In this document: in pieces, positions 1 through 53,606 of the stretch
Position numbering within the stretch: the first letter of the stretch is position 1
How the letters are laid out: every line of letters starts with the position of its first letter
Source: a virus
Length of the DNA stretch: 53,606 nucleotides
IMG/VR virus record: IMGVR_UViG_3300013212_000047
Coordinates: 1 to 53,606 of that record
Direction: 5' to 3' (one strand)
Program-made: the position numbers and the translations under genes
Notes under the pieces: model-generated
What the model saw: only the letters and a program-made list of their open reading frames with translations
Databases searched by the model: none
Told to the model about the DNA's origin: nothing

Positions 1-171
1 AACTTCAGTAAACGTACCAGCACCTGACACAGCAGTCGCACCGTTCTTACTTATTGTGACAGTAGGTGCAGTCTGACCAGTCTTAGGCGTAAAGCCATCC
101 GTAGAGTCAACCAGTAATACTGGGATGCGTCTACGAGCTGCTGTTGATTCGGATAGTTTTATTTGAAACAT
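1..171 (-). CDS. Virion-associated protein, N-terminal part (cut by window edge)
   Basis: ATG at 171 opens a frame of 57 codons that runs off the left edge. The N-terminus carries ARRRIPVLLVDSTDGFTPKTG and then TVTISKNG. This resembles a beta-rich start that I recognise from many phage tail or baseplate-associated proteins (ARRIPV..., TVTISKNGG). It starts three bases after the stop of the fibre-like gene upstream on the same strand, so it continues the virion operon. Joining it to the right edge of the window gives an abrupt unrelated tail of 12 residues, so the missing part is elsewhere. The precise role is unknown. Confidence 0.6.
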   Translation of the reverse strand, partial: MFQIKLSESTAARRRIPVLLVDSTDGFTPKTGQTAPTVTISKNGATAVSGAGTFTEV

Positions 172-174
172 ATG

Positions 175-1263
175 TCACCCGTTAAACATTGTAAACGATG
201 CAGACGATCCACCACCACCGGCGGACTGCGTAAACGTAGTAATGTCAGGATTAATTGCCCATCTAAACGTACCTGCCTCAGTCCATGTATTAGTATCTAA
301 ATTAGCATCAACGCCGAACATAGGTACATCACTTAAGCAGTCTGCATCTTGCGCCCTGTTAAATGTCAACTTTCCGCAATTTACTGTGTCACCACCAGAT
401 GCAATACCAACTAAATATTTAATACCCGTGTTGAGTGTCTGTTCTGTGTCAAACGGAATGTATATTGCACCTTGTTGATTCAAATTCATAATAAATGTCC
501 ATGCAGGAGCGCCACCGGTAGCAAGACTTTTACTTGTAATTAATGTCGGTGGATAGGACGTCGCATTGTAAAGTCGTAGACTTGCTGTAATAAAACTTGC
601 ATTTGCTTGAATTGGAGTAACAATACCTTGTAATTTATATGTAGCACCCATAGATGTAGGAACTGTAAATGAGGTTCCAGCAAATCCAGTGTAGTTAAAA
701 GGCGTGTGTATATTAGACGTACTTGAATTTGAAACAGGGTACCCGTAAGTTTCAGTAGCTGATGCTATACCCCACCTAAATGCATTAGTAACACCACTTG
801 AAGATGTGTAACCAAATGGTTGTCCAGATGTAAGTGTGTAATCACGTTTACTCTGCTGTTGATTTTGCACCACACTTAAACCACCACTCCATGTTCCATA
901 TGACTCTAATCCAATAGAATATACTTGTCCCCTTGTAATGGTTTGTGGCGTTGTAAGGTTCCACCATGTAAATGTTGGCGTTGATATACCAGCAGTAGTT
1001 GTAATAGGATTTGCATCTGTATACAACTTTGTTCCGGGAGTAAACGTTTGACCAAAACCGGGATATAACCACATTGCTATCCGTATTGGCGGTGTTCCAG
1101 ATGAGCTATTTACACACATACCGAATTGCGTAATAGTCATGGTTTTCTCAGCAACAAACATCATTATGACGTATTGGCTTGCTGCACTAAAACCAAAAGT
1201 CGGTTCAGATCCACCTGCTGGTTGAAATGAAGTTCCGTACCTACCAATTACATCAAGTATCAT
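175..1263 (-). CDS. Putative tail fibre or receptor-binding-type virion protein
   Basis: 362 residues from the ATG that overlaps the previous stop as ATGA; a TTG 15 bases further upstream is less likely. The protein is rich in Ser, Thr, Gly, Asn and aromatic residues, with few charged residues and no obvious coiled coil. That composition is typical of beta-sandwich adhesins. I recognise no named family. It is the last complete gene of a tightly overlapping operon downstream of the capsid and adaptor genes, where podoviruses often place tail or fibre genes. Function is inferred from composition and position only. Confidence 0.6.
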   Translation of the reverse strand: MILDVIGRYGTSFQPAGGSEPTFGFSAASQYVIMMFVAEKTMTITQFGMCVNSSSGTPPIRIAMWLYPGFGQTFTPGTKLYTDANPITTTAGISTPTFTWWNLTTPQTITRGQVYSIGLESYGTWSGGLSVVQNQQQSKRDYTLTSGQPFGYTSSSGVTNAFRWGIASATETYGYPVSNSSTSNIHTPFNYTGFAGTSFTVPTSMGATYKLQGIVTPIQANASFITASLRLYNATSYPPTLITSKSLATGGAPAWTFIMNLNQQGAIYIPFDTEQTLNTGIKYLVGIASGGDTVNCGKLTFNRAQDADCLSDVPMFGVDANLDTNTWTEAGTFRWAINPDITTFTQSAGGGGSSASFTMFNG

Positions 1264-1517
1264 GACGCAATTACCCAAATGTCATCAGGGTCACTAATGG
1301 ATAACGTAGCTGTTTTACCTGCAAGCCGTTGCTCTGAGTAATCCATAATTAGTAATGCCTTCAATAACATAGCAATTTGTGGAACAAGCGTTTGGCAATA
1401 CTCCTGCAATGCCGCATCGTTATTAAACACAATGCAGTCAGATTCATTCCACCAAACAATAAGCCGACCGTCTGGTAGTACATCTGCTTTGACTAATTGT
1501 GTGGATGCAGAGTACAT
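1260..1517 (-). CDS. Hypothetical small protein, virion operon
   Basis: 85 residues. The start codon overlaps the upstream stop as TAATG and the stop overlaps the next start as ATGA, so translation is probably coupled on both sides. The sequence is mixed, with the segment LVPQIAMLLKALLIMDYSEQ likely helical. No family is recognised. It lies between two small membrane proteins and the fibre-like gene, so a minor tail or lysis-linked role is possible but not supported by any motif. Confidence 0.7.
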   Translation of the reverse strand: MYSASTQLVKADVLPDGRLIVWWNESDCIVFNNDAALQEYCQTLVPQIAMLLKALLIMDYSEQRLAGKTATLSISDPDDIWVIAS

Positions 1518-1801
1518 TACTCGCTTACCTTCTTAAGAGCCTTCTCAATAAGGATATTAAAAGCTTGCACAGTTCTAAGACCAAGTGTGCCAAGCAGAAA
1601 GGATAAGCCAATCATTTGATGGGGCTGCTCCCATCCAAGTTCCTTTGCTACTAGTGGAGTTAAGTATATTGCTGATGCAGTTCCTGATAATACAGTTATA
1701 ATTCCCTGCAACACAGACTTTATCTTGTTCCAGTCAGTGCCAATAACAGCACCTATAAAACCAGCAAGTAGTGTATTTAAATCTATCTGGAACTTATCCA
1801 T
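1517..1801 (-). CDS. Small membrane protein, holin candidate
   Basis: 94 residues from the ATG inside ATGGATAA, which overlaps the stop of the upstream gene; a GAGGG Shine-Dalgarno sits just upstream. A GTG at 1822 would give 101 residues. It has a hydrophobic stretch near LLAGFIGAVIG, a second segment GIITVLSGTASAIYLTPLVA and a third around MIGLSFLLGTLGL, then a basic helix. Small proteins of two or three membrane segments next to tail genes are often holins. The pair formed with the preceding gene strengthens the idea, but the known endolysin candidate is 15 kb away. Confidence 0.6.
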   Translation of the reverse strand: MDKFQIDLNTLLAGFIGAVIGTDWNKIKSVLQGIITVLSGTASAIYLTPLVAKELGWEQPHQMIGLSFLLGTLGLRTVQAFNILIEKALKKVSE

Positions 1802-2090
1802 CGATGTCCCTCGTCGTTTCACTGACTTTTCTCACCTCCGGTAACTTAGTGCCAAACATTGGAAGGTTGCTATCTTGCCTCATAAAGAACGCAATCAACG
1901 CAGTTGCCATGGCTGGTATACCAGCACGGATACCTTCGACGCTAGACAAGAGTATAGCCTTAGTCACCGTTTCATAAGTTGCGGTGTCGGAGATGTGTTG
2001 TGTTTTCCACGCAGAGTCAAACTCAGGAGCTGCCGATGTAATAAAAGCAGCTAGGGCAATTATCAACATGCGACCCCAAGCTACGTTCAC
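1794..2090 (-). CDS. Small membrane protein, possible second holin or antiholin
   Basis: 98 residues. The start is GTG, overlapping the upstream TGA as GTGA. An N-terminal hydrophobic segment (MLIIALAAFITSAA) is followed by a polar region and a second hydrophobic segment (AGIPAMATALIAFFM); the C-terminus is charged. Two membrane segments and an adjacent second membrane gene fit a holin or antiholin pair. No catalytic motif is present. Assignment to lysis is inference from topology and neighbourhood. Confidence 0.55.
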   Translation of the reverse strand: MNVAWGRMLIIALAAFITSAAPEFDSAWKTQHISDTATYETVTKAILLSSVEGIRAGIPAMATALIAFFMRQDSNLPMFGTKLPEVRKVSETTRDIDG

Positions 2091-2821
2091 TGCTGCGTTA
2101 CCACTGGAGGGATAGCAAACGGGCCACCTGGACGTCTGAGGCCAGTATCTAGCTGCATATACAACTTCATACGGACAGTGTCATACCAGTTCTTCCAGAA
2201 CATACGGTTAGCCAATGTTGGATCATCAATGTTTTTCATAATGACTTTAGTTGCCGCAAACGCAGGCACAGCCTGGCGTAGCAAGTCATCTGGGATAAAG
2301 CTAAACGATGTAGCGTCACTAAGTGTGCAATCAGGAATACCATATCCACGTAGAGTGACACTCGTAGTTGCGCCTACTACATATGGGTACAGACTTACTG
2401 CGTAGTTATCCTGCCGATACCAGTGCGTTACATTAGCTGCAGCTGCAACAGTGGTAGACGCATACCCTAAATCGTTAGCTCTAAGACTAGCTTCACCAGT
2501 ATGAGTTAATAGGGTGCTACCAATCAGGGCATCGGTCGGAAACCACATTGTCGTATTCGCTGGGCTTGGAGTTGCCAGACTTTGAATCAAACCAGTCCGT
2601 ATACCTGACGAAAAAGATAACGTACCAGTAACAGGAAAGGCTACACATGAACGGCATAACTCAGCAACTCCTTCAGCAATAAACATATTGATAGTAGAGT
2701 CGCTATCGTAGCTGGCAACGGTACCGCCAAAGCCGTCACCCAATGCACCGACAGTGGTGTTATTGGCCTCATTTAAGATCTTGTAGGTTTCATTGCGCAA
2801 CTGCGCCATGGTTTGTGCCAT
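2087..2821 (-). CDS. Head-tail adaptor or tail-tube-like protein (copy 2)
   Basis: 244 residues, with the ATG at 2821 overlapping the upstream stop. An N-terminal helical part (MAQLRNETYKILNEA) is followed by a Ser/Thr/Gly-rich core, the string LRGYGIPDC and a C-terminal helical part ending in a proline-rich tail. The upstream neighbour has a matching layout and the same GYGIP string, so the two look like diverged duplicates. Position directly after capsid and decoration genes fits connector or gatekeeper proteins of podoviruses. The family name cannot be fixed by eye. Confidence 0.6.
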   Translation of the reverse strand: MAQTMAQLRNETYKILNEANNTTVGALGDGFGGTVASYDSDSTINMFIAEGVAELCRSCVAFPVTGTLSFSSGIRTGLIQSLATPSPANTTMWFPTDALIGSTLLTHTGEASLRANDLGYASTTVAAAANVTHWYRQDNYAVSLYPYVVGATTSVTLRGYGIPDCTLSDATSFSFIPDDLLRQAVPAFAATKVIMKNIDDPTLANRMFWKNWYDTVRMKLYMQLDTGLRRPGGPFAIPPVVTQQ

Positions 2822-3468
2822 TAGACTGCCTTCCTTGCGTACGTAGCTGCGTACGATTCGACTAGTCCTAGGCGATTTTCATATTGCGCGTTATAGATTT
2901 GAAATTGATTTGCATCACCTTCCTGCATCGCGCGTATGGACAACACACCGTAAACCAAACAGTCGTGTGCCACTTCAGGTAAAGGGCAGGTTGTAGCATC
3001 AGACATAGCTTGCGCAATACCACTACTGTCGTATGACCAGTAATCTCCAGGTATTCCATATCCTTCAACCATCAAGCCCTGAGTAATATTTGTAGATGGA
3101 GGCGGGTACACCTCGATTTTATTCATGCCGAATATAACTGCATGCGAAGGATAGGCTCCTGAGCCATCGTTACGCACCATGTCTACCTTCTTGTCCCACG
3201 CATCCCAGGTACGCATGCGTTCCCAGTTACCGGACGTAGATAAGACTTGAATATTACGGATCTTATACAAATCACTTGCACAGTATGCAACTTGATCTGC
3301 AACCAGATCAAGGTACCGTTTGCCAATGTAGCAGTCGGTAGACCTAGCGATCTGGTTGCAAACCTCAATGATGAGCAAGTCAAGACCAAACGGATCCTGA
3401 TCATTTTCAGACCCGAAGTAATGCCGTCCCAGAAGACGGATTCTACGTTTGATCTCTCCTCGTGTCAT
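2821..3468 (-). CDS. Head-tail adaptor-like protein (copy 1)
   Basis: 215 residues, ATG at 3468 overlapping the previous stop. The N-terminus MTRGEIKRRIRLLGRHYFG and the aromatic, helical start resemble the small adaptor proteins that sit under the portal in short-tailed phages. The middle contains KIEVYPPPS and VEGYGIPGD, and the C-terminal third is helical (ARKAV end). It shares the GYGIP element and overall plan with the next gene. The role in joining portal to tail is inferred from length, order and this resemblance. Confidence 0.6.
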   Translation of the reverse strand: MTRGEIKRRIRLLGRHYFGSENDQDPFGLDLLIIEVCNQIARSTDCYIGKRYLDLVADQVAYCASDLYKIRNIQVLSTSGNWERMRTWDAWDKKVDMVRNDGSGAYPSHAVIFGMNKIEVYPPPSTNITQGLMVEGYGIPGDYWSYDSSGIAQAMSDATTCPLPEVAHDCLVYGVLSIRAMQEGDANQFQIYNAQYENRLGLVESYAATYARKAV

Positions 3469-3998
3469 TAAAGAATACCGCCGTCCTTACCGGATACAAC
3501 TTGTACCTTGTAAGTGTAAGCGCCAGCTGATGGAGCAGTACCACCACCGTAAACGTCAGTTACATCAACACGGAAAAATGTATACAGATCCTGAACTGTG
3601 CTAGCTGTATCAGTAAATCCAGTAGGTGCAGCAAGCGGTATATAAATGGTAAAGGAAGTCTTACCAGAATATACGTTAGTCGCTGCTGTTGGTGCCTGGA
3701 GGTAGACCATATCACTAGGTGTTTGATGAACAACAGTGTATGTTCCATTTACAGTTTTACTAGCCTTAAGAGCAGCAGTAAACTGAACAAAACCAATCGC
3801 AGTTGCAGTAATAGCAGTCGCATTAATTGTCACCTTTACAAACATTCCGTTTTCACGGAGTTGAACTTGAGGTGTAATATTAAGCGGTGCATCTGCATCA
3901 GCAAGAGTTGTACCTGCACCAAATGTAACGGTGGTAACTACGCCAGCCGCCTTATTTTTAGAGTTTGTTTTAAAGCCCAATAGTGCATCAGCTGCCAT
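3468..3998 (-). CDS. Small beta-rich capsid-associated (decoration-like) protein
   Basis: 176 residues, rich in Thr, Ala, Val and Gly with alternating hydrophobic patterns typical of beta-sandwich proteins. The ATG has a good AAGGAG-type ribosome site upstream. It follows the major capsid gene by 11 bases. Decoration, head-fibre or minor capsid proteins commonly sit here. No motif allows a firmer name. Confidence 0.6.
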   Translation of the reverse strand: MAADALLGFKTNSKNKAAGVVTTVTFGAGTTLADADAPLNITPQVQLRENGMFVKVTINATAITATAIGFVQFTAALKASKTVNGTYTVVHQTPSDMVYLQAPTAATNVYSGKTSFTIYIPLAAPTGFTDTASTVQDLYTFFRVDVTDVYGGGTAPSAGAYTYKVQVVSGKDGGIL

Positions 3999-4009
3999 AA
4001 TTTATCTCC

Positions 4010-5032
4010 TTATACAACCTTGACATTGAATAGACGACCAACCGCACGAACGTGCGGTTGCCACAGGCCTACTCCCCAGTCAAAAACAATATTGTGCAGA
4101 ACGCCATTTTCCTTGGAAAGACCAAGGTAGGTTGGCTTAAATGGGCCTGGTTGCCATCCTGTGACATAACCAGTTCCGTAACGAACTGCAAAAATAGACT
4201 CAAAGTTACCAGATCCAGCAACACCAGCTGCGTTTTCAGCTGCAAGGATATGAGTACTACCGTCTGCCTTACGACCTACAGCGCGTACTTTAGCAGCTTT
4301 GTACATTTCAACAGGATGATCAAAGTTATCCCGCGTAATGTCAAATCCTGCACCAATACCCATGGCGCGAATTGAAAATTCAATACGACGTTTCATTTTC
4401 TCAGAACAGTAAAGGACGATGCCGTCTCCATCTGGACTGTTCATGTTATCCATGAGTTGTTGCAGTTTTTCCATAAATGCGTTTCCGCCAGAGGTGGTAA
4501 GGTCAACACCGCCACCATCAACACGCATTTCTCCAGGAATGTCAAACTGATCGTAGTTATCCATACGATAACGAAGACCAGGGAAACAATCCTGATCGCC
4601 CGTAACGGGCGAATTGTTTATGAATTTATCATTGAAGTCATATGCTAAAGATTCCATGTAGTACTGAATCTGCATTTCGACTGGGTCAATGATGTTGTTT
4701 GGCTGATCAAGAAGTACGTGGTCAACCTGGATCTTGTTACGGATCAGGTACATACTTTCTTCGTACTGCTTTGGTTTACCCTTTGAGACAACTGGCTCTT
4801 CGTTAATCGTAGCCCAGTTAATCGTTGGAAACGATCCTGCCTGGTTAGTCATACGAGTACCAACCTGGCGAAGGCTAGGGTTGGTTACGAGCGGGATGTC
4901 CTTAAGTGCATTCCAAGTCTTATGCAAAGACTTAGTAATCTCTTTGACCAATGGATCATTTGAGATGATCGCTTGATCGGCGAGTGTAAGCGCCTGTGTG
5001 TCGAGCAATACTGCTCCAGATGCAATAGCCAT
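4010..5032 (-). CDS. Major capsid protein
   Basis: 340 residues. The order scaffold, this gene, decoration-like protein, adaptors and the length fit an HK97-fold capsid protein. Features seen are an N-terminal helical segment, a central loop with LVTNPSLRQVGTRMTNQAG, conserved-looking PVEMQIQYYMESLAYDFNDK (a long spine-like helix) and a C-terminal run GVLHNIVFDWGVGLWQPH. There is no N-terminal prohead-protease delta domain beyond the short start, and the scaffold is encoded separately. Assignment rests on gene order and overall character rather than a signature motif. Confidence 0.85.
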   Translation of the reverse strand: MAIASGAVLLDTQALTLADQAIISNDPLVKEITKSLHKTWNALKDIPLVTNPSLRQVGTRMTNQAGSFPTINWATINEEPVVSKGKPKQYEESMYLIRNKIQVDHVLLDQPNNIIDPVEMQIQYYMESLAYDFNDKFINNSPVTGDQDCFPGLRYRMDNYDQFDIPGEMRVDGGGVDLTTSGGNAFMEKLQQLMDNMNSPDGDGIVLYCSEKMKRRIEFSIRAMGIGAGFDITRDNFDHPVEMYKAAKVRAVGRKADGSTHILAAENAAGVAGSGNFESIFAVRYGTGYVTGWQPGPFKPTYLGLSKENGVLHNIVFDWGVGLWQPHVRAVGRLFNVKVV

Positions 5033-5042
5033 CTAATACCTC

Positions 5043-5930
5043 TTAGATTACGTTACGATTCCGTGAAATTCCAAGCAATGACGCAATACCCTGACGTGGC
5101 GCTGGCCCACCTTGCGGTGCTTGCATACGAGAGGAGCTTCCTCCACCCATAGGCTGTGGCGCGCGTGTCTGATTCTTGAGCTTTGCTGCGACTTCAGGAA
5201 TAAGAGACGATGTGATGATTCTCACTTGCTCGTGAACAGCCTCGGCTGCCTCGTAAGGGTCATACCCTGCGGCAATAAGGTTGTCCAACATAGCGGGTGC
5301 GCGGTTAGCCAATGGATACTGTTGGACAGCAACATCACGCTGCTGCATCAACATATAACTATTGACTTCTTCCATCTGTCGCTCATACTGACGTTTGGCC
5401 ATTTCGGCCTCCATCTGCATGTTTGCAACATACGGATCTACACCCTGTGATTCGGCAAGATTTGCGTAATACTGGCGCAGCTGCATGTCTTCTTGATCCA
5501 CGCGCTGTTGTGTAAGCGCTGCGTCAACTGCATCTGCATCCGTATAGCCTTGCTGTTCAAACTGTTCGATGACTCGGCCCCATCGCGAGAGTTTGTCTTC
5601 ATACTCTTGCGCCTGACGAGCTTTTTCGTTTACTTCACGAAATCGCTCGTAAGGTACGGCACCTCTGTCATCAGGGACAGGTTCAACATATGGATTCTTC
5701 TGTTCTAGACCAAGGACATCATTAACAATGTTGTCGTAATCTAGATCGTCATATCCACCGTCATTGTCGCTTGCGTCTGGACTTGTATATTCCCGTGTCG
5801 CCTGTTGGGAAAAGTCTTCGGAACCGGCGTTATCCCGAACAAAGTCATAGACCGCATTTGCCAAACCACCTGCATTGCCATCAGGCGCGGCTGGGGAGTC
5901 CGCGCTTCGCATCTCCATCTCATCTGGCAT
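5043..5930 (-). CDS. Capsid scaffold protein
   Basis: 295 residues, strongly acidic in the first third, then VPYERFREVNEKARQAQEYE, which starts a long Gln/Glu-rich coiled-coil segment (about residues 90-200), and a basic Gly/Pro-rich C-terminus. The PYERFREVNEK string is typical of phage scaffold proteins. The gene sits between portal and capsid, the usual place for a scaffold. AAGGAG lies 9 bases before the ATG. It is expected to guide capsid assembly and leave or be degraded before packaging. Confidence 0.8.
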   Translation of the reverse strand: MPDEMEMRSADSPAAPDGNAGGLANAVYDFVRDNAGSEDFSQQATREYTSPDASDNDGGYDDLDYDNIVNDVLGLEQKNPYVEPVPDDRGAVPYERFREVNEKARQAQEYEDKLSRWGRVIEQFEQQGYTDADAVDAALTQQRVDQEDMQLRQYYANLAESQGVDPYVANMQMEAEMAKRQYERQMEEVNSYMLMQQRDVAVQQYPLANRAPAMLDNLIAAGYDPYEAAEAVHEQVRIITSSLIPEVAAKLKNQTRAPQPMGGGSSSRMQAPQGGPAPRQGIASLLGISRNRNVI

Positions 5931-5958
5931 CTGTCAGATACTCCTTATCTTAGCACAC

Positions 5959-8178
5959 CTACTTTTTATTTTTGTTCTGCTGTCCCACAGACGGGGTAGG
6001 TGACTTATCCTGCTTACTCGGTGTAAGCAAGTCCTTGCTAACGTCGGCAATAGCCTTCGCTGCGTAATCGTTTGTATTCAATCGACTCTGCTCTTGCATC
6101 TTCATCATGTCAGCTTGAGCTTGTAACTGTTGCTGGTGTTCAATCTTTTGCATGTCAAGCTGGGTCTTCATCTGTTCAGCTTCAGGGTTAAATCGAGATT
6201 GGTTCTGCATTTGCGCTTGTTGCATCTGCATCATTTGAGCTTGCATCATCTGTTGCTTTTGAGCTTGCATACCAAGGTTCTGTAAGATGTCAGACGTTTC
6301 TGGTAGTTGTAGCATTCGCACAACAAGCGCGTTTGTCTCTGGATCATTGGGGTCACCAAACAATCCCATCTGTCGCAGCATAACCAGCTTCTGCAACTTC
6401 TGATCGTCACTCTCACGCTGTGATGAACCTGGGATGTAAATCACACGGTATTGACCACCGTTACGGATGTTGTCAAACGTAATTAATCCCTGCTGAACGT
6501 CATTACGAGGATTGACTTGGTCATCCACGGAACCGATAAATGGAGCAACAGCAAACTGATCAACAAGAGCAATTTCCCACTCTTTAATCTTAGCTATAGA
6601 TACTTCAATGTCGGCTCTGATGTAGCTGTGCTGGGTGTTGTCTGCTCGTTGCAAAAGCGTAACAGCTTCAGCAGGTGTTCCAGCTTGTGCTTGACCTTGA
6701 CTAACATCATGAAGACCAGCAATGTCTTGCATGTCTTTTTCGATCATCTGCATGAATGGGAATAGGTCTGCACTTATACCAGGCGCGCGCATGATCTGCG
6801 GAGGCTGTGTTCCACGGTTGTGATAGACCTTACGATAGATACGACTCTTGTCATCAATGTCATCACTAGTCTGTTGAAATGCTTCAGCACCAATATTAGA
6901 TCCACGCTCAACAATGACGTAGTCTTTATTCTGTTCAAACTGTTCGAGCGCACGACTGTATATACGATTGTATGTCAGCTGCAAAGGAGTCAAGTCAAAC
7001 CCTAGACTGTGACCGTAACTTGTACCTGATCGCGGCTGCCATCGAAGTGCGATGAATGGAAACTCATCACGTTTCTTGTAAGGCCAATCACCAGCGTACA
7101 ACAGCTTGTTGTTGGTGGTTACGATGTAACGACCCTTTGGATAACGAGCTGTAGGTTTTTCCCAGTACTCGAAGACAATAGCAGCATGCTTCTTAGTATC
7201 AGTGTTGTTTAGCCGGCTACTAGAAGGCTGTACCCAGCCGTTACCAGATCCGTTAGCACCTTCCAGGTATGCGTCTACATAACCAGCGTTGACGCCGGAC
7301 AAAGCGTCAGCCTGGACGCCTTTACCAGCTTCGCCATAGTTATCTACAAACCAGCTCAATGGCTTGATACTGGCGTGAATAATAAAGCGTACGTCTTCAT
7401 CACGAGAAGCTTTTGGATCCATGAATACGTTAAAACATGGAACAATCTCTTCTTCTACATCACCAAGAGGTAGGCTCTCGTATCCTGTAATCTCACCGGT
7501 ATCTAAGCTACGGTAAGGCATAACCACTTCGCTCTTAGCATCCCAGTATACTTTTACGTAACTGGTACCAGTAACACAAGCCCAGCGAACACGTTCTTTG
7601 GTTTGTGTTTCGCGCGCAAACTTTCGAGTGTAATGCCCAGCAATAAAATTAGCTTCGTCGGAAGCTTGTTGATCCTTTGGGTTTTGGGACAAAGGAACTG
7701 CTCGGCAGTCTGGCGCAACTTGAGTAAGCTTACCAACAACACCATCGATCAATGGGCGAATCTTATTGACAGTCATGTAGCGGTTAGCTTCAGCTGGATT
7801 TTGCAATTGAACTAGGTTACGTGTTTGCGAATTGATACGGAACCACTGCCGGCCTTCAAAGAAAGCCAAGGCCTGCGCCCATTCAAGTTCCATTTCCTGC
7901 CTAGCGCGGTAGGCTGAGTCAAATTCTTCTTTTACGAACGCAGAAACCCGGCGAGCTTCATCGGGATCTTCAAGTGGATCAACAGACCATTCATTAGGGT
8001 CAATGTCTAGCTTTAGAACATCTGGGTCGGACGTTTGCAGATTACCTTTGTCAAAGCTACCTGGCGTACCTTTATCAGAAGGCCGGCTATACGCCATGGA
8101 CTTAGGTTGCTGACTCACGCGCGACATCATTTCCGAAATGCTTTGCGGAAACACGTTATTGTTAATCTTTGGTGGCAT
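5959..8178 (-). CDS. Portal protein (P22-type)
   Basis: 739 residues, within the usual range of P22-like portals. Central features include ALRWQPRSGTSYGHSLGFDL followed by LQLTYNRIYSRALEQ, then SRIYRKVYHNRGTQPPQIM and DIAGLHDVSQGQA, the conserved portal region. The C-terminal 150 residues are Gln/Met-rich and helical, as in portals with a long barrel. It forms the dodecameric ring through which DNA enters and leaves the head, and it directly follows the terminase genes. The start overlaps the stop of a 47-residue gene (TAATG). Confidence 0.9.
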   Translation of the reverse strand: MPPKINNNVFPQSISEMMSRVSQQPKSMAYSRPSDKGTPGSFDKGNLQTSDPDVLKLDIDPNEWSVDPLEDPDEARRVSAFVKEEFDSAYRARQEMELEWAQALAFFEGRQWFRINSQTRNLVQLQNPAEANRYMTVNKIRPLIDGVVGKLTQVAPDCRAVPLSQNPKDQQASDEANFIAGHYTRKFARETQTKERVRWACVTGTSYVKVYWDAKSEVVMPYRSLDTGEITGYESLPLGDVEEEIVPCFNVFMDPKASRDEDVRFIIHASIKPLSWFVDNYGEAGKGVQADALSGVNAGYVDAYLEGANGSGNGWVQPSSSRLNNTDTKKHAAIVFEYWEKPTARYPKGRYIVTTNNKLLYAGDWPYKKRDEFPFIALRWQPRSGTSYGHSLGFDLTPLQLTYNRIYSRALEQFEQNKDYVIVERGSNIGAEAFQQTSDDIDDKSRIYRKVYHNRGTQPPQIMRAPGISADLFPFMQMIEKDMQDIAGLHDVSQGQAQAGTPAEAVTLLQRADNTQHSYIRADIEVSIAKIKEWEIALVDQFAVAPFIGSVDDQVNPRNDVQQGLITFDNIRNGGQYRVIYIPGSSQRESDDQKLQKLVMLRQMGLFGDPNDPETNALVVRMLQLPETSDILQNLGMQAQKQQMMQAQMMQMQQAQMQNQSRFNPEAEQMKTQLDMQKIEHQQQLQAQADMMKMQEQSRLNTNDYAAKAIADVSKDLLTPSKQDKSPTPSVGQQNKNKK

Positions 8179-8321
8179 TAGATAAATCGCTCCTCAGTCA
8201 ACCGTATGTACTCAAGACCTTCTTGACGTCTGCGAAGTTTTCGCAAATTAGACCAAGATAAACCGGTAAACGTAGCGATAGTTCCAAGCATCAATACTTC
8301 GATGATATCAAAAGCACTCAT
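8178..8321 (-). CDS. Small membrane protein between terminase and portal
   Basis: 47 residues, MSAFDIIEVLMLGTIATF at the start and a basic, helical C-terminus ending EERFI. The ATG overlaps the terminase stop (ATGA) and the TAA overlaps the portal start (TAATG), so it fits exactly between two genes with coupling on both sides. One N-terminal hydrophobic segment (about residues 8-22) followed by arginines suggests a membrane anchor with the tail in the cytoplasm. No family recognised. The perfect overlaps are the main support that it is real. Confidence 0.7.
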   Translation of the reverse strand: MSAFDIIEVLMLGTIATFTGLSWSNLRKLRRRQEGLEYIRLTEERFI

Positions 8322-10051
8322 ACAAACTTGTCCTCATTGTTGTCGTTTAGCCACGATGACTTCCAAGGTTTCCCACGTTCTGTCTCAGGACATTTAACAG
8401 GATACTCTCTCCACATAACCCCATAGCGGCAACTGTCAAGCGCGTGGTCACTTTTAGTGCCTGCGTCGAGGTCTTCAGGATCTCGTGGGTCTGCCATTGC
8501 AGCGGTAAGCTCCCTGATGAGGTGAGGGCATGCGCGTCGTACAATTTTAAAACGAGGGTAATGAACGCCATCCTTGACACGTTTACCTGCTAGCCATTCT
8601 TTTAATCTACGCCAGCCAGCCTTGCGATCTTTGACTGCAGGCACAGCTGGTAGATTTCTCCTCCACCAAATTTCTACTGGATACTCACCAATACGTTGGT
8701 CGTGATTCTTTGGCGGAAAAGTATTCGCCCAGTCAAAAGCAATTGCTTCAATTTTGGTACGCCAAGGGCCGTCAAGTTTATCTGAAGCGACTGGCTCCGC
8801 CATCTTATGTTCTTTCAACATCTGAATTAAATCTTCAGCCTGTTTACTACTAACACGTCCGGCTTCGTAGATCTCACCTATAACGTATATGTCTTCATTC
8901 TCGTCAGATGCATATAGCAAAGTAGCGGCAGGCGCGCCTGTACCAAAGTCGTGCGATGCCCATACTCTCCACCAAGGTTGTACATCGACAGTGTCGATTA
9001 CGTGCCACGGCTTTCCAGATGGATCGTACTCCTGGAACTCCGGGAAGAATCGGCCACCAACACCAACTTCGTGCTGGCACTCGCGTAAGAATGAAATTAC
9101 ACCGTAGTCGTCAATCTCACGCTGGCACACACTTATATCTTTGTGTGACCACGTAGGAGTACCGCCTGTGATCTTGTATCCTGTACGCCCATCATCCCGT
9201 TCAAACGGCTCGTAAGTCAGCCCTTGAACAGCAGGGACAATAGGACTTTGTATGCGATGTTGAAGCATGTCCAACTCACCAGACAATACTTGTCCCATCA
9301 CACTGTTTGCGTGAATCTTGTTCTGCACAAAAACGATTGCACAGTCAGTACTCTTAGCTGGAAGAATCGTCTGTGTTATCGTAGAGATCTTTTTATCAAC
9401 ACGATTAACACTGTCATCAAGCTCATCAATGTCATCAAGGATGATGAAATCAGGACGAAGGTGGTCAAGTTTGACACCTCTTGCTCCAGTATCAAGACCA
9501 AACGCCAAAACGTTAAACCCATTAGCAGTCCTAAGCTTAGACGCATTCCAACCCTTTGAAAAGCCATACTTATTCAATGCCCTTTCAATTCCACAACGCT
9601 CCATCGTGTGGCCAATGTCTGATACGTGTCGATCGGCAGCTTCTTGGGTTGAACAGACATATAGTAGAAACCGGCGAGTACCCTTTACGGCAATGCGAGC
9701 TGCAATATGCTCCATGGTGGTAGACTTGCCACCACCACGAAACCAGCACTCGATCAATGCTGGCGGAGCGACCCCAGGCGTTATAGCTTCAGCCCATTCC
9801 CACGCTCGCTCGTGATGTGTACCAAGGGAGCTAGACATAGCATGTGGTGCATATGTCCTAAGCCATTGTTTGTAATCCAAGCTAGAACCATCCACGGCAA
9901 ATGCCCTCCCACTATCATAATCACCTGTCTTGATAACGTCTTCAATCTGTCCATCAAGAGCTTGAAGTAGGGCTAAGGCAAGTGGCTTATCACTGCGTGT
10001 GTACTGCTTAAACTCATCGCTAATATTTTTACTGAATCTGCTTTGGGCCAT
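8318..10051 (-). CDS. terL: Terminase large subunit
   Basis: 577 residues from the ATG at 10051, which has GGAGAAG upstream; a TTG 12 bases earlier is possible. ATPase motifs are visible: Walker A-like WFRGGGKSTTMEH at about residue 105 and Walker B FIILDDIDELDD at about 200-212. The C-terminal nuclease half shows SHDFGTGAPA (about 365) and SDHALDSCRYG (about 540), which carry acidic residues expected for RNase H-fold metal binding. It pumps DNA into the head through the portal and cuts concatemers. It overlaps the small-terminase candidate by 23 bases. Confidence 0.93.
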   Translation of the reverse strand: MAQSRFSKNISDEFKQYTRSDKPLALALLQALDGQIEDVIKTGDYDSGRAFAVDGSSLDYKQWLRTYAPHAMSSSLGTHHERAWEWAEAITPGVAPPALIECWFRGGGKSTTMEHIAARIAVKGTRRFLLYVCSTQEAADRHVSDIGHTMERCGIERALNKYGFSKGWNASKLRTANGFNVLAFGLDTGARGVKLDHLRPDFIILDDIDELDDSVNRVDKKISTITQTILPAKSTDCAIVFVQNKIHANSVMGQVLSGELDMLQHRIQSPIVPAVQGLTYEPFERDDGRTGYKITGGTPTWSHKDISVCQREIDDYGVISFLRECQHEVGVGGRFFPEFQEYDPSGKPWHVIDTVDVQPWWRVWASHDFGTGAPAATLLYASDENEDIYVIGEIYEAGRVSSKQAEDLIQMLKEHKMAEPVASDKLDGPWRTKIEAIAFDWANTFPPKNHDQRIGEYPVEIWWRRNLPAVPAVKDRKAGWRRLKEWLAGKRVKDGVHYPRFKIVRRACPHLIRELTAAMADPRDPEDLDAGTKSDHALDSCRYGVMWREYPVKCPETERGKPWKSSWLNDNNEDKFV

Positions 10052-10832
10052 CGTCTTCTCCAACTATGGTTGCGTCAATAATAGGCTCAGACTCAAGTTC
10101 TTGTGAATACATACGCATTAACTTATTGATGCCAGATCTGATAGACACCAAAACTTCCTGGTCTCGTACACTTCCTTTTACGACCTCTACAATTTGCATA
10201 ACTAGCATCATGGCTTGATTAGCTTCTATAGTGTACGCCTTGGTTGCCATCATCCTCTGTTCTTTCTCGACAAGGTCTGAACGACGCTCGATTAACTCAA
10301 GGACATCCTTAGATGCAGAGTATTCATCCATTCGTTCTTTGAGTAAGTCACCTATCTGTTCGAAGGCATCGATAAAGTCAGGGCTTCCAAGTTTAGACTG
10401 CGCGAGATAATAAGCTGACTCTACTTTACGATACTGCTCTAATCCAACGCCTTCTGCAGCAGCTTCTGCACGAACATCAACTAAAGCTGTGACGTATGCA
10501 GTGTCATCACGAAGACTAAATAGATCTGGATCATCTCTATACTTATCAACCTTATCAAGTAATTGTGCGCCTACTTTTTTAAAACGTACGCGCTCTTTCT
10601 GGAATAAATGATTCAAGTACTGCGGTTTCTCACTTTTAAGTAAATGGATCTGTCCGTGAGATGAGCAATACTTTTGATCTTTTAGTGCAGGATTTTTACA
10701 CTGACGTTTTGAACCATTAGACGTAATCATTGCTTCACAGCATTTAGCATAATGTCCACCAGATAGGCGTTTGTATACACCATCTTGGCGCTCTACGTAT
10801 GAAGGATCATCAACTCCTTGGGAATCTAGCAT
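10029..10832 (-). CDS. Terminase small subunit candidate (zinc-finger type)
   Basis: 267 residues from the ATG at 10832. Longer upstream frames would overlap the divergent gene and are rejected because a TATACT box lies exactly 6 bases before this ATG. Residues C31, C32, C45, C56 and H59 (CKNPALKDQKYCSSHG) form a small zinc-binding knuckle of the type I know from phage DNA-packaging or small-terminase-like proteins. The rest is helical and charged. It lies immediately upstream of the large terminase with overlap. The DNA-recognition role is inferred from position. Confidence 0.6.
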   Translation of the reverse strand: MLDSQGVDDPSYVERQDGVYKRLSGGHYAKCCEAMITSNGSKRQCKNPALKDQKYCSSHGQIHLLKSEKPQYLNHLFQKERVRFKKVGAQLLDKVDKYRDDPDLFSLRDDTAYVTALVDVRAEAAAEGVGLEQYRKVESAYYLAQSKLGSPDFIDAFEQIGDLLKERMDEYSASKDVLELIERRSDLVEKEQRMMATKAYTIEANQAMMLVMQIVEVVKGSVRDQEVLVSIRSGINKLMRMYSQELESEPIIDATIVGEDDGPKQIQ

Positions 10833-10855
10833 ACTGCAAGTATACTGGCACCATG
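10818..10855. promoter_or_regulatory. Shared palindromic -10 of two divergent leaderless genes
   Basis: The 20 bases between the two start codons hold the perfect palindrome AGTATACT (10839-10846). Read rightward it gives TATACT, 6 bases, ATG at 10853; read leftward it gives TATACT, 6 bases, ATG at 10832. Rightward -35 candidate is TTGGGA (10818-10823) with a 17-base spacer; leftward, TTTGTT with 16 bases. No Shine-Dalgarno fits on either side. The GCAAGTA motif overlaps the rightward -10. Confidence 0.75.
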
Positions 10856-11110
10856 TCAAAAACAAAGCCAGCTCATTACCGTAATAGCAAAATAGATGCC
10901 TGCGATGTAGCTGATGACTGGGCGTTGAATCGGTGGCCTGCCGCCGCATTAAAGTACATTCAGCGAGCTGGCTCAAAACCTAACGAACTTTATGAGGACG
11001 ATATCCTCAAGGCTATATGGTATTTGTCCAGAGATCTAACCGGTAACAAGGGTATCTGTGACCATGTGATTAACACAGTCATAGACAACATAAAGAAAGA
11101 AGAAGCCTAG
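10853..11110 (+). CDS. DUF3310-like small phage protein
   Basis: 85 residues. The string DDWALNRWPAAALKYIQRAG matches the core of DUF3310 proteins (a tryptophan- and aromatic-containing helix followed by KYIxRAG). This family is common in phages and its biochemical role is unsettled. It is the only plus-strand gene inside the minus-strand virion operon. Its start appears leaderless, and its stop TAG shares the palindrome CTAG with the stop of the convergent neighbour. Leftward virion transcription would run antisense across it. Confidence 0.75.
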   Translation: MSKTKPAHYRNSKIDACDVADDWALNRWPAAALKYIQRAGSKPNELYEDDILKAIWYLSRDLTGNKGICDHVINTVIDNIKKEEA

Positions 11111-11973
11111 AGGCCCAGCTTTGTGCCGGCTTTTCCTGTAACCGCACCTAGTGCTTTCTTACCCATACCCTTGACTGCTTGCTTTGTTCCATAGAACGTA
11201 GCACGTTTAGCCAAGTTGCTAATAATTGGATTCTTTGATCCTAAAGCAGCACGAACTCCCATACCTCCAGCTTTAGCAAATGGTATGCCACGCAGGATGG
11301 TGTCATATGGGTTAAAAGGAGCTGCAGACATACCAGGCATAGTTGCTGATGGAGTCGTACCTTCAGGGTTGTAAGGTGCGTATCCTGGCTCACCGCGTTT
11401 GGCTGGTCTAGTATTTGCAATACGATAGTCATTTTTAGTCAGACCTGAAACTGTACCTGACTTACCTTTTGAACCAATGTAATCAACAATTCCGGTAAGA
11501 GCTGTAGGGTTAAACCCACGTTGTTGTGCCTCAGTAAGCATCCTATCCAATTGCATGTAATTACCAGGAGTGTATTGATTTTTACTAACCATGTTAGTTA
11601 CGTGATTATGCAATTGCTGACGCAACAATAAAGCCATCTCATCATCTTGCGAAGGGCCTGCTGGAGCAGGGTTACGCATATCAGCGGTAAGCCCTGCCAG
11701 CATAGGATTAGAATTTGCAAGTAGATCCATTATGTCTGGTTGTAAATCCTGAGAGACTACATTGTTTAATGCCCGGCCAGCCTGCCTTGCACGATAACCA
11801 AGATGACCAGGCACTTTTTCTAAACCAGGTAAAACACTACCTAAACCTGATTTAACACCCTCGTAACCGCTTTTTATACCGGAGCCAAGAAGGCCAAATA
11901 TACCGCCAGCCATATTGCGAGTATCACGAAGTGTGGTTGCACCACTACCAATGTATTCAGGATCTTGAGGCAT
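11107..11973 (-). CDS. Putative internal virion protein, Gly/Ala-rich
   Basis: 288 residues. It starts with a Gly-rich amphipathic region (GIFGLLGSGIKSGYEGVKSG), has a helical middle and a basic Gly/Ala/Lys-rich C-terminus. This composition resembles proteins packaged in the head and ejected with DNA, but I recognise no family. It overlaps the preceding gene by 17 bases and ends at CTAG shared with the opposing gene. It is placed with two other basic proteins upstream of the terminase genes. Confidence 0.55.
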   Translation of the reverse strand: MPQDPEYIGSGATTLRDTRNMAGGIFGLLGSGIKSGYEGVKSGLGSVLPGLEKVPGHLGYRARQAGRALNNVVSQDLQPDIMDLLANSNPMLAGLTADMRNPAPAGPSQDDEMALLLRQQLHNHVTNMVSKNQYTPGNYMQLDRMLTEAQQRGFNPTALTGIVDYIGSKGKSGTVSGLTKNDYRIANTRPAKRGEPGYAPYNPEGTTPSATMPGMSAAPFNPYDTILRGIPFAKAGGMGVRAALGSKNPIISNLAKRATFYGTKQAVKGMGKKALGAVTGKAGTKLGL

Positions 11974-12979
11974 TTGCGTTTGCTTTCATTTCTGACATTG
12001 ACGTATTAGGCGCGTAACGACCACGATATTCTTCGAGCAAAGCTTTACCACGTCCAGGATAACGCTTATCGTAATCTTCAGTAACACCCTTATCTTTAAA
12101 GTCTTTTAAAGAAGTCTGATCGGCAATCTCGCGTTCAAACTTATTCATAATCCGTTGACCTTGATCTTGATCCAATCCGTCACGCTGAAGCATAGCAGCA
12201 AGATGCTTTCGTCCAACTGTAACACCGCGTTGAACAGTGGCGTCAAAGGCTTCGCCCAAGTATGACTTAGTGTCTCGTACAGCGCGTTGTTGATTACGCA
12301 TCTGACTGGTCATACTGCTGCTTTCGCTACCTCGACTTGGTTCACTGCTATTAGCGCGATAACTCCTAGACTCACCATAAGATCTTTGCTGTGGTTCAGA
12401 AGGTGCAGGTGCTGATTGATTGCTATTAGAGTTAACGTTTACGTTAAACTCATTAGACTGTCGGTCAGCTTGTGGTTCCTGTTGGTAAGCCATCATTGAA
12501 CGGCCTGGAATTTTCAAGTCTTCGAATTTAGGTGGTACGGGTTTAGGTATAACACTTTGACGACCACGCAAAAGACCACCTACGTAACTAACGGCGCCTA
12601 CTGTTGGTACAGCAATAGCTGCCCCAATAGCAAGCTTTTTGTTTTTAGCTGCTAATGAACGAGCAATGGCAGCTGTCTTCTTAACTCCCTTGAGACCAAT
12701 CGCGCGATCACGTCGTACTAAGTCAACCAATCGACCAACTTGACGAGAGTTTCTAGACTTAGCGGCTTTAAGTTCTGCCTCGCGAATACTTTCAGCAACA
12801 CTCAACGCCCTTCGCGTACCTTCACGGCCAACACTTAAGCCAGCTTCTCTTTCACTCTGACCCCATGGTGACCAATCAAATCTTCGTCGCCTTACGGGAG
12901 TGCGCGATGCAACTTCGTCAAATGATGGAACACTGCGTCCACTTAAAGTATCAGAACGACTTGTAGTTTCACTAGCCAT
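11957..12979 (-). CDS. Basic virion-associated protein, paralogue B
   Basis: 340 residues, basic, with an Arg/Lys-rich N-terminal half, a hydrophobic Ala/Gly segment (IGAAIAVPTVGAVSYVGG) and a Ser/Asn/Gln-rich linker. Its C-terminal 105 residues (SYLGEAFDATVQRGVTVGR onward) match the C-terminus of the next upstream gene (DYMGESFDASLRKGVATGR), with similar spacing to EYRGRYAPN versus AYRGRFGNY. The two are diverged tandem duplicates. DNA binding or ejection is plausible from charge; no catalytic motif is visible. Confidence 0.6.
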   Translation of the reverse strand: MASETTSRSDTLSGRSVPSFDEVASRTPVRRRRFDWSPWGQSEREAGLSVGREGTRRALSVAESIREAELKAAKSRNSRQVGRLVDLVRRDRAIGLKGVKKTAAIARSLAAKNKKLAIGAAIAVPTVGAVSYVGGLLRGRQSVIPKPVPPKFEDLKIPGRSMMAYQQEPQADRQSNEFNVNVNSNSNQSAPAPSEPQQRSYGESRSYRANSSEPSRGSESSSMTSQMRNQQRAVRDTKSYLGEAFDATVQRGVTVGRKHLAAMLQRDGLDQDQGQRIMNKFEREIADQTSLKDFKDKGVTEDYDKRYPGRGKALLEEYRGRYAPNTSMSEMKANANASRS

Positions 12980-14076
12980 TATGAACCTCTTTTAGCGGCG
13001 CCAGCTTTTGCCATAGCCTCGATTTCAGTTGCTGTAGCATTTTTGCGATAATTACCAAAGCGTCCACGATAAGCAGCAAGAAGATTTTTTTGTGATTGAT
13101 CGGAGTCAGAATTCTTCAAATAACCAACACCACGATCGCGGCCAAGAAGCGTATCCTTAGCGATTCGGCGATCATATTGATCAAGAAGTGTACGCTGTCG
13201 CTTACTGTCAACTTTGTCTGATGCAAGTTGTTGCTCGAGATAATTGCGTCCAGTGGCAACACCCTTACGCAGAGATGCGTCAAATGACTCACCCATGTAA
13301 TCGCGATCTGGGCGAACAGCTTTAGCTGATGCGCGCATATCACCTTGCAATACTGCACCAATACCAGTTGTTGAGTCAGTTCTTGTTACAGGTGATTGAC
13401 TTGTAGACGTTGAATCTGAGGGACTGGTTGACTCAGATGATCTAGATGAACTAAGGTTAGCGGCAGCAATAGACGCAGATGTTGGGGTTGTTTGTCTTGC
13501 CGTTTCAGCAAAACGTTCGTTACGTTGGGCCTCTCCTTTATTTCCGTTTAATTTGCGCTGAACAGCAGATACGCCCGAAGCAAGACCGTAGCTAGTAGGC
13601 ACAGCAGCTGCTACCGCTGCTGGAATTGCTCGCTTCATATTAAGCCCAGTACCAGCAGTACCCTGCGTAAAGTAACGTCGGCCTACAACGCTAGCACGAC
13701 GCAATACGCCGCCTGACGCTGATTTTTTTACACCAGGCATAGCCCCTTTAGCCGGAGTGTCACCTTTACCAAAACTACCACTAGCCGGAGTGTCACCTTT
13801 ACCAAAACTACCACCAGGTGTTGTCGATGGAAGAGTCCTTCTACCTGCCGTTTCTGACGTTTCCTCCCCTACGCTATTGAATCGAGTTTCTGGTTTCCCT
13901 GGTGTAGCTGGGCGTATTCGAGGACGAGGACTTGTATACTCTGTTGGACGAACGCGAGTAATAGTTCTTTTAGCTACATCACGAGGTACACGTTTAGCTG
14001 CACCTTCTGCTCCTCGACCCAGCAACTTGCCACCACGGCCAACCACAGCAGCCGTAAACCTACCCAGTACACTCAT
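12979..14076 (-). CDS. Basic virion-associated protein, paralogue A
   Basis: 365 residues, highly basic, Ser/Thr-rich. A tandem duplication of about 33 bases (roughly 13755-13820) encodes GSFGKGDTPA twice. A hydrophobic Ala-rich segment (RAIPAAVAAAVPTSYGLASG) lies mid-protein, followed by a low-complexity Ser/Thr linker and the C-terminal domain shared with paralogue B. ATG overlaps the upstream stop. As with its duplicate, a role inside the capsid or during DNA delivery is inference from charge, linker and operon. Confidence 0.6.
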   Translation of the reverse strand: MSVLGRFTAAVVGRGGKLLGRGAEGAAKRVPRDVAKRTITRVRPTEYTSPRPRIRPATPGKPETRFNSVGEETSETAGRRTLPSTTPGGSFGKGDTPASGSFGKGDTPAKGAMPGVKKSASGGVLRRASVVGRRYFTQGTAGTGLNMKRAIPAAVAAAVPTSYGLASGVSAVQRKLNGNKGEAQRNERFAETARQTTPTSASIAAANLSSSRSSESTSPSDSTSTSQSPVTRTDSTTGIGAVLQGDMRASAKAVRPDRDYMGESFDASLRKGVATGRNYLEQQLASDKVDSKRQRTLLDQYDRRIAKDTLLGRDRGVGYLKNSDSDQSQKNLLAAYRGRFGNYRKNATATEIEAMAKAGAAKRGS

Positions 14077-14318
14077 TATTTAGCCCTAGCCCTTCCTTTG
14101 TAACCTTTACCAACAACAATCTTGTTACCCTTGACGTGTTCTTTGCGTTCCATCTTCATCAGGTCAGACATAGAAAGCTTACGCTTTAATCCATGTTCTT
14201 TAATTTCCATAGCAGGTAACTGCCCCATAGTAGGGATACTAGATAGGCCATGTTCCTTACGTTCTATGGACGGTAAGTTACGCATAAAGAAACGAGTGCT
14301 GTTGATGTTTTTATTCAA
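14076..14318 (-). CDS. KEHG-repeat small protein
   Basis: Up to 80 residues. It contains three spaced repeats: IERKEHGL, MEIKEHGLK and MERKEH, separated by about 20 residues of Leu/Met/Pro/Ser-rich sequence. The start is uncertain: TTG at 14318 lies just after the upstream stop and could be coupled, while ATG at 14285 would give 69 residues and lacks a ribosome site. The C-terminus is very basic. Similar short proteins with KEHG-type repeats occur near virion genes of some phages; function unknown. Confidence 0.55.
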   Translation of the reverse strand: MNKNINSTRFFMRNLPSIERKEHGLSSIPTMGQLPAMEIKEHGLKRKLSMSDLMKMERKEHVKGNKIVVGKGYKGRARAK

Positions 14319-14319
14319 A

Positions 14320-14418
14320 TCAACAACCTTTTTTCTTGCACCCTGGACACTTACAACCCTTTGGATGCGGCTTCTTAATACCCATCAAATCAGACATACC
14401 TTTTACAACTTTTGCCAT
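14320..14418 (-). CDS. Cys-rich 32-residue leader protein of the virion operon
   Basis: 32 residues starting MAKVVKGMSDLMGIKKP and ending in CKCPGCKKKGC, a four-cysteine basic tail that could bind zinc. AGAGGTG lies at good distance before the ATG. It shares the word MSDLM with the KEHG-repeat protein downstream. It is the first gene after the leftward promoter at 14459-14486. Too short for family assignment; the ribosome site and operon position support it. Confidence 0.55.
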   Translation of the reverse strand: MAKVVKGMSDLMGIKKPHPKGCKCPGCKKKGC

Positions 14419-14458
14419 AATTCACCTCTATACGATTGTACTCTACGTGAAACCGTGT

Positions 14459-14487
14459 TTTATAACTGGCAAGTAAGCAGGTACAAT
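14459..14487. promoter_or_regulatory. Nested divergent promoters: virion operon versus dut
   Basis: Leftward: -35 TTGTAC (complement of 14481-14486), 16-base spacer, -10 TATAAA (complement of 14459-14464), leading to the virion operon. Rightward: TTTATA (14459-14464), 17 bases, -10 TACAAT (14482-14487), then 6 bases to the dut ATG. Each -10 therefore lies on the other's -35, so both cannot be occupied at once. GCAAGTA (14469-14475) sits in the middle and is a candidate regulator site. Confidence 0.6.
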
Positions 14488-14493
14488 GCTTGA

Positions 14494-14952
14494 ATGAACG
14501 AATCAATAACACTACCTTTTGTAGCTGTAGATGGAATGAGGCCTACTCTACCAACTAGGGCTACTGAAGGATCCGCTGGCTTTGACTTATACGCTTGTAT
14601 TGACAAGATGATTACAATCACTCCAGGTAAACGAGCATTAATTGAGACCGGGTGGAAACTAACCATGCCAAAGAATATGGTGTGTTTTGTTGTTCCACGT
14701 AGTGGACTTGCTTGGAAAAACGGCATTACTGTATTGAATACTCCAGGCACTATTGACAGTGACTACCGTGGGTCAATCAAGGTTATCCTCATTAACCACG
14801 CTGACGAACCATTCTTCGTTCTGCCAAACATGCGTGTTGCGCAACTAGTATTTTCTACCGTGATAGATATGAGTATTGTAGCTGTAGAAACAGGAAAGCT
14901 GTTTGACGAAACGAGTCGCGGATCAGGTGGATTTGGGAGTACAGGTGTATGA
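14494..14952 (+). CDS. dut: dUTPase
   Basis: 152 residues, the normal length of trimeric dUTPases. All key motifs are visible: SAGFDLYA, VPRSGLAWKNGI, VLNTPGTIDSDYRG, MRVAQLVF and the C-terminal RGSGGFGSTG arm that closes over the nucleotide. It hydrolyses dUTP to dUMP and pyrophosphate, keeping uracil out of phage DNA and supplying dUMP for ThyX, which is the next gene (overlapping by 4 bases). The start is apparently leaderless: TACAAT, 6 bases, ATG. Confidence 0.97.
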   Translation: MNESITLPFVAVDGMRPTLPTRATEGSAGFDLYACIDKMITITPGKRALIETGWKLTMPKNMVCFVVPRSGLAWKNGITVLNTPGTIDSDYRGSIKVILINHADEPFFVLPNMRVAQLVFSTVIDMSIVAVETGKLFDETSRGSGGFGSTGV

Positions 14953-15566
14953 GGCAACACGCTAGACTTATCTGGATTACGGAAGATGCAGAGAAGCATA
15001 TTGCTTACTGCGCGCGCGTGAGTAACCCTGCTAATCAAGAGAATGAAGAGTTCTCTAAATTACTTGCGTATTGCAAGAAAAAAGGCCATTGGTCTGTATT
15101 TGAAATGGCAAGTGCATGCTTTGAGATCAAAACTACCGTCGCCATTGCACAGCAAATGGTTCGCCACAAATCATTTTCTTTTCAAGTGTTCTCACAACGA
15201 TACAGCCCAGTAACCGAAATGCCCGATCCAATTAGGTTACGGCTAAAACACCCAACTAATAGACAATCATCTATTGACGTAAGTGAGTCTGGTATTTTGG
15301 ACTACTTGGAAATGGAAGCAGATGAATCGGTATCTCTTGCGTATGCAACATACGACAAGATGATAGCCGGCGGAGTAGCTCCAGAAACAGCCCGTAACGT
15401 ATTACCTATGTGTACGCCTACAACGCTGTACATGTCAGGCACATTACGTAGCTGGATTCATTACCTGGAAACCCGTCTTGACGAAGGGGCGCAAGGCGAG
15501 CATCAGGATATTGCAAAGTTAATACACGCAATCCTGAAAAACAGATGCCCTACAATTTGGGAGTAA
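14949..15566 (+). CDS. thyX: Flavin-dependent thymidylate synthase
   Basis: 205 residues. The ThyX signature appears as QQMVRHKSFSFQVFSQRYS at about residues 67-85 (the usual RHR is RHK here), preceded by HWSVFEMASACFEIKT, which matches the family's FAD/dUMP-binding H-x-S-x-x-E start. It makes dTMP from dUMP with methylene-tetrahydrofolate, FAD and NADPH. It overlaps dut as ATGA and the two form one nucleotide unit. Confidence 0.95.
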   Translation: MRQHARLIWITEDAEKHIAYCARVSNPANQENEEFSKLLAYCKKKGHWSVFEMASACFEIKTTVAIAQQMVRHKSFSFQVFSQRYSPVTEMPDPIRLRLKHPTNRQSSIDVSESGILDYLEMEADESVSLAYATYDKMIAGGVAPETARNVLPMCTPTTLYMSGTLRSWIHYLETRLDEGAQGEHQDIAKLIHAILKNRCPTIWE

Positions 15567-15568
15567 AA

Positions 15569-15832
15569 ATGGAAGAAACACAAGTAATTGAGGAGCCTAA
15601 AGAACAGACTCCTAATGAGAAGCTGCAGTATCCACTATCAGAACGCGAGCTTGAGATCTTACTAATGTTGCCACGCAACCGTACAGCTAAGATGATGGGC
15701 GTCGCGTTGGGTATCTCGCACCGTACAGTTCAGTTCCATATGGACAACCTGTACTGGAAACTTGGTGTAAGTGGGATGAACGCTAAAGATCGTGCAGTCC
15801 GCAAAGGACGCGAACTCGGCCTAATTAAGTAA
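15569..15832 (+). CDS. LuxR/GerE-type helix-turn-helix protein
   Basis: 87 residues from the ATG two bases after the thyX stop, with GGGAG upstream. LSERELEILLMLPRN, then GISHRTVQFHMDNLYWKLGV and RAVRKGRELGLI align with the four-helix GerE DNA-binding domain (TxREhEhLxLh..., TVkxHhxxIhxKLgV...). No receiver or ligand domain is fused, so it is a bare DNA-binding module like GerE. A strong terminator follows. A second, more divergent protein of this type is encoded at 35303. It is a candidate phage transcription regulator. Confidence 0.8.
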   Translation: MEETQVIEEPKEQTPNEKLQYPLSERELEILLMLPRNRTAKMMGVALGISHRTVQFHMDNLYWKLGVSGMNAKDRAVRKGRELGLIK

Positions 15833-15834
15833 AG

Positions 15835-15862
15835 AAACCCCCTCATTACGAGGGGGTTTTTT
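15835..15862. terminator. Bidirectional intrinsic terminator
   Basis: Stem AAACCCCCTC / GAGGGGGTTT of 10 perfect pairs with a 5-base loop, followed by further T residues on the plus strand and TTTCTTT on the minus strand. It separates the dut-thyX-regulator unit from the convergent SSB operon, whose last gene ends inside it. Confidence 0.9.
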
Positions 15863-16139
15863 AAAACCTGTGAAGATACACCGGAGTGTAAGGGCCTACA
15901 TAGGCTCCGATAGTGTTGAAATTGAGGTACTCAATAGCTTCATCACTGTCCATACCATCTCGTTCTATAAGTATGTCAACCATCAGCTGAAAGTCATATG
16001 TTGCAACTTCAAGTTGTCCATCGACAGTCCACACAGAAGACATACCTATAAGAGCATCTTCAAACCCATCGGCAGTCACTGCCTCTGGTGGCAGCATTTC
16101 TGCTGCCACCACTGCGTTGGTTAGAAGATGCTTATCCAA
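15861..16139 (-). CDS. Hypothetical protein downstream of SSB
   Basis: 92 residues if it starts at TTG 16139, which overlaps the SSB stop and has GAGGA 5 bases upstream; an ATG at 16097 (78 residues, no ribosome site) is the alternative. The acidic sequence contains MLPPEAVTADGFEDALIGM, VDILIERDGMDSDEAIEYL and GAYVGPYTPVYLH. I recall similar small phage proteins of unknown function but cannot name a family. The stop lies in the terminator. Confidence 0.65.
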   Translation of the reverse strand: MDKHLLTNAVVAAEMLPPEAVTADGFEDALIGMSSVWTVDGQLEVATYDFQLMVDILIERDGMDSDEAIEYLNFNTIGAYVGPYTPVYLHRF

Positions 16140-16509
16140 ACGGATCCTCGATATCGTCCGTCTGCACAGCTTGTTGTTGTGGCGCACCGGATGGCGCTCC
16201 ACCTTCCTTCATGCTGTCTAGTGGCTCCAGGTTGTCGCACAAGATTTCAAATGCGCGACGCTTTTCACCACCATCAGTCTGATACTCGCGAGTACGCAGT
16301 TTGCCCGTCACGCAAAGCTTACGTCCTTTAGCCAAGTACTTAGATGCAAACTCTGCTGTGCGATCAAATGCAGACAGGTCAATAAAGTCAGATGGCTGAT
16401 CTTTACCGCGATCCACAGCAATGCGCATCGAGACAACCATTTTGCCAGACTGCAGAAACTTGCTCTGCGGGTCAGCTACCAAACGTCCAGTGAGAACAAC
16501 CAGATTCAT
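16132..16509 (-). CDS. ssb: Single-stranded DNA-binding protein
   Basis: 125 residues. An OB-fold SSB: MNLVVLTGRLVADPQSK at the start, then FIDLSAFDRTAEFASKYLAKG and KLCVTGKLRTREYQ, typical of bacterial SSB. A short Gly/Gln linker leads to the acidic tip DDIEDPFG, the usual docking peptide for partner proteins. It protects single-stranded DNA during replication and recombination and would work with the ERF protein and helicase encoded further right. The start overlaps the upstream stop. Confidence 0.95.
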   Translation of the reverse strand: MNLVVLTGRLVADPQSKFLQSGKMVVSMRIAVDRGKDQPSDFIDLSAFDRTAEFASKYLAKGRKLCVTGKLRTREYQTDGGEKRRAFEILCDNLEPLDSMKEGGAPSGAPQQQAVQTDDIEDPFG

Positions 16510-16766
16510 GCAACAACCTCTTCTTCGGAAACATTAGCAGCAAACGCAAGGTTATTGATAATGTCGCTAGCGAAATCAATCATTACCTTGGATGGAATAG
16601 TAGCTCCAGCAACTCGCAGTTCCAACAGGCGCTTCCAGGCTGCAACTGGAGAGCAAACATATGGCGTTTCGCCATGACCAGTGATGGTGTACATAGGGGC
16701 GCCGGTAGCGTGGCTAATTTGAATGCCAATACCACCAATGCCACGACTTTGAAGAATCGTAATCAA
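16506..16766 (-). CDS. Hypothetical protein upstream of ssb
   Basis: 86 residues beginning at a TTG with AGGAT upstream; no ATG fits the conserved-looking N-terminus ITILQSRGIGGIGIQISHAT. It ends with an acidic tail and its stop overlaps the ssb start. No family recognised. It probably belongs to a single-strand DNA-linked unit by position only. Confidence 0.6.
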   Translation of the reverse strand: MITILQSRGIGGIGIQISHATGAPMYTITGHGETPYVCSPVAAWKRLLELRVAGATIPSKVMIDFASDIINNLAFAANVSEEEVVA

Positions 16767-16806
16767 TTTGTATCCTTACAATTAAACATGTGATTAAACA
16801 CGATAG

Positions 16807-16834
16807 ATAGTATCGCGTTTTATTAAAAAATCAA
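16807..16834 (-). promoter_or_regulatory. Candidate leftward promoter of the ssb unit
   Basis: TTGATT (complement of 16829-16834), 16 bases, TACTAT (complement of 16807-16812). Its -10 lies within a small inverted repeat (AACACGATA...TATCGCGTT, 16798-16819). The -35 falls in the end of the amidohydrolase gene. Confidence 0.45.
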
Positions 16835-17364
16835 AAGTTTATATGAATAATCCCGCCCCACTCACCAAGCTCAAACCAGTCTCGTCGCTTTTTGTAAACT
16901 CCATCACCATCCCTGTTAATAATTCCATTAACTGGTTCAGGCCCAGTATTTCCTCCAATGGTGTCCATACCTTCAGTATCACTGCTAGTAATAATCTCAC
17001 CGTGTGCGTGACGCCCCAGTGTTTTCATGTAAAACATAGCAAGGTCGCCACGCCTGGCCACTTCGTGATTATCTTTGAGTGCCGTCCTAGGGATCCAGAT
17101 ACCAACATCTTGTGCAAACGCTACCCAGTCTGGCGTGTAGCCGGTACGAGAAAAAGCTGAATCGTACGTCAAGTTAAGTTCAGTACACGCTTCCTTCATA
17201 CAAGCTCTAAGGAACGCAATACACCATGGCCCATTAGCGCCTACGGGAGGCTTACAGAGACCCTGGAAGTACTCAACCTCCTTACCTGAGTTCACGCCTT
17301 TTTCGCGCACGTACAGGTATTTTTTAGCAATCTCAACAGCCTTTAGTGCAATTGGTCTACTCAT
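16831..17364 (-). CDS. Peptidoglycan amidohydrolase (CHAP/NlpC-P60-like), endolysin candidate
   Basis: 177 residues. GANGPWCIAFLRACMKEA places a catalytic Cys at position 48 at the start of a helix, and GRHAHGEIITSS gives the His (119 or 121), followed by MDTIGGNTG with the Asn expected in these papain-like hydrolases. Length fits a single-domain lysin; there is no signal peptide, so export would need a holin. GGAGGA lies before the ATG, which overlaps the previous gene. It could cut the stem peptide or crossbridge; the exact bond cannot be read from sequence. Confidence 0.8.
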   Translation of the reverse strand: MSRPIALKAVEIAKKYLYVREKGVNSGKEVEYFQGLCKPPVGANGPWCIAFLRACMKEACTELNLTYDSAFSRTGYTPDWVAFAQDVGIWIPRTALKDNHEVARRGDLAMFYMKTLGRHAHGEIITSSDTEGMDTIGGNTGPEPVNGIINRDGDGVYKKRRDWFELGEWGGIIHINF

Positions 17365-17689
17365 AACTTTCCTCCGGTTTCGTTAGGATGTACGGTTGAA
17401 TATTGTTGACTTCGAAGGGAATAATTTGCCAATCGGTAGCCATCAAGTCATCAATTGTAAGAGTCCATGGATAACACTCAAACATAGTTTCCGTAACAGC
17501 TTCGTTTGCATCAACGACACGTCGAACCGTGTAAGCTGTACCAATTTCTGGGAAGTCTTCTTCGTCAGTAATGTAAGTACCACTCTCAAGGTTACGTCCG
17601 TTGTAGATTAAGTATGTGTAGCCTTCATCAGAGATGCGGTATGAAAGCTTTCCATCGCGCAGACTATCAAGCACTGCAGCTAATGTCAT
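17357..17689 (-). CDS. Small protein resembling DUF2829 / Tad2
   Basis: 110 residues. It begins MTLAAVLDSLRDGKLSYRI and ends with CYPWTLTIDDLMATDWQIIP. The final W-x-x-(S/T)-x-x-D-(L/M)-x-A-x-D-W pattern and the opening ALxxLxxGK pattern are those of DUF2829. That family includes Thoeris anti-defence protein 2, which sequesters the cyclic ADP-ribose signal. The usual N-terminal R-x-G-W element is missing, so signal binding is uncertain. It lies next to the lysin and a 54-residue gene, overlapping both. Confidence 0.55.
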   Translation of the reverse strand: MTLAAVLDSLRDGKLSYRISDEGYTYLIYNGRNLESGTYITDEEDFPEIGTAYTVRRVVDANEAVTETMFECYPWTLTIDDLMATDWQIIPFEVNNIQPYILTKPEESYE

Positions 17690-17850
17690 TTACTAGCCTT
17701 TCGTTTCTTCAGCTCGTCAGCTGCTTTAGAAAAGAGATCGCGAATCTCTTCATGTGCCATTTCAGCAAGATCTTTCTCAATATCGCGGCCACGCAGTATG
17801 TCTGCTAATGGTGATCCAGAGATCAACTTAAGTGCCAACTTTTTAAACAT
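17686..17850 (-). CDS. Hypothetical 54-residue charged protein
   Basis: 54 residues starting MFKKLALKLISGSPLADIL and continuing as a charged helix (DLAEMAHEEIRDLFSKAADE) to a basic end. GGAG lies 6 bases before the ATG and the stop overlaps the next start as ATGA. No family recognised. Confidence 0.65.
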   Translation of the reverse strand: MFKKLALKLISGSPLADILRGRDIEKDLAEMAHEEIRDLFSKAADELKKRKASK

Positions 17851-17863
17851 ATCAGTCTCCTTG

Positions 17864-18151
17864 TCAGATTGATTTTACGTCTATTGTCTTTGGGATAAAA
17901 CCAGGGAAGTCCTTAGTCCATTCAATAACATTACGTGGATTGTGCAACCAATTCTGTCTCCATGATTCATCAACACCAGCTATGGAGTGAATATTTCCAT
18001 CTAAGCTATAGCGAGCAATGTATATAGACTCTTTGGTTTGGCTGATGTGAATAGCTGCGTGGCGCTTCACGCGAGTGCAGTCACGATGTTGGTTTAACCT
18101 CATACCCATAGGGTTAAACAGTGTGTAAACATACCTAATTCTGTCATTCAT
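17864..18151 (-). CDS. Hypothetical protein, apparently leaderless
   Basis: 95 residues, basic, with MNDRIRYVYTLFNPMGMRLN at the start and many His, Arg and Trp residues. No family recognised. The start is preceded by TATAAT and exactly 6 bases, with no Shine-Dalgarno. It is the first gene of the leftward unit that leads into the Tad2-like and lysin genes. Confidence 0.65.
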   Translation of the reverse strand: MNDRIRYVYTLFNPMGMRLNQHRDCTRVKRHAAIHISQTKESIYIARYSLDGNIHSIAGVDESWRQNWLHNPRNVIEWTKDFPGFIPKTIDVKSI

Positions 18152-18157
18152 ACACGG

Positions 18158-18186
18158 ATTATACGCTAACCCGCAAGTATTACAAT
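18158..18186. promoter_or_regulatory. Second nested divergent promoter pair
   Basis: Leftward: TTGTAA (complement of 18180-18185), 16 bases, TATAAT (complement of 18158-18163), 6 bases, ATG at 18151. Rightward: TACAAT at 18181-18186 overlaps the leftward -35, and its -35 position falls on the leftward -10. The two -10 boxes are 23 bases apart, as at 14.46 kb. GCAAGTA lies at 18173-18179. A second rightward -10, CATAAT (18206-18211), is 5 bases from the ATG at 18217. Confidence 0.6.
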
Positions 18187-18216
18187 AGGTCAGTCAAGTC
18201 TGTGACATAATAAGTT

Positions 18217-18813
18217 ATGCCTGAAGAACGCCAAACTTTATCAGTAGACGCTACGGCTTATATGCCAATGCAACCTAACCCGCACCCGCGAGGTACAGCA
18301 GCATACAACTCCTATGAGAAGAAGATGCGTATGGAAGGCGGCTTGGCTAACTCAATTGGCGGCAAGATCGGCCCACGATCACTAGCTGTAGACCGCAAGG
18401 TGATAGCGCTTGGGAGTACAGTTTATAACCCATCGACTAAACGGTATTACGTAGCCGACGATGTTGGGCCAGCTATTCGCGGTAATGAGATTGACATTCC
18501 AATGTCAAACGAAGAGGCCATGAACAAGTTTGGTAGGCAAAAGCATAATCTTACGATTATGCCAAAAGGTTTTAAGATACCTGTAGATGCTAGTGGTAAC
18601 GATTTGCCATTGGATCAATATGACCAACAACAGTTAGTAAAAGCTGGTAGCAATTACTTCTCCAAACAACAACCAGTCCCAGGCGCGTCAGTTCCACAAA
18701 GCATGATGCCAAACAGTCGTTTGATTGGGATGATGCAAAAGTCGCCAGCCATTGCGCTAACGATTGGCAACTACAGACCACCAATACAAAGTTTGTTAAT
18801 GCCCCGCAAGTAA
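18217..18813 (+). CDS. 3D-domain protein (double-psi beta-barrel, cell-wall type)
   Basis: 198 residues. SVDATAYMP at the start, LAVDRKVIALGSTVYNPS, then YYVADDVGPAIRGNEIDIPM contain the conserved aspartates of the 3D (MltA-like) fold: VDxxVIxLGSxV and ADDxGxAIxGNxIDI. Such domains occur in lytic transglycosylases and resuscitation-type proteins and in some phage lysins. There is no signal peptide. The C-terminal 70 residues are low in recognisable features. It may act on peptidoglycan at entry or lysis; which is unknown. Confidence 0.75.
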   Translation: MPEERQTLSVDATAYMPMQPNPHPRGTAAYNSYEKKMRMEGGLANSIGGKIGPRSLAVDRKVIALGSTVYNPSTKRYYVADDVGPAIRGNEIDIPMSNEEAMNKFGRQKHNLTIMPKGFKIPVDASGNDLPLDQYDQQQLVKAGSNYFSKQQPVPGASVPQSMMPNSRLIGMMQKSPAIALTIGNYRPPIQSLLMPRK

Positions 18814-18821
18814 CGTACAAT
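18793..18821 (+). promoter_or_regulatory. Promoter of the adenine methylase gene
   Basis: TTGTTA (18793-18798), 17 bases, TACAAT (18816-18821), then 6 bases to ATG 18828, so the transcript should start at or next to the start codon. GCAAGTA lies in the spacer. The promoter lies within the last codons of the 3D-domain gene. Confidence 0.7.
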
Positions 18822-18827
18822 TAGTGC

Positions 18828-19373
18828 ATGCTTCCAGATAAGAAATACGACGTAGTACTTATGGATCCACCGTGGTCTTACACGGGGCAACAGGACAAGT
18901 GGGGCGCAGCTAGTAAATTCTACACGACGATGACCGATGATGATCTTAGATCATTGGATGTACAGTCGTTGCTCAAACCATCCTCTGTGGTCTTCATGTG
19001 GGCTACCTGCCCACGCCTGGACGCAGCTATGGATCTTCTTCGCTCATTGGGACTTGTATACCGAGGAGTTGCTTTCGTGTGGGTTAAAACCAAGAAAGAC
19101 GGAACCCCAATAGGAGCGCAAGGTGTTCGCCCATCGATCATAAAGCCAACGACAGAGTTAGTTATAGCTGGCAGCTTGACCAAGAAGGGACGTCCAATGA
19201 AGCTAATGGATGAATCTGTACGGCAGGTCGTAATGGCGCCAAAACAAGAACACAGCCGCAAGCCAGACGATATACACGAACGTATAGACAGACTTTATCC
19301 TGGAGGTGACAAACTAGAGATGTTTGCACGTAGGCCTTACGAAGGATGGGACGTATGGGGGAACGAAGTATGA
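18828..19373 (+). CDS. MT-A70-type adenine-specific DNA methyltransferase
   Basis: 181 residues. DPPW at residues 13-16 (VVLMDPPWSYTG) is the catalytic motif of MT-A70 N6-adenine methylases; FMWATCPRLDAAM and FVWVKTKKDG follow in the usual order, and KPDDIHERIDRLYPG is the typical C-terminal stretch. It is expected to transfer methyl from S-adenosylmethionine to adenine N6 in phage DNA, which may shield it from restriction. No cognate nuclease is adjacent. The start is leaderless. Confidence 0.92.
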   Translation: MLPDKKYDVVLMDPPWSYTGQQDKWGAASKFYTTMTDDDLRSLDVQSLLKPSSVVFMWATCPRLDAAMDLLRSLGLVYRGVAFVWVKTKKDGTPIGAQGVRPSIIKPTTELVIAGSLTKKGRPMKLMDESVRQVVMAPKQEHSRKPDDIHERIDRLYPGGDKLEMFARRPYEGWDVWGNEV

Positions 19374-19415
19374 TGACTGCAAGATCCGTGAATGGGAATA
19401 TGAGTAGGTGTTGCA

Positions 19416-19670
19416 ATGAAATTTGATGTTAACCGTGTGATGAAAATAGGACACAACGAGGACTTATACGAAGCAGTCTCTGTCTTATCAAAGTACTTTG
19501 CTGAGAATCCCGATGAACCGTATGTGGAGCTTATTTATGACCGGGATGGCGTAAAGGAAGTGGTTGGAAGGTTTAATAACCCCCAGTTTACAGAGCTGAT
19601 ATACGCTGTAAGTTACGGGCTTGATAATCTGAAACGCAAAAACGCAGTGCGCACCGTGGAGATACGGTAG
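19416..19670 (+). CDS. Hypothetical protein
   Basis: 84 residues, MKFDVNRVMKIGHNEDLYEA at the start, acidic, with a central YVELIYDRDGVKEVVGRF strand pattern. A weak GTAGG ribosome site precedes the ATG. No family recognised. It is probably cotranscribed with the methylase and precedes a terminator. Confidence 0.7.
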   Translation: MKFDVNRVMKIGHNEDLYEAVSVLSKYFAENPDEPYVELIYDRDGVKEVVGRFNNPQFTELIYAVSYGLDNLKRKNAVRTVEIR

Positions 19671-19752
19671 AATCCGAGTGATCGAAAGATCATGAATAAA
19701 AGAAAGATCCATTAAACCGGGCCAATCCGACACATTCAAACTCTGCAAACAG

Positions 19753-19797
19753 AAAGACCAGTCAGCCACACTGGTCTTTTTGCTATAATGGGGCATG
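19753..19797 (+). terminator. Terminator fused to a leaderless promoter
   Basis: Stem AAAGACCAGT / ACTGGTCTTT (10 perfect pairs, 7-base loop) with T run to 19781. The -10 TATAAT (19784-19789) follows two bases later and is 5 bases from ATG 19795. The terminator stem occupies the place of the -35, for which no good match exists. Confidence 0.85.
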
Positions 19798-20181
19798 TCA
19801 ACTGCCGAAAAGCGAGATCCTGCTAAGTGGAAAAGTATTGTAGCTAGTGTCAAAGCTGGCACAAAGGGTGGCGATCCTGGTGAGTGGTCGGCACGAAAAG
19901 CACAGCTTGCTACTCAACAATACAAGAAGTCTGGTGGCGGCTACGTAGGCCCGAAGAAGGCAGACAACAGTCTGTCAAAATGGACTGACCAGAAATGGCG
20001 TACGTCAGATGGAACACCAAGTAAAGGCAAGAAACGCTACCTTCCAGATAAGGCCTGGGGTTCACTGTCTAAAGGTGAGGTAGCTGTTACTAATAAGACT
20101 AAAGCTGCTGGCAATCGTGCTGGTAAGCAATTCGTAGCGCAACCCAAGACTATTGCGCAAAAGGCAGCAAGGCATCGATGA
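19795..20181 (+). CDS. DUF5872-like basic protein
   Basis: 128 residues, very basic. KWTDQKWRTSDGTPSKGKKR, RYLPDKAWGSLSKGE and GKQFVAQPKTIAQKAARHR match a small family I know from phages and giant viruses (DUF5872): the WrT..G.PS..G.RYLP motif and the K-Q-F-V-x-Q-P end. Function is unknown; the charge suggests nucleic-acid binding or packaging with DNA. Start appears leaderless. Confidence 0.75.
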   Translation: MSTAEKRDPAKWKSIVASVKAGTKGGDPGEWSARKAQLATQQYKKSGGGYVGPKKADNSLSKWTDQKWRTSDGTPSKGKKRYLPDKAWGSLSKGEVAVTNKTKAAGNRAGKQFVAQPKTIAQKAARHR

Positions 20182-20522
20182 AAGCTACTCTATATCAATA
20201 CACCCTAAAGAATATCTTCGTGGTAGACGGAGATACATTAAAAGCAGATCTTGACCTAGGGTTTGGTGTAATCCTCGCAAGTAAGAAGATCCGACTGGAG
20301 CATGTGAACTGCCCAGAAAAAGACACACCCGAAGGTATTGAAGCGAAGATCTTTACGTCAGCTTGGATCATGGGTGGCAAAGACATAATCGTAATAGTAA
20401 AGAATCATCGTGAAGATAAGTATGGACGGATCCTGGGATCCGTCATTATGGACGGCGAAAGCCTGGCTGACTTACTTAAAATCAATAACCACGGCGTAGC
20501 GTACGAAGGTGGAAAGCGCTAA
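20178..20522 (+). CDS. Staphylococcal-nuclease-like (thermonuclease) protein
   Basis: 114 residues, overlapping the previous gene as ATGA. VVDGDTLKADLDLGFG gives the calcium-binding Asp region; IRLEHVNCPE carries the catalytic Arg; EAKIFTSAWI and DKYGRILGSVIMDGESLADL give the Glu and the second Arg of the SNase fold. There is no signal peptide, so it would act in the host cytoplasm on DNA or RNA, for instance in host DNA breakdown or repair. Confidence 0.88.
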   Translation: MKATLYQYTLKNIFVVDGDTLKADLDLGFGVILASKKIRLEHVNCPEKDTPEGIEAKIFTSAWIMGGKDIIVIVKNHREDKYGRILGSVIMDGESLADLLKINNHGVAYEGGKR

Positions 20523-20523
20523 C

Positions 20524-20772
20524 TCAACAATTCCACGCACGTAACGACTTATTGATGCGTGAGTTTGGATCCTTAGCTGTCTTGGCAGACGTGTTCTTAG
20601 CCTTCATACCGCCCATACGGGCGCAAAACGACGCCTTACGGCCAGCATCAGCTGCAGTCTTAGGTTTAGGCGCCGGCGGCTTTAGATTTGCGCCTGTAGT
20701 GCGCTTAAAGTGCGCGCGTCCCGCTGCATTCAACCCGCCTTTTGGATCCTGATATTTCTTTACGACGCCCAT
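20524..20772 (-). CDS. DUF6321-like small basic protein
   Basis: 82 residues from the ATG at 20772 with GGAGAG upstream (a GTG directly before it is possible). GGLNAAGRAHFKRTTGANLK, ASFCARMGGMKAK and DPNSRINKSLRAWNC match a small phage family (DUF6321) of unknown function. The conserved Cys, Trp and basic residues suggest nucleic-acid contact. It converges on the nuclease gene with a one-base gap. Confidence 0.75.
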   Translation of the reverse strand: MGVVKKYQDPKGGLNAAGRAHFKRTTGANLKPPAPKPKTAADAGRKASFCARMGGMKAKNTSAKTAKDPNSRINKSLRAWNC

Positions 20773-20810
20773 CACTGCACTCTCCTGCTACCATTCGAGG
20801 TAGTTACCAT

Positions 20811-20898
20811 AGGGTATTATACAGAGCCACATCCTTACGGAGTGAGCAACATCAACAACAACCAAACGGAAAAGCCGCGACTCGTCATCGCGGTTTTT
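20811..20898. promoter_or_regulatory. Divergent -10 region with rightward attenuator-like hairpin
   Basis: TATAAT on the minus strand (complement of 20816-20821) serves the DUF6321-like gene; TATTAT on the plus strand (20815-20820) could start rightward RNA. About 50 bases on, CCGCGA / TCGCGG (20875-20893) with flanking A and T runs forms a terminator. A short GTG frame (20842-20925, 27 codons, hydrophobic end) runs through the hairpin and may be chance. Confidence 0.45.
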
Positions 20899-20899
20899 C

Positions 20900-21254
20900 T
20901 GTTAGTGACGTATCTACTGCGGTAGATATTTGTTTTTGGACATACCGTCCGTAGCCGCAGGGTACGTAAAGGAAGAAAAAAGGGGGGGGCGGGCTTGCCA
21001 CACCCCCCTCCCCACACACGTGGGGAGGGGTTGGGGGAGGGGAGGTAGGGGGCAGACGGTAGGCGGAGCCGGACGGCTGGAAGCCAGCGTAGCTGGCAGG
21101 CTGGAGGCCAAAGGCCGACAGCATGGATCCCGCGCGGAACGCGCGCAGCTCTGGATACGAAGGCACGAATGTGCGTTTGGATCGGAGCATCGCATCCCCC
21201 TGCAGGTAGTGTTACCATGTTTATGTCGGAAAGTTAGAGTAAAGGAGAATTGTC
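20900..21254. other. Non-coding hairpin and G-tract region
   Basis: No credible gene. It holds an 8-G run (20982-20989), an 11-pair stem CCCCTCCCCAC / GTGGGGAGGGG (21005-21030) followed by more G tracts to 21045, then small perfect hairpins: GCCAGC-GTA-GCTGGC (21083-21097), GGCC-AAA-GGCC (21106-21116), CGCGCG-GAA-CGCGCG (21131-21145) and GCAC-GAAT-GTGC (21173-21184). A GCAGGTAGTG word at 21202 resembles the cassette promoters further right. Confidence 0.7.
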
Positions 21255-21551
21255 ATGGAACCTAAACCATATTTGACGTTCGTTGGTTGCAACGTAGACC
21301 AATTCATAAGTGCTGTGGAAACAATACTCGGTTATGATGCGGCTGATACCGTATTTGATGTCATCGTTCGGCGTAACAATGAATCAGATATCGTTGTGTT
21401 AGAACCTACCGTGCTAATCGGCCACATCGAAGGCCTGTCATGGATTAGCGTCAAATCCACTGTCGGTGCAATTGCGGAAATGTACGAGTTACCAGATATC
21501 TGGTACGTTTTCACGGTGGATTCACTTGGTAAACTCAGGTGGAGTAGGTAG
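21255..21551 (+). CDS. Hypothetical island protein
   Basis: 98 residues, acidic, MEPKPYLTFVGCNVDQFISA at the start, with a mixed alpha/beta pattern and aromatic C-terminus (DIWYVFTVDSLGKLRWSR). AAAGGAG lies 8 bases before the ATG. No family recognised. It is the first gene of the G+C-richer island and is followed by an 11-pair hairpin. Confidence 0.7.
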   Translation: MEPKPYLTFVGCNVDQFISAVETILGYDAADTVFDVIVRRNNESDIVVLEPTVLIGHIEGLSWISVKSTVGAIAEMYELPDIWYVFTVDSLGKLRWSR

Positions 21552-21561
21552 TAATTGGAAC

Positions 21562-21588
21562 CGGCCGGCCTGCATCACAGGCCGGCCG
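21562..21588. terminator. G+C-rich hairpin without T tract
   Basis: CGGCCGGCCTG / CAGGCCGGCCG, 11 perfect pairs, loop CATCA, after the first island gene. No T run follows. It may be a tail-less terminator or an RNA-stabilising hairpin. A similar stem, GGCCGGTT-GCAT-AACCGGCC, follows the next gene at 21901-21920. Confidence 0.6.
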
Positions 21589-21614
21589 TCGTAAGCGGGT
21601 AAAAGGAAAATTAG

Positions 21615-21890
21615 ATGAAAAGATGTATAGACTGCAACGGACACGGGTACACCGTCGGAAGAGCGGAAATAAGTGCGGTAATTTCCGACGCGAATAATGA
21701 CGAATGGTGTCAAGTTATGCGCTGTGACAACTGCGGTAAATACGACGGTGATACCAGTGATGTCTTAATTGAAGTTTTTGTTGATGCGTCAGGGATTGAC
21801 GTACCGATTATTATCGGTCACAGCATCTACGGTGATACCTACCTCTGGGTAAACCGTTATGTTCTGCAGACAATACAGCATAAAGGATGA
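21615..21890 (+). CDS. Hypothetical zinc-ribbon-like island protein
   Basis: 91 residues. MKRCIDCNGHGYTVG at the N-terminus is a CxxCxGxG knuckle like those of DnaJ zinc fingers; RCDNCGKYDGD supplies a second Cys pair, so one zinc site is likely. The remainder is acidic and hydrophobic with no recognised domain. AAGGAAAA precedes the ATG. Confidence 0.7.
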   Translation: MKRCIDCNGHGYTVGRAEISAVISDANNDEWCQVMRCDNCGKYDGDTSDVLIEVFVDASGIDVPIIIGHSIYGDTYLWVNRYVLQTIQHKG

Positions 21891-21930
21891 TTGTTGGCTC
21901 GGCCGGTTGCATAACCGGCCACTAGTAAAC

Positions 21931-21962
21931 AACCCGGCTCATGATGCGAGCCGGGTTTTTTT
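21931..21962 (+). terminator. Intrinsic terminator
   Basis: AACCCGGCTC / GAGCCGGGTT, 10 perfect pairs, 7-base loop, followed by a T tract. It ends the unit of the two first island genes; what follows until 22765 is probably non-coding. Confidence 0.9.
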
Positions 21963-22108
21963 GGCACCCGCCCAAGGAGGCACCGCAGGTACGAGGACGA
22001 CGACTTGGGGAGAGTAAGGGGGAGTCGCGGAGCGCACCTGTTTAACACAAGCACAACGATAGATGACACCACTGACACACACCACACTCTGGTAACAATC
22101 ACACACAC

Positions 22109-22410
22109 GGACGTAGCACGAAGCTGCGCACGTCCTTCTGACACACGTAGTGTGCGGACACAGTGCGAATGCACATGTGTCTTCGGACGGTGGTGCTGGG
22201 GGTGGTGGTGGGGCCTGGGTGCAATCGCGTCGCGAAGTGGCAGGCTCCGCCTGGAGCGCAGCAGCTGACTGCACACACGGCACACAGTGTGAACACACTG
22301 GTGCCAGCCGCGCGAATGCGCGCGGTGCTAGGCCGAATGGCCGCAGCACCAGCAGCCAACGAAGCGAATGCGCAGTGGCTGTCACGCAGAACAAGGCCGA
22401 ATGGCCGCAG
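22109..22410. repeat. Cluster of short hairpins, five with a GAAT loop
   Basis: Non-coding. Perfect small stems: CACAC-GTA-GTGTG (22142-22154), GTGC-GAAT-GCAC with extended arms (22157-22181), CAGGC-TCC-GCCTG (22241-22253), GCAG-CTGA-CTGC (22261-22272), an 11-pair hairpin (22279-22305), CGCGC-GAAT-GCGCG (22309-22322), GGCC-GAAT-GGCC inside GGTGCT...AGCACC (22324-22350), a GC-GAAT-GC stem inside CAGCCA...TGGCTG (22353-22381), and GGCC-GAAT-GGCC again (22395-22406). The loop is constant while the stems differ. Confidence 0.75.
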
Positions 22411-22764
22411 ATCTGAAGCGGAAGGGGTACCGAAGGGGTCACGCTAACACACAAGCCCAGCTCTACTAGAGGCAGACAACTACTCTACCGCGTAGGAAAA
22501 AATTTTTGGAGGGGTAAACCGCCTGTTAGTAGGTGGCTGTGGGTCTAGGCGTTGGGCTGCGCTAGGTGGTTAGCCGGTGGCGGTGCTAGGGCTACGGGGG
22601 TTATGCGTGGCGTGTTAGAGCATTGTGTAGGCGTTACATCCGGGCGCGCGTCTGTAGCGTAGCGTAGGATCTGCGCACGGTGGGCTGGCCAAGGGGTAGC
22701 GGGCTGTGTGGGTTGGCCAATTGGTAGCGGGCTGTGTGGGAGTACTTGGTGAACACGCAGGTAA
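22411..22764. other. Non-coding G/T-rich stretch with a 28-base direct repeat
   Basis: No gene seen. The plus strand turns strongly G- and T-rich from about 22500 after an A/C-rich stretch at 22040-22130. Two copies of TGGCCAA-NN-GGTAGCGGG plus CTGTGTGGG lie at 22686-22712 and 22714-22740, differing only in two central bases. GGAAAAAATTTTTGG (around 22495) is a small palindrome. Confidence 0.65.
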
Positions 22765-22917
22765 ATGCAGTTACTGTATAGGCTGAAAATTGCCGTTAAT
22801 TTATCGCTGGCATTTGTTGCGATATTTTGCGGGGCTGCCTGCGTTTTACACCTCTGCCCTTTTGTTTTGCGTCATTTGTCGTATACTGGCACTGGGTTGG
22901 ATTATATTGAAGGGTAG
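22765..22917 (+). CDS. Possible small membrane protein
   Basis: 50 residues starting MQLLYRLKIAVNLSLAFVAI and rich in Cys, Leu and Phe to about residue 35: one membrane segment or uncleaved signal. The ribosome site (AGGT close to ATG) is weak. It ends 6 bases before the next gene. The region also looks like a diverged copy of the cassette promoters (GCAGTTACTG..., AATTGCCG), so it may be partly regulatory. Confidence 0.35.
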   Translation: MQLLYRLKIAVNLSLAFVAIFCGAACVLHLCPFVLRHLSYTGTGLDYIEG

Positions 22918-22923
22918 ATAGTT

Positions 22924-23223
22924 ATGAATCATGATTTGTACGGTTACGCGTTAGGCCGTCGTCCCGGCACCGTTGTCCCGGATACCTCGTTGGAAGTCGC
23001 GCGTTGCGCTGTCTGCGATATGTACGGCGCCTGCAATGATGTCCGGGTGGTCTGCTATGCAGATATGCCTGATGCGGGCTATGTCGGCAGGGTTTGGCCT
23101 GTCTGTGAGTCTTGCCAGTATGCGGCCGTGTATGGCTGTGAGTGTGGCGTGTGTGGCTATTGTCGGAGTATGGAATTGGCGCGTCTGCGCTTTCAAGCTA
23201 ATGAAGGGGTAAAGGTTGTTTAG
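22924..23223 (+). CDS. Cys-rich (zinc-binding) island protein
   Basis: 99 residues with ten cysteines: RCAVCDMYGACND, VVCYADM, VCESCQYAA and GCECGVCGYCRSM. Spacing suggests two zinc sites of treble-clef or ribbon type. No named family recognised. GAAGGG lies 11 bases upstream of the ATG. The codons are G/T-rich, unlike the core genes. Confidence 0.7.
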   Translation: MNHDLYGYALGRRPGTVVPDTSLEVARCAVCDMYGACNDVRVVCYADMPDAGYVGRVWPVCESCQYAAVYGCECGVCGYCRSMELARLRFQANEGVKVV

Positions 23224-23224
23224 T

Positions 23225-23512
23225 ATGTCTACTCGTCTTACTTGGCGTGAGTCTGTGGTGCATATCGTGGGCTGTGTGTTCATCGGCCTTCTTACTGTGG
23301 GTGTATCTTATTTGCTGTTGTGGGTTGCTGTGCATGGTGGCGCGGCGCTTGCTGCATTTAGGCATTCGGCGATGTTTCCGTTCGGCTTTGTCGGATTTTT
23401 GTTCTCGCTGGTTGCCTTGGGCAGCATCGTTATCGGGTTGATAATTACTATGCGTGATTGGCAGGGTATCTTTTTGGATATCATCGCATCTCGTCGCGGG
23501 GGTGTGCTGTGA
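23225..23512 (+). CDS. Two-segment membrane protein
   Basis: 95 residues from the ATG one base after the previous stop. Two clear membrane helices: VGCVFIGLLTVGVSYLLLWV and FGFVGFLFSLVALGSIVIGL, with a basic C-terminal tail (ASRRGGVL). No family recognised. It is sandwiched between a Cys-rich protein and the GP88-like gene. Confidence 0.7.
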   Translation: MSTRLTWRESVVHIVGCVFIGLLTVGVSYLLLWVAVHGGAALAAFRHSAMFPFGFVGFLFSLVALGSIVIGLIITMRDWQGIFLDIIASRRGGVL

Positions 23513-23514
23513 AA

Positions 23515-24363
23515 ATGCATCTGCCTATGCTTGCATCTGATTCGCTGGTGGTTGGCTGCTCTGACAACAGCAAATTGGGACAGGGTCAATGTGGGGTCAC
23601 TTATCGTCCGGTCGGGGCTGGGGATAATGGCACGTGTCCTAGTACCTGCATTTTCCTGCCTACTCGCTTGGGTGGCATGTCCCCTGCTGCCTTAGCTGCG
23701 CGGATTGTGTCCGGTGCTGCTGGTAGTCCTGTCGCGTTCCGTGCTGCGGCGGCTGTGTGGGCTGCGGACATTGGCAGCTCTAAATTCGGGCGCTGCTATG
23801 CTGCGTCCGGTCGTGTCAAGTTTTCGGCTTTACGGTCTATGGGATCAACTGCCGATTTGCGCGCGATACCTAACAGTCTTGACGCGCGTCTACATATCTC
23901 CGGGGATTTCGTGCGGCGTGGGCGCTCTTACGATAGCCGTAGGCCGTCGGCCTCAATCGATTGGGACTATGTCGATATCGTCTGCAAGTGGGCGCGTGGT
24001 CGGTCTGGTGCTGTCTGGGTGTATACGCATATCCCTTCCCGGCGCCTACTGGATACCTTGCAGTCTGCAGGCGTGGCGGTGTGGCTATCATGTGATTCGT
24101 GGGCTAGTGCTGCGCGTTGGCTGCGGGCTGGTTACCGTGTCACGGTGGCGGGGTCTTTGTCCTACCTGCGGGCATTCCGGCTGGCCTTGCAGGGTATCGG
24201 CTTCCGGGCGTCGTGGTGTCCTTGGGACTTGTCCTTAGCTCATGGGCATACCGTCAAGCGTTTGACCGGCGTTGTGTCCTGCTCTGCTTGCCGTATGTGC
24301 ATAGATGGTGCTGGGGGTGGTGTGGCTGGCCTGCCTGACTGTGTCATGTTTGTGGTGCATTAG
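23515..24363 (+). CDS. GP88-like conserved phage protein
   Basis: 282 residues from ATG 23515 (a GTG at 23509 overlapping the previous stop is possible). NSKLGQG, then GTCPSTCIFLP, RCYAASGRV, LDARLHISGDF, YTHIPSR and VWLSCDSWASA follow the pattern of a widespread phage family (mycobacteriophage gene-product-88 and relatives: NSKTG...CPxTCP...CYAxxG...hSGDF). Conserved Cys clusters suggest a bound metal or iron-sulfur site, but biochemical function is not known to me. It has unusually G/T-rich codons. Confidence 0.7.
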   Translation: MHLPMLASDSLVVGCSDNSKLGQGQCGVTYRPVGAGDNGTCPSTCIFLPTRLGGMSPAALAARIVSGAAGSPVAFRAAAAVWAADIGSSKFGRCYAASGRVKFSALRSMGSTADLRAIPNSLDARLHISGDFVRRGRSYDSRRPSASIDWDYVDIVCKWARGRSGAVWVYTHIPSRRLLDTLQSAGVAVWLSCDSWASAARWLRAGYRVTVAGSLSYLRAFRLALQGIGFRASWCPWDLSLAHGHTVKRLTGVVSCSACRMCIDGAGGGVAGLPDCVMFVVH

Positions 24364-24438
24364 GTGGGCGCCTTGCTTTGGTGCGTCCTGTGGGCGCTGT
24401 GTGCGCTCTGGACGTTATCTGTGTTCCGTAGGCGCTAG
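24364..24438 (+). CDS. Possible 24-residue membrane peptide
   Basis: A GTG directly after the previous TAG opens a 24-codon frame reading MGALLWCVLWALCALWTLSV and ending in FRRR: one full hydrophobic helix with a basic end. A terminator follows 18 bases later. No independent ribosome site, so it would depend on coupling. Chance is possible in this G/T-rich sequence. Confidence 0.35.
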   Translation: MGALLWCVLWALCALWTLSVFRRR

Positions 24439-24456
24439 TAGCGCGCGTATGCTTCG

Positions 24457-24486
24457 ACCGGTTCCCATTGGGAGCCGGTTTTTTTT
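24457..24486 (+). terminator. Intrinsic terminator
   Basis: ACCGGTTCCC / GGGAGCCGGT, 10 pairs with one G-T wobble, 3-base loop, then eight T. It closes the unit from 22924. Confidence 0.9.
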
Positions 24487-24775
24487 GCCTTCCTTCCCTG
24501 GTGATTTTTTGGCGCTTTGTATATCCCCCAATTACCATTTGTGATTTATCAGCTCTGGCCGTGTGGGTCATTGTCCTGGTTGCTTATCGGTGGTTTGTCC
24601 GGGTACCTGATAGGCGTCCTCCTTGCATGCGTGGCGCTGCGCTGTCATGCAAATGGTGCCGTTTCCACCTGCCTGTATTCGCATCTGGATCAATTGATTT
24701 GAGTCCAACTTTTGGCCTGCGCTCTCGCGCATGGGATTTTTTCTTGCCGGCTTCGCCGGCTGGCACACAGACACA
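24487..24775 (+). other. Spacer, no confident gene
   Basis: Several overlapping frames here encode hydrophobic stretches, the best being GTG 24541 to 24702 (53 codons, LLIGGLSGYLIGVLLACVAL). None has a ribosome site. A short hairpin GCCGGC-TTC-GCCGGC lies near 24745-24760. Confidence 0.5.
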
Positions 24776-24826
24776 CGCAAGTAGTGCAGTTATTAATTGC
24801 CGGATTGATGTATACTTCTACTTGCG
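24776..24826 (+). promoter_or_regulatory. Cassette promoter 1 with inverted repeat
   Basis: CGCAAGTAG (24776-24784) and CTACTTGCG (24818-24826) are a perfect 9-base inverted repeat, centres about 43 bases apart. Between them lie AATTGCCGGATTGATG and the -10 TATACT (24811-24816). The right half-site covers the expected transcription start. No good -35 is visible, so an activator or repressor is likely. Confidence 0.65.
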
Positions 24827-24867
24827 GGGTATCCCGTTTCGACCTGCTCTGGTAAAGGAGATTTAGA

Positions 24868-25212
24868 ATGGATGATTTGGTATCCATCGTATGCCGTGCG
24901 TCTGCTTTTAGCGTCCACGCATACTTTCATGCTGTCGGCCTTATGACGGCAGAATACAGTGATATGTGTAAGACATGGCACGTATCTGCAATTGACCGCG
25001 AGGGCGAGGATGAAGCGGATGGTAAGTCCTTTACCGATGTCTATATCACGTTCGGTGTGTTCCTTGATTGTGCAGGCAAGGGTATCTGCGATGGCAAGTG
25101 CGATTGCATCGAGTCTGCGGATTTCTGCTTGTCCTTTGGCGATAGGGATATTGCATTGGCCGTCCTTGCGTACCTCCAAGATGAGGATACATGGTGGAAT
25201 TACAACATCTAG
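24868..25212 (+). CDS. Hypothetical island protein
   Basis: 114 residues, acidic, with DLVSIVCRASAFSVHAYFHA at the start and DCAGKGICDGKCDCIES in the middle (four Cys, possible metal site). AAAGGAGA lies 8 bases before the ATG. It is a one-gene unit with its own promoter block upstream and terminator 20 bases downstream. No family recognised. Confidence 0.7.
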   Translation: MDDLVSIVCRASAFSVHAYFHAVGLMTAEYSDMCKTWHVSAIDREGEDEADGKSFTDVYITFGVFLDCAGKGICDGKCDCIESADFCLSFGDRDIALAVLAYLQDEDTWWNYNI

Positions 25213-25233
25213 ACTCCAGCTCCGCTGTGCAGG

Positions 25234-25263
25234 CCGGCTACCTTCGGGTGGCCGGTTTTTTTT
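25234..25263 (+). terminator. Intrinsic terminator
   Basis: CCGGCTACC-TTCG-GGTGGCCGG, 9 pairs with one wobble and a stable TTCG loop, followed by eight T. The 120 bases after it hold no gene. Confidence 0.9.
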
Positions 25264-25385
25264 GTGCCTTGGGGATTCCACCTGCTTGTTTTTCCCACGA
25301 TCCGTTGCCGGTTAGATTCCATTTCCGGCTGGCTGGTTGGATGCGCGCGCGGGGTCTCGGCGCTTTTAGATGCGTTACACACACA

Positions 25386-25437
25386 CGCAAGTAATTACTG
25401 TTTGTAATTGCCGGATTGATGTATACTTCTACTTGCG
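25386..25437 (+). promoter_or_regulatory. Cassette promoter 2 with inverted repeat
   Basis: CGCAAGTA (25386-25393) and TACTTGCG (25430-25437), centres 44 bases apart, with the same intervening AATTGCCGGATTGATG and TATACT (25422-25427) as cassette 1. About 35 bases are nearly identical between the two, while flanks differ. Confidence 0.65.
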
Positions 25438-25469
25438 GGGCTTACCCTGCATCGAAAGGTTAGGTAGAT

Positions 25470-25916
25470 ATGAGTATTGATTTTGCGCGCAGTTGGTCAG
25501 GGTTTCCCTGCCACATCAGTGTGACTGATAATGCCGTGGAAGCGATTGTTGAAATGTTTGGTTCCGTTGCAGAGCATTGCCGTTCCATCAAGTATGTTGG
25601 CGATGATGCTGTTATGGTTACGCTTGACATTCCAAAGCACTATGTCCTGCGCATGGAGAACGTAAAAGAAGTAGCGAACGCGGACGGCAGTGTTCCCACT
25701 TACATCGATGTCGTTGTCGATGTCCAGAAGGTCGCCGATGCGCTCTATTGGATGCAAGATGCCGGCGAAGGCGACCAGCATGTGCAGATATCGGAAATCC
25801 TTTTCAATAGCTCCATCAAGGGTTACGATGCCTGCTTTGATTCCAGCCAAGTCGATGCTATCGGCGCATGTGCAATCATCGACGTCATCGCGTACGGGGA
25901 GATTATTTTCGGATGA
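25470..25916 (+). CDS. Hypothetical island protein
   Basis: 148 residues, acidic, MSIDFARSWSGFPCHISVTD at the start, with alternating strands and helices and a hydrophobic C-terminus (IDVIAYGEIIFG). AAAGG lies upstream. The stop overlaps the next start as ATGA. No family recognised. First gene of a three-gene unit. Confidence 0.7.
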   Translation: MSIDFARSWSGFPCHISVTDNAVEAIVEMFGSVAEHCRSIKYVGDDAVMVTLDIPKHYVLRMENVKEVANADGSVPTYIDVVVDVQKVADALYWMQDAGEGDQHVQISEILFNSSIKGYDACFDSSQVDAIGACAIIDVIAYGEIIFG

Positions 25917-26008
25917 GGAATACGGGTGCCGACAGTTGGCCGATGACCGTTGCTTTCATCGTTATCGTTGTTACTTTGGAAATTATTCGTAAGTGGGAGA
26001 GTGAGTGA
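25913..26008 (+). CDS. 31-residue single-pass membrane protein
   Basis: 31 residues, MRNTGADSWPMTVAFIVIVV with a continuous hydrophobic helix (about 10-24) and a charged end (RKWESE). Start overlaps the previous stop (ATGA) and its stop overlaps the next start (TGATG), so coupling supports it as a real gene. Confidence 0.6.
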   Translation: MRNTGADSWPMTVAFIVIVVTLEIIRKWESE

Positions 26009-26265
26009 TGGCTGTTGTTGTGAAAGTGTTCCGGACGTGGCCGCAATTCCGCGCTTTGGTAAACAAGATGCTTATCGTCGAACAAGGCAAGATGGGTATC
26101 ACCGGTTTCGGTGTATTGACTCTGAACGATTTGGCCGATGTCGATTTCTGGGATTACTATCCCGGTAATGAAGGCATGTCCGAAGATGACTGGCGCAAGG
26201 CTGCATCCGAAGCCGCGCTGCACGTGCTGGAGGAACAGGACGGCTTTTCCTTCCTGATGGACTAG
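26008..26265 (+). CDS. Hypothetical island protein
   Basis: 85 residues from ATG 26008, preceded by GGGAGA. Contains FRTWPQFRALVNKMLIVEQG and MSEDDWRKAASEAALHVLEE, with an acidic helical C-terminus. No family recognised. Ends the unit before a strong terminator. Confidence 0.7.
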   Translation: MAVVVKVFRTWPQFRALVNKMLIVEQGKMGITGFGVLTLNDLADVDFWDYYPGNEGMSEDDWRKAASEAALHVLEEQDGFSFLMD

Positions 26266-26275
26266 AGTTTGGTTT

Positions 26276-26306
26276 GGCCGGCATGTATCGCATGTCGGCC
26301 TTTTTT
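26276..26306 (+). terminator. Intrinsic terminator
   Basis: GGCCGGCATG-TATCG-CATGTCGGCC (10 pairs, one wobble) and six T. The next gene starts only 16 bases after it, so that gene may depend on read-through or an unseen promoter. Confidence 0.9.
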
Positions 26307-26321
26307 GGGTTGGAGGTAAAT

Positions 26322-26585
26322 ATGAAAGTTAGAGTAGGGTCAATTTATACTTGGGTTGCATGCATGCTTGACACGCTGCATCCTTCGATCAAACGTGTGG
26401 CCGATGGTACCAAGGTGCGCGTAGTCAACATGAAAGGCTGTCCACCAGCTAATACGATGAACCATTGCTACGCAGAGACATTGGATGGCGAGTGGTTGGG
26501 TTTGGTGTGCTGTAGCAGTCTGTACAAAGTTGCAGACGCGGAACGGCTTATGGCAGAGCGAAAGGTAGACGTAGAATGCGAGTAA
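26322..26585 (+). CDS. Hypothetical island protein
   Basis: 87 residues from ATG 26322, with GGAGG 6 bases upstream. It reads MKVRVGSIYTWVACMLDTLH, then GTKVRVVNMKGCPPANTMNH and WLGLVCCSSLYKVADAERL, a small beta-rich pattern with an SH3-like flavour. No family recognised. Overlaps the next gene by 10 bases. Confidence 0.7.
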   Translation: MKVRVGSIYTWVACMLDTLHPSIKRVADGTKVRVVNMKGCPPANTMNHCYAETLDGEWLGLVCCSSLYKVADAERLMAERKVDVECE

Positions 26586-26929
26586 GAGCATTGGACAAAG
26601 TAAATCCGCGATGGATATGCGATTTCATCTCGGAGTCAATTGGTCGGAATCAGGAATTCCGCGTGTCACTCAAGACGCCTAAGTCGAACGTGGTGTTGTT
26701 CGAAACAGACAAGGCCATCTGGATTGACGTATTGGACGCGATTCGTGTCAAGTCCAGAGCCACGTACCATATCCACAATTGGGGATTACTGGATGGGGAT
26801 TACACGTGGGGCGTTAGTTGGGTATCTCACGGTGTGGATTGGTTGGTGGCATTCAAGACCAAGGATGCCTGCGATGAACAATGGGGCGTCCTGAAAGCAA
26901 ATGTGGAGGCAGATACAAATGGAAAGTAA
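26576..26929 (+). CDS. Hypothetical island protein
   Basis: 117 residues, rich in Trp, Asp and Val (AIWIDVLDAIRVKSR, YTWGVSWVSHGVDWLVAFKT). AAAGG lies 10 bases before the ATG. No family recognised. Second of three overlapping genes. Confidence 0.7.
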   Translation: MRVRALDKVNPRWICDFISESIGRNQEFRVSLKTPKSNVVLFETDKAIWIDVLDAIRVKSRATYHIHNWGLLDGDYTWGVSWVSHGVDWLVAFKTKDACDEQWGVLKANVEADTNGK

Positions 26930-27344
26930 ATCAATTGATCAATTAGGCGACAGCTACGCGAGAGCCTATAACAGACTTTGGGCGGGGTTACCTGCTGCGT
27001 CTCACGTACAGGCCACCACGATGCGCTTTGCGCTGTTTTCTGCAGCATCCCGCATTGCCAACCGGACATTTTTTAACGGTGGCATTGAAACCGGACGCTG
27101 CGTCTGGCAAATGGATACGCACGAGTTGCAATGGGTGTTCAACATCCTGTCGATGTTCAACGAGCAAATCAATTTGAAGGGTGTCTTTTCCGATGTTACG
27201 TTTGCAGAGCTGCTTGATTGGTGTGATGAAATCCAAGTGGATTGGGCGCATGACATGCCTAAGTTCAAGACTTATGTGGAGACTCTTATCGTAGAGTTCC
27301 GTGGCTATGCTAGGATTCCATCTGAGGATTCTGAAGACGTGTGA
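26919..27344 (+). CDS. Hypothetical island protein
   Basis: 141 residues from ATG 26919, which overlaps the previous stop and has GGAGG 9 bases upstream. Mostly helical: DQLGDSYARAYNRLWAGLPA, then TMRFALFSAASRIANR and TFAELLDWCDEIQVDWAHDM, with an acidic end. No family recognised. Confidence 0.7.
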   Translation: MESKSIDQLGDSYARAYNRLWAGLPAASHVQATTMRFALFSAASRIANRTFFNGGIETGRCVWQMDTHELQWVFNILSMFNEQINLKGVFSDVTFAELLDWCDEIQVDWAHDMPKFKTYVETLIVEFRGYARIPSEDSEDV

Positions 27345-27361
27345 TGGGGTGAGACATCACC

Positions 27362-27395
27362 AGGCCGGATACCGTTTGGTATCCGGCCTTTTTTT
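27362..27395 (+). terminator. Intrinsic terminator
   Basis: AGGCCGGATACC-GTTT-GGTATCCGGCCT, 12 perfect pairs, followed by a T tract. Ends the three-gene unit 26322-27344. Confidence 0.92.
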
Positions 27396-27516
27396 GTGCT
27401 GCCCGGAGCTGGATTCATGTGGCTGCAGGCCAGATGCATCCGGCGATGGCAGCCTACCGCTGGAGTTACCGCCTGCTCAAAAACCCAACGGATCCGGCTT
27501 GCCGGCCAGCTGCCAA

Positions 27517-27551
27517 CCGACCCACCCTGACGGGTGCTTCGGATCTTTTTT
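27517..27551 (+). terminator. Second terminator in the island's right spacer
   Basis: CACCC-TGAC-GGGTG inside CCGA/TCGG, then ATC and six T. A T-less hairpin CTGCCGCC-TCC-GGCGGCAG follows at 27552-27570. The 27396-27695 spacer holds no gene. Confidence 0.65.
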
Positions 27552-27583
27552 CTGCCGCCTCCGGCGGCAGTACACTTCACGAC

Positions 27584-27662
27584 CGCAAGTATAATGTTAG
27601 TAATTGGCCAACACACACGTCGCGATTGACTAATTGACTTGATACTTGCGTGGTGTTACTAT
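27584..27662 (+). promoter_or_regulatory. Cassette promoter 3
   Basis: CGCAAGTA (27584-27591) and TACTTGCG (27643-27650), here 59 bases apart. -35 TTGACT (27634-27639), 17 bases, -10 TACTAT (27657-27662); the right half-site lies inside the spacer, unlike cassettes 1 and 2. A TATAAT overlaps the left half-site. Confidence 0.6.
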
Positions 27663-27695
27663 AGGTACGTGGAATTCCACGCAAAAGGGTATTTT

Positions 27696-28115
27696 ATGAG
27701 ATTAGATTCGTTAGGGCTTGCAAAAGCCATCTTAGATGACATGGCGCAATCGGCGCCTGCAGAGCTACAGGGTGGATGGAATGACTTTGATGTACGGGTA
27801 GGTTTACTCAAAGGTAAGTCATCCGCTACGTTGTATTGGCCATCATGGCGTCTTGAAGTGTGTACATTCCTGTTGCCTGAAACATATGAAGGTGACCCAA
27901 CCACTATTGAGACTTCAGACTCAACATACATGAGCGCACACAATGAGATCTACACACGATCACACGCTAATGATAAGTCACAGGACTGGGATCAATTGGT
28001 ACGCGCACCTGTTGTTGAAATCATTGATAGCTTCCTCGAAGGAACATGGACACCACCTTGGCGTTGCGGATTCTGCCGTGATCGTATTCTAGGTACAAGT
28101 AAACCTAAGTGGTAA
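27696..28115 (+). CDS. Hypothetical protein with C-terminal CxxC
   Basis: 139 residues from ATG 27696 (AAGGG upstream). Starts MRLDSLGLAKAILDDMAQSA and ends PPWRCGFCRDRILGTSKPKW with a CxxC knuckle. Codon choice returns to the A/T-richer core style. Overlaps the next gene as TAATG. No family recognised. Confidence 0.7.
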   Translation: MRLDSLGLAKAILDDMAQSAPAELQGGWNDFDVRVGLLKGKSSATLYWPSWRLEVCTFLLPETYEGDPTTIETSDSTYMSAHNEIYTRSHANDKSQDWDQLVRAPVVEIIDSFLEGTWTPPWRCGFCRDRILGTSKPKW

Positions 28116-28678
28116 TGCGCAGGCGCCTTTCACAAAGTTTGCTACGTAAATACGTATTCAAGGTTAGTACAAAGGGGCGCGTTGTTTGGTGTTCGTATAC
28201 TAAGCAGGCCAGGCTGCAGATGACAATGTCTTTGCAGATAATGCGTGAAAACAAATCAACTGGCCTACTCACACTCACACGCATGCGTAACCCTCGATGG
28301 TCTTCTAATGGAATCGTTGAGTGGCTCAATGGTCATGGATCAAAACCTGTACTAATACGCGCATATCGATTTGTTAATGGTGAGATTGTAGAGCGGATGT
28401 ATAAGGACACAGACAATGTCCCATACCCTGAGTACTATGATCCAGTTGTGCATCCAACACCAGCACATGCTGCGTGGTTGCATTACGCTATGCACGAAGA
28501 CGTAATGCTTGAGTTACTATGGCGCGCTCCTGATTGGAAATCATTCTGGATTGCAGCAAAACTTAGCAACTTCAAGCTAACTCCAGATAACTACAAGATG
28601 ACGCAAGATATCTGTAAATATATGTGGAGTTGGGCGCATAGATTACGTGTAGACGTTGACGCCGATAGTAAGGCTTGA
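28115..28678 (+). CDS. Hypothetical protein
   Basis: 187 residues from the ATG overlapping the previous stop. Basic N-terminus (MRRRLSQSLLRKYVF), then a region rich in His, Trp and Tyr (PEYYDPVVHPTPAHAAWLHY). No family or catalytic motif recognised. A 6-pair hairpin without T tract (28704-28730) follows. Confidence 0.65.
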   Translation: MRRRLSQSLLRKYVFKVSTKGRVVWCSYTKQARLQMTMSLQIMRENKSTGLLTLTRMRNPRWSSNGIVEWLNGHGSKPVLIRAYRFVNGEIVERMYKDTDNVPYPEYYDPVVHPTPAHAAWLHYAMHEDVMLELLWRAPDWKSFWIAAKLSNFKLTPDNYKMTQDICKYMWSWAHRLRVDVDADSKA

Positions 28679-28770
28679 TATTCTACCTAAGTAGAAATTA
28701 AGAAAGCCTACCGGGGGGATATCCAGTAGGCAGGAAGGACATACAAACAAAGTACCAGAGGGATATTACC

Positions 28771-29175
28771 ATGACTGAGGCAGCGTTTCAGAGTCAGGTC
28801 AGGCATGTACTAGCAGCACTAGGTTACACAATTATAGAGGTTGGCAAGACTAGAGCCAAGGTTAAATGCTCAAAGTGTGGCGTAATGGCACACTCTACTG
28901 GATGGCAAGGTAACACTCCAGGCGCACCAGATCTATACATACATGCTAGCTGGTGGAAGCATCCAGTAGCCATCGCTATTGAACTGAAGACGCCATCAGG
29001 CAGGGTTAGGGAACAACAGAAACACTTAGCTAATATGGGCATGACAGTTGTATGCAGGAGACTGCGTTCAGTCATTGACACCATACTGAATTACGAACAT
29101 GATCACGGCAGCGATGTTGCCGTAGAAAGATTACAGAGTTTCATAGATAAAAATGAGTGGTTATACAACGATTAA
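28771..29175 (+). CDS. VRR-NUC domain nuclease
   Basis: 134 residues. AAFQSQVRHVLAALGYTI, GAPDLYIHAS and AIELKTPSGRVREQQKHLA match the VRR-NUC fold: E/Q-helix, G-x-P-D and E-L-K-x-x-x-G with the catalytic Asp, Glu and Lys. An inserted CSKCG hints at one extra metal knuckle. Such stand-alone phage nucleases are thought to resolve branched DNA, often near recombination genes as here. GAGGG lies upstream. Confidence 0.88.
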   Translation: MTEAAFQSQVRHVLAALGYTIIEVGKTRAKVKCSKCGVMAHSTGWQGNTPGAPDLYIHASWWKHPVAIAIELKTPSGRVREQQKHLANMGMTVVCRRLRSVIDTILNYEHDHGSDVAVERLQSFIDKNEWLYND

Positions 29176-29878
29176 GTACGATCTACGTTTCGTATCTCCT
29201 CCCGCTTTTAAGGAGGCATACATCTATGGTGGCGTGAAGGAAGACTACAACCTTACTGCAGCTACGCATCGCATTGGGGACAACAAGTTCTTGATTGTGG
29301 CTGACGAACCAGAAGGACTGCGTACGGAGTTATCCATGATGCCTGGATTCGAATGGGATCCAACACAGGTCATGAAGGTTACATGGGGAACCGTCACCAG
29401 TAAGTTTGTATGCATCTATTACAACGACGCTGCACGGTACGTTATTGGTGGCGAGGATTTCAATCCTAACTGCGTCATCTGCCATCCTGGATCTGGTATT
29501 GCACCAGTCGTTACTAAGACTGTCATCATTCCATACATCGATGACAAACCTTATGTCATTGATGGCACCATCTGTGTTATGACAGAGATTGCTGACATTG
29601 AAGCGTCAGCTAGCATACTCGATCCATCCGTTGACATAGATGCTTTGTTTGAAAGAATGTCATGCAAGGCCATAGCAATTAGTGAGTTACCAGGGATAGC
29701 GCAAGAGCATAACGCACACAGCTATTTTCTTCATGGCATGAAATTCACCATCAAGAGTCTAGTCAGTGCTTTGTTTGAATACATTGCACTGGATGCGATT
29801 ACCGATAACGAGACAGAAGATCAAGAAGAACGTTTGCTCAACATCTTGAATAAGAAGGATAATAATGAAAACAAGTGA
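29153..29878 (+). CDS. Hypothetical protein next to ERF
   Basis: 241 residues, acidic, beginning MSGYTTIKYDLRFVSPPAFK and containing NPNCVICHPGSG (CxxC-H) in the middle. It overlaps the VRR-NUC gene by 23 bases and ERF by 14. No family recognised; a recombination link is suggested only by position. Confidence 0.65.
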   Translation: MSGYTTIKYDLRFVSPPAFKEAYIYGGVKEDYNLTAATHRIGDNKFLIVADEPEGLRTELSMMPGFEWDPTQVMKVTWGTVTSKFVCIYYNDAARYVIGGEDFNPNCVICHPGSGIAPVVTKTVIIPYIDDKPYVIDGTICVMTEIADIEASASILDPSVDIDALFERMSCKAIAISELPGIAQEHNAHSYFLHGMKFTIKSLVSALFEYIALDAITDNETEDQEERLLNILNKKDNNENK

Positions 29879-30557
29879 CGGAATTGGACATGTAGCCGAA
29901 GCATTGGCTAAGGCACACACTGAAATCAGTAGCATTGAACGTGATGGTAAGAACCCACACTTCAAGTCACGCTACGCTACGCTTGACCAGATCCTTGAGT
30001 CTGTAAGGCCAATCCTTGCAAAGAATGGCCTGATCATCGTGCAGAGTAGCGATGATGGCAGCGAAGATCACAAGTACATCAACGTCAAGTCAGCGGTCAT
30101 ACATCTTAGTGGTCAATGGATTGAGACATCTGTACAGATTCCAGTGAGCAAGAACGATGCACACGGACTTGGAAGCGCTCTTACATACGGTCGCCGCTAT
30201 TCACTCGGAGCCTTGCTTGCTATCAGCACTCAGGAAGGTGACGACGATGGCAACGCAGCAGTAGCTAGTATGCGCAAAGTACAAGCAACACCGTCTGTTA
30301 CCCCGGCAAGTAACCAACCTTCCCTAAAGGATTTGGCAGGGAATCTTCTGATTGAGATTCAACGCATCTATCAAAACCCGAAGATGGTTATGAGTGATGC
30401 CAAGGATGCGTACATCGCCATGTATGGAGAGAACGCTCAGATGACAACTGAGACATTGACTGAAGCAATCAACACGTTGGCTGGAATGCCTGACGCAAAG
30501 GTATTCAATGCCTATGTGCTTGGCAAGGTAGACGGAGGAGTCAAGGGCTTTGAATAA
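29865..30557 (+). CDS. erf: ERF-family single-strand annealing protein
   Basis: 230 residues. KNPHFKSRYATLDQILES and LGSALTYGRRYSLGALLAIS are the two hallmark blocks of the ERF superfamily (P22 Erf): N-x-x-F-(K/R)-S-x-Y-A-x-L, and the T-Y-x-(R/K)-R-Y block with the acidic GDDDGNAA after it. It pairs complementary single strands for genome circularisation and repair. It would cooperate with SSB and the adjacent nuclease. Confidence 0.93.
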   Translation: MKTSDGIGHVAEALAKAHTEISSIERDGKNPHFKSRYATLDQILESVRPILAKNGLIIVQSSDDGSEDHKYINVKSAVIHLSGQWIETSVQIPVSKNDAHGLGSALTYGRRYSLGALLAISTQEGDDDGNAAVASMRKVQATPSVTPASNQPSLKDLAGNLLIEIQRIYQNPKMVMSDAKDAYIAMYGENAQMTTETLTEAINTLAGMPDAKVFNAYVLGKVDGGVKGFE

Positions 30558-31167
30558 TGTAATCGAAATGGTGGAGATCCCCGACGAGGACGGGGTGATC
30601 CACCTCTACCATCCAGACACAGGTGAGTATGCCGGCCCTAAGAGTCGGTGGTTACCTGCAGAGATCGTTGGTGAAGATGAATTCCTTCAGGTTATGGGAG
30701 CAATGGCGAAGAAGAAAGCCATACTGCTGTCAAAGAAAGCTCTCATCGATACGATCATCAAACAGCAACAGAAGATGCTGGGCAATATCCAATCACAGAT
30801 TGATTACCTTGAGAATCAATACCTAAATCAGATTGGGCGATACGTAGAGACAGCGCTACCTAAGAAAGCTGATGGTACGTACCGGGTAAAGACATTGCAT
30901 TGTCCGTACGGCAGTGTAGCTATTCGCAGCACCATGCCTAAGATCTCTGTTGCCAACGAAGAAGCGGCTGTCAACTATGCGAAGTCACACTTCCCAGGAG
31001 CTGTCAAAACAAAAGAGTCAGTACTGGTTAGCATGCTTCCTGATGATGTCCGTGTGTCTATCCTCGAAGAACCATCTACCTCCATCATGATGGGGCTGCA
31101 GGTTATTCCTGGTGAGACAAAGTACGTCATCAAAACTGTTGCTGACGATGCATTGGATACAACGTAA
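30550..31167 (+). CDS. Gp157-like protein (possible host-nuclease inhibitor type)
   Basis: 205 residues if TTG 30550 is used (ATG 30568 is the alternative). An N-terminal part precedes a long coiled coil (AKKKAILLSKKALIDTIIKQ, QQKMLGNIQSQIDYLENQYL), then strands YRVKTLHCPYGSVAIRST and a final helical domain. This layout (helical coil, then beta strands with T/G/S pattern) resembles siphovirus Gp157 and Gam-like proteins that often sit by recombinases. The match is by layout, not a motif. Confidence 0.55.
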   Translation: MNNVIEMVEIPDEDGVIHLYHPDTGEYAGPKSRWLPAEIVGEDEFLQVMGAMAKKKAILLSKKALIDTIIKQQQKMLGNIQSQIDYLENQYLNQIGRYVETALPKKADGTYRVKTLHCPYGSVAIRSTMPKISVANEEAAVNYAKSHFPGAVKTKESVLVSMLPDDVRVSILEEPSTSIMMGLQVIPGETKYVIKTVADDALDTT

Positions 31168-31286
31168 TGTCTCTACTAATCTGGTGCCTGATTATTGCAG
31201 CATCATTGGTAGTACTTGTGCCATTCTTTGGCATTGTGTACATATCCTACATTGTGGAGAATGACGTACGGAAATACGATGAGTGA
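31167..31286 (+). CDS. 39-residue membrane protein
   Basis: 39 residues, MSLLIWCLIIAASLVVLVPF followed by FGIVYISYIVENDVRKYDE: one long membrane helix and an acidic tail. Start overlaps the previous stop (TAATG) and its end overlaps the next gene by 8 bases, so its position is tight. No family recognised. Confidence 0.6.
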   Translation: MSLLIWCLIIAASLVVLVPFFGIVYISYIVENDVRKYDE

Positions 31287-31842
31287 TGAAATAGTCCACA
31301 TCGCTTTGATGCCTGACTCAGTTCAGGTATCGGAGATCGGTGTTACATTTGCCGGTGACGTCTCCTATGATGACTGGCTGCGCTTGATGGGTACACTGAC
31401 ACGGCTTGAAAAGGCCGTGCAGTTTGCCATCGGTGATGCCATCAATTACGGACAACACCGTTACGGTGAGAAGTACAGCCAAGCCATGGAAGCAACAGGT
31501 CTAAGCATCAAAGCCTTGACTAACTACTGCTGGGTTTCCAACTCTGTACCGATCCAGAATCGCCGAGCTGGAGTTAGCTGGACACACCATCGTGCTGTGG
31601 CTAAGCTTCCTGACCACGACCAGATCTCATTACTCCGTCAAGCGGAAGAACAAGACTGGACAGTAGACGACCTAAAGGAAATCGTTACAGGGAAACCTAT
31701 CAACCCAAGACACATTGAAACAGTCTTTGTTCCAACAGGAATAACACCAGCTCACGCTCAAGAAATCCTCAGACAAGTAGCAAAGTCCGAAGAATGTATG
31801 GCTACATTGTGTGAGACATGCCCGTTTAGGATGCAACTATGA
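31279..31842 (+). CDS. Conserved phage HTH-like protein with C-terminal Cys motif
   Basis: 187 residues from ATG 31279. AIGDAINYGQHRYGEKYSQA, then SIKALTNYCWVSNSVPIQNR and SWTHHRAVAKLPDHDQISLL form a pattern I know from many phage and plasmid proteins (helical, SWSHH-VA-L), probably DNA-binding. The end ECMATLCETCPFRMQL holds a C-x5-C-x2-C-type metal motif. It precedes the initiator gene, so it may regulate replication. Confidence 0.6.
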   Translation: MSDEIVHIALMPDSVQVSEIGVTFAGDVSYDDWLRLMGTLTRLEKAVQFAIGDAINYGQHRYGEKYSQAMEATGLSIKALTNYCWVSNSVPIQNRRAGVSWTHHRAVAKLPDHDQISLLRQAEEQDWTVDDLKEIVTGKPINPRHIETVFVPTGITPAHAQEILRQVAKSEECMATLCETCPFRMQL

Positions 31843-32675
31843 TCAAGATCATCACAGGTAGTGAATGGTCAAACCAAGAAGGCAGCCTCGTCGTACAGAT
31901 GACGCTGTCTTCTGCATTTACTAGCCAACTAAAACAATTTACACCAACCACATGGATGGTACTAACTGCGATTATGTTTCAGGTCAAGCAAAGCAATGCT
32001 GTAGGGCTGTCTGTGCGCGAAATACGCGAGATAACTGGCATTTCTGAGACAACTATCAGGGATGCCATACAAACGCTCTGTACGGTCAAAATACAAGACC
32101 AGAGAGTACTTATGAAGGTCACTCGTAAGTTTGATGATGGCGCATGCAATAGGAACCTTTACGTCATCATGCCATCACAACGCGACCTGTCCTACTTTGT
32201 AGGTACCTCAAATTCTGAGGGGGGTACCTCAAATTCTGAGGAGGGTACCTCAAATTCTGATGACCATATAAGCTTACTTTCTGTAAGTAACGCTAATTTA
32301 ATTAATTATATTCCCCCTATAGTCCCCCATAAATCAAAACGAAACATCTCGATGCCAAAGGATGATGATCCTGCTGCACAGATGTATCGGTCATACCGGC
32401 AAGTAATGGGCTTTCCAATTGAGTTCTCACAGGGGGAATGGCAAGGTGTTCATTTAGTTCTGCGGGAAATGATTCGAGCTGGTGTCACAACAGACGAAGT
32501 AGAGCGGCGAACACGTAACCTTCTAAACCAATGGGAGAAGAAAGCAATGGTTACAGTCAGAGCATTATGGAAACACTGGTCATCAGCTGGAATCGCAAAG
32601 GCTACCGGATATGACAAAGCTAGCGAAATATCCTCAGCAGCAATCGCAGCACTTAGGTCACTGAATAATCATTGA
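31839..32675 (+). CDS. Replication initiator candidate (winged helix, lambda O-like position)
   Basis: 278 residues, ATGA overlap. The N-terminal 110 residues form a winged helix (WMVLTAIMFQVKQ, LSVREIREITGISETTIRDA), then a low-complexity linker GTSNSEGGTSNSEEGTSNSD encoded by 21-base repeats, and a C-terminal domain with SQGEWQGVHLVLREM and ALWKHWSSAG. The layout (DNA-binding head, repeat linker over an A/T-rich stretch, helicase-loader contact tail) mirrors lambda O-type initiators, and loader and helicase genes follow. Confidence 0.7.
   Translation: MIKIITGSEWSNQEGSLVVQMTLSSAFTSQLKQFTPTTWMVLTAIMFQVKQSNAVGLSVREIREITGISETTIRDAIQTLCTVKIQDQRVLMKVTRKFDDGACNRNLYVIMPSQRDLSYFVGTSNSEGGTSNSEEGTSNSDDHISLLSVSNANLINYIPPIVPHKSKRNISMPKDDDPAAQMYRSYRQVMGFPIEFSQGEWQGVHLVLREMIRAGVTTDEVERRTRNLLNQWEKKAMVTVRALWKHWSSAGIAKATGYDKASEISSAAIAALRSLNNH
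32202..32330 (+). repeat. Iteron-like repeats and A/T-rich stretch: candidate replication origin
   Basis: Three copies of GGTACCTCAAATTCTGAGG start at 32202, 32223 and 32244, an exact 21-base period; the third ends GATG. Each carries the inverted repeat CCTCA/TGAGG. An A/T-rich stretch follows (32265-32325, with TTTAATTAATTATA). Iterons next to an A/T-rich unwinding site inside the initiator gene is the lambda-type origin design. Confidence 0.6.
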
Positions 32676-32700
32676 CAAAAATACTTGCTTGCTGTACTTT
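32672..32700 (+). promoter_or_regulatory. Sigma-70-type promoter of the loader-helicase unit
   Basis: TTGACA (32672-32677), 17 bases, TACTTT (32695-32700). TACTTGC (32682-32688), the complement of GCAAGTA, lies in the spacer. The initiator stop codon overlaps the -35. A 40-base leader with AAGG precedes ATG 32741. Confidence 0.75.
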
Positions 32701-32740
32701 ATGTGTGTTGGTTAGTATTGGAAAGAAAAAGGTAACTTAG

Positions 32741-33223
32741 ATGCTTAATTTGACAGAATCGTCAGAGATCTTAGATCGAATCGTTAATCTCCATCAAGAT
32801 GCAAATCACATTGACCTGATGGTTGTAGCTACAGGTGAACTTCACTGGTTGTTTGGTGGCAGGTTGATCAAGACAGAAACCAGGACTTACCGCCATGACT
32901 TCGACGTTATGGAAGTTCAGTTTTTGTTTCAGAAACCATTTGACACTGAGTTTGATGAAGACGGCGACTACATGGCGCCAACGGAAAAGCAGCTTGCTGC
33001 ACACAACATGAAGCTTATTTTTGGTTTCAATAGCGGTAGAGAATTTGATTACATTGGTGGTTGCAGGATGGCGGATATCTTTATTCGGAACAGCGGCGTC
33101 CTTCAACACAAACACATTCGCATTAATGAGACCAAACAAATTCCTTGTTTGGAAATTCTTGAATGGGCAATGAAAATTGATCTAGCAGAGAGAGCATTAG
33201 ACAAGGAAAGGGCTAGGGTATGA
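32741..33223 (+). CDS. Hypothetical protein of the replication unit
   Basis: 160 residues, MLNLTESSEILDRIVNLHQD at the start, with LHWLFGGRLIKTETRTYRHD and an acidic patch, ending in a helix (LAERALDKERARV). No family recognised. First gene behind the promoter, ATGA overlap with the loader candidate. Confidence 0.65.
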   Translation: MLNLTESSEILDRIVNLHQDANHIDLMVVATGELHWLFGGRLIKTETRTYRHDFDVMEVQFLFQKPFDTEFDEDGDYMAPTEKQLAAHNMKLIFGFNSGREFDYIGGCRMADIFIRNSGVLQHKHIRINETKQIPCLEILEWAMKIDLAERALDKERARV

Positions 33224-33741
33224 CAGAGCAGATCTTCGCACGAGCAGCTAACATCTTAGCTATCATGCCTAGTAACATCGAATGGGATGAGCGCAGCAAT
33301 GCGCTCTATGCCTTCTTTATGTCTGACTGGAATGACGATCTGGTAATGGCTACGATGAAGAAAGCCTTGTACGACTGCAAGTTCCGCCCAACAACATCTG
33401 AACTTGCAGAGATTGCATTCTCAATCATCAAGCCACATAGCAATAAAGATCTAATGTGGGACACAATCACAGACATCACGGTTAAACACATTGAGAATGG
33501 ACGCAATCACGCATTGCAAAACAGGATCAATGATGGCAAGGCTGATCCAATGACACCTATGCTTGTTGAAGCTATGGGGGGATGGGGACATATAGGCCGC
33601 CGGTCTACTGATGACAACAAAGAACGTCTCAATAGAGCTTATAACCAGGTGTTACAATCCATTGATAGAGAATCACTATTTAAGGCACCGATAAACAGGC
33701 TACAAAGTGGGACGTCGGAGACAAAACAGATTGATCATTAG
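33220..33741 (+). CDS. Helicase loader candidate
   Basis: 173 residues, helical: ARAANILAIMPSNIEWDERS, ALYAFFMSDWNDDLVMATMK and KFRPTTSELAEIAFSIIK resemble the N-terminal helical domain of phage loader and inhibitor proteins of DnaB-type helicases (G39P type). No ATPase motif, so it is not a DnaC-type loader. Its place two genes before the helicase supports the role. Confidence 0.55.
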   Translation: MTEQIFARAANILAIMPSNIEWDERSNALYAFFMSDWNDDLVMATMKKALYDCKFRPTTSELAEIAFSIIKPHSNKDLMWDTITDITVKHIENGRNHALQNRINDGKADPMTPMLVEAMGGWGHIGRRSTDDNKERLNRAYNQVLQSIDRESLFKAPINRLQSGTSETKQIDH

Positions 33742-33997
33742 TCCTGGCATATGCTTGCAAGGACTTTCTGATCACCGAATAGCTATTGAAGCCCTGCTGG
33801 AATTTACTGCTGTATGTTGTAGCCGTAAAAACCACAGGGTTTTTAGGAAATTAGTCTCTAAAATCCAAGCGGGGGAAGGCAACCCAAGCGACGTGCTTTA
33901 CCAAATGGAATATGCAATAGACCAATACGCCCAACAGAATGGCTTTTGGTTTGGACAAAACGAAGATGTACCAGATGAATGGGGGTTCTATGAGTAA
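33731..33997 (+). CDS. Small hypothetical protein before the helicase
   Basis: 88 residues if it starts at TTG 33731 (GGAG 10 bases upstream, overlapping the previous stop). Helical, with IEALLEFTAVCCSRKNHRVF and an acidic end (NEDVPDEWGFYE). It overlaps the helicase gene start. No family recognised. Confidence 0.55.
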   Translation: MIISPGICLQGLSDHRIAIEALLEFTAVCCSRKNHRVFRKLVSKIQAGEGNPSDVLYQMEYAIDQYAQQNGFWFGQNEDVPDEWGFYE

Positions 33998-35306
33998 GAT
34001 TCCTCCTCACCACATAGAAAGCGAAATGAGTTTACTTGGAGCCGTCCTGTTGGGCGGCTCTAAAGTCTTAGCCCTAGTTACAGGGATAGTCCCTGATGGA
34101 GGATACTACTACAGAGAAGCGAACGGCATCATCTACGATGCAATGATACAGATATCTGATACACAACCAATTGACATCGTCACACTCAGCGAGAAGCTGT
34201 CAGCTGATCGAGTACTAGACAGCGTTGGTGGAATTGGATATCTGATGCAACTTGGTGAATTTGTACCAACAACATCACATGCATCTGCGTATGCAAAGAT
34301 CATCCGTGAACACAGTAACAGGCGTCGTGTTATCGAAGTATCGATGGACGCTATCGACAAGGCATACGAGTTAGACTCTGACCCTCAATCAATCACTGAT
34401 GACATCAGCTCTGCATTAACCAATGAGACAGCCAACGCTAACACATTAGATGCAAAACACATAGATGATTCTATAGCCGATGTAATTGAGGAGATAGAAA
34501 GCCGTGATGCCGATCACAAGATGTCCGGCATAGCGACTGGATGGAAGTCATTAGATACATTGACAGGTGGATGGCGTAAAGGTGAGTTGATAGTCGTAGG
34601 CGCTCGTCCTAGCATGGGTAAGAGTGCTTTTGCTCTAGCATTGTCGAGGAGTGCTACTGGCGCCGGCCACAAGACGTTATTCGTATCTGTTGAGATGAGT
34701 ATAGACATGACAACTCAAAGGCTTTTAGCCCTTGAGACTGGCATAGACCTACGACGCATCTCCAACTCAGCGTTAACGCAAGAAGAGATATATCGTCTCA
34801 GATGCGCGCGAGCTGATCTATACGACATACCGCTATTCGTAAGCGCCAAAAATCCTATGACCATAGGTGACGTACGTAGTGTGGCTGTGCGTATGAATGC
34901 AAAGCACGGATTAGACATGATTGTCATTGACTATCTACAGATGATCGAAACAAAGGGTGTTAACCGTGTGAGTGAGATCGGAGCGATTAGCCGTGCGTTG
35001 AAAGGCCTGGCTCGCGAGATGGACGTGCCAGTCATGGTGTTATCTAGCTTGAACCGAAAGAGCGATACACGAGACGATAAGCGACCAGTCATGTCTGACC
35101 TCAGAGAGAGTGGGGACATCGAGAGTGATGCTGACATAGCGTTATTCCTGTATAGACCATCGTATTACATGAGCGGTGACCCACCACCTATCGATGAAGT
35201 CGAAGTCATTATCAGGAAGAACAGGAACGGCCCAATCGGAACAGCAAGCCTAGAATACAATCCATCGATCGGGCGCTTTAGTGATTTGAGTTACGGGGGA
35301 CTATGA
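33990..35306 (+). CDS. dnaB: DnaB-type replicative helicase
   Basis: 438 residues from ATG 33990, with GGGGG upstream. The N-terminal domain PPHHIESEMSLLGAVLLGG is typical of DnaB; the ATPase core shows Walker A GARPSMGKSAFAL (about residue 204), SVEMSIDMTTQRLLALETG, Walker B MIVIDYLQMIE (about 310), SRALKGLAREMDVPVMVLSS and LRESGDIESDADIALFLYRP. It is the hexameric fork helicase. No primase or polymerase is seen, so host enzymes probably follow it. Confidence 0.96.
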   Translation: MSKIPPHHIESEMSLLGAVLLGGSKVLALVTGIVPDGGYYYREANGIIYDAMIQISDTQPIDIVTLSEKLSADRVLDSVGGIGYLMQLGEFVPTTSHASAYAKIIREHSNRRRVIEVSMDAIDKAYELDSDPQSITDDISSALTNETANANTLDAKHIDDSIADVIEEIESRDADHKMSGIATGWKSLDTLTGGWRKGELIVVGARPSMGKSAFALALSRSATGAGHKTLFVSVEMSIDMTTQRLLALETGIDLRRISNSALTQEEIYRLRCARADLYDIPLFVSAKNPMTIGDVRSVAVRMNAKHGLDMIVIDYLQMIETKGVNRVSEIGAISRALKGLAREMDVPVMVLSSLNRKSDTRDDKRPVMSDLRESGDIESDADIALFLYRPSYYMSGDPPPIDEVEVIIRKNRNGPIGTASLEYNPSIGRFSDLSYGGL

Positions 35307-35644
35307 ACGAAGGATATAAGTTATCGCCTTGGCTCAGAATAATTATTTGCGCGATGGTCGTCTGTCCGTCACGCGAAGACGTCTGTAGGCGATTAAACAT
35401 TAATGGACGCCGCTTACGTGATGACCTGCATCGGATATACAAACAGACTAATAGCAAAACAGTCTGGGCTGCAGCAGTCAAGCTCAAGATAATTAAGATT
35501 GACTACGAACAGATCCCAGACTGGTTAGATCTTGACGAAGTTGGATTAGCGCCAGGTATTACTTGTCTTATTTCACCTTCATCAAACGGGGATTCAATTT
35601 CTTGGCAGCTGGAGAAGCCTTCCGCGATGATGCAGCCAGAATAG
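35303..35644 (+). CDS. Second GerE-like helix-turn-helix protein
   Basis: 113 residues, ATGA overlap with the helicase. VVCPSREDVCRRLNINGRRL, RDDLHRIYKQTNSKTVWAAA and VKLKIIKI follow the spacing of a GerE/LuxR C-terminal domain, though more diverged than the protein at 15569. The C-terminal 25 codons overlap an opposing gene. It is a candidate regulator made with replication genes. Confidence 0.6.
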   Translation: MNEGYKLSPWLRIIICAMVVCPSREDVCRRLNINGRRLRDDLHRIYKQTNSKTVWAAAVKLKIIKIDYEQIPDWLDLDEVGLAPGITCLISPSSNGDSISWQLEKPSAMMQPE

Positions 35645-35738
35645 CGCCGGCATTCTTCATAGGAATACCTTGCTTCTTAGCAATCTTTGCTTGGACTGCC
35701 GCAAACCCTGGGTGTGCGGCAGTTTTTGTTTTAGTCAT
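35568..35738 (-). CDS. 56-residue basic protein
   Basis: 56 residues, MTKTKTAAHPGFAAVQAKIA then NAGAILAASSRKASPAAKKL and a basic end. This HPGF...AILA...R.ASP..KK pattern occurs in small phage proteins of unknown function, probably carried with DNA. Start overlaps the giant gene's stop (TAATG). It overlaps the convergent regulator by 77 bases. Confidence 0.65.
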   Translation of the reverse strand: MTKTKTAAHPGFAAVQAKIAKKQGIPMKNAGAILAASSRKASPAAKKLNPRLMKVK

Positions 35739-38700
35739 TATTTAGTTCCTCTAAATATTTCAGATCCCCTACCTTGTCCTAGTAGTTTGATAACACTAGG
35801 TGTGTCTTCGTCACCGTAGTAGTTAGTAGTTCGCTTCTTGGCCTTGATAGCTTGTTGTGGTTTAAGTTCAACCTTCAGACCAACGTTGTTTAGTACAGTA
35901 CTAACTGAAGCGTATAGGCCAGCATTCTTCTCCCATTCATCAGCAGCTTGAAATGTTTCCATCATCTGTGAAATACCAGTTGGGAGACGCTCAGTAACTG
36001 CATTGCTAAACCTTACGTCATCCATCCATGGAGCGTATCCTCCATTGTGTTCAATCAAGCGTGGCTTGATGACGTTTTCGTAGAAGTACGCTGATGCTTC
36101 ATTTTTACCAAAGGTCGGCTCACCGATAGGTGTACGTCCACTAACAAACCAGCTGCCGGCCCAGTTGTAAAGCGGTGAAGCTTTGTACTGCAGTTCGCGA
36201 TGTATATCCGCAAACGTATCGTACATAACATTGGAACCAGTCTCTCTAGACTTCTTTTGTTCAGCTGGCGTTGCCAGCATAGCAGCTGATAGCAATCGGT
36301 AACCTAATCGGTAATGATCAAACACGCCAGCTGGTGCATCCATACGGAAGTCACCAACACGAACACGTCCGATGTTACGGTCGATGTTGGTTTCGACGTC
36401 CATGTCATCTGGAAGGAAGTTACGGATCATCTGTGACAAGATCATCAAGAATGCCCATACTCCAACAAGTCTTCCCCACATTTGTTTACCAATAGCCGCT
36501 GCTGCACGATCGCCCTTATACAAGTCAAACACAGGGTTATCTTGCCCCATAATGTCTCGCATGAAGCCCATATGAGAACTAGACAACACTGCATTCATAG
36601 CGGGGTCGATAAACATCCTTGACAGCAACCAACGTGGCGCCGTAAACAGTACCTTTGCTACCCGGCTAGCACGTGCATCGTATACCGAGTTAGTGGAGTA
36701 TTTGATATCACCGACACTAACCGCAAGTATCCGAGCTGAATCACGGAGCGCAACTTTGTACTTTTCTGTTCCTGGCTCGTAGCCGTGTGCCATCAACGAC
36801 TTCTTCATCTGGTCAAATTGAAGCAACAGGATCGTGTCATGAATAAGGATGTTGTAACGCTCGAACATACCCTGACCTGGGAGGTGACCACTCAGACGGT
36901 TTTTCATATACCACTCGTCGTTGGTTCCCAATTCATCGATGTCCATCAACGTTGTGCGTACATCATCAACTGTTGCTTCTGGATTCCACAAACGCAGATT
37001 GTAAAGTTCACGCTCGCGGACTTCATCAAATCGCTTATCAATTTCAAACATTGAAAGCGGCAACTCTGCCTCTCGCGCTTCTTCGTAGACATCCATATCT
37101 CGCAACTTGTTGCCATACTGATGGAACTGCTCACGTCCAAGCTTACGGTAACCAACCTTTTGTCCGTTTGGTAGTTCAATCTGCAAGTTAGGCATCATGC
37201 CTCGCATACCAGCAAGAAGTGCTTTGAAGCCGACAGCTGGGTTAGTAAGGAGGATGATACCGGCCTGGAGCGTAGTGAATGCAAAGTCAGCAGACAGTGT
37301 AAGGCGAGTAATATCATTCATCTGGTCAATGATGTATCCACCCATGTCAGCTACGTTGACTGGTTTATTTGATGCAGTGCGTTCAGACTTACCTGTAACA
37401 CTGGCAGTTGGCTCAACATCACCCCAGTCATAAGCTATCTTTACCGGAGGTCTAACAACTTCATGTGCAATATCTAGTTCATCACGTGAACTAAGCATGA
37501 CAGACAACACAGGGCCAGTGCGATCAGCCTTTTTCTTTGTGTCTGCTGTATTCCATTTATCCAATGACAATGGCGCAATACTGTTACGTGGGATCGATAT
37601 GTTTTGTAACTCATGGTTTCCACCAACACTGTGTTTGACGTTCAATAGCATTATGCCATCTCGTGTCGGATGCTTCTTGTACAAAGCTTCAACATCAGCA
37701 GCAGCAATACCACGTCCACCCATATCAATAACCACAGGGTTATCCATACGTACGTAGTATGGCTTGTTATTAAAACCAGACGTCTTGCTTACACCAGATG
37801 GCATGACGTACGCATGAGCCGAAGGAAGCCACCTAGCTGTTCCATCACCAGGGACATAACCAATAGAAACTATAGGCTTACCTGTCCTCGGACGTACACT
37901 TGCTCTGTCGTACATCATTTTGTCACGCATGAATGACTTAGCTTGGGTTCCTGCCACACTGTTTAGTTCGTTAGAAATACCAGCGTAGTAAACTCTATTG
38001 GCGGTGTTATCTGACGCAACGTGTTCTGCAACACGTTTAATATGTGTTGGAGAACGCTCGCCACGATAGTAGTCATCCATCGCCACAATAAGCTCTGCAA
38101 CGTCATCATCTGTAACAGTAGCGTCTTCCATTTCATCTAACTTACGTAGAATCTCCTGGCCAGACATGTGTTTACGAATAGCCTTTGTCTGTGTTGGACT
38201 AAGGTCTTTAAGAGGGACATTGATACGGCTGTCGTCAGATACAACACTCTCGATTAACGGAGCGCCGTTAGACCAACGCTTAAACTCTGGGGATTCTGTC
38301 CTTGCATAGTGTGCAATCGCGCGCGCTGGGGACATACGAAGGACGTTGGTATAAACATGATACGTATGTGATGCGTTTCCTCTAGCATCGTAAGCGCCAA
38401 CTACCTTGTCATCAGCGTCAGTCTGAATACGACCAGATTTATCAAGCTCTGCGTATCCTTTACGGACTTGTGATTTTACTTCATCAGTCCCCAATGTTGT
38501 GTCAGTTACAACATCTAGTGTTTCAACGTTAATCAATGGTTTACGCGATGAGAACATAATGGACTTAGGCACATCAAGACTTGCCATCCGCTCATTTGTA
38601 CCGCTAATTCCATTGATGATCGCAACTGTCCACCAATGTCTACTTGGGACGAGAATGTCATTCAAGTTCAGCAAGTCTTGTCGGTTGAAGGTGCGACCCC

Positions 38701-41700
38701 ATGGTGTATTCATGTTCGCAACAACAGGTGCGTCTCGCCATTCACCATCAACGTTAATGACTGCTTTACCAGTAAGCATATTAACTTTGACGGTTCCCTT
38801 TGGATTGTCAGTTGTACCCTTGGACTTTACAAACGTGACAGTCTGCGGATCGTCAACGCGCATCTCAGGAAGAAGGAAGCGTCGGTATTCACCACGTCCA
38901 GTATCAGCGCTAAGTTGCCAAATCTCTGATACAGCCCTGGAAGCTTCAACTAGACTAACTGACAAACGACTACGTAGATACGTTTCAATATTGGTGATCT
39001 CAACCTCATCTTTGAATCTATGTGGTGCGTCAATTTCTTTTATACGGTTAGCAATTATCTTCTTTACGGCTCGATCTAAAACATCGGCAGGATGCATCTC
39101 ATTTAGATCTCGATGCCAAATACCAGACCGATCTCCGACTACTCCCCCGATAACATTACGCACAGCATCAATTGCTTTCCTGATCTCTTCAGGGAAGTGC
39201 TCAACTCTAACCTTCCTGTCAGAACCAAGAGAATTAAGGAAGTGTGTCACGTAACTACTTGGGTCAAAGAATGCTCGCATTGTTTGCATAGGTAACAAGC
39301 GATCAGCTACAGGTAACAACGGGGAGTAAAGTGCAACAGGCTTGCCAGTTGCAACATGCTCAAGCACTTTGCCAAACACTTCGCCAAATGTCTTAGCATC
39401 ACCAAGGTAGTCAGGTTTCAAGAACTTAGCCACTTCACCATTGTTTGCAAGTTGCTTGACGACGTAGTCGCCATCGAGGTTATTCCAGACATGCGTAGCG
39501 TAAGCGTACAACTGATCTATTCCTGATGCAGTAGTGCTACCTGACTGAGTACTAACCCTGGACACGTCATACGTGCCGTCAGCTTGTTTAAACCTAGACA
39601 TCAAATACGCTATGCGCTTTATGTTGTTCTTCTCACTAATGTTGTCATACGACAAATCAGTCCCTGTTCTTGGCCTTGCCAATTCAGCTTCTACCTGTTC
39701 AGCTGTATATCCAAGGTCATTGTTTATGTAGCGTTTAATAGCGTTAATGATCTCTGGACGTTTCAAGATTTGAGCGTACTTGACATCATTTGATGCACCA
39801 TCATAAGCAGGACTAGCCTGGATGTATGAATAGATATCAAATCCCAATACATCTTGTGAATCTCTACCTCTAGACATACCACTCGATATGACACGCTCAC
39901 CACGTCCTGCGTCACGATAATCAAATCGACGTACGTTATCCGAAACAATGATATTGCGATTAGGAACACCAAGTGTTTTAGCTAGGTCAATATTAGCTTC
40001 AATAGACTTCTGTGACATTCCAGGGTAAATGATGTAGATAGGTTGACCTGCAACACGGTTAGCTGGAGTATTTGCCTTATATGCATCAATATTGGTGTAC
40101 TTGAAGTCGTCGTCAAGCTCATCACCTGCATCATCATCGTCGCCACCTGAATCGTCAAGATCACGTTGAGTTTCATCACTGAATCCATCAAACGCTTCAG
40201 GTGCTGCCTCGCGCATAGCTTCGTCAGTACGTGTGTAATAAGCCCCAAGATAGTCACTTAGTACTGACAGCATCTCAGGATTAAGGCCATTTGTATAACC
40301 TCCGTACTTAACGATCTTGTCTTTTGTAATTTGCGACACATCCCCGGATGCATCTTTGACGACAACTACATTTGGAGGCAATGCCCCATACTTATCCTTG
40401 TTACGCTCATACGAGTCCATGTCTGTAGTAGAGGTGACGTTTACGGTAACTAGTGCATCTTTACCATCTGCACCTTTGATGACAAGTTGCGTACCCTTGT
40501 ACAGTTTACTTTGGCCGTCGTATGGCGCCTGCCATTCAACAAGCTGCTTATTGTCAATGAATCTACGTGTTACGTTTTGAACTGTTGCATTCAAGTAAGA
40601 TGACGAATCACGCCAAAACGTTGCAATGTCCTTGTTTGGTTTACGGAATTGCGCTTTGTTGGTTTCGCGATTATAACCACGGAATATCCTAGGCATTGAG
40701 TTGTTGCGAATACTAGCTATGAGCATTCCTACAACTTCTTCTTCTACGGATGCAGGCACATTGTCAAAATCAATGTTCATGTTTTTGATGTTGGAACGCA
40801 GCCCTAGATAGAATTTCTTACGTTCATCTGGAGTCATGCCACGTAGCAACGCATGAAATACTTCATGCATACCATCTTCTACACTACGTGCGGATAAACC
40901 AACAATAACACTGGATGACATACCTTCTGCAGCAGCTCGTTTAAAGACAAGGGCATTAGCCATAGCATCCAATGCTGGTGCATTGCGCAATAAAGCAAAC
41001 GATGCCAATCGTTCTGAATAGAACTTGCGCATGTAGAACGCGACACTTTTAGCAGCATCGTTATCTGTAGACAAGATAGATCTAGTTACCCCATCTTCAA
41101 TTATGTTACCTTCTTCATCGTAAACATCAGCCGTTTCATCTTCACGACGTTTAGTCTCTAAGTCTGACGCAGAACCAGTAATCCTAGACTTCCGAATATT
41201 TAACTGCCGCATCGCCCAGGCACGTGCAAAATGATCAACGATACCACCAAAAGCACTAGCGCCTTCAGGGCTAAAGTTGTATTGCTCAATCATGACTGTC
41301 TCAAACTGATTACGGTTTCTAACAGTCGTAGCGTCAACCTCAACACGATTACCGTAAAGTTCGGTGGTAATTGTCTCGATTTGACGACTATTGTTTATGT
41401 CACCATATTCAACTCTTAGAGGCCGTGATTCCGAAGCGGTTCGTCGGGTTCGTGAACGCCCAGTAGCACCACCATCGCGGTTATATGCAGCGTTTACCGC
41501 AGCCTTACGTGCTTCCTCAAGCTGTTCTTTTAATGCATCTAATTCAGCTTGTATTGCAGCAACTGTGTCTGCATATTCCTGTTCACGTCGCTGTCGTTCA
41601 GCTTCAATAGCAGCTAATTGCTCATCAATAACGCGCTGTTGTTCAGCACTAATAGCTCGACCAGATCCAATCTCATTTAGACGTTCTGTAAGCGTAGTCA

Positions 41701-44700
41701 TGTTCTGCGTAAGCAGGCTAATTGCTTCTTCTACAGCAGCGGTATTCGATGCATTCTGTGGAGTGCCGTTAGTAATGATTGTCCGCAGATTCTGCATCTG
41801 CGTTTCGTACTCTCTTGCCTGGCGCTCCAACTCACGCTGCAATGTCTCTGCAGCCTGGCGTTGTTGCTCTGTAGCCGCTCTTTGTGCTTCAGTTGTTGCA
41901 CGATTCATATCAGCCCGTAGCTGATTCATTTCACGCTGCAATGCCTGTTGTGCAGTACGTGCTTCCTGCTTGTCCTTATTAGCTTGTTCCTGCAGATCAG
42001 CTAGTCTCTGTCGCGCTTCATTGAGACGGGTAGTGTTTTCGACCTTAAGGCGTTCCACCTCAACTTCTGCTGCGCGTAGCTCAGCATTTTGTTGTTGAGT
42101 TCGGCGACGGAGTTCGAGGTTTGCATCAAATCGTCGGGCTGCTTCGGCTCTATCACGCTCTCGTTCAGCTTCCCGTTTAACTCTTTCTTCTTCACGAGCG
42201 GCAAGCCTTTCGGCTGCCTTAGCTTCACGCTCATCTGCTTTACGCTTCTTTTCAAGATCGGCTGCTGATGGTGCTTCAATATTAGCTGTTGCCAACCAAT
42301 TGGCGTCACGAATATTTTGACCAGTCGCGTACTGAACAGTACGTTGAATAGCTGTATTGACGGCAACACGGCGATCAGTGCCAGCTGCTGGCGTGTATAC
42401 CGCTTCAGGTGTTCTTGCAGGATCAAATCCATCGACAGCATTATGTACATCAAATGATCCATCAGGCTGTGCAATGATTACGTACTCTGTCTCAAACGCA
42501 CGTTTAGGCGCACCCTTACCATCTAGTTCTGTAAGCTTGACACGAAGTCCAAGATGACCGTCTTCTGTCCTATAAATAGTTCCATCTACATTGCTATATC
42601 GTGTACGCGCAACGAAAGATTGAGACGTTGAAGCTTCAGTCCCAGCTAGAGTATCTCTAGCTGAAAACATAACCTCTGGCAAATCTTCGGTTTCAGCTTC
42701 AGTGCCGGCTTCAGGTGCTAATGGTTCACCTTCAGTTTCAGCTTCAGTGCCGGCTTCAGGTGCTAATGGTTCACCTTCAGTTTCAGCATCTACTTTACCT
42801 TCAGGTGTAGACAGGTCGAACCGATCAAGTAAAGACGAAAAGTCAATAGTATCCAGAGCAGATGTTAACGATGTACCGAGACGAGTACGTGTAGTGGATG
42901 ACAGTTCAATAATGTCAACACGATCAGCTGTAATACCAGCTGCTGCTGCAATATCACCTGTATCTTCGCCGTCAACAGTACCAATGGTTCCGTCACCGTC
43001 TACATCTTCACCTATCGCTGATTCAGCTGATCCAGGAGTAATATCATTACCTAAGTGATCGCCAACAATTTGACTATTTTGTACAACAAACGCACTCTTG
43101 GTTGGGTGATCGACAAGTCTTACAAAATAACCCCTATTGCCCTTACCAACAACGATTGCTACAGCACGTCCAAATTCTTTAGTCTGTACATCAATAACAT
43201 CTGCGCGACTGAAACGGTCATCTGCAGGTTCAAATTTTAGATCACCTTCAATATCCTTTGCTACATTAGCTCGGTAAATTTCAAGTAATGCATTGCGCTT
43301 TGCCGGGTCTTCCTCAGACTTATATGCATCCCACTCAGCGGATCTAGCACTGCGCCCACGACGAAGTAATCGCATCTGGTCATCTGTAAGTTCAACGACT
43401 TCTGCATTACCAGCACCTGATGCATCAGCAAACCGCCATTGATTAGGCCCAATACGTTGCTTTGGAGAAAGTTCAGCTAACGATGAAGGAAGGTCTTCAT
43501 CACGCACCATTCCGCGCACATATGGTTTCCCAGCATCATCTGGGTTAATCTGGGATTCATTTAAACGAATGTGAGTACCATCAGGCAACGATACTACATA
43601 CATGCCTTGACGGTCGTTACCAACCTGTTTTACAACGCGACCTGGAAACAGGGGTAGATCGTTTGATAGCAGTATCTTGTCCTTGAATATGCGTGTGTCT
43701 GCATTGTCAAAAACATTTGGGTCAAAATTAGCTGGCTTAGCATTAGGGGTCACACCTTGTGCTGTAAGGACTTCACCTACACGCTTACGGATTTGCGCAT
43801 TACCAATTGATGTAAGAGGTACAACTTGAACACGGCTGCGTCCATCACGATTTACGTCACGTACAACAATTCCAGCATCACGACTGATACCAATTACATT
43901 ACGTGTTATCCCACTTCGGCTATCGGTGTATGAGATTACAGGTTGACGTTTGAATAGATACATCACAGTTTGAAGGCGCTCGGCTGCAGAAGCAGATCTA
44001 CGTCCTTCAAGTGGAAATTCGTTATCTACATAAATGTTAGCTTTACGTGCCTTAGGGTTATATAGCGCGTACTCAGCACCACGAAGAATAGGTCGCCCAT
44101 ACTCATCTGTATCGCCGGTCAGCTTTCCTCCTAGGTTTAATCGTATAAAACCATCTCCGGCCTCTGATGGAATACTTTCAGCCATAGGCGCTTTAGCTGC
44201 CCTAGATTCAAGTATATTGTCACGTCTTTCGGCTAGCTTACTAGCAAGATAACGCGGATCCATCGCTTTATCGGCTAAGCGGAAAGCTTCTTTACCAAGC
44301 GCTGTTTCACCACCAAGCAAGGCACCAGTTAAACCATCACCAATAATTTGCCATGGAGAATAACCATCTCCACCAGCAGCCCTATTACGTTCGGACTGCA
44401 TGTAAGATTCGTACATGCCTTGTGCTGCTTCAATAGATCGGTCACCAAGATCACTTACTGTCTTATTTACACCAGTGTTCTTGAGCGCGCGTGTACCTTT
44501 TTTAGACAACTGGTCAACAGCAGCTTTTACACCAACGCCTGGTATCTTTAGTGTTGGCTTGAAGAATGCAAGGTCACCAGCAAGTGAACCCAATCGGCTG
44601 GCAAGCGGGTATTCATAAGCGTTAGTCTGGCGAAATTCTGTTCTAGCTGCATCTGCTGCAGAACCGAGCAGAGTACCAAAGGCCTTGTTGTTAATAGTCT

Positions 44701-45580
44701 CGTTGATAGATGTACCAAGTGTGCCTCCACCAGCTGAACCTAACAGTCGCCCAGCAAGTATCCCAACGCCCCTATACTTCTTAGGAGCCAACGCTCCCAA
44801 AGCTACGCCAATACGCGAACCGCCTGAGCCACCAATGATAGTGCCTGGCATAGTGGAAAGTCGCTCTTGAAAACCAGATCCAAAGGCAGCTCCAGCATCT
44901 TGAAGTGGTTCTTCACCTTGTTGATATGCTGCTTCTGCACCAATGCCGCCGGCATTTGTAAGCTTGTCAATCGCAGCTTCAACAGGTTTATAAAAACCCT
45001 GGGCCATACCAGCAGCGATTTGTGGAGCTTGTTTGAAACCTATGCCAAGATCACGAAGTGTGTAATTACCTGACGCTACATCAAAGTCAGTGCCACCAAT
45101 AAACGCAGCACCTTCCGGCGCACGACCACGACTAGCAGGGCCAAAACGCTGGACGTCAGATCGGTCGTACCCTAATTTACCTAAGTACTTTTCTTCATCA
45201 GCTTGAATCTGCGGTATCTGTTCACCGAGATATTGTTTGTAAGCTTGACGCTTACCTTGGATAGATTCAGCTGATAGGTCTGGGCGATACTCATTTTCAG
45301 GAGTAAAGTACTGCCGCTTCTCTTCATCATTAGCAAGCACCAAAGCTCGCTCTGCTTTAAACGTTGCGAGCTGTTGGCGTGTACCTTGATCTACAAGACC
45401 ATCTTTATATAAACCGTCAACGGTATTTTTGAAATCACGGGAAAACAGAACTCTGTCATACCGTGAAGCATTTGCTATGTAATTTAATGCACCATCTTTG
45501 GTAGTAAGGTCAGGCTGACTATATACCAAGTTATTGATAGCATTTGCACGTTGATCTTCCGTTGGACGTCCTATACGCAT
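35738..45580 (-). CDS. Giant polyvalent virion protein with metallopeptidase and ART-like regions
   Basis: 3,280 residues. In order: Gly-rich hydrophobic segments (about 230-460); an acidic repeat TEGEPLAPEAGTEAE twice (about 930-965) from a 45-base DNA duplication; a very long coiled coil rich in Arg, Glu, Gln (about 1105-1360); zinc-peptidase motif HEVFH at 1572-1576 (MHEVFHALLRGM); an acidic linker; a region at about 2530-2700 with YYVRMDNPVVIDMGGRG and DGIMLLNV that resembles ADP-ribosyltransferase-like polyvalent domains; and a C-terminal domain with KVLFTAPRWLLSRMF and a hydrophobic helix near 3046, as in other phage polyvalent proteins. Such proteins enter the host with DNA and may disarm defences. 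No RNA-polymerase motifs seen. Confidence 0.85.
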   Translation of the reverse strand: MRIGRPTEDQRANAINNLVYSQPDLTTKDGALNYIANASRYDRVLFSRDFKNTVDGLYKDGLVDQGTRQQLATFKAERALVLANDEEKRQYFTPENEYRPDLSAESIQGKRQAYKQYLGEQIPQIQADEEKYLGKLGYDRSDVQRFGPASRGRAPEGAAFIGGTDFDVASGNYTLRDLGIGFKQAPQIAAGMAQGFYKPVEAAIDKLTNAGGIGAEAAYQQGEEPLQDAGAAFGSGFQERLSTMPGTIIGGSGGSRIGVALGALAPKKYRGVGILAGRLLGSAGGGTLGTSINETINNKAFGTLLGSAADAARTEFRQTNAYEYPLASRLGSLAGDLAFFKPTLKIPGVGVKAAVDQLSKKGTRALKNTGVNKTVSDLGDRSIEAAQGMYESYMQSERNRAAGGDGYSPWQIIGDGLTGALLGGETALGKEAFRLADKAMDPRYLASKLAERRDNILESRAAKAPMAESIPSEAGDGFIRLNLGGKLTGDTDEYGRPILRGAEYALYNPKARKANIYVDNEFPLEGRRSASAAERLQTVMYLFKRQPVISYTDSRSGITRNVIGISRDAGIVVRDVNRDGRSRVQVVPLTSIGNAQIRKRVGEVLTAQGVTPNAKPANFDPNVFDNADTRIFKDKILLSNDLPLFPGRVVKQVGNDRQGMYVVSLPDGTHIRLNESQINPDDAGKPYVRGMVRDEDLPSSLAELSPKQRIGPNQWRFADASGAGNAEVVELTDDQMRLLRRGRSARSAEWDAYKSEEDPAKRNALLEIYRANVAKDIEGDLKFEPADDRFSRADVIDVQTKEFGRAVAIVVGKGNRGYFVRLVDHPTKSAFVVQNSQIVGDHLGNDITPGSAESAIGEDVDGDGTIGTVDGEDTGDIAAAAGITADRVDIIELSSTTRTRLGTSLTSALDTIDFSSLLDRFDLSTPEGKVDAETEGEPLAPEAGTEAETEGEPLAPEAGTEAETEDLPEVMFSARDTLAGTEASTSQSFVARTRYSNVDGTIYRTEDGHLGLRVKLTELDGKGAPKRAFETEYVIIAQPDGSFDVHNAVDGFDPARTPEAVYTPAAGTDRRVAVNTAIQRTVQYATGQNIRDANWLATANIEAPSAADLEKKRKADEREAKAAERLAAREEERVKREAERERDRAEAARRFDANLELRRRTQQQNAELRAAEVEVERLKVENTTRLNEARQRLADLQEQANKDKQEARTAQQALQREMNQLRADMNRATTEAQRAATEQQRQAAETLQRELERQAREYETQMQNLRTIITNGTPQNASNTAAVEEAISLLTQNMTTLTERLNEIGSGRAISAEQQRVIDEQLAAIEAERQRREQEYADTVAAIQAELDALKEQLEEARKAAVNAAYNRDGGATGRSRTRRTASESRPLRVEYGDINNSRQIETITTELYGNRVEVDATTVRNRNQFETVMIEQYNFSPEGASAFGGIVDHFARAWAMRQLNIRKSRITGSASDLETKRREDETADVYDEEGNIIEDGVTRSILSTDNDAAKSVAFYMRKFYSERLASFALLRNAPALDAMANALVFKRAAAEGMSSSVIVGLSARSVEDGMHEVFHALLRGMTPDERKKFYLGLRSNIKNMNIDFDNVPASVEEEVVGMLIASIRNNSMPRIFRGYNRETNKAQFRKPNKDIATFWRDSSSYLNATVQNVTRRFIDNKQLVEWQAPYDGQSKLYKGTQLVIKGADGKDALVTVNVTSTTDMDSYERNKDKYGALPPNVVVVKDASGDVSQITKDKIVKYGGYTNGLNPEMLSVLSDYLGAYYTRTDEAMREAAPEAFDGFSDETQRDLDDSGGDDDDAGDELDDDFKYTNIDAYKANTPANRVAGQPIYIIYPGMSQKSIEANIDLAKTLGVPNRNIIVSDNVRRFDYRDAGRGERVISSGMSRGRDSQDVLGFDIYSYIQASPAYDGASNDVKYAQILKRPEIINAIKRYINNDLGYTAEQVEAELARPRTGTDLSYDNISEKNNIKRIAYLMSRFKQADGTYDVSRVSTQSGSTTASGIDQLYAYATHVWNNLDGDYVVKQLANNGEVAKFLKPDYLGDAKTFGEVFGKVLEHVATGKPVALYSPLLPVADRLLPMQTMRAFFDPSSYVTHFLNSLGSDRKVRVEHFPEEIRKAIDAVRNVIGGVVGDRSGIWHRDLNEMHPADVLDRAVKKIIANRIKEIDAPHRFKDEVEITNIETYLRSRLSVSLVEASRAVSEIWQLSADTGRGEYRRFLLPEMRVDDPQTVTFVKSKGTTDNPKGTVKVNMLTGKAVINVDGEWRDAPVVANMNTPWGRTFNRQDLLNLNDILVPSRHWWTVAIINGISGTNERMASLDVPKSIMFSSRKPLINVETLDVVTDTTLGTDEVKSQVRKGYAELDKSGRIQTDADDKVVGAYDARGNASHTYHVYTNVLRMSPARAIAHYARTESPEFKRWSNGAPLIESVVSDDSRINVPLKDLSPTQTKAIRKHMSGQEILRKLDEMEDATVTDDDVAELIVAMDDYYRGERSPTHIKRVAEHVASDNTANRVYYAGISNELNSVAGTQAKSFMRDKMMYDRASVRPRTGKPIVSIGYVPGDGTARWLPSAHAYVMPSGVSKTSGFNNKPYYVRMDNPVVIDMGGRGIAAADVEALYKKHPTRDGIMLLNVKHSVGGNHELQNISIPRNSIAPLSLDKWNTADTKKKADRTGPVLSVMLSSRDELDIAHEVVRPPVKIAYDWGDVEPTASVTGKSERTASNKPVNVADMGGYIIDQMNDITRLTLSADFAFTTLQAGIILLTNPAVGFKALLAGMRGMMPNLQIELPNGQKVGYRKLGREQFHQYGNKLRDMDVYEEAREAELPLSMFEIDKRFDEVRERELYNLRLWNPEATVDDVRTTLMDIDELGTNDEWYMKNRLSGHLPGQGMFERYNILIHDTILLLQFDQMKKSLMAHGYEPGTEKYKVALRDSARILAVSVGDIKYSTNSVYDARASRVAKVLFTAPRWLLSRMFIDPAMNAVLSSSHMGFMRDIMGQDNPVFDLYKGDRAAAAIGKQMWGRLVGVWAFLMILSQMIRNFLPDDMDVETNIDRNIGRVRVGDFRMDAPAGVFDHYRLGYRLLSAAMLATPAEQKKSRETGSNVMYDTFADIHRELQYKASPLYNWAGSWFVSGRTPIGEPTFGKNEASAYFYENVIKPRLIEHNGGYAPWMDDVRFSNAVTERLPTGISQMMETFQAADEWEKNAGLYASVSTVLNNVGLKVELKPQQAIKAKKRTTNYYGDEDTPSVIKLLGQGRGSEIFRGTK

Positions 45581-45608
45581 ATCTCCATTCTACCGACTAG
45601 CGTAATAC

Positions 45609-47459
45609 TTATTTGGAAATACGAGTACGCCATCTATCTGCCCATTCAGCTGGATCAACTGTAACTGGCTTTGTAACCTTAGGTTGCTTTGGTGGCTGTG
45701 GAGTTGGAGGCTTGGGTGGCTCTGGCTTAGGAGGCCTTGGCGATGTTATCGGACTAGGCCCAGGCCTAGCGCCGCCACCAGTTACAGCTCGCGGAGCAAT
45801 TCCAGGCAACGCACCGGCTGAGTCTGGCCTTCCTTGAAATTCTGGAACATTACTTAAAAGGTAGTCTCCAGTTTCGTTAGCCATGTCTTCTTGATAACCA
45901 ACACCTTGCCCATACCGTACACCGTGGGTCGTCCCTGGCATTGCGTATGCAGATGGATTGTATGCACGTTTCGCACTTGCGTCGTATACACGTTTTGCAT
46001 CTGGATCATTTGGATACCGTTTTAGAAAATCAGTTGCTAATTTATGACCATAAATAGCGTTAGCACGAATTGCGTTTATCTCACCAACGTCACCAGTTTC
46101 AGCTGTAATCCAGTTGTAGTAGATACCAGCCATTCGTTCAGTCTCATTGACTGAATCTAGAATAGATTTACCTTGAATCTTCCTATCTTCAGGTTTAATG
46201 GCAACATTATTCATTAGGTCACTATAGGCTTTAGTACCCACCTGAATAGTAGTCCTAAAATTATTCATTGTGTCCATACCACGCTGAATAACACCCTGTA
46301 CGTTAGCATCTTTCTTGAAGTTAAATTCGTTACCACGTTGGTTAAGGTTGCCAGCCCAACGGGTCATTCGACCATCTTCCATCATCTGTGCAATTTGCAA
46401 ACGGTCTTGTGCAATCTGTGCTTTAAGTCCAGCAAACTGAGCTAGGTATGCTTTTGTTGCATCGCTAGCTTGCATCGAGACTATCTTTTGTTCAATCAAC
46501 CTGATGGAAGGATTCATCTTCTCAGTGATGTCTTTAGTTTTTGCTTTAGCTAGATCCACGCCAGCCAATGTCTTATCTACATTGGCGGATTTGATTGTAC
46601 CTAGACCGTACTTAGCTTTAGCAGGAACCAACCCTTCTTTAGGAGCGCGCTCACCATAAGCAACAACATCAGTAGGAGGAACAAATGGTTGACCACCTGA
46701 ACGCTTGTATGCAGGAGTAGATGGCATTTGCCATACAGCCTTCTGCATAGCACGATCTTCTTGATCTTTGCCTTGAATGTTTGGCGGCCCATAAATACCA
46801 GCCATTGAACTTTGCTGTGGAGACAAGTTCATGCGTTGACCAGTAAGGAAGTTACCAGTATTTCTATTTTGACCAAGAACAGCTTGCTGATTAGTAATCA
46901 ATGACGGGTCTGGCTCGTTCTTTATAGCTTCACTGTAAGGAAGTATTTGACCTACCATTCCGCCAGTTGGTTGTTGGATTTGTTCGCCCGGAACAAGACC
47001 CTTCTCCATGACGCCTTGCATAGGAGCGCCAGGCAATGCCAGCATTCCATCAATATCTTCGTCAGATAGGCCAAACTCTCTGCCTGGCCCGGCTCCAGCA
47101 ACACGTTTTAATACTTGTCGTGCAGTGTTAATAGCCGTGTATTGTTGATCTGGATCATCAGTTTCAAACGCTTGTTTGATGTAAGGTGCAATGATTGTAT
47201 TAGCTTGACCAAGCATAGAGTTGCGCATTAGTCCTTGCTGATACTTTGCTTGATCTTGATCAGCATTAGCTTTACGTAAAGATTCATCCTGCATGAATCC
47301 AAGCTTCAACGATTCAAGCGCATTGCGCTGCTTGTCAGACTTTACGCGCTGCATGTTCGTAAACATGGTCGAGCGCTCTCTTCGTCCTTGATTCAGAGCG
47401 TTGAGGTAACCGGTACCTAGACCAGTAAAGACTTTAGCCAAACCACTTGATACAGCCAT
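45609..47459 (-). CDS. Putative internal (ejected) virion protein
   Basis: 616 residues. A helical, Gln-rich N-terminal half (LAKVFTGLGTGYLNALNQG, MFTNMQRVKSDKQRNALESL), a mid-region with helices around IRLIEQKIVSMQASDATKAY and a proline-rich C-terminus (SPRPPKPEPPKPPTPQPPKQ). The layout resembles internal core proteins of podoviruses that form the ejection channel. It lies between another Gly/Ala-rich protein and the giant protein. No enzyme motif seen. Confidence 0.65.
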   Translation of the reverse strand: MAVSSGLAKVFTGLGTGYLNALNQGRRERSTMFTNMQRVKSDKQRNALESLKLGFMQDESLRKANADQDQAKYQQGLMRNSMLGQANTIIAPYIKQAFETDDPDQQYTAINTARQVLKRVAGAGPGREFGLSDEDIDGMLALPGAPMQGVMEKGLVPGEQIQQPTGGMVGQILPYSEAIKNEPDPSLITNQQAVLGQNRNTGNFLTGQRMNLSPQQSSMAGIYGPPNIQGKDQEDRAMQKAVWQMPSTPAYKRSGGQPFVPPTDVVAYGERAPKEGLVPAKAKYGLGTIKSANVDKTLAGVDLAKAKTKDITEKMNPSIRLIEQKIVSMQASDATKAYLAQFAGLKAQIAQDRLQIAQMMEDGRMTRWAGNLNQRGNEFNFKKDANVQGVIQRGMDTMNNFRTTIQVGTKAYSDLMNNVAIKPEDRKIQGKSILDSVNETERMAGIYYNWITAETGDVGEINAIRANAIYGHKLATDFLKRYPNDPDAKRVYDASAKRAYNPSAYAMPGTTHGVRYGQGVGYQEDMANETGDYLLSNVPEFQGRPDSAGALPGIAPRAVTGGGARPGPSPITSPRPPKPEPPKPPTPQPPKQPKVTKPVTVDPAEWADRWRTRISK

Positions 47460-47466
47460 ATTTCAC

Positions 47467-48693
47467 CTATAAACCGAGCGCAGGAACCCTTCGGTCAAGA
47501 ATTCTTCTCCTTGGGTCAAATAGTCCAGGGACTTGTGTTTGATATCCTAAATCAGGTCTAAATCCTGTTCTAGGAGCAGCTTGCACTTGTGGTGCAAAAC
47601 CACCTCCTCGTGGTGCAAGATCTCCAAAATAAGGATCTTGCATCATAGGGTCTTGGTTCATAAATCCATCCCCCATAGCCTTGATTTCGGAGCCATCACC
47701 GTACAGCTTCATCATGTCATTGAACTGCCCACGTGACTGTTCCATACCCATTGCCGTACCGGCCAGGTTAGCTATGCCGCCAAGAGCCATGGCCTCACGG
47801 TCACGATTGTTCTGAGATATCGAATCAGCACGAGCTTTTTCCTGTGCATTGAGGTTGTACATCTGCTGGTCAATACCCATCATTCCAGAGCGCCCTTGAT
47901 TAAACAGGTTTTGGCCACGTCCAATCTGGTTACCAATCATGCCTTGAAGCGCGTTGATGTACTGTGGTTGCATTGCAAGGTCTTGCTGGGCAAGTCCGTA
48001 CGCTCCTTGTGCAGATCCAGCTGCAAGTCCTTGTTGCACCTGTGCTGCGCGGCCTAGGAGGTTACCCCCGCCCATAAGGCCTGCAGCCCCACGTAGGCCG
48101 GCCATGGCCTTGTCAGCACCAGCTTGTGCAAACTGTGCAGCTTGCGCCTGCGCGCGCGTAGCGTAGTCACTAGATAGCCCACGGGATGATAGATCGTTTA
48201 GGCGCGATATCTGCGCTTCCATCATAGGGTTGTACTTGTCCAGCATCTGCTGGCCAGTACCCATATCAGCCCCGTAAGTACCACGCATGTTATTTAGGTT
48301 AGCTTTTGACTCACCCATAGCAAGCTCTTGTTGCGATGGGCCTTTTTTTCCACCACCGAACAATCGGCCAATACCGCCACTAATACCCTTCAGAAGGAAA
48401 GGTGCAGCTGCCATTGCTGCCATACCTAGTGGCCCACCGAGCGCACCTAGAGCCTGACCACCAAGTGCAGTTCCTAGGCCTTGCTTGAGTCCATACTTGA
48501 GTAGTTCATTCTTGGCTGTACCCATCAAAGAACCCGTAATGGCTTGGCGTGGATCTCCACCAGCAAGAATATTAAGGCCAGCCGTAACACCAGCTGAACC
48601 TAATGGGGATTTTGCAAATTTTCCTAGACGACCGTATGCGCCGTTGCCAGCACCATTCATACCGATATTTAGACCATCGTATCCGTTACTCAT
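47467..48693 (-). CDS. Gly/Ala-rich internal virion protein candidate
   Basis: 408 residues from the ATG overlapping the previous stop as TAATG. Contains long Gly/Ala/Met hydrophobic stretches (GQALGALGGPLGMAAMAAAP, FLLKGISGGIGRLFGGGKKG) followed by Gln/Ala-rich helices and a Pro/Arg tail. This is like small internal proteins that insert in the membrane during DNA entry. Family not recognised. Confidence 0.65.
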   Translation of the reverse strand: MSNGYDGLNIGMNGAGNGAYGRLGKFAKSPLGSAGVTAGLNILAGGDPRQAITGSLMGTAKNELLKYGLKQGLGTALGGQALGALGGPLGMAAMAAAPFLLKGISGGIGRLFGGGKKGPSQQELAMGESKANLNNMRGTYGADMGTGQQMLDKYNPMMEAQISRLNDLSSRGLSSDYATRAQAQAAQFAQAGADKAMAGLRGAAGLMGGGNLLGRAAQVQQGLAAGSAQGAYGLAQQDLAMQPQYINALQGMIGNQIGRGQNLFNQGRSGMMGIDQQMYNLNAQEKARADSISQNNRDREAMALGGIANLAGTAMGMEQSRGQFNDMMKLYGDGSEIKAMGDGFMNQDPMMQDPYFGDLAPRGGGFAPQVQAAPRTGFRPDLGYQTQVPGLFDPRRRILDRRVPALGL

Positions 48694-49127
48694 TATGCCA
48701 CCTTGTACCAAGCGTAAGTCGTTTCAGAGTTAATACCAATGAACGTAGCTGCTGAGTTTTGTGCCATTAGCCCTGTAAAACCAGACGGGACAAACAAAGT
48801 GTCACCTGACTGTGCAGCAAATGTAATAGCGTTGGCTGTTGAATCTTTTTTAACCACAACTACAAGTTTACCAACAGCGGCTCCAGATCTAGGTAATGTA
48901 ACTAAAACAGCTGCTGCTGTAGCATCTGCAATCACAAAAGTAGATCCTTCCTCTAAGCTAATACCAGCCGTCACTTCATAGATCTTGTAGTTAGAGGGAG
49001 TGTATACAGGAATAGGTGTACCAAATTTAACACCTTCGTCAATCGTTACCATTGACGCGCCAGGCTGTATACCACCGATACCGATAGCGTCCGGCGCCTC
49101 TCCACTTACAGGTGCTGGTATGGGCAT
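48693..49127 (-). CDS. Small structural protein next to the tail hub
   Basis: 144 residues, beta-rich: YEVTAGISLEEGSTFVIADA, LVTLPRSGAAVGKLVVVVKK and ITFAAQSGDTLFVPSGFTGL suggest a small beta-helix or sandwich like those in phage head or tail decoration proteins. Overlaps both neighbours by single-stop overlaps. No family recognised. Confidence 0.65.
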   Translation of the reverse strand: MPIPAPVSGEAPDAIGIGGIQPGASMVTIDEGVKFGTPIPVYTPSNYKIYEVTAGISLEEGSTFVIADATAAAVLVTLPRSGAAVGKLVVVVKKDSTANAITFAAQSGDTLFVPSGFTGLMAQNSAATFIGINSETTYAWYKVA

Positions 49128-52100
49128 TAGTTAACTCTCGCAATTCTTGAATCTTGTGCATGTATATGTACGCCTAGCAGTCGCATCGATGTGCGCGTAG
49201 TACCAGACAAAGCTACTTGAAACAAAGGAGCCAATACGTCACGTGACACATTCCGTATAGCAACTGGTCTATTTACACCCGCAGGGAACGTCCATGTAGA
49301 ACCAGTAGAAATACCTAGCGGGTTACCAGCAGATGCATATGTACCCATTTGATTCTGGACAGACCATGAAACTTGTTGGGAAACACCTGTTTTTGCTGTG
49401 CGATATCCACTTACTGTAGGAGACACGGCTGTGCCTCCAGATGACGTACTTATCTGATACGTCGTGTTTGTCCTGGCTATTACAAAGTACGTAGTGTTTA
49501 CTGTCACGTTACCAATAGTAGAGTCATACACCAACGTGTCACCAACCACGAAGTCATTATCACCAACAATCGTAGTGTTGCTAGCAGTGAAATTGGATAA
49601 CACTGTCACGTAATTGTTAGCGTAGTGTAAGTTGACTTGTGAGACACGGTTGAGGTTGTAGTACGCAATTCCTTCGCTGTATGTCTGGCCATGCTGCCTA
49701 CTCAACATACTCCAAGGAATGTCAGCAACAGTCCCACCAGTACCTCGATCACGTGTGCCAGTTAGCTTGTATATTTGACCTGAGTTGCCATCGTTGCCTG
49801 CAACGTAAAACTCTTGCGTGTCGTTACCAGCTGACATTGCTACGCCATTAGTAAACCTAATAAAATCAGTATTAGCTGCGTTACGAAGTGGTCTCCATCT
49901 AGTCCAACCCATCGTACGGAAATCCAACACATACACATAAGTGTTTGCTGATTGTGGATCAGTACTGCTAGCTATAACATCACCCACACCAGGAGCAAAT
50001 ATATAAAGCCTTTGATTATGTAATGCATAAGTAATACGCCTATACGCAGCATTGTCTAAGTCAGGAGCATTCATTGACTTATCGAGTGAAAGCATCTTAC
50101 GTAGTTCGATGGAGCGTTGTTCAATTACTCCATCATTAAACTCGACCATACCAACAGGTGTTTGCCACAGCAATCTACCAGCAACACTAACAACAGCGTT
50201 AGGCGCTATGCAACCAGATGATGGTTCACGGATCATAGCCTGAATGGTAAACGTAGATGGATTATAACCGAGCATAGGCAATACGCTATTCTCACGGAGT
50301 ATGAGCATGACAGCTGTAGAGCTATTGCTCATAATCATATTGTCGCCACCGTAAGGAAGTAGTGCTACGACTTTTTCGTTATCGTCTTTTGACGAGATGG
50401 TAAACGACGTTCCCTTGTATGCATTGGAGGGGTCATTGAAGTCCGGAACCCAGGTACTGTAGACCGCAAACTCGTTTTGCACGTCAAGGATCCACGACGC
50501 ATAAACCGTGTTGTCTTTGACTGTCCACAATCTATTCTGGTGTACTGCAATACAGGATGCTCCCGACGGCATCGGATCGCGTCCTTGTTGGTAGATCTGA
50601 CCCTGATCATAAGGCGCTCCCTCATAGAACAAGTCTCCATCAGGAACGTTATCAGCAAGACTAATCATATTCCAACTTACACTACCATTAGTCTTAGTTG
50701 TAAATGTGCTAGTCCATTTAGTACCAACAATGCCGGCATCCAAAGGAACACAAGCAATAAGCCTGAATCTACCATCAGTAAAAACAGTAGTACTACGACG
50801 GTAGACAAGTGCGTGGCTGTATTGAGGGTGAATGTTTAGCGTTGTCGTACCACTAGCCGATGGCGTCAATACTGTCCCACCGTACGTTGTACTTATGCTG
50901 AATTGATCTTTAGTCAGACCTGTTGCAATTACGTAATACGTTGTGTTTGCTACAATGTTTCCTACTGTAGTAGTAAACTTAACCGGGTCACCAGCTCTAA
51001 ACTGGTTAGGTGTAACAATCAGGACATTACCGCTTGCTATGGTTACAGTCTTTGTACCAAACGTACCCCATGGGACAGAATGACGCATGTATATCGTACC
51101 GACTTGACAAGCCATAGTGTGTACACCACTAGGGATAGATCCAGCGATAATCGGAGCGCCACCTTTAGTTGCTGACAATGTAATAATTGATGACGTAACC
51201 GACACTATGTAGTAAACGGTATTAACTGCAAAGTTTGTAGGCAACGCACCAGTAGTCGTAAACTTTACTGTTGAGTTAAGTAATGTGCGCGTGGTGTCAA
51301 ATGTACCACTTATGTTGGCACTACCATTTGTAAACGTTACGGTATACGAATCCCCCGTAAATGTCTTTGCATACCAAAGAGCGTTGGCTGTATCAACTCT
51401 AAAAGGCGTATTTGCAACAATTGAACAAGTGATGTCGGCAGAGTTACCAGTGTTCCTGTAAACAAACGAGCCACTAGTAGATGACACAATATCTATCTGG
51501 TTGACTTCAGGAACGACTGACGTAAAGTATGACGTTGGAGATGAGCCTTGTATTGAAATCTCTGTTGTGTCATACCGAATATCGTAAGGCAAACTTTCAT
51601 CTGGATTCAGAATGATAGACATACTACTAAATGCTTTAGTAGAGAGGACAGAGTTCGATGAGTTAGATGAGTCAGACTCCATACCTGTCTGACTAACTTC
51701 GTTTACCCTATACGTTGGTGGACGCAGGTTAGGCTGATCTGAGCTATACCACCGCGTGAACAAGTAATCGTACGTAGCGTTAGATGTCAACCTACCGTTT
51801 ACGACAAGCTCACCAATATTGAATATGACGTCGTTGTGATTTAGAGTAGATACGTCTTGTTCTAAACGTACGTAAACGTACTGAACGTTAGTTCTTTTGT
51901 CTTGCGCAATAGGATATATATTCCAGGACATATAACCCTTGGTTGGATCGTAGTCGCCAAACCCAGACCATGTAATAGCTGTAGCACCAACCCCTTTAAT
52001 ACCAAGCGAGGTGTATGGAGGAGATGCTTTTAATGCGTCAGGGAAGTCCATCTTCATACTGATGTAGTCTTTGTTTGACCAATCGCTATCTGGAATACTG

Positions 52101-53449
52101 AATCCACTTAACCTAACTGCTAGATTCTTTACGTAACCAGCGCCAGCTGGAAGGACACTACTATTGCGTTGCTGAACCCTAATAGGAAGCATGTTTGAAC
52201 TATTGAGGACATCGTCAGCTTTAGACGTTAGGTTTTGGCACATAGCGTAAAGACATATGTTGTCTACCAATATACCTTTATCATCTGACGTCCCTTGAGC
52301 TGAGTTACCAGTCTCAATCCTAAACCGAATTTGAGTCATGGTCGTCACCCATGCCCTGAAGTCGATTACAGCAGTTATTTTCTTCCAGTCAGTAGGACTA
52401 GTGCCAATAGCTGGCTGCATTACTTGCGTGAATACAGCACCAGGAACAGCTGCGCCACTAACATCTAATCCAGTAACAGTTATCAACACAGACTGCTGCC
52501 GAGGAGCGCTCAATGCGTCATTATTAAACATGACAGCCTTGAAATAAAACATACCAGCCTTAGACGTAACGCCATCGTATGTTAGATCTGGCACTGCTTT
52601 GGTGACGAAAATAAAGTCACCGCCGGCATCTAATAATAATGCTTTAGTGTTTGATGATCCGGTTACATACGGTGATATGGATCCTTTACCACCGTGCCAT
52701 GTAAGCGAAGATATAGTTCTGACTGTAGATGTACCAGCACCTGACGTACTCCACGGCGCACCAGGGACAGCGCCAGACGTGTCGCCTTCAAACGTGTAAC
52801 CAAACGCGGTTGACGTGTTAGTGATAAGTTCGTAGTCACCGGTGCCTGTATTAAACTTGTTGCCAAACGTAGCTACTGCTTCATCATTGTCGATAGACGA
52901 TATACCACTAATAGCTTTGACTGGAATAGTTGTAGATGTTGCTGACGGTGTAAGGAGATCACGTCCGTTTTTCATTGGCCCTTTAAGTGAAGGGACATAA
53001 TCAAACGTAACACCGTCAGTCCTAAACATATTGAACCCAGCACTACCTGGAACACCATAAATGTACTTACCGTGCTGAACAAGCTTTACGTCTGCAGCAT
53101 TGGCAGTAATGCTAGCTAACGTTGTGCTTGTCGATCCACCTTTAGTTATTTTTTTGATCTGAGCGCCACTAGATGACCCAATTACAAATATAATTTCATT
53201 ACTAACATTGTCACCCTTACGGTAAGCAATCATTTGGTATATAGGAAAAGTTTCAGCAGAAGACAATTGGGCTTGCCAACCTGGACGAACAGCTAATGCG
53301 CCGCCATCATTCCAAAGATTGACAGCATCTTGGATTTGCCCGGCTTCAAGTAAACTTGGCTGTGTATTGGTGTTAATACCAATAAAGCGCCTATCACCAA
53401 ATGTGTATGGCTGATTAACGGCAGCTGCACTTCTCGAATTATCTGGCAT
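49127..53449 (-). CDS. Tail hub / nozzle-type beta-propeller protein with inserted repeat domains
   Basis: 1,440 residues. The N-terminus QPSLLEAGQIQDAVNLWNDG followed by GALAVRPGW is the usual opening of podovirus nozzle or stabilisation proteins. Later blocks YGGDNMIMSNSSTAVMLILR, WQTPVGMVEFND and VLDFRTMGWTRWR are propeller-like blades. Inserted are a large carbohydrate-binding-like region (about 250-650) and three copies of a small beta domain with a VNTxYYV core at about 703-780, 800-875 and 1280-1351. It should close the tail tip and may bind the host surface. Confidence 0.75.
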   Translation of the reverse strand: MPDNSRSAAAVNQPYTFGDRRFIGINTNTQPSLLEAGQIQDAVNLWNDGGALAVRPGWQAQLSSAETFPIYQMIAYRKGDNVSNEIIFVIGSSSGAQIKKITKGGSTSTTLASITANAADVKLVQHGKYIYGVPGSAGFNMFRTDGVTFDYVPSLKGPMKNGRDLLTPSATSTTIPVKAISGISSIDNDEAVATFGNKFNTGTGDYELITNTSTAFGYTFEGDTSGAVPGAPWSTSGAGTSTVRTISSLTWHGGKGSISPYVTGSSNTKALLLDAGGDFIFVTKAVPDLTYDGVTSKAGMFYFKAVMFNNDALSAPRQQSVLITVTGLDVSGAAVPGAVFTQVMQPAIGTSPTDWKKITAVIDFRAWVTTMTQIRFRIETGNSAQGTSDDKGILVDNICLYAMCQNLTSKADDVLNSSNMLPIRVQQRNSSVLPAGAGYVKNLAVRLSGFSIPDSDWSNKDYISMKMDFPDALKASPPYTSLGIKGVGATAITWSGFGDYDPTKGYMSWNIYPIAQDKRTNVQYVYVRLEQDVSTLNHNDVIFNIGELVVNGRLTSNATYDYLFTRWYSSDQPNLRPPTYRVNEVSQTGMESDSSNSSNSVLSTKAFSSMSIILNPDESLPYDIRYDTTEISIQGSSPTSYFTSVVPEVNQIDIVSSTSGSFVYRNTGNSADITCSIVANTPFRVDTANALWYAKTFTGDSYTVTFTNGSANISGTFDTTRTLLNSTVKFTTTGALPTNFAVNTVYYIVSVTSSIITLSATKGGAPIIAGSIPSGVHTMACQVGTIYMRHSVPWGTFGTKTVTIASGNVLIVTPNQFRAGDPVKFTTTVGNIVANTTYYVIATGLTKDQFSISTTYGGTVLTPSASGTTTLNIHPQYSHALVYRRSTTVFTDGRFRLIACVPLDAGIVGTKWTSTFTTKTNGSVSWNMISLADNVPDGDLFYEGAPYDQGQIYQQGRDPMPSGASCIAVHQNRLWTVKDNTVYASWILDVQNEFAVYSTWVPDFNDPSNAYKGTSFTISSKDDNEKVVALLPYGGDNMIMSNSSTAVMLILRENSVLPMLGYNPSTFTIQAMIREPSSGCIAPNAVVSVAGRLLWQTPVGMVEFNDGVIEQRSIELRKMLSLDKSMNAPDLDNAAYRRITYALHNQRLYIFAPGVGDVIASSTDPQSANTYVYVLDFRTMGWTRWRPLRNAANTDFIRFTNGVAMSAGNDTQEFYVAGNDGNSGQIYKLTGTRDRGTGGTVADIPWSMLSRQHGQTYSEGIAYYNLNRVSQVNLHYANNYVTVLSNFTASNTTIVGDNDFVVGDTLVYDSTIGNVTVNTTYFVIARTNTTYQISTSSGGTAVSPTVSGYRTAKTGVSQQVSWSVQNQMGTYASAGNPLGISTGSTWTFPAGVNRPVAIRNVSRDVLAPLFQVALSGTTRTSMRLLGVHIHAQDSRIARVN

Positions 53450-53606
53450 TAGTCACAAGATCCTCTACTCCATTGTATTCCACTTACGGCAAGCTGTTTG
53501 TACACTAATGATTCTGTTGGGCTAGTCACGTACGTGCCAGTTACGTTTGTGGCTACGGTGTATATGTTTATTGGTTGAACATAACCCAAGTTGTACATCC
53601 TAAATA
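53449..53606 (-). CDS. C-terminal part of a virion gene (cut by window edge)
   Basis: The frame is open to the right edge and ends with TAA overlapping the nozzle start. The visible 50-residue part reads MYNLGYVQPINIYTVATNVT and on to WSRGSCD. The ATG at 53598 has no spaced ribosome site, so the gene may extend beyond the window. No family can be assigned. Confidence 0.5.
   Translation of the reverse strand, partial: FRMYNLGYVQPINIYTVATNVTGTYVTSPTESLVYKQLAVSGIQWSRGSCD

Follow-up and report, generated by a model that had tools for sequence, protein, structure and literature searches.

The block at positions 32202-32328 of a 53,606-base virus record (analysed over its full length, here called the window, and belonging to a tailed phage as judged from its portal, terminase and head proteins) is, as far as can be read from the sequence, very probably a replication origin carried in the linker-coding part of the initiator gene, since selection acts on the DNA itself there, as is shown by comparison with relatives. 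The original prediction had placed an origin within this gene, and it is now supported by the constant position of the block in 14 genomes, by codon conservation, by the retention of DNA in two reading frames and by the absence of the block from a sister clade. The repeats, the A/T-rich stretch, the order of the genes, the predicted folds and the selection on DNA rather than on peptide are established here.

Three iterons with an exact 21-base period occupy 32202-32264 on the + strand, as had been noticed at the outset: iteron 1 (GGTACCTCAAATTCTGAGGGG, 32202-32222), iteron 2 (GGTACCTCAAATTCTGAGGAG, 32223-32243) and iteron 3 (GGTACCTCAAATTCTGATGAC, 32244-32264), with bases 1-17 identical in all three copies. 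Their common GGTACCTCAAATTCTGA starts at 32202, 32223 and 32244 (start-to-start distances, 21 and 21) and forms the sole 16-mer block present at least three times in the window. No further iteron copy was found in the 53.6 kb with up to three mismatches allowed, matches in shuffled windows averaged 0.12 with 0 of 100 shuffles reaching three, and a search of all viral contigs for the exact 17-mer gave no match. All three iterons contain the palindrome GGTACC. An inner inverted repeat had been ascribed to each of them, which is correct for iterons 1 and 2, where CCTCA-AATTC-TGAGG is complete, but not for iteron 3, in which TCA/TGA is retained and the right arm has been lost. Inverted repeats in the window's linker nonetheless exceed those obtained by synonymous-codon randomisation (0 of 400 equalled the observed value). 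In the frame of the open reading frame 31839-32675 the iteron is read as GGT ACC TCA AAT TCT GAG GGG, confirming that the same bases also encode a GTSNSEG linker.

The A/T-rich stretch expected after the iterons lies at 32263-32312 (+ strand; 78% A+T), ranks second among all 50-mers of the window, has a counterpart in 14 of 14 long-linker genomes (see below) and is a probable candidate for the unwinding element. It is followed by the C-box (CCCCCTATAGTCCCCC, 32313-32328, + strand), which codes for PPIVP, shows the highest codon-level conservation of the gene (z = 17.7) and belongs to the predicted origin, so that the origin block is to be extended to 32328. The C-box was also considered as a promoter (TATAGT/TATAAT), an assignment that was rejected because the promoter search gave no promoter-like site. 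In the linkers of L027, L028 and L048, a G-run after the C-box gives rise to perfect hairpins, e.g. GTCCCCCAACGGGGGAC and GTCCCCAAAGGGGAC, with a loop resembling that of the hairpin of the short-linker clade. A second codon-conserved stretch (CTCTGTACGGTCAAAATACAAGAC, 32076-32099, + strand; z = 14.4), which codes for LCTVKIQD and follows the recognition helix closely, is possibly a further DNA element.

The gene that houses the block (31839-32675, + strand) encodes a protein of 278 residues, a probable replication initiator from domain prediction and family matches. Structure prediction bears out the proposed winged helix in the N-terminal region (approx. residues 35-112), followed by a low-confidence, probably disordered linker (approx. 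122-166), to which the repeats, the A/T stretch and the C-box correspond, and by a confidently predicted helical C-terminal domain (approx. 178-250). The N-domain model can be superposed on winged helices of the CRP type and others, and the top six Foldseek matches include 5kbj, 4pt7 and 4pql (E approx. 0.04, among many winged helices), which are plasmid RepA_N initiators; the RepA_N domain PF06970 does not appear in the Pfam listing of 18 initiator family members. HTH_36 (PF13730) was detected in 17 of these 18 (best E = 3.2e-10), the window's own initiator being listed with weaker HTH families only, and PHROGs of the 'replication initiation' type were matched by up to 18 of 18. The window's protein matches phrog_678 ('replication initiation O-like') weakly (E = 8.5e-4), which was counted against the origin, whereas its relatives reach 1e-8 and better with O-like PHROGs.

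The initiator gene adjoins a conserved upstream gene (31216-31842, + strand), which gave a weak ParB-HTH-like match only and served as a marker for finding relatives. Loader and DnaB-type helicase genes had been predicted downstream, and the order initiator, G39P-type loader, DnaB helicase is indeed present, the helicase (33939-35306, + strand) being recognized by PF03796 (E = 1.4e-81), PF00772 and phrog_19, and the probable loader (33220-33741, + strand; 173 residues) being assigned by model similarity only. The loader model resembles viral models named G39P N-terminal, replisome organizer and replication protein P (best E = 9.9e-4); its sequence gave no convincing Pfam, PHROG or solved-structure match, and a fold search of the PDB returned nothing. 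Further along the window, two proteins of 3280 and 1440 residues (35738-45580 and 49127-53449) are without any PHROG match. Searches of sequenced phages with the window DNA, the initiator and the upstream protein gave no match, and no bacterial genome carrying the initiator family or the upstream gene was found, so that no host is assigned.

It is unlikely that the true origin lies elsewhere in the window, e.g. in the G-rich stretch at 22.45-22.92 kb with its 28-base repeat or at the skew minimum. The extremes of the cumulative GC skew do fall at 18.3 kb (minimum) and 35.5 kb instead of 32.2 kb, a point counted against the block; however, both fall where the gene strand switches, which makes the skew uninformative as evidence of an origin. 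As for the 22-kb stretch, 2.2 copies of the 28-base unit are present at 22680-22740 where there is no clear gene, but no initiator gene stands alongside, the DNA is G+C-rich and it contains no copy of the 32.2-kb iteron. Phage SPP1 has two origins (PMC6316719), so that a second one might exist here as well. The stretch at 22454-22924 also lies at the margin of a region, 22-26 kb, that stands out in its base composition, G+C reaching 0.56 and T being in strong excess on the + strand.

Scanning with the initiator (twice), with the upstream gene and with the widened family (once each) yielded 71 distinct initiator sequences, namely 14 with a long linker (46-71 residues; window included), 56 with a short linker (approx. 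24 residues) and one truncated copy. In a tree of 33 of the 71 initiators, the long- and short-linker sets are the two sides of a single well-supported branch. The repeat and A/T block occupies the same place in the window and in the other 13 long-linker genomes, and an A/T-rich 36-mer is present in all 14 linkers, where it ranks in the top 0.01-2% of its own locus; the entire block is missing from the 56-member sister clade. In L004, the protein of which is 39% identical to that of the window, GGTACCTCAAATTTTGAGGGA, nearly the window's unit, occurs three times at a spacing of 24 as the strongest tandem array of the 56-kb record and is absent elsewhere in it. Other units differ (GGGTATC-AAAAAC-GATACCC in L029, GGTAAA-A-TTTACC in L010, GAGGGTGCAGAAATC(A/G)ACA twice in L027 and L028, GAGGGGACAAATTTTATA-like units twice in L011-L014), so that the sequence, number and spacing of the iterons vary while their position is constant. 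This variability was counted against the origin. It also means that the phasing by two helical turns, originally read into the 21-base period, is not conserved, the spacing among relatives being mostly 24, also 18 and 25, and that of lambda 20, 24 and 23. No significant repeat was found in L030 and no palindrome in L011-L014.

The comparison also bears on whether the repeats may have arisen merely by tandem duplication and serve only to encode a flexible linker rich in Gly, Ser and Asn, without any function at the DNA level. They keep the reading frame and lie in the lowest-confidence part of the initiator model, and tandem duplication yields identical codons for free. Codon agreement between genomes was scored against 300 shuffles, in which codons were exchanged within each genome among identical residues. 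Across proteins approx. 40% identical, z values of 17.7 for the C-box, 14.4 for LCTVKI and 12.8, 11.1 and 7.6 for the iteron block were obtained, the maximum of the null being 5.2; the absolute values are inflated because the shuffles ignore relatedness, for which reason more weight attaches to how far these stretches stand out from the remainder of the gene. Repeats were compared with a null in which each linker was recoded synonymously with the codon usage of the gene in question: direct repeats exceeded this same-peptide expectation in 13 of the 14 long-linker genomes (p 0.017 or less; the exception is L030), and inverted repeats clearly did so in the window, L004, L029 and L048. Furthermore, CCCCCATTACATTGAA encodes PHYIE in L010 and L048 but, in another frame, a PITLN-type peptide in L011-L014, L027, L028 and L030; it is therefore the DNA that is conserved and not the peptide, and such retention in two frames cannot arise from selection on the peptide. 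With the C-box lying outside the repeats, a role confined to the linker peptide is very unlikely.

Iterons often double as regulatory sites, and the spacing and dyads seen here would be suitable for any protein that binds as a dimer, so the repeats could be imagined as operators through which the initiator, or another regulator, controls the operon, without an origin being involved. We consider this highly improbable, given that the repeats lie 360 bases inside the gene, that the A/T stretch and the position match known origins and that a sigma-70-like promoter, sought at 31700-34000, was not found. Action as RNA, with hairpins in the initiator mRNA (CCUCA-AAUUC-UGAGG; G-run/C-run pairing) controlling translation or stability, is hardly tenable, for although short hairpins can form in two iterons and the G-runs can pair with the C-box, the fold z is only -1.3 relative to shuffles, there is no Rfam match and the repeats of L011-L014 and L030 are not palindromic.

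Lambda, SPP1 and pSK41 are known examples of an established design in which the initiator gene contains the origin and its linker-coding part the iterons. In lambda, iterons with inner dyads are followed by an A/T-rich stretch in the middle of gene O, the loader gene being next (PMC7466680, PMC6022878). The window shares this layout of iterons with inner dyads and A/T-rich stretch in mid-gene, followed by a loader gene, but it has three iterons at 21 instead of four at 20-24 (spacings 20, 24 and 23), a DnaB of its own and the extra C-box. An hhalign comparison of the initiator with one lambda O sequence revealed no homology (probability 0.3%), and the lambda-type arrangement originally proposed is supported as a likeness of design. 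Genes 38-39-40 of SPP1, known here from the published layout, are the nearer parallel by their initiator-loader-DnaB order. In SPP1, oriL consists of direct repeats and an A/T-rich element inside gene 38, and a second origin with repeats, oriR, is present (PMC6316719). The window resembles it in that the initiator gene contains direct repeats and an A/T element and precedes genes for a G39P-type loader and a phage DnaB-type helicase, and differs in having no second iteron cluster at up to three mismatches. The window protein and that of plasmid pSK41 both have a winged-helix N-domain, with the origin (predicted, in the case of the window) in the linker-coding centre of the gene, and RepA_N structures are among the top Foldseek matches. 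However, the Foldseek E value is only 0.04, PF06970 is not listed for the window's family, and pSK41 is a plasmid and has no loader or helicase of its own. In pSK41 rep the linker is dispensable for the protein, and the C-terminal domain serves for contact with the primosome (PMC5703833).

By analogy with these three systems, we infer that initiator binding, melting, helicase loading and the start of replication would take place at 32202-32328. Dimers of the initiator would contact the three iterons by way of the winged helix, the complex so formed would open the adjoining A/T-rich stretch, and the C-terminal domain together with the G39P/P-like loader would bring the DnaB helicase to the opened DNA. 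What is new is very probably an instance of the embedded-origin design, as predicted here, in a phage lineage for which the searches gave no close relative among cultured phages.

The short-linker clade has conserved elements of its own. Its initiators (L015-L115, e.g. L061:3291-3307) carry in the wing a codon-invariant inverted repeat, TTCTCC-YAAY-GGGAGAA (RTSPNGRTTSNGY; z = 40), with a strong match once per genome. In L071 and L072 the pairing of this hairpin is kept by a double change (C-G to G-C), a compensatory change of weak statistics that represents one independent event, and several G-T pairs are present. Codons 11-18 of the short-linker initiators (e.g. L017 from 4363) form a second codon-conserved stretch, GGCTTGTCNGGTGAG (z = 44). 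Two short-linker genomes were read over their full length, and neither showed a comparable tandem array in or beside the initiator gene. It is conceivable, if rather doubtful, that the origin block behaves as a module in its own right, which members of the family have kept, rewritten or dropped, the long-linker clade rebuilding its iterons in place with shifts of frame and the short-linker clade using another origin signal, perhaps TTCTCC-YAAY-GGGAGAA.

Thus, a very probable origin has been located from sequence alone in an uncultured phage lineage, and a family of approx. 70 distinct initiators shows origin DNA and linker peptide evolving separately, so that the turnover of iterons, their coevolution with the recognition helix and the loss or gain of an embedded origin become testable within one family.
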